Below, one piece after another: positions 1 through 64,000 of a stretch of DNA of 64,000 bases (its first letter is position 1; each line of letters starts with the position of its first letter). Source of the stretch: Congeria kusceri (Eukaryota; Mollusca; Bivalvia; Myida; Dreissenidae). The notes below the pieces were generated by a model. It made no database searches. It had not been told where the DNA came from and was given only the letters and a program-made list of their open reading frames with translations. The translations under genes and the position numbers were made by a program. Where the stretch lies: NCBI GenBank assembly GCA_027627225.1, contig CM051040.1:25230134-25294133 (forward strand), given 5' to 3'.

Positions 1-2345
1 TCCAAATTTTCTTTCGCCAAACTGAACTCGTTACATCAAAATTCTTCTTATTTTGGCTTTTTTATGGAGTTTTAAGAGGAAAAAGTTGTAGCCAAATAGA
101 ATGTTCTTTAGCCAAATGTGTTAATTTGTAGCCACTGGCTAATTTTGCAAATGGCAGAGTAAGCCTGAATTAGTTCCAGCCAGCATACTGCACTTAATCA
201 AATAAATGACATAATAATTGTGCTTGAAACCATTTTAAACTTATTTAATACTTTATCTTCAATGCAAGAACGTCACATTTTCCCATTATGTACTGACATA
301 GAACACATTAGAAAAACATTTTATGTTTTAATAATATCAACTTAAAGATTATACTTTTAAATTACAGCCCTGATGGTTTTTATTTATCTCGGTGAAAAAG
401 CCTGGGGTCATATCCACAAATCTTCTTACGAAAAATAAAACCTAACTCATATTTAACGGAAAATTTGAAATAATTTTTTCACTGTCAGAATCAATGTTTT
501 ATAACTGATATATGGTTAAATAAGAGTCATAATTATGTTGATTCTTTACCAGTTTAAAACCATTTAAGACAAAACAGACTTGTTATAAACCAGCCACGGA
601 CATAAGAAATTTTATGATTTTTAAGAAATTTAATTAAGTTTTCACTAAGGACCTTTGTGGATAACGCCCCAGGTCATTATTTACAATTATACAAGATACA
701 TTATCCAGAGCATAGTTCTTTCAAAACCCTTGTTGTTTTTTTTATAAACGTCCACTATGCTTCCTTAATGTAATATCTAAGGTTCTAAAATGGTAAACAT
801 TTAATGAAAAATTTCTCAATCATGACTTCCTTCTTGAGAAAAAAAAAATTCTAAATGAAAGAAACAACTGATATACACATATAAAGGACTGATTTAGAAT
901 AATAGAGAAATGTGAAAAGATTTAAGATAAGGCATCAAAATGTGTTAAAAAATTATTAACTATACATTTGTTTTTAACTTTGGTGTCTTGATCAATCTTA
1001 AGTACAAATTAATATTCTGCTAGTATGTAAACATCAACTATTTTGTTTTTCAAAAATATGTTTGATATTTTTATTACAGAAAGGTAACGCATTTGGCATG
1101 CTATTAACATTTCAGTGAGATTAGATATATTGAGCATTTACATACGAAAAATCAAAATCTAGAAATAGGGACCATTTATAATAACAGTACTGTAAAAACA
1201 CATATAAAACCTAATACTAGTCCATATTCATCGCTGGTGTTTCATTCACTTTGACTTTTTAACCATAAAATGCATCCTAAAGTTGCAGTTTCACAGTTTT
1301 GGGCTGTGAGAATTATTTTATAAAACATACTTTTTTTCCTGTTGTATAATATATTTATTGTTTATATTTCAAGGTCTGAAAAGTGTGCATAGTAAAACTT
1401 TTGACAAATATCTCTTGTATTTACAGATCTTTTAACAAACTGTGAAAATGTCCCTTTAAAGATCAGCTGACACATTGAGCATTAAATCGATTTCTAAAAC
1501 AATATATTTCCTTGCGAGTTCGTGACATAGTATAAATAAATAAACTTACAGAACAGCTTGAATTTGTGACATAGAATAAATATAGAAATTTACAGAACAG
1601 CTATGTGTAAAAAATGAGGAAAACCTTCCACTAGAAAATGGCACATCAAATACAACATCCACTTGTAGCCTTTGTAACATCATTTGCTCAAACCAAGGCT
1701 GAGAGCAGAACTAAGGCCAACATTAAAATCATTTTTGTTTGCCACTGCCTACCAACCCCACGAAAAAGTCCTCAAAAACTCAAACGTTTATTCTTTGTAA
1801 AATCAAACTTTTTTTGGATAATTATTCGATTTTCTTAAAAATAAAAGCTTGCTCTTCTTTCATCTTAGTCATTTGCCATTGGGTTAATAAATTATGGTAA
1901 CGGTATCAGCTAGACCCTTGCTTATAATAGGCCATATCAAAATGCAATTCTAATCAGGTTTTATCAAACTTGTGAAAACAACAGGCTGTTTGTCACCATT
2001 CAATGTCTAATTAAAGATGATTGCTAGCAAACTCTTGTTATATCAACAGACACTTGATAATATTATCAAAAGCGATGTCTGTGTCATACGTTATATTTTG
2101 ACGCTAAATGGTCCGTTCATGAATTTGTTTTTTTCCACACAAAACAAAAGTTTGCCTACCTATGTACCCATTACCAGCATCCTTGGGTAGGCAATAGCAA
2201 ACCATTTTTTAAGATTGATCTAATAAGATCCCACCTTGTTCACATCAGCACCATTCTGTACTGTTTGTCAGTAATTAAGCCCTATGACAAACAAGCATGT
2301 TAAAAATGTTTAAAATAATCAACCTAAGACCTAACGTAACCGTTC
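1..2345. other. AT-rich non-coding DNA, 3' flank of CENP-A
   Basis: No coding exon is recognisable on either strand. The part just below position 2346 is presumably the 3' UTR and downstream flank of the minus-strand CENP-A gene. A short inverted repeat (GTTTGCCTACC near 2150 against GGGTAGGCAATAGCAAAC near 2185) could form a hairpin. It does not resemble the replication-dependent histone stem-loop. Confidence 0.5.
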
Positions 2346-2483
2346 TCAGAGGCCAGGTTCATTAGCCCCGCCATGTAGCCGTCGAGCAAGATAGATGTCT
2401 CTGGGCATGATGGTTACCCGCTTGGCGTGGATTGCACACAGATTGGCGTCTTCAAACAGGTGCACCAGGTAAGCTTCTGCAGC
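2346..2483 (-). CDS. CENPA: CENP-A last exon: alpha2, alpha3 and stop
   Basis: Exon of 138 bp with acceptor context TTATTAATTTCCAG and phase 0 entry. The product begins [16 protein letters not shown] and continues [19 protein letters not shown], ending [10 protein letters not shown] and TGA (read at 2348-2346). It joins the previous exon at QE/AA, the position where the H3 family has QEA. Confidence 0.92.
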
Positions 2484-5400
2484 CTGGAAATTAATAACAG
2501 TAATTAATAAACATGGCACAGTCGTTAACTGTAAATGTGTGTGTATTATAATAGCATGTATGGACGCTGTTAAAATAAATCATGTGCAACAATGTAAACT
2601 GTAAAATATATAATATAAATAATATAATTATGCAATAGGAATAATAAAAGAAATAGAAACATGCAATGGAATTTGAAAAGATCTCAAGACTCAACAAGAT
2701 TCTGTGTTTGATAAACACACATGCCCCTGGTTGGTGCTAGATAGCCTATTTCTTAGTCCAAATTAGGTCAAGGTCAAATAATGATTTTGCATGTAATGAT
2801 GTCTACCTCTTTTCCTGCCCCGAGTGCATGTGAATGTAACGATGTGTACCTCTTTTAATGCCCTGAGTGCCTGTGAATGTATGTCTACCTCTTTTACTGC
2901 CATTAGTGCATGTGCATGTAACGATGTCTACCTCTTTTACTGCCCTGAGTGCATGTGAATGCAACTATGTCTACCTCTTTTACTGCCCTGAGTGCATGTG
3001 AATGCAACTATGTCTACCTCTTTTACTGCCATTAGTGCATGTGAATGTAAGTTACGATGTCTACCTCTTGTACTGCCATTAGTGCATGTGAAAGTGAACA
3101 ATGTCTACCTCTTTTACTGCCCTGAGTGCATGTGAATGTAAGTTACGCTGTCTACCTCTTTTACTGCCATTAGTGCATGTGAAAGTGAACAATGTCTACC
3201 TCTTGTACTGCCATTAGTGCATGTGAATGTAAGTTATGATGTCTACCTCTTTTACTGCCATTAGTGCATGTGAAAGTGAACAAAAATGTCTACCTCTTGT
3301 ACTGCCATTAGTGCATGTGAATGTAAGTTATGATGTCTACCTCTTTTACTGCCATTAGTGCATGTGAATGTAAGTTACGATGTTCTACCTCTTGTACTGC
3401 CATTAGTGCATGTGAATGTAAGTTACGATGTCTACCTCTTGTACTGCCATTAGTGCATGTGAATGTAAGTTACGATGTCTACCTCTTGTACTGCCATTAG
3501 TGCATGTGAATGTAAGTTATGATGTCTACCTCTTGTACTGCCATCAGTGCATGTGAATGTAAGTTATGATGTCTACCGCTTTTACTGCCATAAGTGCATG
3601 TGAATGTAAGTTATGATGTCTACCTCTTTTACTGCCATTAGTGCATGTGAATGTAAGTTACGATGTCTACCTCTTTTACTGCCCTGAGTGCATGTGAATG
3701 TAAGTTACGATGTCTACCTCTTTCTACTGCCATCAGTGCATGTGAATGTAAGTTACGATGTCTACCTCTTTTACTGCCCTGAGTGCATGTGAATGTAAGT
3801 TACGATGTCTACCTCTTTTACTGCCATCAGTGCATGTGAATGTAAGTTATGATGTCTACCTCTTTTACTGCCATTAGTGCATGTGAATGTAAGTTACGAT
3901 GTCTACCTCTTGTACTGCCATTAGTGCATGTGAATGTAAGTTATGATGTCTACCTCTTTTACTGCCATTAGTGCATGTGAAAGTGAACAATGTCTACCTC
4001 TTGTACTGCCCTGAGTGCATGTGAATGTAAGTTATGATGTCTACCTCTTTCCACTGCCTGGAGTGCATGTGAATGTATGTCTACCTCTTTTACTGCCATG
4101 AGTGCATGTGAATGTAAGTTATGATGTCTACCTCTTTTACTGCCATCAGTGCATGTGAATGTAAGTTATGATGTCTACCTCTTTTACTGCCCTGAGTGCA
4201 TGTGAATGTAAGTTATGATGTCTACCTCTTTTACTGCCCTGAGTGCATGTGAATGTAAGTTATGATGTCTACCTCTTTTACTGCCCTGAGTGCATGTGAA
4301 TGTAAGTTATGATGTCTGCCTCTTTTACTGCCATTAGTGCATGTGAATGTAAGTTATGATGTCTACCTCTTTTACTGCCATTAGTGCATGTGAATGTAAG
4401 TTACGATGTCTACCTCTTTTACTGCCATTAGTGCATGTGAATGTAAGTTATGATGTCTACCTCTTGTACTGCCATTAGTGCATGTGAATGTAAGTTATGA
4501 TGTCTACCTCTTTTACTGCCCTGAGTGCATGTGAATGTAAGTTATGATGTCTACCTCTTTTACTGCCATTAGTGCATGTGAATGTAAGTTACGATGTCTA
4601 CCTCTTGTACTGCCATTAGTGCATGTGAATGTAAGTTATGATGTCTACCTCTTTTACTGCCATTAGTGCATGTGAATGTAAGTTATGATGTCTACCTCTT
4701 TTACTGCCATTAGTGCATGTAAATGTAAGTTATGATGTCTACCTCTTTCTACTGCCCTGAGTGCATGTGAATGTAAGTTATGATGTCTACCTCTTTTACT
4801 GCCCGGAGTGCATGTGAATGTAAGTTATGATGTCTACCTCTTTTACTGCCCGGAGTGCATGTGAATGTAAGTTAAGATGTCTACCTCTTTTACTGCCCGG
4901 AGTGCATGTGAATGTAAGTTATGATGTCTACCTCTTTTACTGCCCGGAGTGCATGTGAATGTAAGTTATGATGTCTACCTCTTTCTACTGCCCTGAGTGC
5001 ATGCGAATGTAAGTTACGATGTCTACCTCTTTTACTGCCCTCAGTGCATGTGAATGTAAGTTATGATGTCTACCTCTTTTACTGCCCAGAGTGCATGTGA
5101 ATGTAAGTTACGATGTCTACCTCTTTCTACTGCCCTGAGTGCATGTGAATGTAAGTTATGATGTCTACCTCTTTCTACTGCCCGGAGTGCATGTGAATGT
5201 AAGTTACGATGTCTACCTCTTTTACTGCCATCAGTGCATGTGAATGTAAGTTATGATGTCTACCTCTTTTACTGCCATCAGTGCATGTGAATGTAAGTTA
5301 TGATGTCTACCTCTTTTACTGCCATCAGTGCATGTGAATGTAAGTTATGATGTCTACCTCTTTTACTGCCATCAGTGCATGTGAATGTAAGTTACGATGT

Positions 5401-8400
5401 CTACCTCTTTTACTGCCATCAGTGCATGTGAATGTAAGTTACGATGTCTACCTCTTGTACTGCCATCAGTGCATGTGAATGTAAGTTATGATGTCTACCG
5501 CTTTTACTGCCATAAGTGCATGTGAATGTAAGTTATGATGTCTACCTCTTTTACTGCCATTAGTGCATGTGAATGTAAGTTACGATGTCTACCTCTTTTA
5601 CTGCCCTGAGTGCATGTGAATGTAAGTTACGATGTCTACCTCTTTCTACTGCCATCAGTGCATGTGAATGTAAGTTACGATGTCTACCTCTTTTACTGCC
5701 CTGAGTGCATGTGAATGTAAGTTACGATGTCTACCTCTTTTACTGCCATCAGTGCATGTGAATGTAAGTTATGATGTCTACCTCTTTTACTGCCATTAGT
5801 GCATGTGAATGTAAGTTACGATGTCTACCTCTTGTACTGCCATTAGTGCATGTGAATGTAAGTTATGATGTCTACCTCTTTTACTGCCATTAGTGCATGT
5901 GAAAGTGAACAATGTCTACCTCTTGTACTGCCCTGAGTGCATGTGAATGTAAGTTATGATGTCTACCTCTTTCCACTGCCTGGAGTGCATGTGAATGTAT
6001 GTCTACCTCTTTTACTGCCATGAGTGCATGTGAATGTATGTCTACCTCTGTTACTGCCATGAGTGCATGTAAATGTAAGGATATCTACTTCTTTTACTAC
6101 CATGAGTGCATGTGAATGTAAGTTACGATGTCTACCTCTTTCTACTGCCCAGAGTGCATGTGAATGTATGTCTACCTCTTTTACTGCCATGAGTGCATGT
6201 GAATGTATGTCTACCTCTGTTACTACCATAAGTGCATGTAAATGTAAGGATATCTACTTCTTTTACTACCATGAGTGCATGTGAATGTAAGTTACGATGT
6301 CTACCTCTTTCTACTGCCCGGAGTGCATGTGAATGTATGTCTACCTGTTTTACTGCCATGAGTGCATGTGAATGTATGTCTACCTCTTTTACTGCCATGA
6401 GTGCATGTGAATGTATGTCTACCTGTTTTACTGCCATGAGTGCATGAGAATGTATGTCTACCTCTTTTACTGCCATGAGTGCATGAGACTGTAACGCCGT
6501 CTACCTCTTTCTACTGCCATGAGTGCATGAGACTGTAACGACGTCTACCTCTTTCTACTGCCATGAGTGCATGAGACTGTAACGACGTCTACCTCTTTTA
6601 CTGCCATAAGTTCATGTAAATGTGAGGATGTCTTCCTCTTTTACTGCCATGAGTGCATGTGAATGTAAGTTACAATGTCTACCTCTTTCTATTGCCATGA
6701 GTGCATGTGAATGTTTGTCTACCTCTTTAAATGCCATTAATTCATGTTAGAGCAGTCTACATCTTATATTGCCATGAGTGTATACATATCTACTGTATTG
6801 CCACAGGTGTATAATATACCTCTTGTAGTGCCATGAGAACTTACATACCTCTTGTATTGCCATAAGTGTATTCTAGTTCATATTTCTTGTATTGCCATGA
6901 GTGTATAATATACCTCTTGTAGTGCCATGAGAACTTACATACCTCTTGTATTGCCATAAGTGTATTCTAGTTCATATTTCTTGTATTGCCATGAGTGTAT
7001 ACGTACCTCTCGTATTGCTATGAATGTATACATACCTCTTGTATTGCCATGAGTGTATACTTACCTCTTGTATTGCTATGAACTTATACAGGGTGTCTCA
7101 TAATATATGTTACCATTATAAACACATGTTTCATTTTTGGAGTGAATGTGCTATAAATGAAATCAATAACAGCTTCGTACATATAATTAAATTCTATTTA
7201 GTGCGAATATTGTGCAGCATATTTTGCATGTTCTTAAAATAATCAAGTAGGATTTAAGTTCATGCACAGAGCTTGGAGAGGACTTATACACTTTGTCCTT
7301 TACGAATCCCCACAAATAAAAATCCAGCGGACTCAAATCTGGCGAGTGTGGTGGCCACGGGAAAGTCGTCTATAAAGAAATAACCCTGTCTTCAATGTCT
7401 TTTTTGCAGCCAATCAAGGACAACTGCAGAAGTGTGCGGTGTTGCACCATCTTTTGAAACCACATCTTAGAAATGCGTTTTCCTTTTTTCCGTAGTGCTG
7501 GAATAATTTTGCGTTTGAGAACACTGAGGTACCGTTCACTGTTAATGGTTTCAACCGTACCGTCCTCATCTTCAACCGGACAGTCCTCATCTTCAACCGT
7601 ACGGTCCTCATCTTCAACCGGACCGTCCTCATCTTCAAAGAAAAATGGTCCAATTATGCCTTGGGAGCTAAGTGCGGCCCACACAGTTATTTTTTCACTA
7701 TGTAATGATTTTTCGAGATGATAATCTGGTTTTTCATACCCTCAATGATGACAATTTTTCGTGTTCATTGCATGATTTAAATAAAAATGGGCTTTGTCAG
7801 AAAACCACACCAAGTCAATAATACCGGGATTCCCTTTTACCCAATGAGCAAAATGCAATCGACTCTCAATCTCATTGTCTTTGAGATGCTGCATAACAGA
7901 CGTAACATTCTATGTGCACTTGAACGACTTACAGGGTTTGTGATGTCACCCCGTCATTTTCTTACAGACCTCTGTGGAGTTTCTGAAATCGCACACTGAA
8001 TGTCGGCAATAATTCTTTGCTTCTCACAGACTTTGGTCGCCCCGGATTAGAATGACGTCCATCTGCTACTGATCCCCGCTTTTCAAACCGGTCCACAAGT
8101 CGTTTTATTTTCATTATTTAATAACCTCTTCTTATTAGGATGCCTCTTCACCATTTCTCGGATGACTGTTGTTGGGGAAGAAGTTGCATAATAGAGTTAA
8201 ACAATTTCACTCTCAAAACTGCAAGAGGACACCATCCTGAATAACAAGTAATGTCAAATGACGTCGTTTCCTACTATACAACGTCAAATCTTTTCCCGTA
8301 CTATTTGCAGTAAAAAAAACTGTACTCCAAGCCTGATAACATGATGTGTTAATTATAAGTTTCTGTTAATAAATGATGAAATGACAGTTATTTAAAATGA

Positions 8401-9708
8401 TAACAGATGTAATGGGACACCCTGTACTACCTCTTGTATTGTCATGAGTGTATACGTACCTCTTGTATTGTCATGAGTGTATACTTACCTCTTGTATTGT
8501 CATGAGTGTATACTTACCTCTTGTATTGTCATGAGTGTATACTTACCTCTTGTATTGTCATGAGTGTATACTTACCTCTTGTATTGCCATGAGTGTATAT
8601 TTACCTCTTGTATTGTCGTGAGTGTATACTTACCTCTTGTATTGTCATGAGTGTATACTTACCTCTTGTATTATCATGAGTGTATACTTACCTCTTGTTT
8701 TGTCATGAGTGTATACTTACCTCTTGTATTGTCATGAGTGTATACTTACCTCTTGTATTGCCATGAGTGTATACATACCTCTTGTATTGCTATGAATGTA
8801 TACTTACCTCTTGTATTGTCATGAGTGTATACTTACCTCTTGTATTGCCATGAGTGTATATGTACCGCTTGTATTGCCATGAGTTTATAGTATGTACCTC
8901 TTGTATTGCCATGATGGTATATGCTCCTCTTGCATTGCCATGAGTATATAGTATGTACCTCTTATATTGCCAAGTGTATATGTACCTCTTGTATTGCCAT
9001 GAGAGCATGGGCAGTCCAGAAGTGTGGCTTGCCAGGATCGAGCTCCAAACATATCTCCCGAACCTGGCATCATGAACAACAAATCAGAATGTTCATTTAC
9101 ATGCTAAAAGCAAACAGATACCAACAATAAATTAACAGAATAAAATTATAGGTTTATTTATGAAATAATTTGTTGGCTTCTGGAGCTATATTTACATTTA
9201 TAATTGGATCAAAAAATTTATTCCATTGTAAAATTACATACCTGACAATTTCTAAAAGCTTGAATATAAAATTATAAATAATATCTCACAAATATCATCT
9301 TTTTATAATTAGACAAAAATCTAAAAGGTAAAGGGTGCTGCTCAAATGTTGTTTGTTCATTTGTTATAACCATTTAATATTATTTTTGTAAGCTTTCATT
9401 ACATTTCAAAAGAAATTTTATATTTCTTTGTTGACAAGCCCAGAAGGGTGGGGTCCGGTTGAGGGATTTTGAAGTTTGGCAAAAAAAGCAGGATATTGCT
9501 CAGGATCTTTTCCATATTGTATATAAATCAAACATAATACATTACTTGAATTTTTATGCACACGTTTATATATTTTTAATGCCAACACCGAGCCTTACCA
9601 ATCTGAAGAATGGTGCTTTACGAAACAGTAAGTTTGTAGATTTCTGATATTTGCGAATTTCCATCAATGCCCGAGTGCCAGGTCGGTATCTCCTTTTCTT
9701 GGGTGAGC
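2346..9708 (-). CDS. CENPA: CENP-A / centromeric histone H3 variant, three 3' exons (N-terminal exon not found)
   Basis: Centromere-specific histone H3 that replaces H3 in centromeric nucleosomes and seeds the kinetochore. Three minus-strand exons (9708-9599, 8986-9063, 2483-2346) join in phase into about 107 residues of histone fold. In order they give the alphaN start ([18 protein letters not shown]), alpha1 ending in RLVREIC, a long loop 1 with a Trp ([15 protein letters not shown]), alpha2 ([20 protein letters not shown]), loop 2 (KRVTIMP) and alpha3 ([12 protein letters not shown]), then a short NEPGL tail and TGA. From REI to the conserved QE there are 22 residues, as in vertebrate CENP-A and two more than canonical H3. 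With the Trp and the introns, this separates it from replication-dependent H3 and from H3.3. The basic N-terminal tail exon must lie above 9708 and was not recognised, so the start is missing. The last intron is filled with minisatellites derived from its own 5' splice site. Confidence 0.9.
2798..6770. repeat. Large minisatellite (37-47 bp units, roughly 85 copies) derived from a CENP-A exon/donor boundary
   Basis: Tandem array inside the last CENP-A intron. Typical units are 47 bp, with 37-40 bp variants towards 6.0-6.5 kb. On the minus strand each unit reads CTCATGGCAGTAAAAGAG followed by GTAGAC, i.e. LMAVKE plus a GT. This is a close copy of the real exon end CTCATGGCAATACAAGAG with its GT donor. 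The 39 bp variants keep a reading frame ([13 protein letters not shown] repeated), which explains the open frames here; I do not regard them as genes. A block around 3541-4110 recurs about 1,922 bp downstream, so the array also has a higher-order duplication. Confidence 0.92.
6771..7086. repeat. Degenerate boundary repeat, left of the mariner insertion
   Basis: Shorter and more variable copies of the same boundary repeat (TATTGCCATGAG cores with CCTCTTGTA), including a duplicated block of about 87 bp near 6825-6990. It joins the 47 bp array on one side and is interrupted by the mariner-like element on the other. Confidence 0.8.
7089..8424 (-). mobile_element. Mariner-like transposon, decayed
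   Basis: The termini CAGGGTGTCTCATAATAT and the inverted ATGGGACACCCTG lie between TA target duplications at 7087-7088 and 8425-8426. Minus-strand remnants match a mariner-type transposase. A helix-turn-helix/linker part ([20 protein letters not shown]) lies near 8025-8110 and a catalytic-core part ([20 protein letters not shown]) at 7620-7684. The frames are broken between them, so it is not a functional gene. It inserted into the CENP-A-derived satellite, and the same repeat resumes on both sides. Confidence 0.85.
7370..7684 (-). pseudogene. Mariner transposase fragment with an acidic repeat expansion
   Basis: Part of the decayed transposase. It reads [19 protein letters not shown], then four acidic units of 7 residues (EDEDxxV type, 21 bp units at about 7558-7640), then [20 protein letters not shown]. 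The expected family context is a single short FFEDE(N/D)G segment before the NSERY box, so the acidic repeats are an in-frame expansion. The rest after WFQ has lost similarity. Confidence 0.7.
8427..8985. repeat. 29 bp minisatellite of exon end plus consensus 5' splice site
   Basis: About 19 tandem units directly downstream (minus strand) of the CENP-A exon at 8986-9063. The minus-strand unit reads CATGACAATACAAGAG then GTAAGTATACA: the last exon codons followed by a perfect consensus donor. Extending the exon into the array soon meets a stop, so only the first donor gives a full-length histone. Confidence 0.9.
8986..9063 (-). CDS. CENPA: CENP-A exon: alpha1, loop 1 and start of alpha2
   Basis: Exon of 78 bp (26 codons), phase 0 at both ends. 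The acceptor context is TTCATGATGCCAG and the donor is GTACAT. The product starts [16 protein letters not shown] and ends HALMAIQE. It contains the extended loop 1 of the CENP-A targeting domain. The last 20 or so bases of this exon plus the donor are the template of the adjoining tandem arrays. Confidence 0.9.
9599..9708 (-). CDS. CENPA: CENP-A exon: end of N-tail, alphaN and alpha1 start
   Basis: Exon of 110 bp. The acceptor AG lies at 9709-9710 (minus-strand context TTTAAATCCAG) and the donor GTAAGG follows position 9599. It enters with two bases completing a codon and ends in phase 0. The product runs [14 protein letters not shown], then [18 protein letters not shown], then FFRL. This is the H3 alphaN helix with the CENP-A-like PGTRAL entry. 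The upstream exon must end in phase 1. Confidence 0.9.
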
Positions 9709-9808
9709 CTGGATTTAAATCCAAAAAAATAATTTTACAACACACAGAAATGCAATTGTTACAATTGTATGGAAATCATTCTATCATGAAGATAACTCAA
9801 TACCTGAG

Positions 9809-10062
9809 GCGCGTCGTGGGAAAACCGGTCTTAATGCATGAGCATAAAGTGTCGTCCCGGATTAGCCTGTGCAGTCCACACAGGCTAATCCAGGACCGCA
9901 CTTTCCGCTTTTATGGTATTTTCAGTTCAAGGAAGTCTCTTCTACACATAAATCTACTGTAGGCGGAAAGTACCGTCCCGGATTAGCCTGTGCAGACTTC
10001 ACAGGCTAATCAGGGACGACACTTTACGCACATGCATTAAGTCCGGTTTTCCCACGACGCGC
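9809..10062. mobile_element. Palindromic MITE, copy A
   Basis: Ends GCGCGTCGTGGGAAAACCGG and the inverse CCGGTTTTCCCACGACGCGC. Both halves contain an inner palindrome built on GTCGTCCCGGATTAGCCTG and its complement. It lies in a CENP-A intron, just upstream of the exon at 9599-9708. Other copies are at 26971, 31809 and 37929. Confidence 0.85.
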
Positions 10063-11230
10063 CACACCTTTTAAATTAGAATCAGGCCCCACGACTCCAA
10101 ACTCGCTTAAGCTTAATCTTAGTCTTAATCTTAAATATTAAACCGATGGAAATCAAAGCTCAACTGTTACAAGCATTCTCATTGGTCAATATTAAAAATT
10201 TAAAATTTAGACTAAGTTTGAGATTGAATAGTTCAATATTATTCAATATCTGAAACATGTTTGCCACTAACTCTTTATCAGCAAAGGACAAAGGGACCCC
10301 AGTACAAACTGAGATAACTTTTTAAAATACAAAACAATTACATGTTTCATTGTTCTTATAGTTCCCTAGGCCAAAGGTGTGGAAATATCAAAATTGTTTA
10401 CTTGTCCTCAGACAGATTCATAGCAAGATTCAATTTTTTTTGAAACCAAGTCTCTTGTTTAAGAAAAACATACAAAAAATAATACAGTTTTTATTCTCTC
10501 ATGTTTCTAATATATGTTTTCATTAAATAATAAATACAACCAATTTTATATTGATATTTATCCTTCCAATACCGTTCTATGTTATATACTGTTTTTTCAC
10601 AAGTTGACCAGGAATAATAGCATGTTCGGTAACCTTACAATCCGGAAATATATGCTTTTTATGCAGACTTCGTCTTTAAGTAAATAAAGCCACAAAATCA
10701 TGTTAAACAGGCAAAATAATCACTCTTTAAATGCTCTGTTTTCATGAAAAACATATTCTGGTATTGTATTTAACAGCAGTGCTAGTAGTAGTACCCCTTT
10801 TCCATCATATTCGCTCGATTTTTCTAAATTAAACTGAAAAGTATTTCGCTAAAATTGAAATCAAAATAGATTGCTCCACAAGTTTGTAAAGAACAATAGC
10901 GCTGCCGCATATACCAGCCTTAGATGACGCATACATGCCATAATTTTTTGGATCATTTCCGGGACTCTGTCCGCGAATTTCCGGGATTTTTACTGATTGT
11001 CCGGGACATGTAGGAAAGTTAATTATTTTTCCAGATGAGCGTTCTTATTTGGCCGGAAAGTTGTTTTGGTGGGAAAAAGGGGTCTGTGTTTATAACTTTA
11101 TTCCAATCCAAGGCAATGTACTTTTTTCAAGAAAAAAAGTTTTATTGTTAATGTTATAAGTACTCGTAGCAATAAAAATATTCATTCAAATGCTAAAGAT
11201 CGCAAAGTTGTTGCACTACAAAACTTATAT
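10063..11230. other. AT-rich stretch without recognised genes
   Basis: No exon or element is recognised except the left end of a possible inverted-repeat element at 10925. The CENP-A N-terminal exon could lie here or further right, but I see no convincing open, basic segment ending in a phase-1 donor. Confidence 0.4.
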
Positions 11231-13851
11231 ACAACAAGAGCTGTCAGAGGACAGCGCGCTCGACTATTCAAAGTATTTCAGTTGGTACATATTTTTGGAT
11301 AGTGAAAGGGGCATAAATTTGTTGAAATACAATATTTTTAAGTGAAGCCTTGTATAGTTTATAAATTTTTGGAACAAAAACTTTAACCACAAAGTCTATG
11401 TAAAAAGTAGGCCAAACAGTCCAAATACAAAACAGAGTTATGGATAATGTTGCCCCTGATACTAGAGTTGATGACAAAGGTTAGTTCCAAGTTTCAAGTG
11501 AATAACTTATGTAGTTTTGAAGTAACAAAACGTTTGAATATAAACTTTAACCAGAAAATCTATGTGAAAAAGGGGCATAACTCTGTCAAAATACAAAACA
11601 TAGTTATGGGTAATGTTGCCCCTGATACTAGAGTTGATGACAAAGGTTAGTTCCAAGTTTCAAGTGAATAACTTATGTAGTTTTGAAGTTACAAAACTTT
11701 TGAATATAACTTTAAACAGAAAATCTATGTAAAAAAGGGACATAACTCTATCAAAATACAAAATAGAGTTATGGGGAATGTTCACCCTGATACTGGAGTT
11801 TATAACAAAGGTATATTCCAAGTTTCAAGTGAATAGCTTTTGTAGTATTGAAGTTACAAAACTTTTGAATATTAACTTTAACCAGAAAAGAAAAATGGGA
11901 ATAACTCCGTCAAATACAAAACAGAGTTATGGGGAATGTTACCCTTGATACTGGAGTTGATGACAAAGGTAAGTTCCAAGTTTCAAGTGATTAACTTATG
12001 TAGTTTTGAAGTTACCAAACTTTTGAATATAAACTTTAAACAGAAAATCTAAGTCAAAAGGGGGCATAACTCTGTCAAAATACAAAACAGAGTTACGGGT
12101 AATGTTGCCCCTGGTACTAGAGTTGATGATAAAGGTTAGTTCCAAGTTTCAAGTGAATAACTTATGTAGTTTTGAAGTTACACAACTTTTGAATATAAAC
12201 TTTAAAAGAAAATCTATGTGAAAAAGGGACATAACTCTGTCAAAATACAAAACATAGTTATGGGTAATGTTGCCCCTGATACTAGAGTTGATGACAAAGG
12301 TTAGTTCCAAGTTTCAAGTGAATAACTTATGTAATTTTGAAGTTACAAAACTTTTGAATATAACTTTAAACAGAAAATCTATGTAAAAAAGGGACATAAC
12401 TCTATCAAAATACAAAATAGAGTTATGGGGAATGTTCACCCTGATACTGGAGTTTATAACAAAGGTATATTCCAAGTTTCAAGTGAATAGCTTTTGTAGT
12501 ATTGAAGTTACAAAACTTTTGAATATTAACTTTAACCAGAAAAGAAAAATGGGTATAACTCCGTCAAATACAAAACAGAGTTATGGGGAATGTTACCCTT
12601 GATACTGGAGTTGATGACAAAGGTAAGTTCCAAGTTTCAAGTGAATAACTTATGTAGTTTTGAAGTTACCAAACTTTTGAATATAAACTTTAAACAGAAA
12701 AGCTAAGTCAAAAGGGGGCATAACTCTGTCAAAATACAAAATAGAGTTACGGGTAATGTTGCCCCTGGTACTAGAGTTGATGATAAAGGTTAGTTCCAAG
12801 TTTCAAGTGAATAACTTATGTAGTTTTGAAGTTACACAACTTTTGAATATAAACTTTAACAGAAAATCTATGTGAAAAAGGGACATAACTCTGTCAAAAT
12901 ACAAAACAGAGTTATGGGGAGTGTTGCCCCTGACACTGGAGTTGATGACAAAGGTATATTCCAAGTTTCAAGTGAATAACTTATGTAGTTTTGAAGTTAC
13001 AAGACTTTTGAATAAAAACTTGAACCAAATTCAGACGCGGACACCGACGGCGAGGGTAGTAGGAAAACTCACCTATTCTTCGAATAGTCGAGCCAAAAAG
13101 TAAAGATTTCAAAGTTTTTTCACTACGGAGTTTGTACTGCCATTGACACGCCTATATTTAGCAAAGAACATGGTCAGTACAAGCACATTTTACATGCGTG
13201 AAACACGACGTTGTTGGTCCCAGTAGACGTTTCGCGCTCTTTTCGAGCAAAACACGGGTTTTACATGGCATAACAAAAAATTTGCGTTTACGACTATTTT
13301 ACCCGAAATTTCAAGGAAAGTAACTTAAAACAATGCCTTATTTAGGTAGTGAGCTAACTGCTGATATTGTGAACAACAGAAACCATTGAGTAAACTGCTT
13401 TTACTTATGGTCGGGCTTATAAGTACTCTTTCGTCATCAACTGATGCACGTATACACTTACTAATGTGTGTATAAATGTTTATTACGCCAATTGGTCGAC
13501 TGTTCACGGCATTGGCAAACTGAAATAACTCGGCGTTTTAATTGGCTAATATCGATTTTTCTGTGGGAATGACGCTCGGCCTTGAAGGCGGAGCTACTCG
13601 GTGACTGACTGCAGCTAAAGAATGCAGTGTGACAACTGCTGTTAATTGCTCGTATATGACACATCGCCTATTCGGGTTTGCATTGCCTTGGGGACAAATA
13701 AGGGAATTAGTGGTCTGTCAAAAGTTAATCTAATAAAGGTATGCACAGTTTTTATGATTTCCGGGACATACAAACTAATTATGGGACTGGCACTGCGTTT
13801 CTGGGGCAATCCCGGACGATCCGGCACATATGGCATGTATGCATGACGTCA
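10925..13851. mobile_element. Possible inverted-repeat element enclosing the tandem-core element
   Basis: GACGCATACATGCCATA near 10927 is matched in inverse by TATGGCATGTATGCATGACG at 13830-13849, and both ends are followed inwards by GGATC/CCGGGA-type sequence. The central part is a second, nested element. No transposase is visible. Confidence 0.4.
11234..13095 (-). mobile_element. Non-autonomous element with ~163 bp tandem core and terminal hairpin
   Basis: Begins ACAAGAG next to the hairpin CTGTCAGAGGACAG and ends near 13095 with ATTCTTCGAATAGTCGAG. About ten core units each contain AACTCTGTCAAAATACAAAA and TTCCAAGTTTCAAGTGAATA. The core also repeats at about 650 bp (four-unit blocks: near 11893 and 12537, near 11552 and 12203). 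Read on the minus strand it ends in hairpin plus CTCTTGT, the signature of several other elements here. It has no coding capacity. Confidence 0.75.
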
Positions 13852-14506
13852 TAACCCAAACAAAGACAAGAAACGGTATCGAAAGACGCTTGTTATTTAT
13901 AGGAGATCGTTATGGTTGACCTGTTCTTGGTGATGTCATTTGTTTATAAAGTTTAACTGTTATATTTTACAGATTTTGTATTTCGAAATTAAAGATAGAT
14001 ATTTTGTTTGAATTTAATATGTTTTAAAAACAAATACGGTCAAACCTATTTTGAGTACGATTTCATAGTGTCATTAAGAGGAATGGCATCTAAAGAACAG
14101 ACCATAAATAAATAATTGCAAATATAATACTTAACTCCCAACTTTAATATCATTTTCACATGCCGATAGTGATATTGTATTGTCTATGGATACAAGTTAT
14201 GTGACTTTGTTTTGACATTTTGATTTCATGGTCAAAGGTTATGTTTTAACGCATCATCATTTTGTTTTGTCTGCTAGGGTAACCATGAACAGTAGCTGTT
14301 TTTACAAATATCTGATAGAATTTTGCAGTTAAATTTTACAGATGAGTCATTAAATGATTGAACTATTTTAAAAATGCTTAACATGCTGTTTTGGTTAATT
14401 TAATTTTAAGAAATTATCATAGGTGTTCAATAACTGGTTTGTCGACCATACCATAAAATGGATAAGGCATAACAGATGTAAGTATTTTGTTTGTAATTGT
14501 TAACCT
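13096..14506. other. Non-coding DNA
   Basis: No supported gene. The 13.2-13.3 kb part (AAAACACGGGTTTTACAT) resembles sequence inside the inverted-repeat element at 33333-34529, so it is probably also transposon-derived. Confidence 0.4.
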
Positions 14507-14909
14507 TGTAGTGAATATGGTCACTTCCAACAGCCTTACTGTTAAATGATATAGATCTAGTTTAAAAAGCTAGCTTTTCAGTGATGCTGTTAAAGTGTAC
14601 TGACTTTGTTGTTAAGTTAAGCAACGTCAGCTATGGCTACTGCATGGATGGGTGACCACTAGTTACATCAATGGTGTCAGAAGTAAACTTTGTCAAGCCA
14701 CCAATTTGACTTAGGGGAACGGAACATGTAGGGGGTTGAGCTCAGGGAGCTGGAGAAGTGAGAACGTCTCACGAAGCTCAGGGACATTTCTACAAGGACT
14801 CTGGGTTCTCAAAAGATAAAGAGGGGAGGAGTGTAGTGAATATGGTTACTTCCAACAGCCTTGCTGTTGAGCTAGCTTTTCAGTGATGCGGTTAAAGTGT
14901 ACTGACTGC
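14507..14909 (+). mobile_element. Miniature LTR retrotransposon (TRIM-like) with 5S rRNA-like sequence in its LTR
   Basis: Two direct copies start TGTAGTGAATATGGT at 14507 and 14832 and stay alike through GTTAAAGTGTACTGACT. The first can be delimited as an LTR of about 164 bp (TG...CA, 14507-14670). It is followed by a primer-binding-like TGGTGTCAGAAGT at 14672. The second copy is preceded by the purine tract AAAAGATAAAGAGGGGAGGA. The internal region is only about 160 bp with no reading frame. The 3' copy is cut off at about 14909, before its 5S-like block. This is the layout of a terminal-repeat retrotransposon in miniature. Confidence 0.65.
14614..14657 (+). promoter_or_regulatory. 5S rRNA-like internal promoter block inside the LTR
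   Basis: AAGTTAAGCAACGTC, then 16 bases, then TGGATGGGTGACC. As I remember metazoan 5S rRNA, these match its A-box region and intermediate element, with the same 16-base spacing. The full 5S gene is absent: there is no GTCTACG-type start and no C-box TGGGAATACC. It is therefore a captured fragment, possibly active as a pol III promoter. Confidence 0.7.
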
Positions 14910-16310
14910 GTTCAGGGGCGGTTCCAGGATTTCAGGTAAGGTGGGGGGGCGTAAACTATTGATTGTGCATTTATAATCCCATGTTGTCTATGGGTCTGCA
15001 GTGATCAGCTACAGATCTGTATCAAAGATACAGTTGATTGACCAGTTCCGGGAACACTTGTTTTTTGTCTGCTGCAAGTTCATCAATTGCTACGCAGAAA
15101 ATATATCCGAGGATATTTAATGAAAGATAAATCTTTCAGCAATAATTCTGACCTATATGTGATAAAATTGCTGTCGTAAAATATGAGATCTCTGTTGGTA
15201 AAATGTGTAACTAAATCCACCATTTTCGACACATGTAGACTAGTTCGGTAACAATGTTTATTTTTAGAATCAAGATCTCAAGGTATGTTGTAACTGTCAA
15301 GGTACTGTCATGTAACTGTCAAGGTACTGTCAATAAGTGGTGTATAAGATAATTTACTCATAAAGGAAAACAAGAATAGCATCCATTGATATTTTAAATT
15401 TCAGGACAAAGAAAATATAACTGTTGGAAGACATTCTTTTCATATTTAATACAATCAACAGTTTAAACTGTACTGTCAGTAAATATCTTTGTGACTAGCA
15501 AAGAAGTAAATGTAGATCCTTAAAAAAAGCACGAAACAAAAATAAACTAGATCTATATCATAAAACAGTGTAGATTCTGTATTAATCTGTACAGATCTAA
15601 AAGTGAACATTGAAGCTGAGATTAGCACATCATATATAGAAATAAGCGAGGTATTAACTGTAAAAGGTTTTCTTCTTCTTGAAAAAAAGTTAAGAAAAGT
15701 ACCTATCTACAGTATAGGCAAATACAGGCAATACGACTGAATATTGCAAAATTGTATGACTGTTTTAAGTAAACCTATATCATACATTTGTTCATGAACA
15801 ATAATCAATAACAAATAAAAAACAATAATTTGACTAGTAACACTCTGACAATAATTCTAATATGTTATAAAAAAAAATCTGTTATAATATTATACTTTGT
15901 CATTCATAATACAGGGAAATTCACATTGTTTTACATTGATTGTATTTAACATTTTGTATTGTTAGTATATCTTTGGAAAATTGAGTCAATAAGTGTAATT
16001 ATATGTCATGAATAAAAGTTATTATTATTACTATTATAGCATATGGAATCCTGATGTTTCCATAACAGAGTTAACTTACAGTTATCACTGTGCACACACT
16101 TACATAGTTAAAAGATACATATATCAGACATGAAATAAAATGGTCTAATAGACTATCCAAATACAGGTATTTCAAATTATCCAATCAATAATTGATCATT
16201 TATAGTAAAGAAATGAATCTGACCCTTAAATTATTCTCATTGAAACTTATAACTTCAACAACACAACACGTATTAAACTAGCCATTACAGTCTTTCAACA
16301 TATCTTCAGT
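14910..16310. other. AT-rich DNA without recognised genes
   Basis: Starts with a repeat-like GGGGCGGTTCCAGGATTTC and G-run sequence that truncates the 3' LTR, then becomes strongly AT-rich. No exon is seen. Confidence 0.45.
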
Positions 16311-16841
16311 TTAATTAGTGACAGATACTGTCATTACAAAGCATTCCTCCATAGCTTGAATGGCATTATGGAGGAGGGCTACAGTGCGTTCAACATTTTT
16401 AGTTTTAATAACATATGAACATGGTATAACAGCACCACCGCCAATCACATCTGGTGCTGGCCATGGAGGGAAACTTTCTTGCGGTGCTCCAGTCACTCGA
16501 GCCACAATAATGTTGTCTTCATCAAGAAATCAAGAAGTTGCCGAAAACAACCACCCAATCCCCTTGGTACATGACCAATTGGCAAGCCTGCTATATCACT
16601 CAACTTGAGGTGACGAGTTATGTCAGTTTCAATATCATGGAGTTCTTGGGGGTAACATACAAGATTTGGCAACCACACCAAACAAGCGTTTTCATCATGA
16701 ATGTTACCATACTCTCGATCTATAATTAGTAATGGCTCACTAACTGTAGGCGGTTTTATCTCGAAAACATGGTAACCTTTAATAACGGACTGCTTGACCA
16801 GCACTCGTTGCTCGGCTACAGTTGTCTGTTCAGTGGGTGCC
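16311..16841 (-). pseudogene. HIRAN-like domain exon, frameshifted
   Basis: The acceptor context TTTATTCCAG at about 16842 opens an exon with APTEQTTVAEQRVLVKQSV and GYHVFEIKPP. LLIIDREYGNIHDENACLVW and GLPIGHVPRGLGGCFRQLL follow. The spacing of REYGN..DENA..V and IGHVPR is like HIRAN domains (L..REP.N.YD.NAI.V and iGhvPr). After RQLLDF the frame shifts near 16520 and resumes as DEDNIIVARVTGAPQESFP and PWPAPDVIGGG to a TAG at about 16313. It may belong to the transposase gene or be a separate captured gene. Confidence 0.5.
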
Positions 16842-17015
16842 TGGAATAAATGGCAGTTTAATGATAATATTTAAAAATAATCAACAAGCTTTTAGGTTGC
16901 AACAACATTTAGACCTTGCTTAATTAAATGATGATCATTTCATGTTGAAAATTTACTTACTTTTAATAAAATATAATAGAGCATGCGTTTATTGCGTACA
17001 GTTTTCACTATTGGA

Positions 17016-17610
17016 TTACATTTTCTGAAAAATAAAACATGTCGGGAAAATGACATTGTCGCTTAATAAGATCAACATGTTAATAAACACTAATAGATGT
17101 AACAATATGTATGTACATTCTGGACAGCAGAAAGGGTCTTCACTTGCTACATCAATTTCTTGTGAACAACAGTCAATATGCAGCCAGTTTCTACCATTGT
17201 CACAATTCACCCACGTTCTTGTCAGTCCATACTCCTGGTCCTCTCTCCATAAGCCCCCACAACCCATACATGTAGCATTTTCTTCTTCTTCACCCTTCTC
17301 ATTGCCCTTTACTTCGGTCATACTTGTTCGAGCGGATACTCTTGGTTTTATTTCCTTCGTCTTTGTACCACCTTTTTTCTTCCCTTTTCCACTCATGGTT
17401 TGTTTCTGACAAGAAATCAAGAATTTTTGTTTGGCTTTCTTTTCTTTCTCTGCAAATGTTTTGACTTTGGACAGTTCACGTAATGCCATTGTTCGGACAC
17501 TTTCATTTGAGGTAAGATGATGTGGAAGATTATGTATGAGTCTCTTTGGTTGCAATTGTTTTGATTTGGAAGATTTTGGCAACAACAAAGACTCTAACAG
17601 TACAGGTGAT
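17016..17610 (-). CDS. PHD-like zinc-finger segment of the transposase gene
   Basis: A basic linker (SGKGKKKGGTKTKE) leads to a Cys/His-rich stretch: CMGC, WVNCDNGRNWLHIDC, then CCPEC. This follows the PHD order C4HC3, but the second Cys of the CDxC pair is Gly (CDNG), so one zinc site has lost a ligand. The frame ends after the finger. A possible donor precedes the intron leading to 16841. Confidence 0.6.
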
Positions 17611-18130
17611 TATCACAGATGACTCACATGTAGACCCACACTGAGCAGGTGACATCACAGATGACGTACTTCTAGACTGTGACTTAACAGGTGATATTAC
17701 AGATGACGTACTTGCAGACTGTGACTGAACAGGTGATATCACAGATGACGTACTTGTAGACTGTGACTGAACAGCGGATATCACAGGTGACGTACTTGTA
17801 GACTGTGACTGAACAGAGGATATCACAGGTGACGTACTTGTAGAATGTGACTGAACAAGGGATATAACAGTTGACTTGGTTTTAGTTTCTGACTGAACAG
17901 TTGATATCACAGGTGACCTGGCATCAACACTTTCTGATACAGACCTTGGAACTTCGTCACATTCCTGTATTGCAACACTGGCCAACATGTCCAATCCTGA
18001 TTGGTGTGTGACCAATGGTTGACTACTGTTCTCTGCAGCTGATACGGTTTCTTTTCTTGTTGGCAAAGCCCTTCCCTCACTAGCAGTTCGAAGTTTCTTG
18101 TAAACATCAAAACATGGGGAATGGATTGTC
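17530..18130 (-). CDS. Transposase C-terminal continuation with 14-residue Ser/Thr repeats
   Basis: In the frame after the 18130 shift: DVYKKLRTASEGRALPTRKE, then about eight copies of a 14-residue, 42 bp unit (QSQSTSTSSVISPV type, about 17610-17910). The tail after VII is out of frame with the next segment. Low complexity suggests a flexible linker. Confidence 0.6.
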
Positions 18131-19376
18131 CAACAAGATCATACCCTTCTTGTATTCGCTTCTCGTATTTTTGTCTTGTAGGAGTCGATAGCACTGTTTC
18201 AAGGGCACGCAAAGCACCTCTGGCTTCAATCTGCTCTTGTGAGCACATAGTGGCTTGTGTTTTGTGACCTTCCTCATTTTCTTCACAACTGTCAGTGTAA
18301 GTCAAACCTGGTTTGAGATCCGAATCACTGATCACTCTACTGTCGACTGGGTAGATGCCGGATGATCTGAAGCTGTTGATGAGTGTCAAAGGCTTGTAAA
18401 ATAATTGGAACGCCTCCTTCAACTTTTCAGAAAATGTCTCCTTGCCTATAGGGGTGCCAGGATGTTCTCTTGTATGCTTTCTCACAACTTGATACCACCT
18501 CTGCTTCAACGGTCCAAAGACCCCTTTATCTAACGGTTGCATTAGATGTGTTGCGTTTGGTATGATACGGTACAGGAGAACTCCATTTTTCGTTGCACTT
18601 TCAAAAGCGCTCATGCTAATATGGCTAGCAACACTGTCGATCAATAATACAACTGGTCTTTTTTGTGCAGCATGTGTAGTGAAGTGATTTAGAAACTTTT
18701 CAAATGTTTCAGCATCCATCCACCCTTTTTGTGTGAATGCTACATCACATCCATATAACCCCCCTGTCAAAACATTGTAAGCACGGGGTTTTGGCTCAGG
18801 ATAGACCAAAAATGGTGGAATCATGGAACCATCCGCACAGCCACAAAACATAACTGTCAGTCGTTGCTTGCTTGGCCCACCGGAGACGTGCGGTACTTGT
18901 GTTTTCTCTTTACTTCGAACAGGACCAATGACTTTTCCCGCTTTGCTTCCCATGTTAAACCCAGTTTCATCCGCATTATATATGCACTGCGGCTTACGTA
19001 GCAACCCATTTTCCATTCGAAAGTCTCTGAATTGGCAATACCAGTCATCTATAACTTTTCTTGTCAACTTGGCCCTACTTGATTCTAGCGGTGTTTCACT
19101 TCTAATTTGAACCAGATGTTTATTCCTTTCCACGAATTTTTGATACCATTTATATGATGGCCTATTTCTAACAAATGGGGTTACTCTCTTCTCTTTTGTT
19201 ACAACGCTTTCTACAAAATCAAGAAATTCACCCACTTTTCGGCCCATTCCCCTTTGAGCCATCTCTTGAAGCCATTTTGCCATGGCTTCTTCTTCTTGTT
19301 TATTGAACACTGGTGATGGGCCATTTCTATTGTCTATAGCTACTTCACCAGTCAAACGTCTTCTCAGATAACTCAC
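17907..19376 (-). CDS. Transposase core: HTH half and DDE domain
   Basis: Longest open frame of the element. It continues the HTH (SYLRRRLTGEV), then a CENPB-type part (WLQEMAQRGMGRKVGEFLDF, PSYKWYQKFVERNKHL). The DDE_1 nuclease follows, with acidic residues visible in YNADETGF, LLIDSVASH and QPLDKGVFGPLKQRW. The second motif is usually LLLDGHSSH or similar; here the G/H is altered but the Asp is kept. The frame runs past a frameshift near 18130, so its last 60 or so residues are out of frame. The expected continuation (HSPCFDVYKKLRTASEG) is in the neighbouring frame. Confidence 0.8.
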   Translation of the reverse strand: MSYLRRRLTGEVAIDNRNGPSPVFNKQEEEAMAKWLQEMAQRGMGRKVGEFLDFVESVVTKEKRVTPFVRNRPSYKWYQKFVERNKHLVQIRSETPLESSRAKLTRKVIDDWYCQFRDFRMENGLLRKPQCIYNADETGFNMGSKAGKVIGPVRSKEKTQVPHVSGGPSKQRLTVMFCGCADGSMIPPFLVYPEPKPRAYNVLTGGLYGCDVAFTQKGWMDAETFEKFLNHFTTHAAQKRPVVLLIDSVASHISMSAFESATKNGVLLYRIIPNATHLMQPLDKGVFGPLKQRWYQVVRKHTREHPGTPIGKETFSEKLKEAFQLFYKPLTLINSFRSSGIYPVDSRVISDSDLKPGLTYTDSCEENEEGHKTQATMCSQEQIEARGALRALETVLSTPTRQKYEKRIQEGYDLVGQSIPHVLMFTRNFELLVREGLCQQEKKPYQLQRTVVNHWSHTNQDWTCWPVLQYRNVTKFQGLYQKVLMPGHL

Positions 19377-19482
19377 CGAAACAGAACTGTCCTTAGCTGC
19401 TTGTCTTCAAGATGTCTTCTTCCCTTGCACTGCAATCAATGCTCTTCTGACTTTACCAGGAGACATGCCATATTTCTGAAAT

Positions 19483-22400
19483 AATTAAAACAAGAATGTT
19501 GTTTTCTTTACCCTTATTTCAGATAGTGTATCATTAAATCATTCAATATAATATGAACACATGCAAACTAAAAACAATTAACAATGACCCAATAGCTTTT
19601 ACTTTCTGTTTGGTAAGAATAGCTTATGCTGTATATATAATAATTATGTGTTACCATTTATCAATATTTTTTTTTGCTGAAAAGGCAAACAAAATAGTCA
19701 AAAGAAAACTTATCATGGTTGGTTGTCTTCGAGTGTGAAATGCCATTTCTTAAGATAATTAAACTTATCAGTTTCTACACTTCAAATATTGTATTAATTG
19801 TAAATGATTGTGTTTGTATTATAAGATTTCAGTAAATTGGTATAAGGCACAGTTAACTTTCATTTATTAATGAAGAAGTTGCTTAGCAGCTGGACTTTTC
19901 TGTACTCTTCCCATTGAACTATCTACAAGTAAAATAACAAGGATGAGTTATTTACATATCGTAAATGCATGCTAAAGACAATAGTAATTAGATATATTGC
20001 ATATTATTACTTTAGTTAGCTTTTAACATCTTTTTAATGTCTGCCTATCCTCCATCAAACATTTCTTATTATCACAATACTCAAATAACACAATAACGAC
20101 TACCAATTCCAATCAGAATTAATTTTGACAGGCCAAAAATTCTTTGATACGACCCCCGTCTTTATAAAACATGTGTACCGGAAGTGGTTAGAGCAGGCAC
20201 TTTAAATATACTCAGATAACCTGTCTATAAGTGAGTGTCATGCTAAATGGTTCATACTGCGAATAAAGGGATATAAAATACACATATTTATATCGAAGTT
20301 ATATTGCTTACCTTCTTTTAAACAGTATTTTTCTTACTTTAATTTTCTGCGAGTAGGTTGACCGCCATTAAAATAATCAATTCATCGAAACACACAGTTG
20401 AAACTGCAAGCGCTTGTTGACTCAGAGTGAATACAAATTAGCGAAAAATTAAACATTTCTGTTTAAAAATGTTTACTTTTCAAGAACCAATTGTAAAAAC
20501 ATGCATTTCTGTTCAATTTTTCAAAATATTTACTTAAGTACAGGAAAGTGTTTCGGAACCGGTAGAAAACCGGAACTGGTTAATCGACTGTATATAATAA
20601 ATCTTTGCATATCATCATCATCATAATCATCATCATCAAATGCACTTGTTTCACTGAATAAATAATTTAACTATATTTTGTTCGAAAGACATGTTGGTTC
20701 ATCTGTATGTCATGCACCTGTTTATGTTCGAGCATATTTTTCCAGTTTTGACCCTTTTATATATGCTCATATACGTATGGTCGGGAAGTTTTAGGGTGCG
20801 CACTCCCCCCCCCCCTGGATCTGCTAGTGGCGTTGTTAAGTTAAGCAACGTCAGCGTCAGCTGGTAAACCCGTTTAAACATTGTTTTGTCCGCAAAAGCA
20901 CAGCGTCCGAATAAACTGACATTTTCTGCAACACACATTAATTCTCTATCAATACACCTTCATCATTAGAGCGGCTTGCCCCTAAATTTCTGCCAGATGG
21001 ACCTTGATCCGATCCGCCTTGCCTTGGGCTTCTAGAAATCCTTCTGCTATGTTGGTGTTTTGTTCGGGCCATCACACAACTTTTTAAAACTTGTTGCTTT
21101 GGAATTGTTTGTTTTACTCAAATGGTTTAAAAAGGTTACACACTACTAAATTGTTAAATTAATTTCTATTTGATCCGCATAAATGATCTACAAATGATTG
21201 TTCGATTATAAACAGCAGAATTTGAATAACATTCATGTTTACTTACTTAATTAAAATACATTTTATTCATGCATAATTATTAGCTATATCTATATTATAT
21301 CATTGATTTTTTGTATATTTCTGCAATTATATTAAAATCTATTTCATGATTTGTTGTCGAGCAAAGTTAAATAAATAGTTTTTAACACAGCTTTATACGA
21401 ATCATAGTATAATGTAAATATGTATGCCATGTATATTACCTACTTATTTATCTATACTTTTAGGGGTCATCATTTTTAATTATTTATTTATAAATTTGAA
21501 ATTCTTTTATCAGAAACTATCTTTCTCATTCAGAAAATGTCTATTTTATATGAAAGTGTATTTTTTAAAAATAATTTATCATTTACTCTTAACAATATGT
21601 TCATGCTTTAACAGGCTATGTACAGGTTGAAATATATCTACTTTTATAACCATGTTTTTTGCATTATATTTATTATCATGCTTCTTTTATAATAATACAT
21701 GTCTCTTTTTTATTACCTTTTTCTCATGATAATAATGTTTCTCATTTGACCATGCTATTTATTTATATTTATGCTGTTTATTTATAATCAAGCTATTTAT
21801 TTTATTACGGTCAATAACTATACATAGCTAATGTTGATTGTTATGAAACCCCGACTATAAATAAAATTTGGTATCTTTGTTGTATCTTGTATATGGAAAA
21901 AATCAACGGTTCTTGTCAAAACGTACCGTGGCCAATACGTACCACACTGTAGTCAAGCGAACCATGTTTTTGGTCAAAACCTTCCAAAAAGAGTCAAAAC
22001 CGTCCCATTGTTTACCTCACATCAACATATAGAGTAGATGTCTATTTCAAAGCAGACAATAAACAGTTTACAAAATATAAATAGATGCAGAAATGTACAG
22101 ACCGACGAATAGAATTTAGAATATACAAAATATCATTTAAACACGTACCTATCATGATATAGTAAAATACATATTTATTTTAAATGGTCGCGCACTTTTG
22201 CCTTTGGGTGATGTATTTAAAAATCCTGTCATATCGATCACAAATTAATGTAACACAATTCTAATGATAAAGATATAGCATTGCTGTTAGGGGTGTTGCA
22301 ATATATGTCATGGAGAAGTGAATTCTGGGCCATTCTATCGAGACAGACTATTAATTGTGTGGTATGCATGTGATGATTCCAGCGGGTGTTGAAAATAAAC

Positions 22401-22565
22401 AAATATAAATCATTATGTGTGATTTAGCAGTACTCCCTCTTCCTCAATATACGTGCTGATGAAACATTAATTAATTAAATATATTTTCTCGAAAATATGA
22501 CCGTGTTATTAAGTTATTAATCTTTATGACAGAGCATATTAATCATCAATAATCAAATGAATATC
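19483..22565. other. AT-rich DNA, no gene recognised
   Basis: Presumed 5' side of the pogo-like gene, then AT-rich DNA with a CAT/ATC microsatellite at about 20608-20640. TTGTTAAGTTAAGCAACGTCAG at about 20834 matches the 5S-like part of the 14.5 kb LTR (described here as a 22-base match), next to a long C-run. No open frame has family similarity. Confidence 0.45.
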
Positions 22566-22569
22566 AAAA

Positions 22570-24370
22570 CAAAACAAGAGCTGATAAATGAAAAGAAGCA
22601 ATTGCGCCAGCATTAAAGACAATCATATGCACGAAGAAAAAATCACATCTGTCCGAAGTAATAAAAGCATCAACCACAGATAACAAACTTTTCTATAAAT
22701 TGATAAATGAACAGAGAAGTACAGCCAACGCAAATGTACAAATTCTGAATGTGAATGGAGAGGACATGACAGGGACAGAGAGGATTCTACATGAATTGAA
22801 AACTCACTTCCAGATGATATCGTATAAGGACAATGATAGGTGAAATCAAGCACTTAAACAAAATGTTGTATCCTGTGTAAATTCATAGTCAGAGACCGTC
22901 AATTCACACAGGATGTTGTATCATGTGTGAATTGACGGTCTCTGACTATGAATTCACACAGGATACAACACAAAATACCATAATATAGCAAGACATTCTT
23001 GACAGTAAGGAAACTCTGAAGCCAGCTACACAATCTGAAGTGACGAATGCGATAAAATCTTTCAATACAGGCAAGGCTGCCGACAGCAACGGCATCTTCA
23101 GTGAACATTTCAATTACGATGATCGTGAATTAGTACCAATATTGACAGACATTATAAATACAATATTTAATGAATTGGATTTCCCAGAATCACTTAAATA
23201 TGGAATCCTCACTCCAATCCGAAAGAAGGGACAAGACAATCTGCTTACTAACAATTACTGTAGTCTCTGATACTTGCGCCAAGCTGCACATTAAAAGTTT
23301 GAATTTGGATAAAAGATAATTAATTGTTGTAAAACCAACCGGTGGAAGTAACTTTGGAAGGGCAAAAGGACTCAACTGTGTCAGACCTAAAACATCTTGG
23401 TATTGTAAGGAACAGTTACAACACAGTGGATGTAGATGTCGGGCTACAGACCGCACAGAAAACTATGTAAACTCTGTTAGGACCAGGTCTTCACGCAAAA
23501 TAAGTGATGTCCCTACTTGTCTCATACCAAATGTGGGAAACTATTGTTATACCTAGATTCCTGTATGGGATTAAGGTCCAAAACCTCTCAAAACAAATTA
23601 TAAGAAACTAAACAATATCAAAGAAAAATCGTCAAACATCTTCAATACCGAAATCAGAAGAGTATAAAATTATGACCAGACAGCTTGCTATTTCAACTAT
23701 TCACTGCACATATTCGCATGATCCTAACTAAATATGATCTTCAAACACCTGAAGAAATCTTACAGGACGTACCAACAAAACGCAGATGGAAGCGGATATT
23801 TTGAACGACGATCAAGTCAATGTTCATAGGCAGGATGTCTGGACCAAAGAAATCACGTTCAAATTCTTTACAAAATACTTTCAAGTTCATGAAATCAATC
23901 GTTGGGTAAGCCCACAATTTACGTAAAGTAGCACAACCCAGACTTCACGAGGTGCTACGTGCAGAAATAAAGGCCCGGGACTTGACCGGTACCTACATCC
24001 TACAAAGCAACACTGCCAAATTTATTCAGAATGTTGTTTCAGCAGTATGCAATTCAAGCTATGTAAACAGGTAGATGAAACAATGGATCGAGTACCTTCT
24101 TGTGAAATGTACTTCGTTCAAGACCATTAAACAGGAAAATCTTCTCAAAATGCAGTCCATAATAGCAGATGATGTCACCTACCAAACCATTATACAGGAT
24201 GATGATCTTCTAACTTATGTTATCCTTGACTGCACACATACCACTCAAGCTAGCAGAGTAAAGCTAAACAAAGGCCAAAAACTTTACATCGAGAGATGAT
24301 CCCATGTATACTGCGAACGCCTCATCCGAACAAGAAACCGTATTTTATATAGCAATGAGGGTATCTAATG
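22570..24370 (+). pseudogene. Dead LINE (non-LTR retrotransposon) reverse transcriptase remnant
   Basis: Translated pieces match LINE ORF2. A pre-RT part contains LFYKLINEQRSTANANVQIL (near 22688). An RT part has AIKSFNTGKAADSNGIFSEH, FPESLKYGILTPIRKKGQ and NNYCS at 23050-23270, the box that normally reads TPVHKKG...NYR. A late C-terminal part is at 24075-24300 (QSIIADDVTYQTIIQDDD, LDCTHTTQASRVK). The catalytic YADD box is missing and all frames are broken. A 107 bp palindrome interrupts it at 22864-22970. Confidence 0.75.
22864..22970. repeat. Near-perfect palindrome: 47 bp arms, 13 bp loop
   Basis: Left arm 22864-22910 and right arm 22924-22970 are reverse complements with one mismatch (GTAAATTCAT against ATGAATTCAC). 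The loop repeats the outer end sequence (GGATGTTGTATCA), so the palindrome looks like an inverted duplication of one 50-60 bp piece. It lies inside the LINE remnant. Confidence 0.9.
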
Positions 24371-26500
24371 CATTTACTTGCCCATTAACATAACATAAAA
24401 GATCCTCTTACATATATTTTTAGGGCATTGTAAATGATCTAGTTACACAATTGATGGCCGACTGCGTTAACATGTATATAAGCAATGTGCATGAACTGTG
24501 AATACGTTAAAAGTTCTGAATACTTAAGTTTATATTACAACTACAAGACAACAACAACAATAACTAGTTCACATAGAAAATCTACAATATTTCGTTTTTA
24601 TTTATCCAAAGCTTAATAAAAAAAAATGCTCCTACAATCTAGTTTTGGTCGGTATGCAGAATGGTATCGGGTCAACTCGGCTCGAATACTAACTCTGATC
24701 AGTCCTATTCGGTCCGGTCAAACTCGGCCCACTATTCAAATAAGATGAAAAGGGGCGTGTTTTTCGCACGTTTTAGAAGGCGTTGGAAACTGCACAAAGG
24801 GTTCACAAAGCGTGTGAAATGTTGTAAATGCATTGATTCTTACTTCTTAGGAGTGCAACCGATATAGAAACAATCCATTTTCAGTTCAGTTTATTTCACC
24901 CAGTAGAAACAATATGTGAAAAGAGGTTCACAAAATAAAAAGTTTGAAATACATACCCATAAAAATTAAAATGCTTTGCATGGGAGTCAAGAAATAACAA
25001 ATTTACCGTTTTGCTTTATATATACCTTAATGATAAATAGAAATATACCATAATGTTTAAACCACGATTCAAATTTCATAACATCTCTAGCAAGGTTCCG
25101 AACATTGTCAGACATAAATAATAGCTGTTAAACCTGTCAGATTAACCAATTACTATAGAAATTATATCCACGTAACTACCGAAATCCCCAATAAAAATCG
25201 ATATTTTTTTTCCTGAATGGACAAAAATTAATATATTCGTACATGTTTACACATGACCATCGACTTATACCATTTTAGCACATATATTTATGTTGAATAA
25301 GACTTATAACTTTTGCTAAATATGGGATTTCGGTTTTTGTCATGAAATAATGCTACAGACGGGTCACGGTAAGTTTCTTACCATACCTCAAAATGAACGG
25401 TTTAGACAATTGGTATGTAACCTCTCCTTGAGAACGCGAATAATCGATTAGTGTTAAATAAATGGAGCTTTAAGTATAGCATTTCCGGTAGAATAATATT
25501 TCGCGGGACAGAAAATTGTCTGCTGCTAATGTTTCTGACGTCTGGCATTTGTGAATGTGAGTACTAGCCAGAAATAGGGCCAGAACTCTTCAGTTCACTT
25601 AAAAATTTGGTGGTAAACTTTCAAGCCCCCGCCCCCGAAATGTAACCTATTCCGATGTTAGCGTTAGGCTGTCGTGCACTCATTATGCCATTTCGATTGA
25701 CACGATCACGATCACCTGATCCTACATCAGCTCTGGATGTTGCTTTTTTCCCAATAACAAGGGGTCCCGTTTACAGACATCACTACTTAAGCACCTTTTT
25801 AAATTCAAATATAATCAGTTGTCCGAAATGTTTTATCTGGATATTGGTAATGTTTTCTTCCACAAAGTGCACACCAGTGTAACTATTATAACAATATATT
25901 TGCCCCAAATGAAAATGTTGGAAATAAAACACTTGATAGGTGCCTTATAAAGACACAATCAAGAACTGTTGAAACAATTATGCATATTATCCTCCAATGA
26001 CCTAATTCCGGTGACATAAGGGAATAATGAGCAAAATCTCCTTTGCTGTGTTAGTAATGCAAGAACAAATGAATTACCTTTAAAGAATTATTTAATTCTA
26101 GTATATTCCATCCAAAACTTGTGTAGCTGCACAAAGTAATCCAATGCAATAAGAATAAAAATCACAGTCAGTGTAATATCGTTTGGTATAAACAATGCTG
26201 ACCTAATTCCGGTGACATAACTTTACACACAACAACGGGACTATACTCTGTAGAAACCTGCAAAAAGGCAGGAATGAAGCTGCCATTCAAAGTTTTGTGT
26301 TTACCCTAGTTTAGACGTCTGCTTGGAAATAACAGTGTTGAGTGATTACTGGTGTTAAGCAATGGCAATGGAATTACATGTTAGGAAAATAGAGTAGGTT
26401 TCATCAGGTTTGATATTTATATTGATTTATACATGTTTTCTCCTAATTTTCTTTATGTTTATTATTATTTTAATTGACAATAATTTTAGTGTACAATATT
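24371..26500. other. Intergenic AT-rich DNA upstream of USP37
   Basis: No gene recognised. Two copies of GACCTAATTCCGGTGACATA lie at 25999 and 26200, and a partial inverse copy (TCACCGGAATGAGGTCAC) at 26549, so the motif recurs three times within 570 bp of the USP37 start region. Confidence 0.5.
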
Positions 26501-26506
26501 GGATTA

Positions 26507-26525
26507 GCGCATGCGTGTGACGTCA
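26507..26525 (+). promoter_or_regulatory. Candidate USP37 promoter: NRF1-like and CRE motifs
   Basis: GCGCATGCGT (NRF1-type palindrome) at 26507-26516 and TGACGTCA (cAMP response element core) at 26518-26525, side by side about 160 bp upstream of the first ATG. Such pairs are common in TATA-less housekeeping promoters. No transcription start can be seen directly. Confidence 0.45.
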
Positions 26526-26684
26526 TCCAAATATCAATATAAACAAATCACCGGAATGAGGTCACTTTACGATATAATAGTAGTGACTTGCTAAGTGAAT
26601 TTACCATGCTTCAATTTCCTTGTTTTCATGAATCATGGGTAAACATCTGGAGCTCATGCCAAAATTGATTTTCATGTCAAAAAG

Positions 26685-26855
26685 ATGAAGATGCCTGCAC
26701 CATCTACTGAGGTGCTACATGGGCAGGTTCGGATTACGAGCAGCCAGAATGGATGTGATAAGTATAAGACAGGCGCCCTCATACTCGAGTGTAATGGATA
26801 CGGCCAATACCAAATAGCAGTCCGTTTCAATTGTGGGCCTGTTAGGACATTTGTA
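26685..26855 (+). CDS. USP37: USP37 exon 1: start codon, PH-like domain part 1
   Basis: 57 codons from ATG, ending GPVRTFV, with donor GTAAGTAC in phase 0. Contains VLHGQVRITSSQNGCDKYKT, like the N-terminal strand of the USP37 PH-like domain. A second ATG two codons on is an alternative start. Confidence 0.85.
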
Positions 26856-29800
26856 GTAAGTACTTTACAAAATTCTGGAGTATGCAAAAGTACTGGTTGT
26901 CAATAAGCCCGATAGAAAATACATTGCAATAATCAACAGGTGTTTTCATTTCAAGAAAGCATTGGAGAAGTGTTGTGGGAAAACCGGGCTTAATGCATGT
27001 GCGTAAAGTGTCGTCCCGGATTAGCCTGTGCAGTCAGCACAGGCTAATCCGGGACGACACTTTACACTTTAATGGTATTTTTTGTTTCAAGGAAGTCTCT
27101 TCTAGACATAGATCCACTGTATGCGTAAATTGCCGTCCTCGATTAGCCTGTGCGGACTGCACAGGATAATCCGGGATGACACTTTAAGCACATGCATTAA
27201 GCCCGGTTTTCCCACGACATGCCTTTTTTTAAATATTAAACCTTTATTATTTTGTGACGTAGATAATGTGCTTGGGATAATTATTACCGGAGCTTTGTAT
27301 CAAGATAAGAGGCTGTAATGAGATATTCAGATGGCAAGTGTAAATTAAAGTTATATAAATTGGTAACCAAACCGACATTTTGATTGCAGGTATCCCAATC
27401 TAATCTCAGCAAAAATATTATCAAAGAGCAGGCTTGTTACATTGAAATAGCTGGTAAAGACTACACCACTATCAACTATAGACCTGACCCATCGGCCAAG
27501 CAGAAGTGTGTTGCCAAATTATCAGCTTTTTGTGACAGTGTCAAAAAATCAGGAAGTACAGGTATAATATTTCTTGTGGTCTTATTTTATATTCCTATCA
27601 AAATGGGAAGTTCACTATCAAGTGATTTTGTAATTTGTGAACATTTTGTTTGTTCCCCAAGATATAAACTGTATGTAAGTTTTGTAACAGAAGGCCTTTT
27701 TCTGACCTTTTTGGGAAAAAATACCTTGGTTAAATTGGGAAATTCACAACGTAAAATTTTCAAAATTGGGAAATATTTGTATCGTGTATTCATAAGTAAA
27801 ATGAAGAAATTTACAGTTTTAAATCAATAAATAAGAATTTAATAGCACCGATAATTTTAATTTAACTCTAAATTGTGATAAATACCTAACTTCCTAAGCA
27901 AGCCATGCAACCAAGAGTTTGTAATAATATGCATGTCTCATTTCCTATAAGTATGTGTATATTTCTAAAAAAGCATCACCAAATCTGACAAACTTCACCA
28001 AAATAAAATTGTGGGATCTGCTGTCTACATTATTTAGTTTTAATGATGAGTTAATAAACATCGTGTAGTGCCTACACTACGTAGGTCGCGAAAATATGTG
28101 ATAACTTGAAAAAAAATCTTTACCTCCTTATATTTAAATCCTTCCTTTAAACTGACACGTCCACTTGTGTAAATAACAAAATATTTGCCCACAATTCATG
28201 TTTAATTTCATCATAATAGAGGACAAACAAATCGTTTTTCTATCGTGATACCTATTTTATTACACAGCTATTAGAGTGTTCTCCACTTGTAAACAATGTC
28301 AACGATAAAATAAGAGGATATCCAAATTTAAAGCCAGTGTGAAAAACTCGGCAGTAAAGTATTGAAAAATTGTAATTTCACTTTTATTTTCGAAAAATAA
28401 TACAGATTTTTTACAACTGGGAATTTTTTGGTCAGGATTGGGAAAAACTACCGTAAAATACCAAGTATAGTGCGCGGCCATGTATAATGCGCACCCATTT
28501 TTTTCTGTGAAAAATAGGGAAAAAAAAGTTTTAATTTTTTTTTCAATGGTTTCAATAAAAATCATCGCTTACCAACACCGAGCAAAAATCGCCTTTGTGA
28601 CGAAGAGCGACAGTTAAATTATACTAATTTTTGACAATTTTTGAGACATATCTTTCATAACAATTTGGTAGCCCAGATAATGGCCGTGTCTTTGCTGGTG
28701 ATCTGGTACATTGATCTGGTACATTGATATTGGTCTTGCGTCAATGTCAGATGAGTCAAATCCCTCAAATTCTTCTTCCTCCTCGCAGTTTATAATGATC
28801 ACTGTCAAATGTTCAATATTTATACACAACGTGTTGTTATTAACATATTTTCACATTCTCAAGCGATCATTATCTGCTGACATTCTCAACACCTATTTCT
28901 GAGCGTGAAAACACAACAACAGACTGTTAAAGCATTTTTGCACCTGTAAACACGTAAGTTTGTGACATACCGACAACGGTCCCAAACTATGTGTTGCAAA
29001 TGCAATATAGTAGGGTGATGGTTTTTAATGTTTACAAAATGGCTTCCTTTATTAAATCAGTTACAAAAACAATGTCTTCGGATACGGGATACATACCTCA
29101 AAATAAACAAAAATAATGTTTAAGGTATGTCTAACATGGCAATCTTTATTGATATCCATATACGCTATACATATACACAATAGTCTTCGTCCAGAAAAAC
29201 GGACCAAAATCCTTGTTACCATGTATAACGCGCACCAAATTTTTGACATCGAAAATGAGGGAGAATATCTGCGCGTTATACGTGGTCTTTTACGGTATGC
29301 ATATTTGGCATTGGGAACGGGTCCGACTATCGGACCCGTGAGAGCAGTAGAAAAAGGCCTGTAACATGTTGAAGGAAGCCAATATCTTAATGAGTTATTT
29401 AGTGTATATCACAGTGCTGGTATTTGGTGTCAAAATTCACAGCTTTCTTGCTTCAAGGTCATATAGATTTAAAGTATTTTATTTTATTTTTTTTCCATCA
29501 CATGCAAAAAAGCAATTGTTTATTGACTGTGAACCAGACCTATTCAGTGAGGCTAAAAATATACTGGTCACAAAAAAACATTCACAAACAAGACAATTGT
29601 ATTTCTCTGCGTTGTAGCAAGCTTTAATTCTAAGGCCGAGGTGGGACTTTCATCAACGCCAGATACGGGTCAGAAATCCAGACTTTTCACAACATTTGGG
29701 AGTAACAACACCATGAACAGTCATAGAGCTGCTCATAATTTTACCAGGTAATGGTGCAAAAACACATTTACACTGTACGAGGGCTGTCCCAGTAAATTGT

Positions 29801-32800
29801 GGACTTTGTTAATAAAATTATAACCAAACATAATATCATCTCGGTGTTTTGCAAATATATTTTACTGATATAGTGATGTAGGTAAAATGAATAAAAATAA
29901 TTCGGTCCATAACGAATCAGTTACACGAGAGTTTTGAAGCCTATGTATATGTGTCCGGCGCAATCCCCGCAGCCCTCCAAATATTCTTCACTGTGTGCTT
30001 AATAAAACGGTATTTTCCGAATGTCAGGTGAAAAAATAGCAAAAATAATTATGCCTGCAAAAACCAACATCATCTTGACGTCTTCACAAACAAATTGCAG
30101 ACGTCTGATGTTAGATCAGCACCACACATGTTTGAAATAAGTTGTATGAAATCAAAATCTTCATGAAATGACACAACTAACAACAAACGTAGCTTTGAAT
30201 ATCAATTGAATTTTTTGTGTGCAGTGTGGGACAACATGGAATGAAACTTTCAGAAACATTTAAAGCATTGACGGATACAATAAGCTTTGTAGATAATTCA
30301 TATACCCGTGACATTTCAGAACTAGTGACATATGGACGCACAATATATCACAAGTGACGAAACCTTCACGCACATGCATTAAGCCCGGTTTTCCCACGGC
30401 ACTTCTGATGTGTTTTAATCGCAAGTGTATATAGCACTGTGAGGAATACCTTGAGAAGTCGTAATATGGTTTTCATATAAAATTATAAAATCCCGACGTC
30501 AGCAGATGCTGGGTAGGTGGACAAAGTATTAGTGTAACGGTTGAATTTTAATATTTTGACGTAAGATATTAAACTATCATTATTATATGCACAACATATA
30601 TGTTTAATATTAGTGAATATCAATCTTCTCCATTTGAAACAATTTATGAAATTTACTGGGACAACCCTCAAACATAGTTATTCTTTTTCTGTATCAGTAA
30701 TAAGCTTTGTTATTGAATTAACTTGTTTTATGGATATTGGTATGGTGTCTGTCCATTTGTTCTTTGTGAGATATCATATAAATATGACAGCTAGCGAAAT
30801 ACGCAGTTCACCGAAGCAAGCCCAAATTGTTTAAGCCTCTTTATCGGGAATCTCGTGGTACTTAAAGTAGCATATAGATTGTAACTTACATACATTTAGG
30901 CATATATATCAACAAGACAATTTCCTTTTTTTCTCAGATGAACTCTTCAGTTTGTAACAATATATTGATGGAATCATTGAGTAATAAAGTATAGACAACA
31001 GGTAATAATACTTTTATAAAGAATCATGGAACGTGAAAAATGATACAGTAGATAATTTGCAAGTACTAATTACACCAGTCTGCAAATAGTTATGGTGGCC
31101 TTTGTCAAATGATGCATTCCGTGTCTAATTCCTATATTGAAGTGTTTGTTACATCGGTTATTTTGTTATCTAGGTACATTTCTTATAGTCGTCATGTACA
31201 TGTACACAGTTTTATTGATTTATGCAGGGCTTGCATTAAAGGGAGTTTGGGAGTAATTTACTACCAGTTTTTGTCACAGGACTTCCAAAATTGCAGCCAT
31301 GGAAGTCCCATGTAAGGATGAACAAGTCAAAAAGAATGCTCACGACTTTAAATATCCAACACTTGGAAGTGAGAACTTCCAACATGTTCACCTTAGTGCA
31401 AGCCCTAATTGTAATTAAAAGTTTACAATAGGTCTAAAAAGAACTACATGGAGTGAAAAACAGGACTGAAGTAAAATAATATGTAGCTATAGAGTTGTTA
31501 TACATGCTGTGAAAATTGTAATGTACATATTTATGTCGAGCAGTACTGTCAAAACTTCTAAATATTATGAGCAAAACTTCCAAAAATCAGAGGCCAGGAA
31601 GTCCAAACTTCCAGTTTTCAAAAGTTAATGAAAGCCCTGTTTATGCTCCATCATGTATTATGTAATATTGCAGTGTGAAAGCCCTGTTTATGCTCCATCA
31701 TGAATTATGTAATATTGCAGTGTAAAGTCTGTGAAGAAGGAAGACAAGGAGAACGTCAGTATGAATGTGCCATATCACCAGTAAGCAAACACATATTGAT
31801 ATGAAGCATGTCATGGAACAACCGGGCTAAATGCATCTGCGTATAGTGTCGTCCCGGATTAGCCTGTGCAGTTCGCACATCCTAATTGAAGATGACACTT
31901 TCCACTTTTATGGTATTTTCTGTTTTAAGGAAGTCTCTTCTAAATGTAATTCCACTGTAGGCGGAGAGTGTCGTCCCGGATTAGCCTGTGCGGACTGCAC
32001 AGGCTAATCCGAGATGACACTTTACGCACATGCATTAAGCCCTTTTTTCCGACAACACAACTCATATGTTGTTTGTATCCTTTATGGCTGTGTTTGGTTC
32101 AGAGAGGAACTTTTTTTTAAACATGTTGCTGGGACAAGTTGTGAACAATCTTATGCTCAAACTTTTTATCAGCACGGCTCCAATTAAGCATTTTCCAGTG
32201 TTTCTTTTCACCTTTGGGGGAAAGGTGGGGGGCCCTTCAGATGGGGAATATTATGGCAAAAGGGGATTTTTTTGGTAGAAAAGCATTATAACAGGTTTAT
32301 GTTCTACTTTGTTATAAAACTGTAAGCAATTGCTTTGCTACAAATGATAACATAGATTATGCACTTACTTGGTTTGATGAAAAATAACTTGGTTTGAGAT
32401 TGTTTACCAAAATTCCTTTATCTTAGTTAATTTTTGTCAGATTTTGGTCTTTTTTTTTCTAAATAGCACTTACATTCTGAGGGGAATTTAAAGGTAAAAT
32501 ATGGGGAAAATATATATTCCTTTTAAGCAGGGGAATGGGGCCGAATTTCGGCCCCAAATTGGCCTTGAAAAAACACTGTTGTTCATTATTGTAACATTTG
32601 TATCAAACTGTTAAGTTGGAGTATATTTTTGTTTTGACTACCCACAATGTACTAATCAGTCTTTTACAAATGCATACTTAACGATTTTTACCAGAAACTT
32701 TGACTTTTAGCTAAACTATTTCAATGTTGTTTATTTTGTAGATTTTATGGAACGTCATCAATGGTAACCTCCACCCCACTGTTAAAGACAAAACCTGTCC

Positions 32801-35800
32801 GAACCTTTATGGCTGGGTAAGACAGACAGATCCAATTAGACAGATCCAATTAGATCCTTTAAGACAAAACCTGTCCGAACCTTTATGGCTGGGTAAGACA
32901 GACAGATCCAATTAGATCCTTTAAGACAAAACCTGTCCGAACCTTTATGGCTGGGTAAGACAGACAGATCCAATTAGATCCTTTAAGACAAAACCTGTCC
33001 GAACCTTTATGGCTGGGTAAGACAGACAGATCCAATTAGATCCTTTAAGACAAAACCTGTCCGAACCTTTATGGCTGGGTAAGACAGACAGATCCAATTA
33101 GATCCTTTAAGGATTGATAACATTATTATTCTCATAGCAGTGCACTACATGTATATGCCTGCGGTCAAATTAAACTTTTGACACTATATATATTCTGTTA
33201 TTTTTGGAAAAAGATGAGTGATTGGAAATATTCATTGAATACATGAAGTTAACTCAGTGGTTAGATGTGAAATTCAAAATTAGAAGATTAAAGCTACTCT
33301 ATTGAAGTAAAGCAAAATCTGCGTAGCTATCTTACCAGCATGCCCATTCACGCAAAACACTATGTGAAACACGCCAAAAAAATTGTGATGCACGCAAAAT
33401 TTTCAGACTGTAGGGGTTCATGCACGCATACAAAATGTCTGGTCCAAATCTTGAATCAATTTTCGGGGCCAACAATTTCTGTCGTCAAGGGTATTTATTT
33501 GACAGATATAAATACTAATCGGCTGTGGATCCTGATTTTTTTAGCATATATGTTTATTTTCCCATTACCGCCACTTTTGGAAGTATTTCCAGTTTGGTCC
33601 GGATTTTGCACCTACATCGCTACTCTTTCATTAACACTTGTGTTTTGTGACAAACACGACCCGCTCAACATTAAAGTGTAACGGTTTAACATCAGCAGCT
33701 TATATCGCGCACGACACCCACAGCAACGACATGAGAAAAACGTGCTACACGCCGTCCATGTGGAGGGTTGTGAGTCGTAGATCGATACTAACCTATCGGA
33801 ATGACAATAACGATATTGCTTTTCCATTTTAGAGGATATGTTTATGCTGTCAACAAAGACCGAGTAACCACGATATAAGTACAACCACGCATCGTTTGCG
33901 ATACAGATACCTAATTTTGTTGTTATGCACTACAAAACTTTTAGACAAAAGTAAAGATTTCACAGTTCTTTGCCGCAACAAATATTTATTTCGAAGTCCA
34001 TACATGCACGCTTTTCATGCAGATGACGCAAATGTTAGCATATTTTTCGCGCATTTTTCTAGCAAAAACACGGGTTTTACATTAAATACATGTGCCCACT
34101 AACTTTATGACCGTATATGTGTTGTCAAACCGTAACAAGTATTTATTTCGAAGTCCATACATGCACGCTTTTCATGCAGATGACGCAAATGTTAGCATAT
34201 TTTTCGCGCATTTTTCTAGCAAAAACACGGGTTTTACATTAAATACATGTGCCCACTAACTTTATGACCGTATATGTGTTGTCAAACCGCAGTTTGATGT
34301 TAATTACCAGTAAAAGTTTTATAGTTAAAATATTTTATTTATAGATGTAACACATGAGTGAATTATATTTACTTTTTGGAATAGCAAAAAAATTATTGTG
34401 CATACATGTAAAGCCTATGGGTAAATTTGACATTGGTATATACAAAAACCAAGAAGGTATTTAGTTGTACCCATATTTTTTTTTTGTACATGTACCCCCA
34501 ATTTTGAAAGTTAGTGGGCATGCTGTTACGCATTGTTTGACCTTTTCGAATAGGCTAATGAAATTGTAGAATAAAAGTAGTCAAGAATGAATAGATGTTA
34601 TTTGTGCATCTGTCAAATGTTGTTAAACTTATGTCAAACTTCATTAAAACAGAAAACTGTTGCAATTTGTATACCATTGTGGCCATAAATGACATTTTTT
34701 TTATTTGTATAGGGGACTTCACCGGCGTGGTCCGTCGTATATCGTCCGTCGCCAATGTGACATCAACAATTTGGACCGTTATCGCGATAGACTACATTTT
34801 TTATTCAATCTTGACCTAACTTGCACAGTTTGAATATGACCATAAAATCTCGGATGGGATTGTTATTGGGTCAGATCACACCAGTAACACCAGAGTTATT
34901 GCCCCTTTTTCTTGCAAAAAAGTGCAAAAATGCCCTTTTCCAACATATAGACTTTATTTTCCATCCAATCGTAACCAAACTTTGTCAGTTTGTGTATGAC
35001 CATCAGATCTCAGCAGACGTCAAAAATGGGCCAGATCGTGTTTCAAACACCAGAGTAATTGCTCTTTGTTTATTAAAAAAATATCCAAAAATGGACATTA
35101 TTCAAGAAAGAGACCTTTTTCATCCAATCTTCACCAATCTTGCACAGTTTGTCTATTACCATTAGATTACAGTTGAAGTCGAATATAAGCAAGATCGGAC
35201 ATGAAACACCAGAGTTATTGCCCTTTGTGAAAAAAATATGCAAAAATGGACATTATACGGGATAGAAACTTCATTTTTCATCCAGTCTTTACCAATCTTG
35301 CACAGTTTGTCTATGACCATAAGATTAAAGGTGAAGTCAAATATAAGCAAGATTGGACCAGAAACACCAGAGTTATTGCCCTTTGTGAAAAAAATATGGA
35401 AAAATGGACATTATTCATGATAGAGACTTCATTTTTCCAATTTTCACCAATCGTGTACAGTTTGTCTATGAACATAAGACTACAGGTGAAGTAGAATATA
35501 AGCATGATAGGGCCGGAAACACCAGAGTTATTGCCCCTTGTGTTTGGAAAAAACATCAACAAGTTATCAATGATTGGCTTGCACACACGATTTTTGATTC
35601 AATGTTGACCAAACTTACACAGTTTGCGCATGACCATAAAAATTGATTGATACAATTTGATTTCCAACAGTTGCAAGACTTGCCTGCAGTTATTTGTGCA
35701 TGCAACTTTGACGTCTTCAGAGCCTGCATTAACATCATTTATCATCATTGAAAAGAAAATTATAAGAGAATAAGCAAAACTTTACCTTATAGCACAGCCA

Positions 35801-38800
35801 TCGCAATTATCGCATTGCAACTAGTTTTCCAAAACTGTTTGCGAAAAAGACATCAAAATCTACTGTTTGTGCCTTTTCCAGAATTGTCAATGACTTAATT
35901 AAAAAGGGTCAGGTAAGAATATCGAGAAAAATGATTTGAGAACCATTAGCAAAAAAAACGCACATTCACTACCCAACTCATACTTTAGTTAGCCCATTGT
36001 ACTTACCGATGTTTTAAATCAAAATTGATCCTACCCCCACTGTGTATTGTTCAGATACCTTAATTTTCAAACCTGTCACAACAGTATGGTCTTCATCTGT
36101 ACCAGTTCTCAGGTGAGCGCTTTGGGCCATCATGGCCCTCTTGTTTCCAAATATTTAAAGTTTACAACTTACGTTAGTTCTTGCCCTGTGTTTATTTAGG
36201 AAGAGAGTTTCTGGTATGATGCCAGACCCGACGCCGACCAAGCGGCCCCGACTGCTCTCTGACACCATCGCCTACAGTATGAAACCCAAATTAGCGCCCA
36301 CAGCCAACTCTAAACCTACACTGCAGCTCCAACTCCAAGGGTAGGGAAAAATAGTGTTATTTATCGCATTTTGGTGAAACATTTGCATAGCAGGGGAATA
36401 AAAAATCCTGGGGTAAGATCAGTTTTAGGGGAAAACTGCGTGATTTGAAAGAATTTTTCTTAGGGGATGACGCCTTATAAGGGCCTCAACTACAGAAGGA
36501 AAAACATCCCTGTATCTGATCAGCATTTTACTGGTAAATGACTATAGCTTTCAGCAAATAATATTATATTTCTGAAGGGTGTGTTTTAACAAAATATTAG
36601 GTTCTTTAATTAGCAGTAAGACTAAAGAGTGTTTTTTCAGGTGGTGAACTGGTTGCAAAATGTTACTGCTCTTTGTTATCTGTTGCAATGGTTTTTCCTT
36701 TGAAATCTCTGGTACTGTTTGCAGGTTTTCCAATCTGGGCAACACGTGTTACATGAACGCCATCTTGCAGTCCCTGTACGGCCTGGACACCTTCACCCTG
36801 GACCTGCATGCTAACAGGAGGATCCTCAAGTCTCTGCAGCCACAGTCCTTATACAGGTACTCTAGGCAGGTGTTAGGAATCAAAAAGTACATGTGAACAA
36901 AATCCATGCAGGGAAAATCATTTATGGCCAAAAGCGAAAGAAAATATCAAAAGTGAAATTTAGAACTTTAGAAATAATAAGACTGTTGTTACAATATAGG
37001 TAGAAAACATTAACCTGACACTTCTGAACTCTATTAACATAAATTATGCGATTGAATCGTTTTCGATATTAATACTTGGTTTTGTTCGTGCACAAGTTTC
37101 ATGAGGTAAAATATGCCATAACAGTATTTTAGTGGGATACACATTTATCGATTTTACTCGATTCCTGTATGGAAACTAATATTATATAAATATTGACTTC
37201 CTTGAGGGTGACAGTGCGTCTTGTCAACCCGAGGCAACACTGTCAACCAAGGCTTTAGCCGAGGTCGACAGTGTTTGTCAAGGGTTGACGAGACGCACCG
37301 TCACCCTCAAGGAAGTCAATATTTATTTTATTATACCAAACAAAATCAAAGTAAAGACATCAATTACATAAGTTTAATGTCATCTGATACAGAAATATAA
37401 ACAGTCAAACCTCTACATGACACAGACTTTAAATTAAGCTAAATCCCGTATCATTTGCGTACCGGGCGACATAGCGGTAGCGGGCGACATTGCCAGGCGA
37501 CATATCAAATTGTTGCCCGCTGCAGTTTATATGCATTGTATAGAGAAATAATCAAGTGAGGTATAATAAAATCAGATATATTCATTGTAAAGGTATTTTA
37601 TTTATTCCTGTATGAATGTCAGTTTCAGGTTAATGTTCTCGAGTTAAAAACATTAAAAACAGATCTATCATAGATTGCTTACAGGACCGGCTTGCAAATA
37701 ACTGGCACATTGCTGGATGTCTGGCAATGTTGATCCTTCCTCTAACATTTTGCCCTCTGTTCTGTGCCCTGGCCAGCTCCTTTGTGAAGCTGATGTACGT
37801 TCGGAGGAACCAGACAGCCAGTGACCACACCAAGAAAGAGTATCTTCGACGCATGAAGAGCGCCATCTCCAGCACGGCTAAGAGGTTCTCTGGATACGGG
37901 CAACATGTAAGTGGGGTTGATTTGAGACATGTTGTGGGAAAACCGGGCTTAATGCATGTGCGTAAAGTGTCGTCCCAGATTAGCCTGTGCAGTCCGCACT
38001 GGCTGATCCAGGACTTACTTGAAACAGAAAATGCCATTAAAGCGGAAAGTGTCATCCTGGATTAGCCTGTGCGGACTGCACAGGCTAATCTGGGACGACA
38101 CTTTACGCACATGCATTAAGCCCGGTTTTCCCACGACAAGTCTCATTTCATGCTTAGTAACAGTTTCCTTGGGCCCGTATTCACCTATCCATTCTTAGAC
38201 ATAAAGAGGTACTGTACGATTTTGTACAAAAACTATCATGTAATACCATCCATTGAACCTATCCATTCGTAGACATAAAGAGGGACTGTATGATTTTGTA
38301 CAAAAACTATCATGTAATACCATCCATTGATTCCAATTTTTATATTTTAAATATAATATTGTAATAAAAGTTGAGAATAACTTATGTTCAATGATGCGTT
38401 TTGAGAGGGAAATTTAAAACGAAAAAAAATACTACGCTATTTTATGTTCAAAAATGCGTATTAAGAGAGAAATTTAAAACAAAAATAATACTACGCTGCG
38501 CAACTACAGCGTCTAGACAAGTCAGATCAATTATTTGCGCATGCGCAGTTGTTACTTCCTCATTCAAAACTGAATGTAGCCGTTACTGTAGGATAAATGG
38601 GACTGTATCGACAGAAAATATAATATTATATATGCATTTTTCGATAAAAGATATTGTGTTTGTCGTCGTTGATTTTGTTAACCTTATATAAACAGTTTTT
38701 TGTTAGTAGGTAACAAAAGATACCTGAAATAAATACACACAATGTATATAAAAAGCCTCTCTTTAAGAATAAAGAATAGACTTAGACTCAAGAAAAAAAA

Positions 38801-41800
38801 ACTTATGTTTGCAAATATTCTGAGTACAAATGTCACTCATTTCATTATTAAATCAATCTAAATAGAGAATGCTGAGATTAGCATTGGTGAATACCAAAAA
38901 CGATTCAAATTAACATCGTTTTAAGAATAGAACAGTTTCAAAAATATTTCAGAAGTTACGTCAAGAGGTAAGGGCTGTTCCAAGAAAAAAAGGTTGGGGG
39001 TGTGGGGGGGGGAAGCCAGTCCAAAAATGGGGTACTAACAACACAACTTTTGTTTTTTCATGTCATTGATAATTCCGTTTTAGCCCCTCTATCACCCCCC
39101 AACCACCAAAAAAAAAATTTTAATACATTGGCATTCCACCCCCTCGTCACCTTTTTTTCTGGAACAGCTCTAACATGTTATTCACCGGCAATGTTTTTTT
39201 CACAACAGAAATTATTGTCTCACAATTTTCCCTCTTGACGCAGGATTTTTTTTTCAGATACTGGGGAAGGGGCCCTAATTTCTGTTAATTTCAGGTTTTG
39301 GGGGGAAAAAATAGCGCGTGAAATTCATTTTGGGGGAAAAATAAACTTAACATTATAGATGATAATTTCACATTTAAACCTTAATATATTGATGCAAACT
39401 GTACATTAATAAATAATTATTGATAAAAAACAATGGTCAATTTCACCATACAAAACAGACAAAACACCATCATGAAAGCAGGGCCTTTCCCTTAAAGAAG
39501 TTAGAATAAGACTTCCAACATAGAATAAGCTGTTTTATTACACCAATGTTAAAATGCAGTTTTCCATGTGTAATTAAAAGTCTTTGGCAGATTTAATCAC
39601 TAATTAGTGCAATAAGACACCTACTGTACATATATAACTGCATCAGTAAAACTGATCTAACCACCAAACTGGATACTTGTAAGCAATAGGCATTTACAAA
39701 AAATTTACACACCAATATAACGGTGTCCATGAGTACATGAAAAGAGTTTGAAAATACAGTACTGTAACAGGGGTGATCAAAAACACAATCAGTTTCAATG
39801 AACAAATCCTGGAAAAGGCCAATTATACCCCAAAAATCATGACAGAATATCAGGGTTGGAAGGTTTTCGCGCCAAGGGTGGAAAAAACCATGGAAAATAC
39901 GGGAAAAAAACGGCAACGAAAAAACTTGGTGTCAAAAACTAGCAGATTGAAAAAAAAAAATCAAATAAAAAATTTAAAGAAAATAAATAATTTCTAATTA
40001 TATTTTAAAGACAACTAAATATTTAATGAAACAAATGTTATGGTATGTATTCATTGATTTGATATTTACTGTGAAAGACAGGCAGTTTGCAATGTAGGGG
40101 GTAGGGATTAGGGAAGGGATGCTACGTTAGTGTCATTCCATAAATTAACGCATTTAAATTTTTTTTTATACCTTCTCAATGTTACTGCCTTTCTTAATAT
40201 AAACAGTTCAAAAAATGTAGCCACATGCACGGCAGTGGACTGTAGTTGTGTATTGTGGATTTCTTCTGTTACTTTTGACACTTAAATGGCAGGTGACTAT
40301 AATAAGTGTCATGGATTAGCTTCAAATTAAATAACTTATTTCCATTTAAGTTATTTAATTTGAATACATCAAATCTGTTGTAAGATATCCGTTCAGTTTT
40401 TCTATGTTATCGCTACAAATAGATTTCAAATAACCTTGTATTTAGACAGTCTTCACATTAATTGTTTAATTCCACTTGCCCAAATCATTATGCAATCATA
40501 GTAAACGGGTGAAATTTCTGCTTGCCCGACTGTATATATTTCTGAATTTTTGCTAGCTTGAATTACATTTCGCTAGCCCCGGGCTGTGGGGCTAGTGGTA
40601 AGTGTGAAGACTGTTTATAGATGAGTTATGAGAAAGAAGAAATAAAGATTTAGTATGGAACTTTTTCAACAAAATGGAAACGGAATGAGTTTGGCCCATT
40701 TCAAGTGTGGTCAAGAGTAAAGCAACACAATGTAGCACAATAAAAAACACCAGAAACATTGTACTGTGGCATGATTAAGCTTGTTTGTTTTGTTTTGTTT
40801 GTTTGTTTGGATTTTCGCCATATTCAACAGTATTTCAGTCATATAAAGGCGGTCAGTTGACCTGCTCACACTTTTTCTGGGTAATCTGGTTTACCAGTAC
40901 TGAGTGCACATACTTATGCCAATAACTGACCACTGCCGTACTTGAATCAGAGGTAGGGGGAGAATGGCCGTAGAAATAAGCTAACAGGGTAGTGAAATCC
41001 AGTCTCCGCGAAAGATCGTCGGACCTCGGACATTGCCGATAAAAATTTGTGAGGTCCGGGAAAAACTGTTCGAATACTGGTCCTCGTGTCCGGTGAAAAT
41101 TTCAGTCAAAAATATTTTACGACATTGATTGCTGTACGTTATATTTAGAAAATTACGTCTCTCTCAGAATCTCCTTTCGTTTTCGGTTTTCGTTCGACTG
41201 GTTCCGTATTGCGTTTTAATTGGTTGAATTTAAACATATCTGTGTTTCAATAAGATGACGTCACAATTCTCACGAGAGAATTGGTTCCCGACTACATGGT
41301 TGACGTGACAGTGTAATGACTGTGTAACAGGAAACCTATCAATGTTGTTGTCTAGTTGAATTTTAACATTAAATGTGAATAGTTTTGTGTAGAATATTGT
41401 TGAAGACATTGAAGGGACTTTGACAAATACAATTGAATTCATATTCATCTTGCAAAATTAACATGCTGATAGTAGTTGCTTTAGTTAATAAAGCATTCTC
41501 AAGTGTATATTGTTTTAGTTTTCTTCAAAGATATTGTTTTTATCGTATTTAAATGTTTCTTGCAAAAAAATAAGTGACCAGTAATAGTTTGTCCGGGCCA
41601 GTAATATATGGGGCATTACCGGTCCTCGTGACCAGTAATAAATTCACGACTTTAGCGGAGACTGGAAATCAATTTTCAGTATTGCCCATTTTGTCCTTCA
41701 GCTTGCACAAACAAGTTAAATAAAGAAAAAAATTACTATATATTTTTAGTGTTCCTAAAATAAGGAAAAATATTTTGTTAAAATGGAAAAGTCAGACAAT

Positions 41801-44800
41801 ACAAGAGTTTCAAACTTCAGGCATATTCAGTCAACTCATGGGAACAACTTTAGGATTGAAAAGGCAGAAAAACTTGTGTTTTGCTACAAAATGTAGGGAA
41901 GTTTGCAGTAACTGGAATACTGATAAATGTGATCATACTCTGATCACAATGTGTTTGTATGCAAAGCTGAAAGTCCAGTGAAAACATTTTATTACATTCA
42001 TTTAGTTGTTTAAAATTACTCGTATTGTTTCATTTGCATAAAAAAACAAAACATGCATATATTTGATGGCAGAAAATGCATTTATTTGATGACAGAAAAT
42101 GCATATGTTTGGTGACTTAGCTTCAAATAAACCAGTTAAAAACCCCTGATATTTTAACTGTCTTTTGTTTTTTTTCCATTTTTGTGTTTTTTTTTTCCAT
42201 TTTTCCTGAATTTTTCCAGTTTTTGCCACTGGAAAGGAAAAAATTCGTTTTTTTCGGGCAAAAACCCAACCCTGTCACAAACATACTTGAAGTTGAACAA
42301 TATCAATATGAAATAGCTGCACTCTAACTTAACGTATTTTGACAATACAGTGTTTTTACATAATTTAGGCCTATAAAAGACTACTTCACAATCTTAAATA
42401 TTATGTAACCTAATGTTTTTGGATTCACCTGATTTGAGATTTTTCTTGATTTATTTTTCGATAATTGTGCAACATACTATGTTTATTTCTTAAGCCGTAA
42501 ACTGTCCCCCATTATGTCGTTAAAACCACGTGCAAACTCGTCAAAATATTTGATCCAATCGATTGCTGTTACGGAGATATAAGAAAAACTAATCTTTAGC
42601 TTTTATTGTCATATTCTGTACTTGCCGAGAGATATTCCGCTTGAATGTCACAAAATAAATATCGGATGTCGTAAAATAAATACCGCAGCACTGCTTGTTT
42701 GCATTTGACGAGCTCCAGTCATTCCATTTAACGATTGAATTTATAACAAAGTTGAATAAGTTAGTGGGGAATATTTATATAGAGGGGAATTTTTTTACCA
42801 GAAAAGGGAAAAAAGTATGCCTAATTTGCTAGGGGACGACACTGTTATTCGGCGTCTATTATATAAGGAAAAAAAACCTGTGATGCATCGCAATTAAGCT
42901 GAAACAATTTATATCTGTATTTTTAAGTTTAAACTATAGAAAAAGCTTGGAAGATTGTTTGTACAGCAAGAGATAATAATGTTACGGTTATAAAATAAAT
43001 CTTGATAAAATCTTTGTTTTCCTTAATGTTAAAATAATCTTTGTTTTCTTTAGTGTCTAAAATTTAATAATTAAATAACATGTTTTTCTCCTACAAACAG
43101 GCCCTTGCAGTATTCCGCTAATGACTGAAAAACACAGTATATGTTTATAAGTATCTAGTAAGTTTCTTCTCACATACATGTATGTAGGATGCCCATGAGT
43201 TGCTGTGCCAGGTGTTGGATCAGCTCAAGGAGGAGATAATCAAGCTCTCCAAGGCCACGCCCACCCCGTGCAAGGAGGGCATGGCGGGGGATCACGCCCC
43301 TGGTGGAGCTGACATGACGGGGGATCACGCACCCGGTGACAATTTACCACCGTTTGCTGGAAACAACCCCATCACTGTGAACTTTGAGTTTGAGGTGCTA
43401 CACACGTTGACTTGTCTACAGTAAGCAAGACTTTGTATTCTTAAGGTTGTCAGGGCCCTCAATCAGTTTTGAAGGAAGGGGCCCATTGCCCTCTGGAGGG
43501 GGAATTAGGACTGACCGGGGGAATATTTTAATATGGAAGTTTTTACACATCAACTAATTTGAAAACTAACTCAACCCGAACAGACTCGCGTCTAATTGTC
43601 GTTTGGTAAAAACGTCATGTTATCTTTACAGCAAATGAAACTCCTATAAATATATATTTGATTATTTTTTAGCACAAAAAACCATAGCTCAGAATCTACC
43701 GATAACGCTTAAAATTTTGACTAGGCTGCGGTATACATGAAACATTGCAGCTATACACGCGTCATTTCCACGAGTTTTTCGTGATTTCGTCAGCGTTAAT
43801 AAATAGTTATCGCGTTTTTCTAGCCCCGCACGATTTTATAACGGAGATATTAAACTAATATAATTCAATATGCAAAACATATTTTTTGGTAAAAGTAATT
43901 TGCAGTCCCGCTTTTTAAATTATTAATTAATTTAATGTATTCATTTAAAAGACCGACACTACAACTCCATTATATCGCGATTCGCGGGGTCCATGGATCG
44001 CAATCGCGATATAACTTGTCAGGTCATTCATGTGCATATACATGTAAACGCAAGCCTATTTTCGCTATCTCAAACAGTAAATGTAATTAAATCACCTTTT
44101 AATTGTTGTTAACATCCATAATATGTTATGTCCATATGTAAAATATTATATTTGTATATAAAAATATTATATAGTTCCTTGTAATTAATTTCAAATCAGT
44201 TATCACAACACATATACTAAATCAAAATGAGAAACGCCTATCAGAATTTTACTGTTCACACGTCATAAACACAAATGTTATTTACAGTTAAAATACACAT
44301 GTACTTCATGAAAAGCCTTTGTTAGAAAAGCGCGCGAAAATTATGCTGACATGTACAACGTCCCGTCATCCGCATGGAAAGTGTGGGTGTATTAATAGCC
44401 ATATAAAAACTTTGTAGCTCAGAGAACAAGGAGATCTTTACTTTTGAATAAAAGTTTTGTAGCGCATACCAACCAAATTTTTTTATCGCCATCGATATGC
44501 AGTTAACATTTCCTCTTAAACACAAAAATACTTTTGCCGTATCGATAACGTTATTGTCATTCAGATAGGTCAGTATTGACTTATGACATACAGGTACTGT
44601 GTACAACCTCCACGTGGACAGCGTGTAATTCGGCTGCTAATTAAAGCGACAGGAGTGAAAGGACGTTGTCATGGGTGGCACGCGCGATATAAGTTGATGA
44701 CGTAAAACTGTTTCACTTGGATGTTGAACGGATCGGTGTATTGTTTATCGCACATAACATGTGTCAATGAAATATTAGCGATGTAGAGTTCTAGACCAAA

Positions 44801-47800
44801 ACGGCTATACTCATAATGCGGACGATTATTGGCATCTTAACTAGGTTTTCTGTAAATTTTTTGTATTTTTTGTTGCAGACCTCCAAGGGGGAATTTTTCC
44901 ATTTTTATGAGGGAAAAAGCCATACTTTTCAGGTGGGGAAATGGGGCCGATATTCGGCGGCAAAAAAACGTAGATTGAGGGCCCTGGTTGTGCAAATTTT
45001 GACCTATTTGTAATGCATTTTCGTGAGAGTGTTATTGTTTGAAAAGCTCTGCAAGTAAAAAAGCACATGATCATGTAGATCATCAACAGTTCGCATGATG
45101 GAATTATGTCACATGTATATGTTAGGTTACGCTTCATTATTCTAAACTAAAACATCCAGCAGAAGTGTGGTATTCCTAAATATTTAAATATTGTTTTATG
45201 TGCTAAATTATTATCTGTATGCAGTTAAAACATGTTTATATTTTGAAAAAGAAAACAATCATGCACATTAAAGAGTTTGCCTGGTTTCAGATGTGGGGAG
45301 CAGGTTAGCAAGGAAGAGCAGTTCCATGACATTTCTTTGGATGTTCCTAGACAGAAGTGAGTAGCAGCTATAGCTCACTTACAGCAAACATGATATGTTC
45401 TTGTCCTGTCAGTATCATAATGTTTACCTCTATGACTTGTTGCATGAAAACTCCTATGTTATTTTTTATCTGTTGCGTCAACAAATAAAAATGACTTTCA
45501 GTTCAATAAACATTATCACAGCGGGAGCAGAAATACATATTCTGGCAAACACAATTCTGTTTTGAGAGAATTCAGCATGTTTGTTGTGTTAATTATGCCC
45601 GCCATCCAAGATGGCAGATTATCTTGGTTTGCTTAATATGTCGGTCGGTCTGTCGGTAGAGCCCTTCGTTTCCGCTCTCATGGTCAGTTTTCATCCGATC
45701 TTCATCAAACTTCATGAAAATGTTTGAGGGCATTATATCTAGCCAAGTACGGTGATCAACCAAATTGCCCCAGGAACTGCAGAGTTATGGCCCTAGATTT
45801 ATCTTAAATTTGCCTTTTTAGCAGTTTTCATCCGATATTCACCAAACTTCATATTTTAAAAATTTGCTCTTGTTACATTACAATTGCTGTTATCTATATG
45901 CAATTAAAAAAACAAGCAAACAAATATATTGTTTTCTTATGTTATTTGTTAATTTGAGCCACCCTCCCATATTACAGAAACACCATTTTATTTTACGCTT
46001 TCCGATGGTTTATAGGGAAATGTCAGTAAAATAAAATTGGGAGTTCACTGTTTCATAACAGTGAAAATTTACACCTTGATAATGGAACTACGTTTTCACC
46101 AGGAAGTTGAAAAAATACAAAAATACCACATTTTTAAGTATAAAATAAAAAATATAATTTGTTGGTTTTGGTAGAATATCGATGTTTGATTCATTCAAGA
46201 TCATAAAAAATAGATATTTTCAAATTTTCACTCGTAGCTGCGCCACACGTGAAAATATAAATTTATATGGTCACTCGTGTATTAAAATCGGTATTCTGCT
46301 GTAACCAACAAATATCCTCTATATAATTCCCTCATCTCAAAGCAATGGATGGCTTGCCCCAAAACTTAAAGAGGTCATTGTAAATACCTATGCTTCATTT
46401 ATACATTACAGACTAAGACAGTCACACATAATGTAAGATTAACTCCCATTTACAGAGCCCCACTGACGCCACGCTCGCTGCAGGACGCCATCAGCCTGTT
46501 CTTCCGCAACGAGCAGATAGAGTACACCTGTGAGAAGTGCGGCCACAAGAAGTCAGATGTCACACATAAGATCACGCGACTGCCCAGGTAAGCAGGCTGT
46601 GTCCATCTGGTACATTAATATTGCAGGGTGTCCAAGGACTGGAAAGCTGGAAAAAGTGAAAGAGAAAAAGCCCCTGAAAAGAGGAAGTTTTTCATCTGAT
46701 CTTTACCAAACTTCATGAAAATGTTTTTGGGCATACTATCTAGGTCAAGTTTGATAATCAGCCAAATCGCCCCAGAAATTGTGGAGTTATGGCCCTTGGC
46801 ATATATGTAAATTGGCCTTTTAGCCATTTCCGCTCTCTAAGTCCAACAGTTTTCATCCTATCTTCACCAATCTTCATGAAAATGTTGGTAATAATAATAT
46901 CTATGTCAAGTTCTATAATCAGCCAAATTGCCCCAGGAAGTGTGGAGTTATTGCCCTTGAATTGTCTGAAATTAGACTTTTAAGCTGTTTCCGCTGTCAA
47001 GTCAAACAAATGTTCATCCAATCTTCATCAAACTGTATGAACATGTTTGTGGGCATAATGTCTTGGCCAAATTGCCCCAAGAATTGTTGAGTTATGGGCC
47101 TTGAATTATCTAAAATTTGCCTTTTTAGCAGTTTCTGTCTCTAAAGTCCAACAGTTCATAGCCGATCTTCATCAAACTTGTTGAAAATATTTGTTGGCAT
47201 ATTATCTCTGTTAAGTTTGATAATCAACCAAATTTTCTCAGTAACTGTATGGCCCTTGATTATCAAAAATTAGCTGTTTTAGCTATTTAACCTAGAAGAG
47301 GGCATAACTGTTTTACAAACAGCTCTTGTTCATACTGGCTTGAACATTTGTTAACACTGGATTGAACCATTGTTGACACTGGCTGGAATCTTTGTAAAAC
47401 ACTGGCTTGAACTGCATTTCTTCCAGGGTCTTCATCCTGCATCTGAAGCGCTACACGTACAGTCAGGCAGTAGCCAAGAACACCAAGATGGGACAGAGTG
47501 TGTCGATACCCAGGTTCCTCACCTTTGATTACCACTGCACAGAGAAGACACAGCCGCCATTCCCACCTGAGCTGCCACCTATAGGATGCAGGTTAGAGAA
47601 CGAAAAGGTTATACTATGATCTCATTCTACCCGTTTTGCATCTGCAATTAGGCTGCTTTCCCCTGCAAAAAACTAATGTAATTTTCTCCATCAGATAGCA
47701 AAATATCCCCAGCATTACTATTGAAACAATATCAGCGATTATTCAATATATTATCTATATTAATCCTGGCATATAAGTTCCATAAAATCAAATATACTGT

Positions 47801-50800
47801 GGTTCCTACACAATCCTTTTCAGTAAAACCAGAGATCTAAATAATTTTGAACTCACTTTTGTGAGTTTGTTTTAATTGCAAAATTGTAGGACCTAAACTT
47901 ACCAGACAATTCAGATCTACTTAAAATTTGAAAAAGTAAAAAAAAATGTGTCTTGCTAGCTGCATTGGCACGAATCATCCACCCCCGGGTTTTCCCCGTG
48001 GGTTTTACGGGTTTTTACCGCCCCGGTCAATACTCTGAAAGTGGGCAATACTGGGCAGTACTATTTTTTCTTCAGGTAATATGCAGTTTTAATTGATTGA
48101 TAAATCTAAATGCTCTGTTAACTTATGTCATTAAGAAAATGACTTGTTTAGTTTTGCAGATCCAATATATGCATATATAGTTACAGTATTTTTGTAAGTG
48201 CCGGCACATATCCACTGGCTCATTCATTCATTTTTCGATGGCAACGCTTATCATGAAATATTTTCTATTTTGTTTGTGAAATATTTCTTTATTTCTTGCA
48301 TTGAATTGTTCTTTTTTGTTAACAATAAAAGTTAGGGAGGCCGTCTCTGGATAATAATGCAAGCCTTTCTATATTATTATTATCTGATATTGGGCAATAC
48401 CGGGGATAACTGGACAAATCACATTTTATCTTCTTTTTTCATTACTTACTTTCGTTTTTTCACTTTGAAAGCAGGATTGTTAATGATGAAGCAATAAATA
48501 GTTATTATTTTTATACTGATACACAATTAACAGCTGGGATCAGTCACTTAAAGGTGCCAATCAATGCATGTTTTCATGGTTTGGAAAAGGCCCCTAATTG
48601 ACATGAGCCTTTGCCTGGCCCCACTTGCATAGATCTGTCAATTCAATCAATATTGGTGTTTGTTTAAGAGGGTGTACATATTGTGAATGGGTCATAAATG
48701 ATATCACAATGTGTCATTAATTTGATGTACGGCATGGGGCTGCAACAGGGTCTTAATGCAACATGACATCAACTAACATATTTTATAACACAAGAATATG
48801 TTAGAATTGTCAATTTTCTCTTATACATTCATTTCCTCTTTTTCTTCCATAAAAATAATTCTGTTACATTATACAACTATATACTGAGAAAAATATAAGG
48901 AAAGTGACCAAAAAATCCAACTTAAATTTCGGAAACACAAAATCAAGCGTATTTGGACGCATATTTTTTCAAAAGGACGCATGTCAAACCCATGCCAGGA
49001 GTCCTTGGGACGCATGCTTTTTGGCTTACTGCATATACCCTGTTACTTAACACATACATGAGTGCCTGCAGTAAAGTCGGCAGTAGTCGCGATAAAATCA
49101 ATATCGGCCCCAGTACACACTGCAGCTGTCAAAGACATGACAAGACATAAATTAACAATGCTGGCGGTAATTGAAGTACACAATTTTACAGCGTCACATA
49201 TTTTTGCAACCTCGCGAAAATTTTCGTCGCCGATTTTACAGGTCACAAACGTGTAAAACGCATGCAAACACATACTTTGGTGTTTAATATCACCAATAAT
49301 TGCTCCTTTTTACATTTTTGTCTCGTTAGCCGATTCACAATTACTCTACTTGACAGTAACTTATGCTGTACTGTAATCACCGCATCATAACTTTTTACAC
49401 ATTACAAATAAGTCAACAAGTTTAGACCATCAATTGCTAATTGTCCAGAATTTACCTGTTTTAAAATTAATTATTGGTACACAAATATTGTTTTATAAGA
49501 CATGATTAAGTATTATATATTATCATTATAATTGCATAAACCATTAAAAATAATATAAAGAATAATAATATTATAAAGAATAATAATACTTATTATTATT
49601 ATCATGATTATTATTTTATTTGTATCTGTCATATATTGTATAAATGAATAAATTGTAAAAATTCCATTCACTTTCGCGTGTCATAAACATAAATTTTATT
49701 TCTTTTCTACTTGGGACTCCTACTTTTTAGGGGGAAGTAGTCCCAGGACTCCTATTTTAAAATCCTAGTCAGATCCCTGGAAATTATAAAAATGTTTCCA
49801 CATGAAATAGAAATAAACAATGTAACTTACATTATATAATTGTTATTAGATATGTGTTTATATGTAGAAATTCATTATTAGTGTGTAATGTAAACATAAT
49901 TGTACAATATCTGTTTTCCCCAGTATTGCCCACTTTTGCCCTGTAAAACCCAGTTTTTACCAGTATTACCCGCCCGGGCCGGTTAATACTATAAAACCCG
50001 GGTTTTATGCCAACCCTGCTTGCTAGAGAAAGACTGCACCGTGCTGCTACACTGGGGTGGTCAACAGAGGAATGTCACATATATTTTGTATTGTTTGCCT
50101 ATACTTGTGCCAAAAAAAATGACGGTGTTTAAAAATGTTAATTGTTTGCTGAAAATGGTATGCATGTTTACAGCAGCCCCAGTGTTCCTGTTAGTACGAC
50201 CAAGGAAGACACTGCCAGCAGGAGGAAGCTGGACTACTCGGGGTGAGAACAGTGGTCTGGTATACAGATATTTTATAAGCATTTGGGAACAGTCAAATTA
50301 TTTTCCTGAAGTAGAAGGGGCTTTTTTTAACTGATGCCCCGAGGCCTTTAGGCCAAGGGCAACATTTAAAATTATTATACCTCACTTGATTATTTCTCTA
50401 TATAATGCATATAAACTGCTGCGGGCAACAATTTGATATGTCGCCCGTGAATGTCGCCCGCTACAGCTATGTAGCTAGGTACGCAAATGATACGGGATTT
50501 AGCTTAATTTAAAGTCTGTGTCATGTAGAGGTTTGATTATTTATATTTCTGTATCAGACGACATTGATCATCATGGCAAGGTTTGCAAGTATTTCGGAGT
50601 CAGATTTAATTTAACTGTTAGACTTTAAAAAACCTATTGTTGTGAGATATTACTACATCTGTTAAAATATTAAACTTACGTAATTGATTCCTTTACTTTG
50701 ATTTTGTTCGGTATAATAAAATTAATATTGACTTCCATGAGGGTGACAGTGCGTCTCGTCACCCCTCTCCAAGACGCACTGTCACCGTCAAGGAAGTCAA

Positions 50801-53800
50801 TATTAATATAATGTTGCTATCACTACTGAAGGAAAACAATTAGGCTGTTTCCAGATGACTGTGAAATGTCTTTTTTATTAACTGCTTACAATAATAAATA
50901 AAAGACAGCATTTAATTTTTATTTATTTTCCATGAAAACTTAACATACAGACTACAAAATAGAACAATCATTAAACTGTCTCCTGCATGTAACAGTCAGT
51001 AGCAGTTCGTGTTACCATAAAGTAACATTGCGCAACGTTCTGCGCATGTTGCTCCCCTTTGAATAAGGATGAGTACAACATAACGAAACAAAGCCGTGAA
51101 ACATCACAAAATGTTGCCTGTTGGGTGGAGCTTGTTTGAACAAAGTGGTAAATAGTAAAAAGCTCTTAATTATTATTTATACAGTAAAGTAGGTAATAAT
51201 AGAACATGTTTCATACCCTTGTTAACAGTCACACATTGTAATCGGTTGATTTCAAAGCCATGGACCAGGGATCATGTTATTTTCGGTTTTGCCAGTCAGA
51301 GACTGATTCTATTTGAAAAAGTCCGATTGAAATTACTGGTATTCGGTCCGACCATTTTTCTTAAATAATCCAGTCACTATAAAGGTCATGATAATTCCCT
51401 GATTTCAATACACAATACACATTTTATGGCCCCAATGCCCTGTAGGTGCGATTGCTGGTGGATCAGTGATGGGTGAATGACCCCAGTCGTGTCATGATCA
51501 GTCGATAATTGGAGTGCTTTTGTTGTAATTTGTTGACTGTGTTAATTACCGACAAAGAAATCAGGGTGTACTTCTCCTCGATAAAATCGTGTCCAGTTAC
51601 TATAGAGACTGATAATAGCAACTGGATGTAATCCTCTTGGAAAACATGCATTTGCTGCATATTTGGTTTAATTGACGTTTATGACGTCACATACTTAATT
51701 TTGACAAGTTCAAAGTGACCATATTGTATTACATTATATTTTAACTTAATTTCAGCTAAAATCATATAACAGGCATAAAATTAAAGTTTATTGAAGTTTG
51801 ATGTATGAAAACTTTGTTGTTTCTATTAATAATGAAAATACACATTTACTGACATGCCTTATTTTTTGGATACACATAATTCGGATACACAATGAGCATT
51901 TTATTGAACTGATTGTATGCCTATCTTTAAATTTTGTGTAGTTAAAACACATAATAGACATAGAAATTATAATTTCTTGAAGTTTGAGGTGTGAAAACTG
52001 TGATAATAGTTACTGGTGGGCGAGTAGTATCCGTGAACTAGCAGTATACGTGATTTGTATATTAAAAGGTGTAAAAGCTCTCCAGCATTGAATGTTGAGT
52101 TTACACACATCACCTAGCAACTGTTCCAAATGCAGAATAAGTTGAAGTCTCCAAAACTTCATAGCTTTCAAGATATTTACATTGTTCTTAAAAAAAAATC
52201 TCAAAACAACTTAACATCTTTGCGGATGCGCATAAATATATAATTGAACCCCTATTTTTATCTTTTACTTCCCTGTTTTCGGTTTACCAACGGTGATAGC
52301 TTGGTTATTCACATAAAGCAGCAATTTTAGTATTCAAACAACACCATCCATATATTCAACACGCATTTTTCGTGAAATATATTTTCTAAAAAAAAAGATG
52401 AATTGCAATTGCAAAATGTTTACTCAAAGCAAATATTAGCACAGAATTGCAATTTTAAAATGTCAATTATGCGGCTAGTTTCGGGATGATTTTGACAAAA
52501 TTTCAATGCATGAGGGATGTCTACTTTTATAATAACATGGTTATCTCCCGTTTACCATCAGCAAATGTTTAAGGGGCGCCAAAGGGGTCATCAAAAGACC
52601 ATTTTCCGGCATCCACTTATGTTAGTAATTGCCTTATCACCGCTAATCTGGCATAGAATTTAATAATATTACATCATTATGATGTAGGTAATATAATATA
52701 GAACAGTATAGAGCAATTAAAATCTTGAGGTGTGTACCACAAAATTCGCATTTTCAACTGAAAGGAAAGATCACGGATGCTACTAGTTTTATTGCTTCAA
52801 GTAATGCTTATTGTTTACCCCTTTTGAGACCCGTATATGGAAAAAACCATATGACGACATGACAAGATATTTACATCCTCGTAAACAGAAGGAGCCCAAC
52901 TTTATACGGCAACAAGCTTTTCTTTAAAAGAATTAATTACGCGACTGAAAATAAAGAAAAACTACAAAAAAATCACGGATACTACTCGCCACCCAGTATA
53001 CTTTAGAATACGCATTTTCATACATGCACCATATGCGGATACACATAATTCTGATCCAACATAAGAGTGATAGGCCGACCTCAAGAACCAATCACTTTCC
53101 AGAAAAATATGATCCCTTCTGTGGACTGTTGTTAATTGTACAGGCACATAAGGAGATTAAATCAATGCATTGCCCCCCACAGGCCATAGATCCCCAGAAA
53201 ATTGTTGATTTTCGAATAGAAATTGTTTTGCACTTATAACATCTGAATTATTACGTTAAAATGTAGTTATATTTAAAGAAGTAAAGTTGACAAATTGATT
53301 AACAGAACAGAAATTATATTCCCCTACCTATTTCTTTTTCGCGTCTCAACTTAAACTGAACTTTTATGCTTGAATCAAAGCTGCTAATCGTAACGTTTTG
53401 TTATAGTGGTATATTTGTTGAAAAATGTGTTTGTGCCATGATTTATTGTTGTAGAAAAAAATAGTTAGTATGCTAAAAAAAAATCCTCTTTATACAACGT
53501 AGGTACAGATTCAAAAGCAACCATGCACACCCAACAAAATCTGAAAAGGAAGAAGCTAGTGACAGTAAAGACAAGGTAAGTTTCACCACTCCCATTCATT
53601 TCTACAATTGCTTTTTTGAAAGATTTTGAGTTACAAAGTGCCAACAAAATGAATCCCATTTGAATCAGTATTTAAATGCATTTGTAAAATATTGCAAATT
53701 GTAAAAAAGCTTTTTAGTTTTAAAGTGGATGGATATTTATAGAAAGTACGGGTAGTTTAATATTGGGTGCATTGAGTATTGTAGGTGTTTTAAGTGCAAC

Positions 53801-56800
53801 ATAATCCATATTTATTAAGTAAATATTGCCAATATGCAAATATTACCTGTTGGGTCGCGTAACCACAAACAAGCAATTTTTTTTACGGATGGCTGTTTTT
53901 GGAAATTTTGTGGGATATGTTTGTTGTTCACTTTATATGGGTAGTTACTGTTTATAGTATCAGAAGACAATCATTTGCTTTGCCCCATTAAATAAGGAAA
54001 AACCACTGCCAATGTTTTTTTTGCCTGGCAGAGGGACGAGATAGACGGGCGCCCGAGGTCGTGGGCACTGACCCTGGAGGATGAAGAGGACCCGGAGATC
54101 GCCCGGGCAATAGAGATGTCCCTCAGGGAGGAGGAAACCCGGGAAAAGGTAGGGCTCAGTCAGAGCTCCAGATAAGAGGGGTATTTGTGTAAATACCCTT
54201 TAAAATATTGCAAATACCCTTTAGAAATTGTAAATAGGGGTACAAGTACCATTTAGAAAATTAAAGTGAGGGTACTGATCAACAATGAAATCTTGCCAAA
54301 AACGTATTAACGCTGCTCAGTTGGTTGACACATACCCCCGGTTGTTGCTGGACAGCCCAATGTATTAGAAGTCCAAATTAGGTCAAGGTCAAAGTGAGTT
54401 TGGGTAATATGGGTGGATTTGGAATGGTCATAAGCAACAACCGTTTAAGTGTTGTTTTAAGCAGTGTTGGTGCTAAATGAAATGATAAAATTTAGTTAAC
54501 CTCATACAAACGGAATCACGGAAGGACCTGACAATCACTGTATGCCTCAAGATGCCAGGGGCATGAAACATGTTCTTTTAAGTCTGAAAGGATTTCTTTA
54601 GTGGTGGCAGTGGTTACTGAAGACCACTAAGGGAAAGTAACTGCTGGGATGAGTATGAATATCGATTTGCAGAAATCGGGCCTCCATGGGGGCATGCTTT
54701 TTTCCTTATATGGCTATATTGAAAAAATCAGATATTACTCGGAAACCACTTCTGGGAATTCCAAATAAATTCACAGAAACTTCCCTTGACCCTCTACCAA
54801 ATTGCTTCCAAGTAATACTAATTTTGATCCGTCAAAAATCACGGCTGCCAAGGGGAAGGGCAGTTTTCCTTATACATGGTTAAATGATAACTGACAATCT
54901 TCTCATCGGAAACTATTTGACTGATTGTGTTTTTGGCTCGAAGTAAGCACTTGCAGACTTGCAACATGGAAGTACAAAATTAGTTTTGTGAGTTAATTTT
55001 TCTCTTGCTCAGAAAAAACTTACTTGTAAAGAATATGTGTACATAACAACAAGGCATGCATGGGTTTGTGGTTTTTTATCAAGAAATATTATGTCTTATA
55101 ATTTAGAACATAATCAAAAAACACATTCCACAGAAATTATTGTCCACCATGTCTTTCAACGGAAATACCCATAGATAAATATACATTGTATTGACAAATG
55201 CCCAGTTATGAACCCATGGGTTACACGCAACTATATGATAGGTTTTGCTATTAATTAATAGAATTGCGCGAAGGAACTTTTGTGCGAGTTAAAATATAAG
55301 CCACTCACCGTTATTTGCCAGTTGCAAAAATAATTTCGAGCTGTGTGTTTATGTTGCAGCTGTGTGAGGATTATGGGGAGGACAGCAGCCTGGAGAAGGC
55401 CCTGGAGATGAGCAGGAGGGACATCAGTACCTGTGGAGGTAGGTCTCACTTAGAGCTGTGTGAGGGGTATGGGGAGGACAGCAGCCTGGAGAGGGCACTG
55501 GAGATGAGCAGGAGGGACATCAGTACCTGTGGAGGTAGGTCTCACTATGGGGAGGACAGCAGCCTGGAGAAGGCCCTGGAGATGAGCAGGAGGGACATCA
55601 GTACCTGTGGAGGTAGGTCTCACTTAGAGCTGTGTGAGGAGTATGGGGAGGACAGCAGCCTGGAGAGGGCACTGGAGATGAGCAGGAGGGACATCAGTAC
55701 CTGTGGAGGTAGGTCTCACTATGGGGAGGACAGCAGCCTGGAGAGGGCACTGGAGATGAGCAGGAGGGACATCAGTACCTGTGGAGGTAGGTCTCACTTA
55801 GAGCTGTGTGAGGAGTATGGGGAGGACAGCAGCCTGGAGAGGGCACTGGAGATGAGCAGGAGGGACATCAATACATGTGGAGGTAGGTCTCACTATGGGG
55901 AGGACAGCAGCCTGGAGACGGCCCTAGAGATGAGCAGGAGGGACATCAATACCTGTGGAGGTAGGTCTCACTATGGGGAGGACAGTAGCCTGGAGATGAG
56001 CAGGAGGGACATCAATACCTGTGGAGGTAGGTCTCACTATGGGGAGGACAGCAGCCTGGAGAGGGCACTGGAGATGAGCAGGAGGGACATCAGTACCTGT
56101 GGAGGTAGGTCTCACTTAGAGCTGTGTGAGGAGTATGGGGAGGACAGCAGCCTGGAGAGGGCACTGGAGATGAGCAGGAGGGACATCAGTACCTGTGGAG
56201 GTAGGTCTCACTATGGGGAGGACAGCAGCCTGGAGAAGGCCCTGGAGATGAGCAGGAGGGACATCAGTACCTGTGGAGGTAGGTCTCACTTAGAGCTGTG
56301 TGAGGGGTATGGGGAGGACAGCAGCCTGGAGAGGGCACTGGAGATGAGCAGGAGGGACATCAGTACCTGTGGAGGTAGGTCTCACTATGGGGAGGACAGC
56401 AGCCTGGAGAAGGCCCTGGAGATGAGCAGGAGGGACATCAGTACCTGTGGAGGTAGGTCTCACTTAGAGCTGTGTGAGGAGTATGGGGAGGACAGCAGCC
56501 TGGAGAGGGCACTGGAGATGAGCAGGAGGGACATCAATACATGTGGAGGTAGGTCTCACTATGGGGAGGACAGCAGCCTGGAGACGGCCCTAGAGATGAG
56601 CAGGAGGGACATCAATACCTGTGGAGGTAGGTCTCACTATGGGGAGGACAGTAGCCTGGAGATGAGCAGGAGGGACATCAATACCTGTGGAGGTAGGTCT
56701 CACTATGGGGAGGACAGCAGCCTGGAGAGGGCACTGGAGATGAGCAGGAGGGACATCAGTACCTGTGGAGGTAGGTCTCACTTAGAGCTGTGTGAGGAGT

Positions 56801-59800
56801 ATGGGGAGGACAGCAGCCTGGAGAGGGCACTGGAGATGAGCAGGAGGGACATCAGTACCTGTGGAGGTAGGTCTCACTATGGGGAGGACAGCAGCCTGGA
56901 GAGGGCACTGGAGATGAGCAGGAGGGACATCAGTACCTGTGGAGGTAGGTCTCACTTAGAGCTGTGTGAGGAGTATGGGGAGGACAGCAGCCTGGAGAGG
57001 GCACTGGAGATGAGCAGGAGGGACATCAGTACCTGTGGTCGTAGGTCTCATTATGGGGAGGACAGCAGTCTGGAGTGGGCACTGGAGATGAGCAGGAGGG
57101 ACATCAGTACCTGTGGAGGTAGGTCTCAGAGCTGTGTGAGGAGTATGGGGAGGACGGCAGCCTGGAGAGGGCACTGGAGATGAGCAGGAGGGACATCAGT
57201 ACCTGTGGAGGTAGGTCTCACTATGGGGAGGACAGCAGCCTGGAGAGGGCACTGGAGATGAGCAGGAGGGACATCAGTACCTGTGGAGGTACGTCTCATT
57301 ATGGGGAGGACAGCAGCCTGGAGAAGGCACTGGAGATGAGCAGGAGGGACATCAGTACCTGTGGAGGTAGGTCTCACTATGGGGAGGACAGCAGCCTGGA
57401 GAGGGCACTGGAGATGAGCAGGAGGGACATCAGTACCTGTGGAGGTAGGTCTCACTTAGAGCTGTGTGAGGAGTATGGGGAGGACAGCAGCCTGGAGAGG
57501 GCACTGGAGATGAGCAGGAGGGACATCAATGCCTGTGGAGGTAGGTCTCACTATGGGGACGACAGCAGCCTGGAGAGGGCCCTAGAGATGAGCAGGAGGG
57601 ACATCAGTACCTGTGGAGGTAGGTCTCACTTATAGGCTGCCACTGAACTGTATGATCAGTCAGGGGTTGTTTATGTGTGAGGAGTATGGGGAGGACAGCA
57701 GCCTGGAGAGAGCCCTAAAGATGAGCAGGAGGGACATCAGTACCTGTGGAGGTAGGTCACATTTATAGGCTGCCACTGAACTGTATGATCAGTCAGGGGC
57801 TGTTTATGTGTGCATAAGTTACAGATAAGCACCAGTGGGGGTTAGTCTCACATGTATGCTGGAAACATGAACCTGGCACTGAACGTTCTGATTAGTCAGC
57901 ATTGATTTTTAAGGCCATTGTGAGACCGAAATAGGGCCGCATTTCCCAAGTTCATGTGTATATATCTTTCACCCAAACTCAAAATTTTCCACCTTGATCT
58001 CTTACATCATCGCTTGATGAAGAAACCAACAAAATTATCAGTACCTATTTTCACGTTAAAACAAGGGTAAAGGGCTATGCTGATTGTTTGTATAACGGAA
58101 GATAAAAGTGATTTGCAATAAATCTTTCTGATGTCATGTGTACCAGCAACAACTGAGTTGTGTTGGAATGCCAGTTATTTTTGCCTTAACAGGTTTCATT
58201 CTGTTAACAGTATGGTTCATTCTGTGTGAAAATCATTTCGTTCAAATCTGTTTATTTTAGCTCGATTGCTTCAAAAGCCTAAGGCTTATTGAGACACTCT
58301 CAAGTCTTTTTCCTGGGTAGAACCAGTACTTGGTGCCTTTGGGGGAGATCTTGAGTACGCTTCCAGATTGGGGATCGAACCGGGAACCTCCCGACCGCTA
58401 GGCGGACACTATATCCACTACGCCACCGCGACCTCAAAACGATTTGATTATGCTTCAGCTGTAGAACTGTGTTAAACTGTTATTAACAGTATTCACATGT
58501 CTTGTATTGCAGCCAGTGTAGAGTCCAGTAATGTCAATGAGATGACCTTTGAAGAACAGATTGAACTTGCAATGAGACAGAGCTTGATTGAGTCTCATCA
58601 CTATGGCAACCATTTGTTCTCTGATGATGTCGCTGATAATGGTGCTCATGAAGGTAAAATAGTTCAACAAGGGAACACAAGTCTTGATGATGTCATCAGT
58701 GACAGTGACACTGAAACAGCTCAAAGATTAGTCCGTGTAAATGGAGTAACAGGTAAAAACAGGACCACACAAAATGATGATGTCACCAATAATGGTGATC
58801 ACGAGTACACCAAATCTGACGACTCGTCTGAGGAACCATTGTGTAGGCTAACAAACAATAAAGCCAACTCGTACGATATTTGCCCAGAGGCTGTGCAGTA
58901 TTCCGCACTGCGATCTGTGAAGTCAAATAAAGAAAGCTGTAAAGTTTTAGAACAAAATACGTCTGAAAGTGAAATCAGTTTCGTAAATACAGAGGACTCC
59001 CAAGATGAAGACACTGCTTTGAAACAAACCCCAGAACATTCTAGTCCAGTGGCAGATCTCGGTAGTGCTGAGAGTAACACCAGCCATTCTGCTGAAGAGG
59101 AACGTATGAATGGCAAGTTGGAATGGAGTGAACAGAGGCCGACACCTGGAAAGAAGTGGGGAGATCGTGTAAAGAAATTAACTCAGGAAATTTGTGCGGA
59201 AAACTACCCGTTTTCTACAGACGAGAATGAGAGTGATGCAGAGGAGGCCGACCTTCTTTGTAGAGAGAAACTGGATGACACAGATGGGGAGTCTGACCTG
59301 GAGATGGGCGGGATGCGGAGGAAAGTGAAAGGAGGATGCCGGGAAGTGACCGCACAGGAAGACAAGATGGATGATGGGGATGGTAGGTCGTCCATCTGTG
59401 GGTTTGTATGTTAAGGTCTTGGGAATAATTTACCAATCAGATTGGGCAATGATTACAAGTTGAAAAATTGTCAGAAGAGTGTGGATGTATGACAATAATT
59501 ATGTTAAATTAAAATCAAGTTTATGCTATTTTGATTTTTAGCTCTACTATTCACCAAATAGTTTGAGCTATACTACTCACCCATTCGTCGGCGTAATGCT
59601 CTGGTTACGGTTTGCGTGAAACATGTCAAAGGTTTGCGTGAAACATGTCCATATCTCTGTTAATACTAACAGATATTCTATTGAAACTTCACACATGTGT
59701 TAGGGGTCATTATGTGAGGTCACTGACCAAGGCCCATAACTCTGACCTGCAATTTAGCAGAATTATGCCCCTTTTTGTATTTAGAAAATCAGGTTATCTC

Positions 59801-61657
59801 CATATCTACTACAGATATTCAACTGAAACTTCACACATGGCTTCAGAGTCATTATATAAGGTCACTGGCCAAGACCCATAACTGTGACCAGCATTTTAGC
59901 AGAATTATGCATCTGTTTGTACTTAAAAATGTCAGGTTAAGGTGTGCGTGCAAGAGGACATTCAGGTTAAGGTTTGTGTGCAACAAGTCCATATCTCTGT
60001 AACTACTACGGATATTCAATTGAAACTTCACATATGTGTTCGGGGTCATTATTTGAGGTCACTGACCAAGGCCCATAACTCTGACCTGCAATTTACCAGA
60101 ATTATGCCCCTTTTTGCACTTTGAAAATCAGTTTAAAGTTTGCGTGCAACCACTCCATATCTCTATATATACTCTGATATTCAATTCAAACTTCGCACAT
60201 GCCTTCAGGGTCATTATATAAGGTCACTGGCCAAGACCCATAATGTGATTTTAGCAGAAGTATGCCCCTTATGCCCCTTTTTGTACTTACAAAAGTCAGG
60301 TTAAGGTTTGTGTGCAACAACTCCATATCTCTGTTTGGATTTTTCGCCATTTTTAACAGTGTTTCAGTCATATTACGGCGGTCAGTTAACCCACTCACAC
60401 TTCCTGGGCAGGCTTAGCCGATCTAAGCGGTTTACCAGTACTAAGTGCACATACCCATCCCAGTAACTGACAACTGCCCTACTTGAATCAGAGGTAGGGG
60501 AGAATGGCGGTATTAATAATTTCATGACAAATCCCCACACAAGTTATATGGCTGGGCTTGGGTTCGAACTCACAATCCCCAGATTGACAGTCCAACGCTC
60601 TACCAACTGAGCTAGCCGGGCCCGGCAAACTCCATATCTCTATAACTCGAGAACAGGTTGAGCTCTTTTAGTGAAACTTCATACATAGATACTATATAGC
60701 GAGGCCTCACTTGCGATTGCATATGTGGTGGGTGGGGTCAAGGTCAGAGTTACTACAAGTAGAAAAACAGTTTCCACTCAATAACCTTGAGAACGCATTG
60801 AGATATTTTAATAAAACTTAATACATAGATACCTTATATCTAGACCTCGCTTGGGATTGCATATGGGTGGGGTCAAGGTCCAGGTCAATGTTACTAAAAA
60901 TAGAAAAAAGGTTTCGGCTCATTAAATTGTGAAAGCATTAAGATATTGTAATAAAACTTCATACATAGATACCTTATATCGAAACCTTGCTTGGGATTAC
61001 GTATAAAATGTGGGTGGGGTCAAGGTCACTGTTACTAAAAATAGAAAAACTTTTTCCCCTCTATAACTTGAGAACGCAATGAGATATTTTAATGAAACTT
61101 AATACATAGATACCTTATATCGAGACTTCGCTTTGGATTGCATATGGGGTGGGTGGGGTCAAGGTCACTGTTACTAAAAATAGAAAAATGGTTTCCGCTC
61201 AATATTTTCTTGTTTGTAGTGATAAAGGCCCATAACTCTGACAAAGCTCTTGAATAGTCAAGCTCCCTGTCCTGAGACGGCTCTTGTTTGAGTTAAAATA
61301 GTGTGTTTTGTTTTATTGCTTCCTTGGAGTATCATTAGTAAATTAATAGGCATTGTAATAATTATTATTAAATATATTTGGAATACTCAACAAAACTTTG
61401 TGAATGACAACTTGTGATAAAGTTTTGAGTAGTTTAAATTTTTTGCTATCATGCCTCTAGATACCTGGCTAGCAGCAATAGATGATAAGGAAAACACGGT
61501 GCCAAATACTGCTGGTGATGTCTCCATGGATACACCACAGTCTGACCTCTTGACCCCTCGTCTCTCCGACCCCATGGCAGAGTTTGATGACGATACAGAG
61601 GAGTCGGTAGGGGTCGACATTGAAGGCATCAACGATCTGCCAGATATAAATAATGAG
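26685..61657 (+). CDS. USP37: USP37-like ubiquitin carboxyl-terminal hydrolase, 18 exons, 3' end beyond the window
   Basis: Cysteine protease that removes ubiquitin from substrates. Vertebrate USP37 acts in the nucleus at G1/S on cyclin A and replication factors and is itself controlled by APC/C-Cdh1. All 18 exons have GT-AG borders and join in phase. With one UIM unit in exon 16 they encode about 1,004 residues; with 21 units, about 1,564. Order: PH-like domain (residues 1-115), linker, catalytic Cys in NLGNTCYMNAILQS (Cys about 258), DAHELLCQ, CxxC pairs LTCLQCGE and YTCEKCGH, the LHLKRY segment (about 485-490), UIM 1 (DPEIARAIEMSLRE), the UIM array, another UIM (FEEQIELAMRQSLIE), and a KEN box (DDKENT). 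The His/Asp boxes of the active site and the last UIMs are expected after 61657. I chose the ATG at 26685 because HGQVRITS follows, aligning with the human start (IHGPIRIRS). Introns hold many transposons. Confidence 0.9.
26971..27221. mobile_element. Palindromic MITE, copy B
   Basis: In USP37 intron 1. Ends TTGTGGGAAAACCGGGCTTA and the inverse AAGCCCGGTTTTCCCACGAC. The inner half carries a 40-50 bp perfect palindrome around GGATTAGCCTGTGC. Same family as copy A at 9809. Confidence 0.88.
27390..27561 (+). CDS. USP37: USP37 exon 2: PH-like domain part 2
   Basis: Acceptor GATTGCAG, donor GTATAA, phase 0 in and 1 out. The product starts VSQSNLSKNIIKEQACYIEI and ends LSAFCDSVKKSGST, fitting the strand and C-terminal helix of the PH-like domain. 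The open frame continues 269 bp past the donor, which I take as intron read-through. Confidence 0.88.
28451..29295. mobile_element. 845 bp MITE or DNA transposon with TA duplication
   Basis: In intron 2. CCGTAAAATACCAAGTATAG is matched in inverse by CTTTTACGG with TATACGTGGTC inside (29272-29295). TA flanks both ends (28449-28450, 29296-29297), as in Tc1/mariner/pogo-type elements. No transposase seen. Confidence 0.75.
29618..29747 (+). CDS. USP37: USP37 exon 3: linker
   Basis: Acceptor GCGTTGTAG, donor GTAATG, phase 1 in and 2 out. Product ASFNSKAEVGLSSTPDTG, then QKSRLFTTFGSNN and AAHNFTR. Low complexity and polar, as in the region after the PH-like domain of USP37. Confidence 0.75.
29779..30669. 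mobile_element. ~890 bp inverted-repeat element
   Basis: In intron 3. GAGGGCTGTCCCAGTAAATT at 29779 is matched in inverse by AATTTACTGGGACAACCCTC ending at 30669. A 36 bp end fragment of the palindromic MITE (CGCACATGCATTAAGCCCGG) sits inside near 30369. The coding sequence is too decayed to name. Confidence 0.7.
31638..31720 (+). repeat. Tandem duplication of the exon 4 acceptor region
   Basis: GCCCTGTTTATGCTCCATCA and the following ATGTAATATTGCAG are present twice, 46-47 bp apart, each ending in a usable AG. The first AG would add 46 bp (TGTGAAAGCCC...) and shift the frame, so the second is taken as the working site. Confidence 0.85.
31721..31780 (+). CDS. USP37: USP37 exon 4: linker with KEN-like motif
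   Basis: 60 bp, phase 2 in and out. Acceptor ATATTGCAG, donor GTAAGC. Product SVKSVKKEDKENVSMNVPYH. The acceptor region is duplicated just upstream (31638-31674 against 31684-31720). The DKEN here is a second possible KEN degron. Confidence 0.7.
31809..32057. mobile_element. Palindromic MITE, copy C
   Basis: In intron 4, just after exon 4. Same inner motifs (GTCGTCCCGGATTAGCCTG, ATGCATTAAGCCC) but more diverged ends (TCATGGAACAACCGGGC). Same family as copies A, B and D. Confidence 0.85.
32196..32578. mobile_element. Short inverted-repeat element
   Basis: In intron 4. CCAGTGTTTCTTTTCACC near 32197 faces CTTGAAAAAACACTG near 32565. The interior has GGGGAAAGGTGGGG and GAATTTCGGCCCCAAATTGG. Small remnants with similar GGGGAAT sequence occur near 36390 and 42780. 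Confidence 0.55.
32742..32816 (+). CDS. USP37: USP37 exon 5: linker
   Basis: 75 bp, phase 2 in and out, acceptor TTATTTTGTAG. Product QFYGTSSMVTSTPLLKTK, then PVRTFMA. FYG matches the human SSSFYGS position. Its last 31 or so bases plus donor GTAAGA are repeated four more times downstream. Confidence 0.78.
32785..33110 (+). repeat. Five tandem copies of the exon 5 end and its 5' splice site
   Basis: 62 bp units at 32861, 32923, 32985 and 33047, plus the true exon end at 32785. Each has CTTTATGGCTGG followed by GTAAGACAG. The first spacing is 76 bp owing to an extra CAGATCCAATTAGA. Use of the second donor would shift the frame, and the third or later meets a TAG, so only the first keeps the protein intact. 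The later units look identical, so the expansion is recent. Confidence 0.92.
33333..34529. mobile_element. ~1.2 kb inverted-repeat transposon with internal 157 bp duplication
   Basis: In intron 5. TACCAGCATGCCCATTCACG is matched in inverse by TTAGTGGGCATGCTGTTACG. A 157 bp segment is directly duplicated (33976-34131, 34133-34288). A part near 33751-33820 (CCATGTGGAGGGTTGTGAGT) has an inverse relative near 44500-44630, inside another element. Confidence 0.7.
34740..36144 (+). mobile_element. Non-autonomous element with ~160 bp tandem core and terminal hairpin
   Basis: In intron 5. Five or six core units carry CACCAGAGTTATTGCCC and TTTGTCTATGACCATAAGAT (34800-35650). The end is the hairpin GGGCCATCATGGCCC (36124-36138) then TCTTGT. 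The open frames inside are repeat frames, not genes. Confidence 0.72.
36200..36340 (+). CDS. USP37: USP37 exon 6: linker before the catalytic domain
   Basis: Acceptor TGTTTATTTAG, donor GTAGGG, phase 2 in and out. Product GKRVSGMMPDPTPTKRPRLL through SKPTLQLQLQ, matching the Gln-rich QLQGFSNLG junction of human USP37. KRPR is a possible nuclear localisation signal. Confidence 0.85.
36725..36856 (+). CDS. USP37: USP37 exon 7: Cys box
   Basis: Acceptor CTGTTTGCAG, donor GTACTC, phase 2 in and out. Product GFSNLGNTCYMNAILQSLYG, then LDTFTLDLHANRRILK and PQSLY. The Cys in NTCYMN is the catalytic nucleophile of C19 peptidases (about residue 258). Confidence 0.93.
37192..37571 (+). mobile_element. 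Foldback-type element, orientation 1
   Basis: In intron 7. Hairpin arms (TTGACTTCCTTGAGGGTGAC against GTCACCCTCAAGGAAGTCAA) enclose a GAGGCAACACTGTCAACC stem. Then comes unique sequence with GACATAGCGGTAGCGGGCGA and TTGCCCGCTGCAG. An inverted relative is at 50372-50808. Confidence 0.8.
37777..37906 (+). CDS. USP37: USP37 exon 8
   Basis: A pyrimidine tract leads to acceptor CCCTGGCCAG; the donor is GTAAGT; phase 2 in, 0 out. Product SSFVKLMYVRRNQTASDH, then KKEYLRRMKSAISSTAKRFS and GYGQH. Human equivalent: KKVKNAISATAERFSGYMQN. Confidence 0.9.
37929..38138. mobile_element. Palindromic MITE, copy D
   Basis: In intron 8, directly after exon 8. Shorter than the other copies (about 210 bp) because the middle is deleted (GATCCAGGACTTACTTGAAA). 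The ends AAAACCGGGCTTAATGC and GCATTAAGCCCGGTTTTCCC are intact. Confidence 0.85.
38971..39171. mobile_element. ~200 bp MITE
   Basis: In intron 8. AGGGCTGTTCCAAGAAAAAA and the inverse TTTTTTTCTGGAACAGCTCT, each next to G- or C-rich sequence (GGTTGGGGGTG, CACCCCCTCG). It has no coding potential. Confidence 0.75.
40806..40975 (-). repeat. SINE body fragment
   Basis: TTTGGATTTTTCGCCATATT through CAGAGGTAGGGGGAGAATGG is closely similar to the body of the SINE at 60333-60626. The tRNA-like head is missing, cut by the element starting at 40999. Confidence 0.75.
40999..41665. mobile_element. 667 bp inverted-repeat element
   Basis: CCAGTCTCCGCGAAAG and the inverse TTTAGCGGAGACTGG end the element. 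Inside are paired motifs (GACCTCGGACATTGCC; GGTCCTCGTGTCCGG and GGTCCTCGTGACC). It has no coding potential. Confidence 0.65.
42275..43187. other. End of USP37 intron 8
   Basis: AT-rich, with a short remnant (GGGGAATTTTTTTACCAGAA near 42784) like those at 32.2 and 36.4 kb. Nothing else recognised before the exon 9 acceptor. Confidence 0.45.
43188..43420 (+). CDS. USP37: USP37 exon 9: DAHE box and first CxxC
   Basis: Acceptor CATGTATGTAG, donor GTAAGC, phase 0 in and 2 out. Starts DAHELLCQVLDQLKEEII (family: DAHEFL). It then has a small internal duplication (GDHAPGG...GDHAPGD, about 43290-43340) absent from human, and ITVNFEFEVLHTLTCLQ, where the Cys is the first of a CxxC completed by exon 10. 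Confidence 0.92.
43451..44986. mobile_element. ~1.5 kb inverted-repeat transposon, no intact transposase
   Basis: In intron 9. CAGGGCCCTCAATCAG and the inverse GATTGAGGGCCCTG are the ends, and GGAGGGGGAA/CCAAGGGGGAA type sequence lies just inside both. The interior shares a stretch near 44500-44630 with the element at 33333-34529. Confidence 0.68.
45291..45356 (+). CDS. USP37: USP37 exon 10
   Basis: 66 bp, phase 2 in and out. Acceptor CTGGTTTCAG, donor GTGAGT. Product QCGEQVSKEEQFHDISLDVP then RQK. It completes CLQCGE, matching human CKACGE followed by EQFNDLSIDLPR. Confidence 0.92.
45590..45874 (+). mobile_element. Truncated tandem-core element ending GCTCTTGTT
   Basis: In intron 10. ATTATGCCCGCCATCCAAGA, then one or two core units with TTTTCATCCGATCTTCATCA and CCCCAGGAACTGCAGAGTTA, ending GCTCTTGTTAC. 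Same core family as 46680-47330. Confidence 0.65.
46456..46587 (+). CDS. USP37: USP37 exon 11: second CxxC
   Basis: 132 bp, acceptor CATTTACAG, donor GTAAGC, phase 2 in and out. Product KAPLTPRSLQDAISLFF, then EQIEYTCEKCGHKKSD and KITRLP. It matches human SLDLFFRAEELEYSCEKCGG. The CEKC pair is the second half of the structural zinc site. Confidence 0.93.
46680..47330 (+). mobile_element. Tandem-core element (about four ~150 bp units)
   Basis: In intron 11. Units carry TTTTCATCCTATCTTCACCA and CAGCCAAATTGCCCCAGGAA. The end is the hairpin CTGTTTTACAAACAG (47308-47322) then CTCTTGTT. The start is truncated. Confidence 0.68.
47427..47591 (+). CDS. USP37: USP37 exon 12: LHLKRY segment
   Basis: 165 bp, acceptor TTTCTTCCAG, donor GTTAGA, phase 2 in and out. 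Product RVFILHLKRYTYSQAVAKN, then KMGQSVSIPRFLTFDYHCTE and KTQPPFPPELPPIGC. Closely parallel to human LPRVLILHLKRYSF...IPRYLTLSSHCTENTKPPF. Confidence 0.93.
47985..50013. mobile_element. ~2.0 kb inverted-repeat transposon in intron 12
   Basis: Left end CCCGGGTTTTCCCCGTGGG, TTTTACCGCCCCGGTCAATA and AGTGGGCAATACTGGGCAGT. Right end in inverse: CCAGTATTGCCCACTTTTGC, then CAGTATTACCCGCCCGGGCC and AAACCCGGGTTTTATGC. The interior is AT-rich with no recognised transposase. The left arm is about 80 bp long. Confidence 0.72.
50174..50242 (+). CDS. USP37: USP37 exon 13
   Basis: 69 bp, acceptor TGTTTACAG, donor GTGAGA, phase 2 in and out. Product SSPSVPVSTTKEDTASRR then KLDYSG. The position fits human SPSTPSKKFTFKS and LCLDSD, in the insert that splits the catalytic domain. 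Confidence 0.8.
50372..50808 (-). mobile_element. Foldback-type element, orientation 2
   Basis: In intron 13. Inverse copy of 37192-37571: CTGCTGCGGGCAACAATTTG and CGCCCGCTACAGC come first, the hairpin TTGACTTCCATGAGGGTGAC / GTCACCGTCAAGGAAGTCAA last. The two copies face each other across exons 8-13. Confidence 0.8.
50820..53500. other. Rest of USP37 intron 13
   Basis: No exon or clear element. Two related tracts of about 30 bp (GTATACGTGATTTG near 52044; GGATACTACTCGCCACCCAG near 52977, with GTGGGCGAGTAGTATCC near 52017) form a loose inverted pair about 970 bp apart, possibly the ends of another decayed element. Confidence 0.4.
53503..53575 (+). CDS. USP37: USP37 exon 14
   Basis: 73 bp, acceptor TACAACGTAG, donor GTAAGT, phase 2 in and 0 out. 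Product GYRFKSNHAHPTKSEKEE then ASDSKDK, a charged linker. Support is mainly splice signals and phase. Confidence 0.72.
54032..54148 (+). CDS. USP37: USP37 exon 15: UIM-type motif
   Basis: 117 bp, phase 0 in and out, acceptor TTGCCTGGCAG, donor GTAGGG. Product RDEIDGRPRSWALTLEDEED, then PEIARAIEMSLREEETREK. Acidic residues then I-x-x-A-I-E-M-S-L fit the ubiquitin-interacting motif (Ala and Ser at the binding face). Confidence 0.88.
54149..55359. other. USP37 intron 15
   Basis: AT-rich. It contains a tract of GTAAATACCCTTTAAAATATT-like repeats near 54190-54250 and otherwise nothing recognised. The exon 16 acceptor has a usable pyrimidine tract (TGTGTGTTTATGTTGCAG). Confidence 0.4.
55360..57118 (+). 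CDS. USP37: USP37 exon 16: tandem UIM array (1 to 21 in-frame units)
   Basis: After acceptor TTTATGTTGCAG the exon starts LCEDYGEDSSLEKALEMSRR and ends DISTCGG at the first donor (GTAGGT, exon 55360-55438, phase 1). The same segment then repeats without a new acceptor. Units of 78 bp (26 residues), 96 bp (with LELCEE or LELCEG) or 66 bp keep one open frame through 21 units to 57118. Each has L-E-(K/R/T/W)-A-L-E-M-S-R-R-D, a good UIM helix, except units 8 and 16, which lost four residues including the Ala. Every unit ends in GGAG/GTAGGT in phase 1, matching the phase-1 acceptor at 58513, so any donor gives an in-frame protein. The choice of end is unknown: the short form is closest to human USP37, whose UIM here is AAVLEISKRDAS. 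Confidence 0.75.
55360..57754 (+). repeat. 28-unit UIM-exon tandem array with higher-order repeats
   Basis: Twenty-eight recognisable units. Units 1-21 share one frame. A 4 bp deletion at about 57127 (CTCAGAGCTG for CTCACTTAGAGCTG) shifts the frame, and units 22-27 are open in the new frame to a TAG at 57635. Unit 28 (about 57675-57754) is set off by intron-like sequence. Units 6-9 and 14-17 are the same series (R, T, deleted, R variants) 666 bp apart, pointing to unequal exchange of multi-unit blocks. Composition is GC-richer than the flanks. Confidence 0.95.
58263..58435 (-). repeat. tRNA-derived SINE in intron 16
   Basis: On the minus strand the head reads GCGGTGGCGTAGTGGATATA (A-box-like) and, about 40 bases on, CCCGGTTCGATCCCC (B box GGTTCGATCCC at 58381-58371). 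A tail with CCTTAGGCTTTTGAAGC follows. It is not a functional tRNA gene: no proper cloverleaf or acceptor stem. Confidence 0.8.
58513..59382 (+). CDS. USP37: USP37 exon 17: UIM and long acidic region
   Basis: 870 bp, acceptor CTTGTATTGCAG, donor GTAGGT, phase 1 in and out. Starts ASVESSNVNEMTFEEQIELA then MRQSLIESHHYG, another UIM. It continues as a Ser/Asp/Glu-rich, probably disordered stretch (SDSDTETAQR, SSEEPLCRL, SAEEERMNGK, DTDGESDLEMGG) likely to hold phosphorylation sites. This region is longer than the human counterpart. Confidence 0.88.
59540..61289 (+). mobile_element. Tandem-core element interrupted by a SINE
   Basis: In intron 17. Starts TAGCTCTACTATTCACCAAA. It has two kinds of core unit: 59600-60330 (CATATCTCTGTAACTACTAC, GGCCCATAACTCTGACCTGC) and 60640-61240 (GGGTGGGGTCAAGGTCACTG, about four units). 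The end is CTGTCCTGAGACGG hairpin then CTCTTGTT. Open frames here follow the repeat. Confidence 0.72.
60333..60626 (-). repeat. Full-length tRNA-derived SINE
   Basis: Minus-strand head 60626-60551: GCTAGCTCAGTTGGTAGAGC (A box), a stem-loop with GTC in the anticodon position, and GAGTTCGAACCCAAGCC (B box). The head is therefore tRNA-like, resembling tRNA-Asp. The body to 60333 matches the fragment at 40806. It is inserted in the tandem-core element. Confidence 0.85.
61461..61657 (+). CDS. USP37: USP37 exon 18: KEN box
   Basis: 197 bp, acceptor ATGCCTCTAG, donor GTACAG, phase 1 in and 0 out. Product DTWLAAIDDKENTVPNTAGD through GVDIEGINDLPDINNE. The KEN triplet matches the Cdh1-binding degron of human USP37 (ENKENKT). 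Multiple TP/SP sites (MDTPQS, LLTPRLSDP) could be CDK targets. Confidence 0.88.
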
Positions 61658-61900
61658 GTACAGCAGTGTATCAATTAAGATTGGTTCCACCATGGCTAGT
61701 GTTTCCTTTCAGAAATGTTTTTCATTGAGTCATTTGTATGTAAATATCAAGCTTAAATTTACTGGATCTGTTTTGAGATGAGTTTTTGTGAAACTATTGA
61801 TGGGTGTTTCTGCAATCTGGTGTTGCAGATAAGAAAATCGAATATACATGTATCTCACTATTAATTGTATATGTGAAATATTTTTTTATTCATTGCAATC

Positions 61901-63942
61901 AGGGTTTGAATTTAGGCTCGCATACTCGCTAAATGTGAGTATGTTTGGGAAATTGCGAGTACATTTTGCCCAAGCTCACACAATTTTGCGAGTAACGTAA
62001 AAAAAAATAAGTATAACACTAACCCAATTTTTGAAGCAACATTTGAGAGAGAAAAAACTGAACAACTTGCAGTAATGTTTTGTCAATGCTCGTTGATTTT
62101 GTATTCCCGTTTTTTTTCTCCATATTTGTTGTTGTTGTTTTTACCTTTAAAACGACATTACAATCCTTATTGAATGTAAATGGTCATGTTAATATTCAAT
62201 AACTTTTCTGTCCAAACACTCTCCATTTTAATTCAAAGACACATATTTTTTGTCACCCCTATTTAAATGGTATTTAAATCTCCAATTTATCCAATGCATC
62301 AAAACAGCAGTCTGATTTGACACCCTCGACATTTCCCTAGAACGCTAATTCATTAATGCTCTATCGACAGTGCTAGCATTTTACAAGTACAGTAGTATTG
62401 GTTGATGCTTTATGACACTGCACATGCGCTAAATGCGTTAACCGCGTACTGCTACAAATTGCTAGACAATGACCCCAGTTCGGGATAGACATCAGACCTT
62501 CGATGTCAAACTGACACCGTTGCTATGGCTGTACAGATTAGGAAGCCTTGCTGGTTGTTGACATTACTCTGTCAGTCTTCTCAGTTTTAACAGGTGTTAA
62601 TATTAAAGAATTGTGTTTTTAATGGATTTTTTATTTTTTTTCAAATTGGAAATATAACTGCAAGGTAATTACAGTACAATTCTGTGTTTTGTTTATAAAA
62701 ATATATATATGAATTGTTTATGAAATAAACAAAAATTGTTTAGCTGACCAGAGCACAAAGTGCTCATGGTGAGCTTTTGTGATCACCCGTCGTCCATGCG
62801 TGCGTCAGTCCTCAACTTTTCATTCAAACAACATCTCCTAAACCACTTGGCAGATTTTCACCAAATTTCACAGGAATGATCATTGGATGACCCTCTTTCA
62901 AAGTTGTTCAAATCATTACGGTCCGCAGCATATGTAGGTCACCAGAGCTAAAAATAGATTTAAAAAGTGTAAACTTGAAAAATCTTCTTGTCTGAAACAG
63001 CAGGACCGAGAGGTTTCATATTTGGTATGTAACATCCTATAGTGGTCCTCTACAAAGATTGTTCAAATTATGCCCCTGGGGTCAAAACGGGCCACGCCCC
63101 GGGGGTCACTTGGTTTATATAGAATATATAGCAAAATGACTTTAAAAATCTTCTCCTCTGAAACCACAAGGCCCAGAGGTTTCATATTTGGTATGTAACA
63201 TCCTGTAGTGGTCCTTTACAAAGTTTTTTCAAATGATACCCCTGGGGTAAAAACGAGCCACGCCCCGGGGGTAACATAGTTTATAAAGAATATATAGCAA
63301 AATGACTTAAAATATCTTCTCCTCTGAAACCACAAGGCCCATAGGTTTCATATTTGGTATGTAACATCCTATAGTGGTCCTTTTCAAAGATTGTTCAAAT
63401 TATGCCCTGGGGTCAAAACTGGTATTGCCCCGGGGGTCACATGGTTTATATAGACTTAAAGAGCAAAATGACTTTAAAAATTTTCTCCTCTGAACCTGCA
63501 AGGCCTAGAGGTTTCATATTTGGTACGTAACATTGCATAGTGGTCCTCTCAAAAGATTGTTCAAATGATGCCCCTGGTGTCAAATCTGGCCACACCCGAG
63601 GGTCACATGGTTTATATAGACTTAAATAGCAAAAAAAATCGTTCCCTGAAACCACAAGGCCCATAGATTTGTTCAAGATTGTTCAAATTATGCCCCTGGG
63701 ATAAAAATAAGCCACACCTCGGGGATTCCAATTCCAATTGGGTTACAAGGTCTCAGGTGAGTGTCCTAAAGCCCTAAGGGCCCTCTTGTCAATATATACT
63801 AAAATAATTAATGAGTTATGATATGTGATGTTTAATGAATACAACAATAAATATATTTTGCGAGTTAATGTCTCATTTTGCGAGTAAGCTCAAAAGCGAA
63901 ATTTTTTGCGAGTGGCTTTTTTTGCTAAAATCGCAGCCTGGC
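61901..63942. mobile_element. Possible larger inverted-repeat element around a tandem-core element
   Basis: CTCGCATACTCGC and GGGAAATTGCGAGTACATTT near 61917-61970 face TTTTTTGCGAGTGGC and AAAATCGCAGCCTGGC near 63903-63942. The similarity is short and diverged. Confidence 0.35.
62738..63789 (+). mobile_element. Tandem-core element (about four ~170 bp units) with terminal hairpin
   Basis: Starts GCTGACCAGAGCACAAAGTG and CTCATGGTGAGCTTTTGTGA. Units carry CTCTGAAACCACAAGGCCCA, TTTCATATTTGGTATGTAAC and GCCACGCCCCGGGGGTCAC. The end is CAGGTGAGTGTCCTAAAGCC, hairpin GCCCTAAGGGC, then CTCTTGT. It lies after exon 18, so probably in the next USP37 intron. Confidence 0.78.
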
Positions 63943-64000
63943 AATGTATCTTTATATATTTTGTTTTTCTATTTTGCAATATCAGAGCTGACTGCCTTTC

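Follow-up and report, generated by a model that had tools for sequence, protein, structure and literature searches.

The USP37 locus

The window, a stretch of 64,000 nucleotides of Congeria kusceri DNA, contains the body of the deubiquitinase gene USP37 (Table 1). The gene is complete, with its C-terminal exons outside the window. In a protein search with a 681-aa query, zebra mussel USP37 (P0001) was the closest relative among the best 120 of 693 matches. This protein shows 77% identity in alignment A1 and matches exon by exon along the locus in tblastn. These results confirm the gene identity given in the original prediction, which was made from the letters of the window. A catalytic domain of the USP family was detected (Pfam UCH, 110.1 bits), and both the Cys box and the His box are present; the exons that match the His-box end of P0001 lie in L009, outside the window. 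The three exons with ubiquitin-interacting motifs (UIMs), which begin at 54032, 55360, and 58513, sit between the Cys-box and His-box exons. Thus, the UIMs are inserted in the catalytic domain.

The 1.55-Gb genome was searched and the best candidates were scored, and one USP37 locus was found. The other matches were pieces resembling positions 46-96 of the query on C10, C40, and C120, and a match of 33% identity on C8. A second USP37 copy as a working gene was rejected, as none was found among the best candidates scored genome-wide. Among the papers searched, none covers both USP37 and a bivalve.

Table 1. Positions of the USP37 exons and of the repeat array (window coordinates unless stated)
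Feature	Position	Strand	Basis
USP37 gene body in the window, first matched codon to last in-window exon (end approximate)	26691..61660	+	tblastn of P0001
USP37 C-terminal exons	L009 624-692, 1527-1676, 2662-2730 (outside the window)		tblastn of P0001
First UIM exon (IARAIEMSLRE), phase-0 end	54032..54148	+	tblastn of P0001 and phase
79-nt exon of ancestral type (unit 1 up to its donor), beginning in phase 0 and ending in phase 1	55360..55438	+	colinear with single UIM of P0001
Open frame through units 1-21, with the UIM core intact in 19 and a phase-1 donor position in all 21 (20 identical)	55360..57118	+	
Unit 8: 66 nt, without RALE; UIM core lost, frame kept	55972..56037	+	
Unit 16: 66 nt, deletion as in unit 8 (block duplication)	56638..56703	+	
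Unit 20 donor, changed to GTC/GTAGGT, probably weak	57034..57046	+	rough scores, -1.6 vs 5.2
Units 22-28, preceded by the 4-nt loss that breaks the frame behind unit 21	57119..57751	+	
Longer stub between units 27 and 28, resembling the original intron	57619..57684	+	sequence; inference
Next exon, phase-1 acceptor, third UIM (IELAMRQSLIE)	58513..59382	+	phase and tblastn of P0001

Structure of the array and its reading frame

The exon beginning at 55360 runs into a tandem array of about 2.4 kb. Twenty-eight units were counted, as had been predicted: 27 exact GAGATGAGCAGGAGGGACATCA cores and one AAGATG variant (unit 28). The core is unique to this place in the 1.55-Gb genome (27 exact matches). 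Each unit consists of the 3′ part of the UIM exon, its donor, and 11-17 nt of the intron. The step between units 27 and 28 is 133 nt, and the longer stub at this position is possibly a trace of an early duplication. Exact repeats of 487 nt at an offset of 666 nt and of 325 nt at 840 were detected within the array. This block duplication is recent. The units differ at 15 exon columns, and 11 distinct 67-nt forms were found among the 26 full-length units. No Rfam match was detected in the array at the gathering threshold when positions 50000-64000 were searched. Minus-strand ORFs of up to 109 aa occur in the array, and the window holds many other minisatellites.

Units 1-21 are spanned by a stop-to-stop ORF of 627 aa (55300-57183), and the other two frames contain stops inside these units. 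The predicted single open frame was therefore observed. The steps between these units are 96, 78, and 66 nt, all multiples of three. Every step up to unit 20 is thus divisible by three and the intron stub contains no stop, so that the copies extend the reading frame. However, the copies inherit openness, so that the open frame of units 1-21 does not represent 21 independent events. After unit 21, the loss of 4 nt (a 92-nt step) breaks the frame, and the next stop is at 57181. Since the frame is broken here, the donors of units 22-28 lead to this stop.

The UIM identity of the amplified sequence was supported by Pfam, which gave a UIM match of 48.1 bits for the whole array (cut-off 21), although no single stretch passed alone. 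Three unrelated families (zf_C2HC_14, CjCas9_WED-like, and DUF728) also exceeded their cut-offs on the repetitive array sequence. The UIM core (L..A...S..D pattern) had been expected in every unit from 1 to 21. It is kept in 19 of the 21 units and is missing from units 8 and 16, where an in-frame 12-nt deletion removes RALE. Vertebrate USP37 does have three UIMs, as the prediction stated, but they compare only loosely with the array. In alignment A1, human UIM1 lines up with the 58513 exon and not with the array, and no human UIM lies opposite the amplified one. This part of A1 is uncertain, as the array columns also include a UIM-like stretch of a hemichordate protein (P0037).

The changes among the units were also counted. 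In the 66-nt exon part of units 1-21, six silent and four amino-acid changes were found (P 0.007-0.025, depending on the transition weight). For the whole unit, seven silent and seven amino-acid changes were counted by hand (P 0.016-0.061). Silent changes are thus in slight excess in units 1-21, in a small, post hoc test that counts column states and not reconstructed events. The contrast between the in-frame and out-of-frame units was not significant (Fisher P 0.28).

Splice sites and related proteins

The tandem units begin at the exon end, and each carries a donor-like site. The donor GAG|GTAGGT is identical in 26 of the 28 units, the other two being variants. Within units 1-21, where the same donor had been expected throughout, 20 of the 21 donors are identical; unit 20 reads GGTC/GTAGGT. 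Counted from 55360, an exon ending at any of the 21 donor positions is 3n+1 nt long (79 to 1759 nt) and matches the phase of the 58513 acceptor, in agreement with the prediction. By a rough score, the 26 identical donors are the 26 best of 270 GT sites between 54150 and 58512; an intronic GT site at 54394 scores nearly as high (5.0 vs 5.2). On the same rough scale, the best of 364 AG sites in the array scores 0.9, whereas nine acceptors of the gene score 2.2-8.2, the lowest value (2.2) belonging to the acceptor at 55360. This result upholds the proposal that the array lacks a convincing internal acceptor. Tandem exon duplication, in which each unit is a separate exon with its own acceptor and donor, was rejected because no array AG scores like the gene acceptors. 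Skipping of the UIM exon was also rejected; the exon runs for 79 nt from phase 0 to phase 1, and its loss would shift the frame.

GGA is a motif of SRSF1, and a balance of SRSF1 and hnRNP A1 was considered as a possible basis of donor choice in the array. Of such a balance, the GGA count alone is informative here: GGA occurs 82.8 times per kb of the array, compared with 12.2 in the window. This excess is compatible with an exonic character of the array.

Zebra mussel USP37 has one UIM of the array type, as splicing at the first donor would give, and is colinear with the locus in the alignment. Among the best 120 of the 693 matches to the 681-aa query, no relative had an array and no array-bearing protein was found; the loose UIM pattern matched 0 to 4 times in each. 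A search with the array region of a 1241-aa query, in which scoring was limited to the 8000 candidates with the highest number of shared words, gave one match (zebra mussel) and no array-bearing protein. With a 355-aa query across the junctions, no protein out of 4623 candidates matched at E 0.001, within length limits that exclude full-length USP37, including that of zebra mussel. Annotated or assembled proteins with the array were thus not found in these protein searches. Because repeats break short-read assemblies, such negatives do not exclude an array-bearing protein.

Donor choice in the array

Based on these results, we consider it somewhat probable (about 0.55) that the array is a coding minisatellite of recent origin with donors in its units, and that splicing mainly uses the first few of these donors. 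The recently amplified repeat would lie across the boundary between the UIM exon and its intron, in a USP37 gene that is intact. Since the in-frame donors share one phase, splicing from any unit between 1 and 21 could still yield USP37. The donors of units 1 to a few, which are nearest to the real acceptor, would predominate, so that most products carry one copy of this UIM and some carry a few. Longer array forms would be rare, and donors 22-28 would give unproductive RNA. This reading is supported by the intact gene, the phases, the agreement of first-donor splicing with the zebra mussel protein, the lack of an array in the best 120 of 693 relatives, the block duplication, the 26 of 28 identical donors, the slight silent excess, the GGA density, and the precedent of human IFI6. 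However, competing donors are sometimes resolved toward the donor nearest the downstream acceptor, and such a preference would favor the unproductive unit 28, against our reading.

It is also possible, but in our view doubtful, that the array is only an intronic minisatellite. Productive transcripts would then use the donor at 55438 alone, and the other 27 units would be spliced out. This would yield exactly the single UIM of the zebra mussel protein, and it is in line with the other minisatellites in the window and with the negative protein searches. Nevertheless, units 2-19 and 21 have donors that agree with donor 1 at each of the nine bases scored, so that a strict preference for donor 1 would need some cause. 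The frame kept across 21 units and the slight silent excess also speak against it. At the other extreme, many of donors 1 to 21 might be used, or a long form might be constant. One pre-mRNA would then give USP37 with 1 to 19 intact UIM copies by regulated choice among the 20 identical donors, overshoot past the frame break would go to decay, and the enzyme would be an adjustable multi-UIM trap for polyubiquitin, with allele length adding variation in the population. The 20 in-phase donors, the one open frame, the absence of a convincing internal acceptor, and the Pfam match over the array as a whole agree with such a ladder. We still judge it unlikely, since very long exons are often poorly recognized in genes with long introns, and neither the zebra mussel protein nor the other relatives among the best 120 of 693 have such forms. 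In addition, the passage on IFI6 in PMC4526556 names two further repeat units as donors and no more.

If the donor nearest the next acceptor (that of unit 28, or others of 22-28) were often used, the array would lower USP37 output through the stop at 57181. The donors of units 22-28 all lie past the stop at 57181, six of these seven are identical to the rest, and the intron to 58513 is shortest from unit 28 (761 nt vs 3074 nt from unit 1). However, the gene is otherwise intact and conserved, so that enough productive splicing presumably remains, and we regard this explanation as very improbable. An assembly artefact, with the array length wrong or the array absent in the animal, is the least probable. 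The units are very similar, but the array lies inside a 47.4-Mb contig, and its differing columns and distinct unit forms are unlike simple stutter.

In IFI6, the units are 12 nt and encode no domain, and the donors used are those of the first units of its array. Its repeat units serve as alternative splice donors, giving three mRNA species, as described in the citing passage (G1P3, 6-16; Turri, Cuin and Porter 1995, cited in PMC4526556). The USP37 array is likewise composed of tandem units with splice donors. In contrast to IFI6, where donor use is reported, the array is known from DNA sequence, and each of its in-frame units of 66-96 nt would add a UIM inside an enzyme. In vertebrate USP37, as in the bivalve gene, the UIMs are inserted in the catalytic domain; according to a passage in PMC6412040, UIM2 and UIM3 raise the activity on chains, whereas human UIM1 does not contribute to the activity on K11, K48, and K63 chains. 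The amplified UIM differs in having no intact human counterpart in alignment A1. In USP25, ataxin-3, and RAP80, several linker-joined UIMs bind ubiquitin chains together, as would those of the predicted array protein, but the abstracts on these proteins describe two UIMs and no donor-bearing array. The array may affect ubiquitin binding. Mucin-type coding minisatellites are exonic tandem repeats of variable number and are comparable to the array in this respect. To our knowledge, those of the mucin type are not known to have a splice donor in each unit.

Human IFI6 thus already provides a case of a minisatellite that supplies alternative donors; in the USP37 array, each unit would also add a protein domain. 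The array offers a natural setting in which to see how the spliceosome selects from many identical donors in one phase. If donor 1 alone is used, the puzzle is why splicing passes over another 19 identical donors close by and in phase. If several donors are used, splicing and array length would together set the number of domains in an enzyme, and both can change fast.

The host gene

The window (C17:25230134-25294133) lies on a contig of 47.4 Mb in an assembly of 1.549 Gb with 1071 contigs. The exons on both sides of the array encode USP37, the gene named in the original prediction, and the best match of the partial protein (nine exons joined) was zebra mussel USP37. With gaps counted, 520 of 803 aligned columns were identical; in A1, an alignment of 16 proteins including that of the window, the identity was 77%. 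The exons of zebra mussel USP37 can be placed one by one on this DNA, the last of them in L009, DNA beyond the window, and a genome search found no second full USP37 locus among the best candidates. Thus, the gene is intact and, judged from these searches, apparently single-copy. USP37 N-terminal-like stretches (query 46-96), with one stop each, were observed on other contigs at C10:5563634-5563792, C40:1155775-1155933 and C120:553239-553397.

Features of the window
Feature	Position	Remark
47-bp minisatellite	2881-6714	about 84 copies
29-bp array	8428-9003
165-bp array	11363-13021
42-bp array	17602-17917
ORF	22989-23270	looks like a reverse-transcriptase fragment of a non-LTR element
Match to zebra mussel USP37	26691 to about 61660
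62-bp array	32838-33111	4.4 copies
UIM1 exon	54032-54148	ends in phase 0
Donor array	55360-57751	28 tandem units
tRNA-like match	60550-60621, minus strand	Rfam 34.1 bits, not called by ARAGORN; probably a tRNA-derived short element
141-bp array	60638-61204
166-bp array	62973-63634

Units, donors and reading frame

The 28 tandem units that had been predicted are present. Counted from start to start, units 1-20 step by 96, 78 or 66 nt, unit 21 by 92 nt, units 22-26 by 78 or 96 nt and unit 27 by 133 nt. In a whole-genome search, the 22-nt unit core gave 27 exact matches, all within the array. The full unit is TATGGGG...TGTGGAG/GTAGGTCTCAC (slash, splice boundary); the 96-nt units carry an extra TTAGAGCTGTGTGAGGAG, in units 1 and 11 with GGG in place of the last GAG of this addition. 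In our reading, the unit holds a putative exon end and a donor, followed by an intron stub of 11 or 17 nt. In read-through, this stub is translated as GRSH or GRSHLE, with no stop. After unit 21, 4 nt are absent and the frame stops at 57181. Because 12 nt (RALE) are deleted in units 8 and 16, the UIM core expected throughout units 1-21 is kept in 19 of them.

By a rough, frequency-based donor score, 26 identical array donors (5.19) ranked 1-26 among the 270 GT sites of 54150-58512, followed by 54394 (5.0), unit 23 (GAG/GTACGT, 4.4) and 54266 (3.6); donors of seven other USP37 exons scored 0.19 to 7.03. The same donor, claimed for every one of units 1-21, was found in 20, the exception being unit 20 (GTC/GTAGGT, -1.6). 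In line with the prediction, no convincing internal acceptor was found by rough score: the best of 364 array AG sites scored 0.9, against 2.2-8.2 for nine USP37 acceptors (minimum at 55360).

The exon from 55360 must end in phase 1 for joining to 58513. Cut at the first donor, it measures 79 nt and the resulting protein is colinear with zebra mussel USP37. The proposed phase match with acceptor 58513 was borne out, the exon lengths from all 21 donor positions being 3n+1.

Possible coding signal and UIM identity

The column states in the exon part of units 1-21 comprised 6 silent and 4 amino-acid changes, a silent excess over expectation with P of 0.0071, 0.0165 and 0.0254 at transition weights 1, 2 and 3. 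For all 28 units, the counts were 7 and 8 (P 0.0202, 0.0475 and 0.0724 at the same weights), and a hand count of the whole unit, stub included, gave 7 and 7 (P 0.0156, 0.0388, 0.0606). Private changes in units 22-28 were 1 silent and 4 amino-acid; the silent/amino-acid contrast between in-frame and out-of-frame units was not significant (Fisher P 0.28). The silent excess is only a hint that the array may be coding.

Units 1-21 taken whole scored 48.1 bits with Pfam UIM (cut-off 21), with no single stretch above the cut-off; the later piece 57129-57629 scored 37.4 bits, with four single stretches above it. Since three unrelated families (zf_C2HC_14, CjCas9_WED-like and DUF728) also exceeded their own cut-offs on units 1-21, whole-protein profile scores of the array are inflated. 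Better support for the putative UIM identity comes from the core pattern and the alignment with relatives.

No array was found in the 120 listed relatives with a loose UIM pattern (0 to 4 matches each, some of them false, in the catalytic domain). In A1, which is uncertain here as the region is loosely conserved, 10 of the 11 sequences P0001 (zebra mussel) to P0023 carry a single copy of the amplified UIM, and the Mya model P0005 lacks it. In the columns of this UIM, human and pike have no intact UIM and the hemichordate P0037 has one; human UIM1 is placed against the UIM at 58513.

Origin and parallels

The mean pairwise difference among the 26 full-length units (two short units omitted) was 3.5%, with 11 distinct forms. 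Two exact repeats, one of 487 nt at a 666-nt offset and one of 325 nt at an 840-nt offset, speak for recent block duplication. Where the step is 133 nt, from unit 27 to unit 28, the intron stub is longer, possibly the trace of an early duplication. Many further tandem arrays lie in the window, so tandem amplification is common here; the unusual point is that it caught the end of a coding exon. The 62-bp array is probably very young, given 100% identity between its copies.

According to an excerpt of PMC4526556 (citing Turri 1995), repeat units of human IFI6 serve as splice donors, giving three mRNA species. The likeness lies in the donor within the repeat unit, whereas the array here would add a domain per unit. 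In USP37, UIM2 and UIM3 increase activity on ubiquitin chains and UIM1 makes no contribution, as stated in an excerpt of PMC6412040. A minisatellite of donors and the UIMs of USP37 are each known already; the two combined, with one domain per unit, were not found in the limited library searched. The array is real and unusual. As a sharp hypothesis drawn from the sequence, choice among the putative donors of units 1-21 would yield USP37 proteins with varying UIM number.
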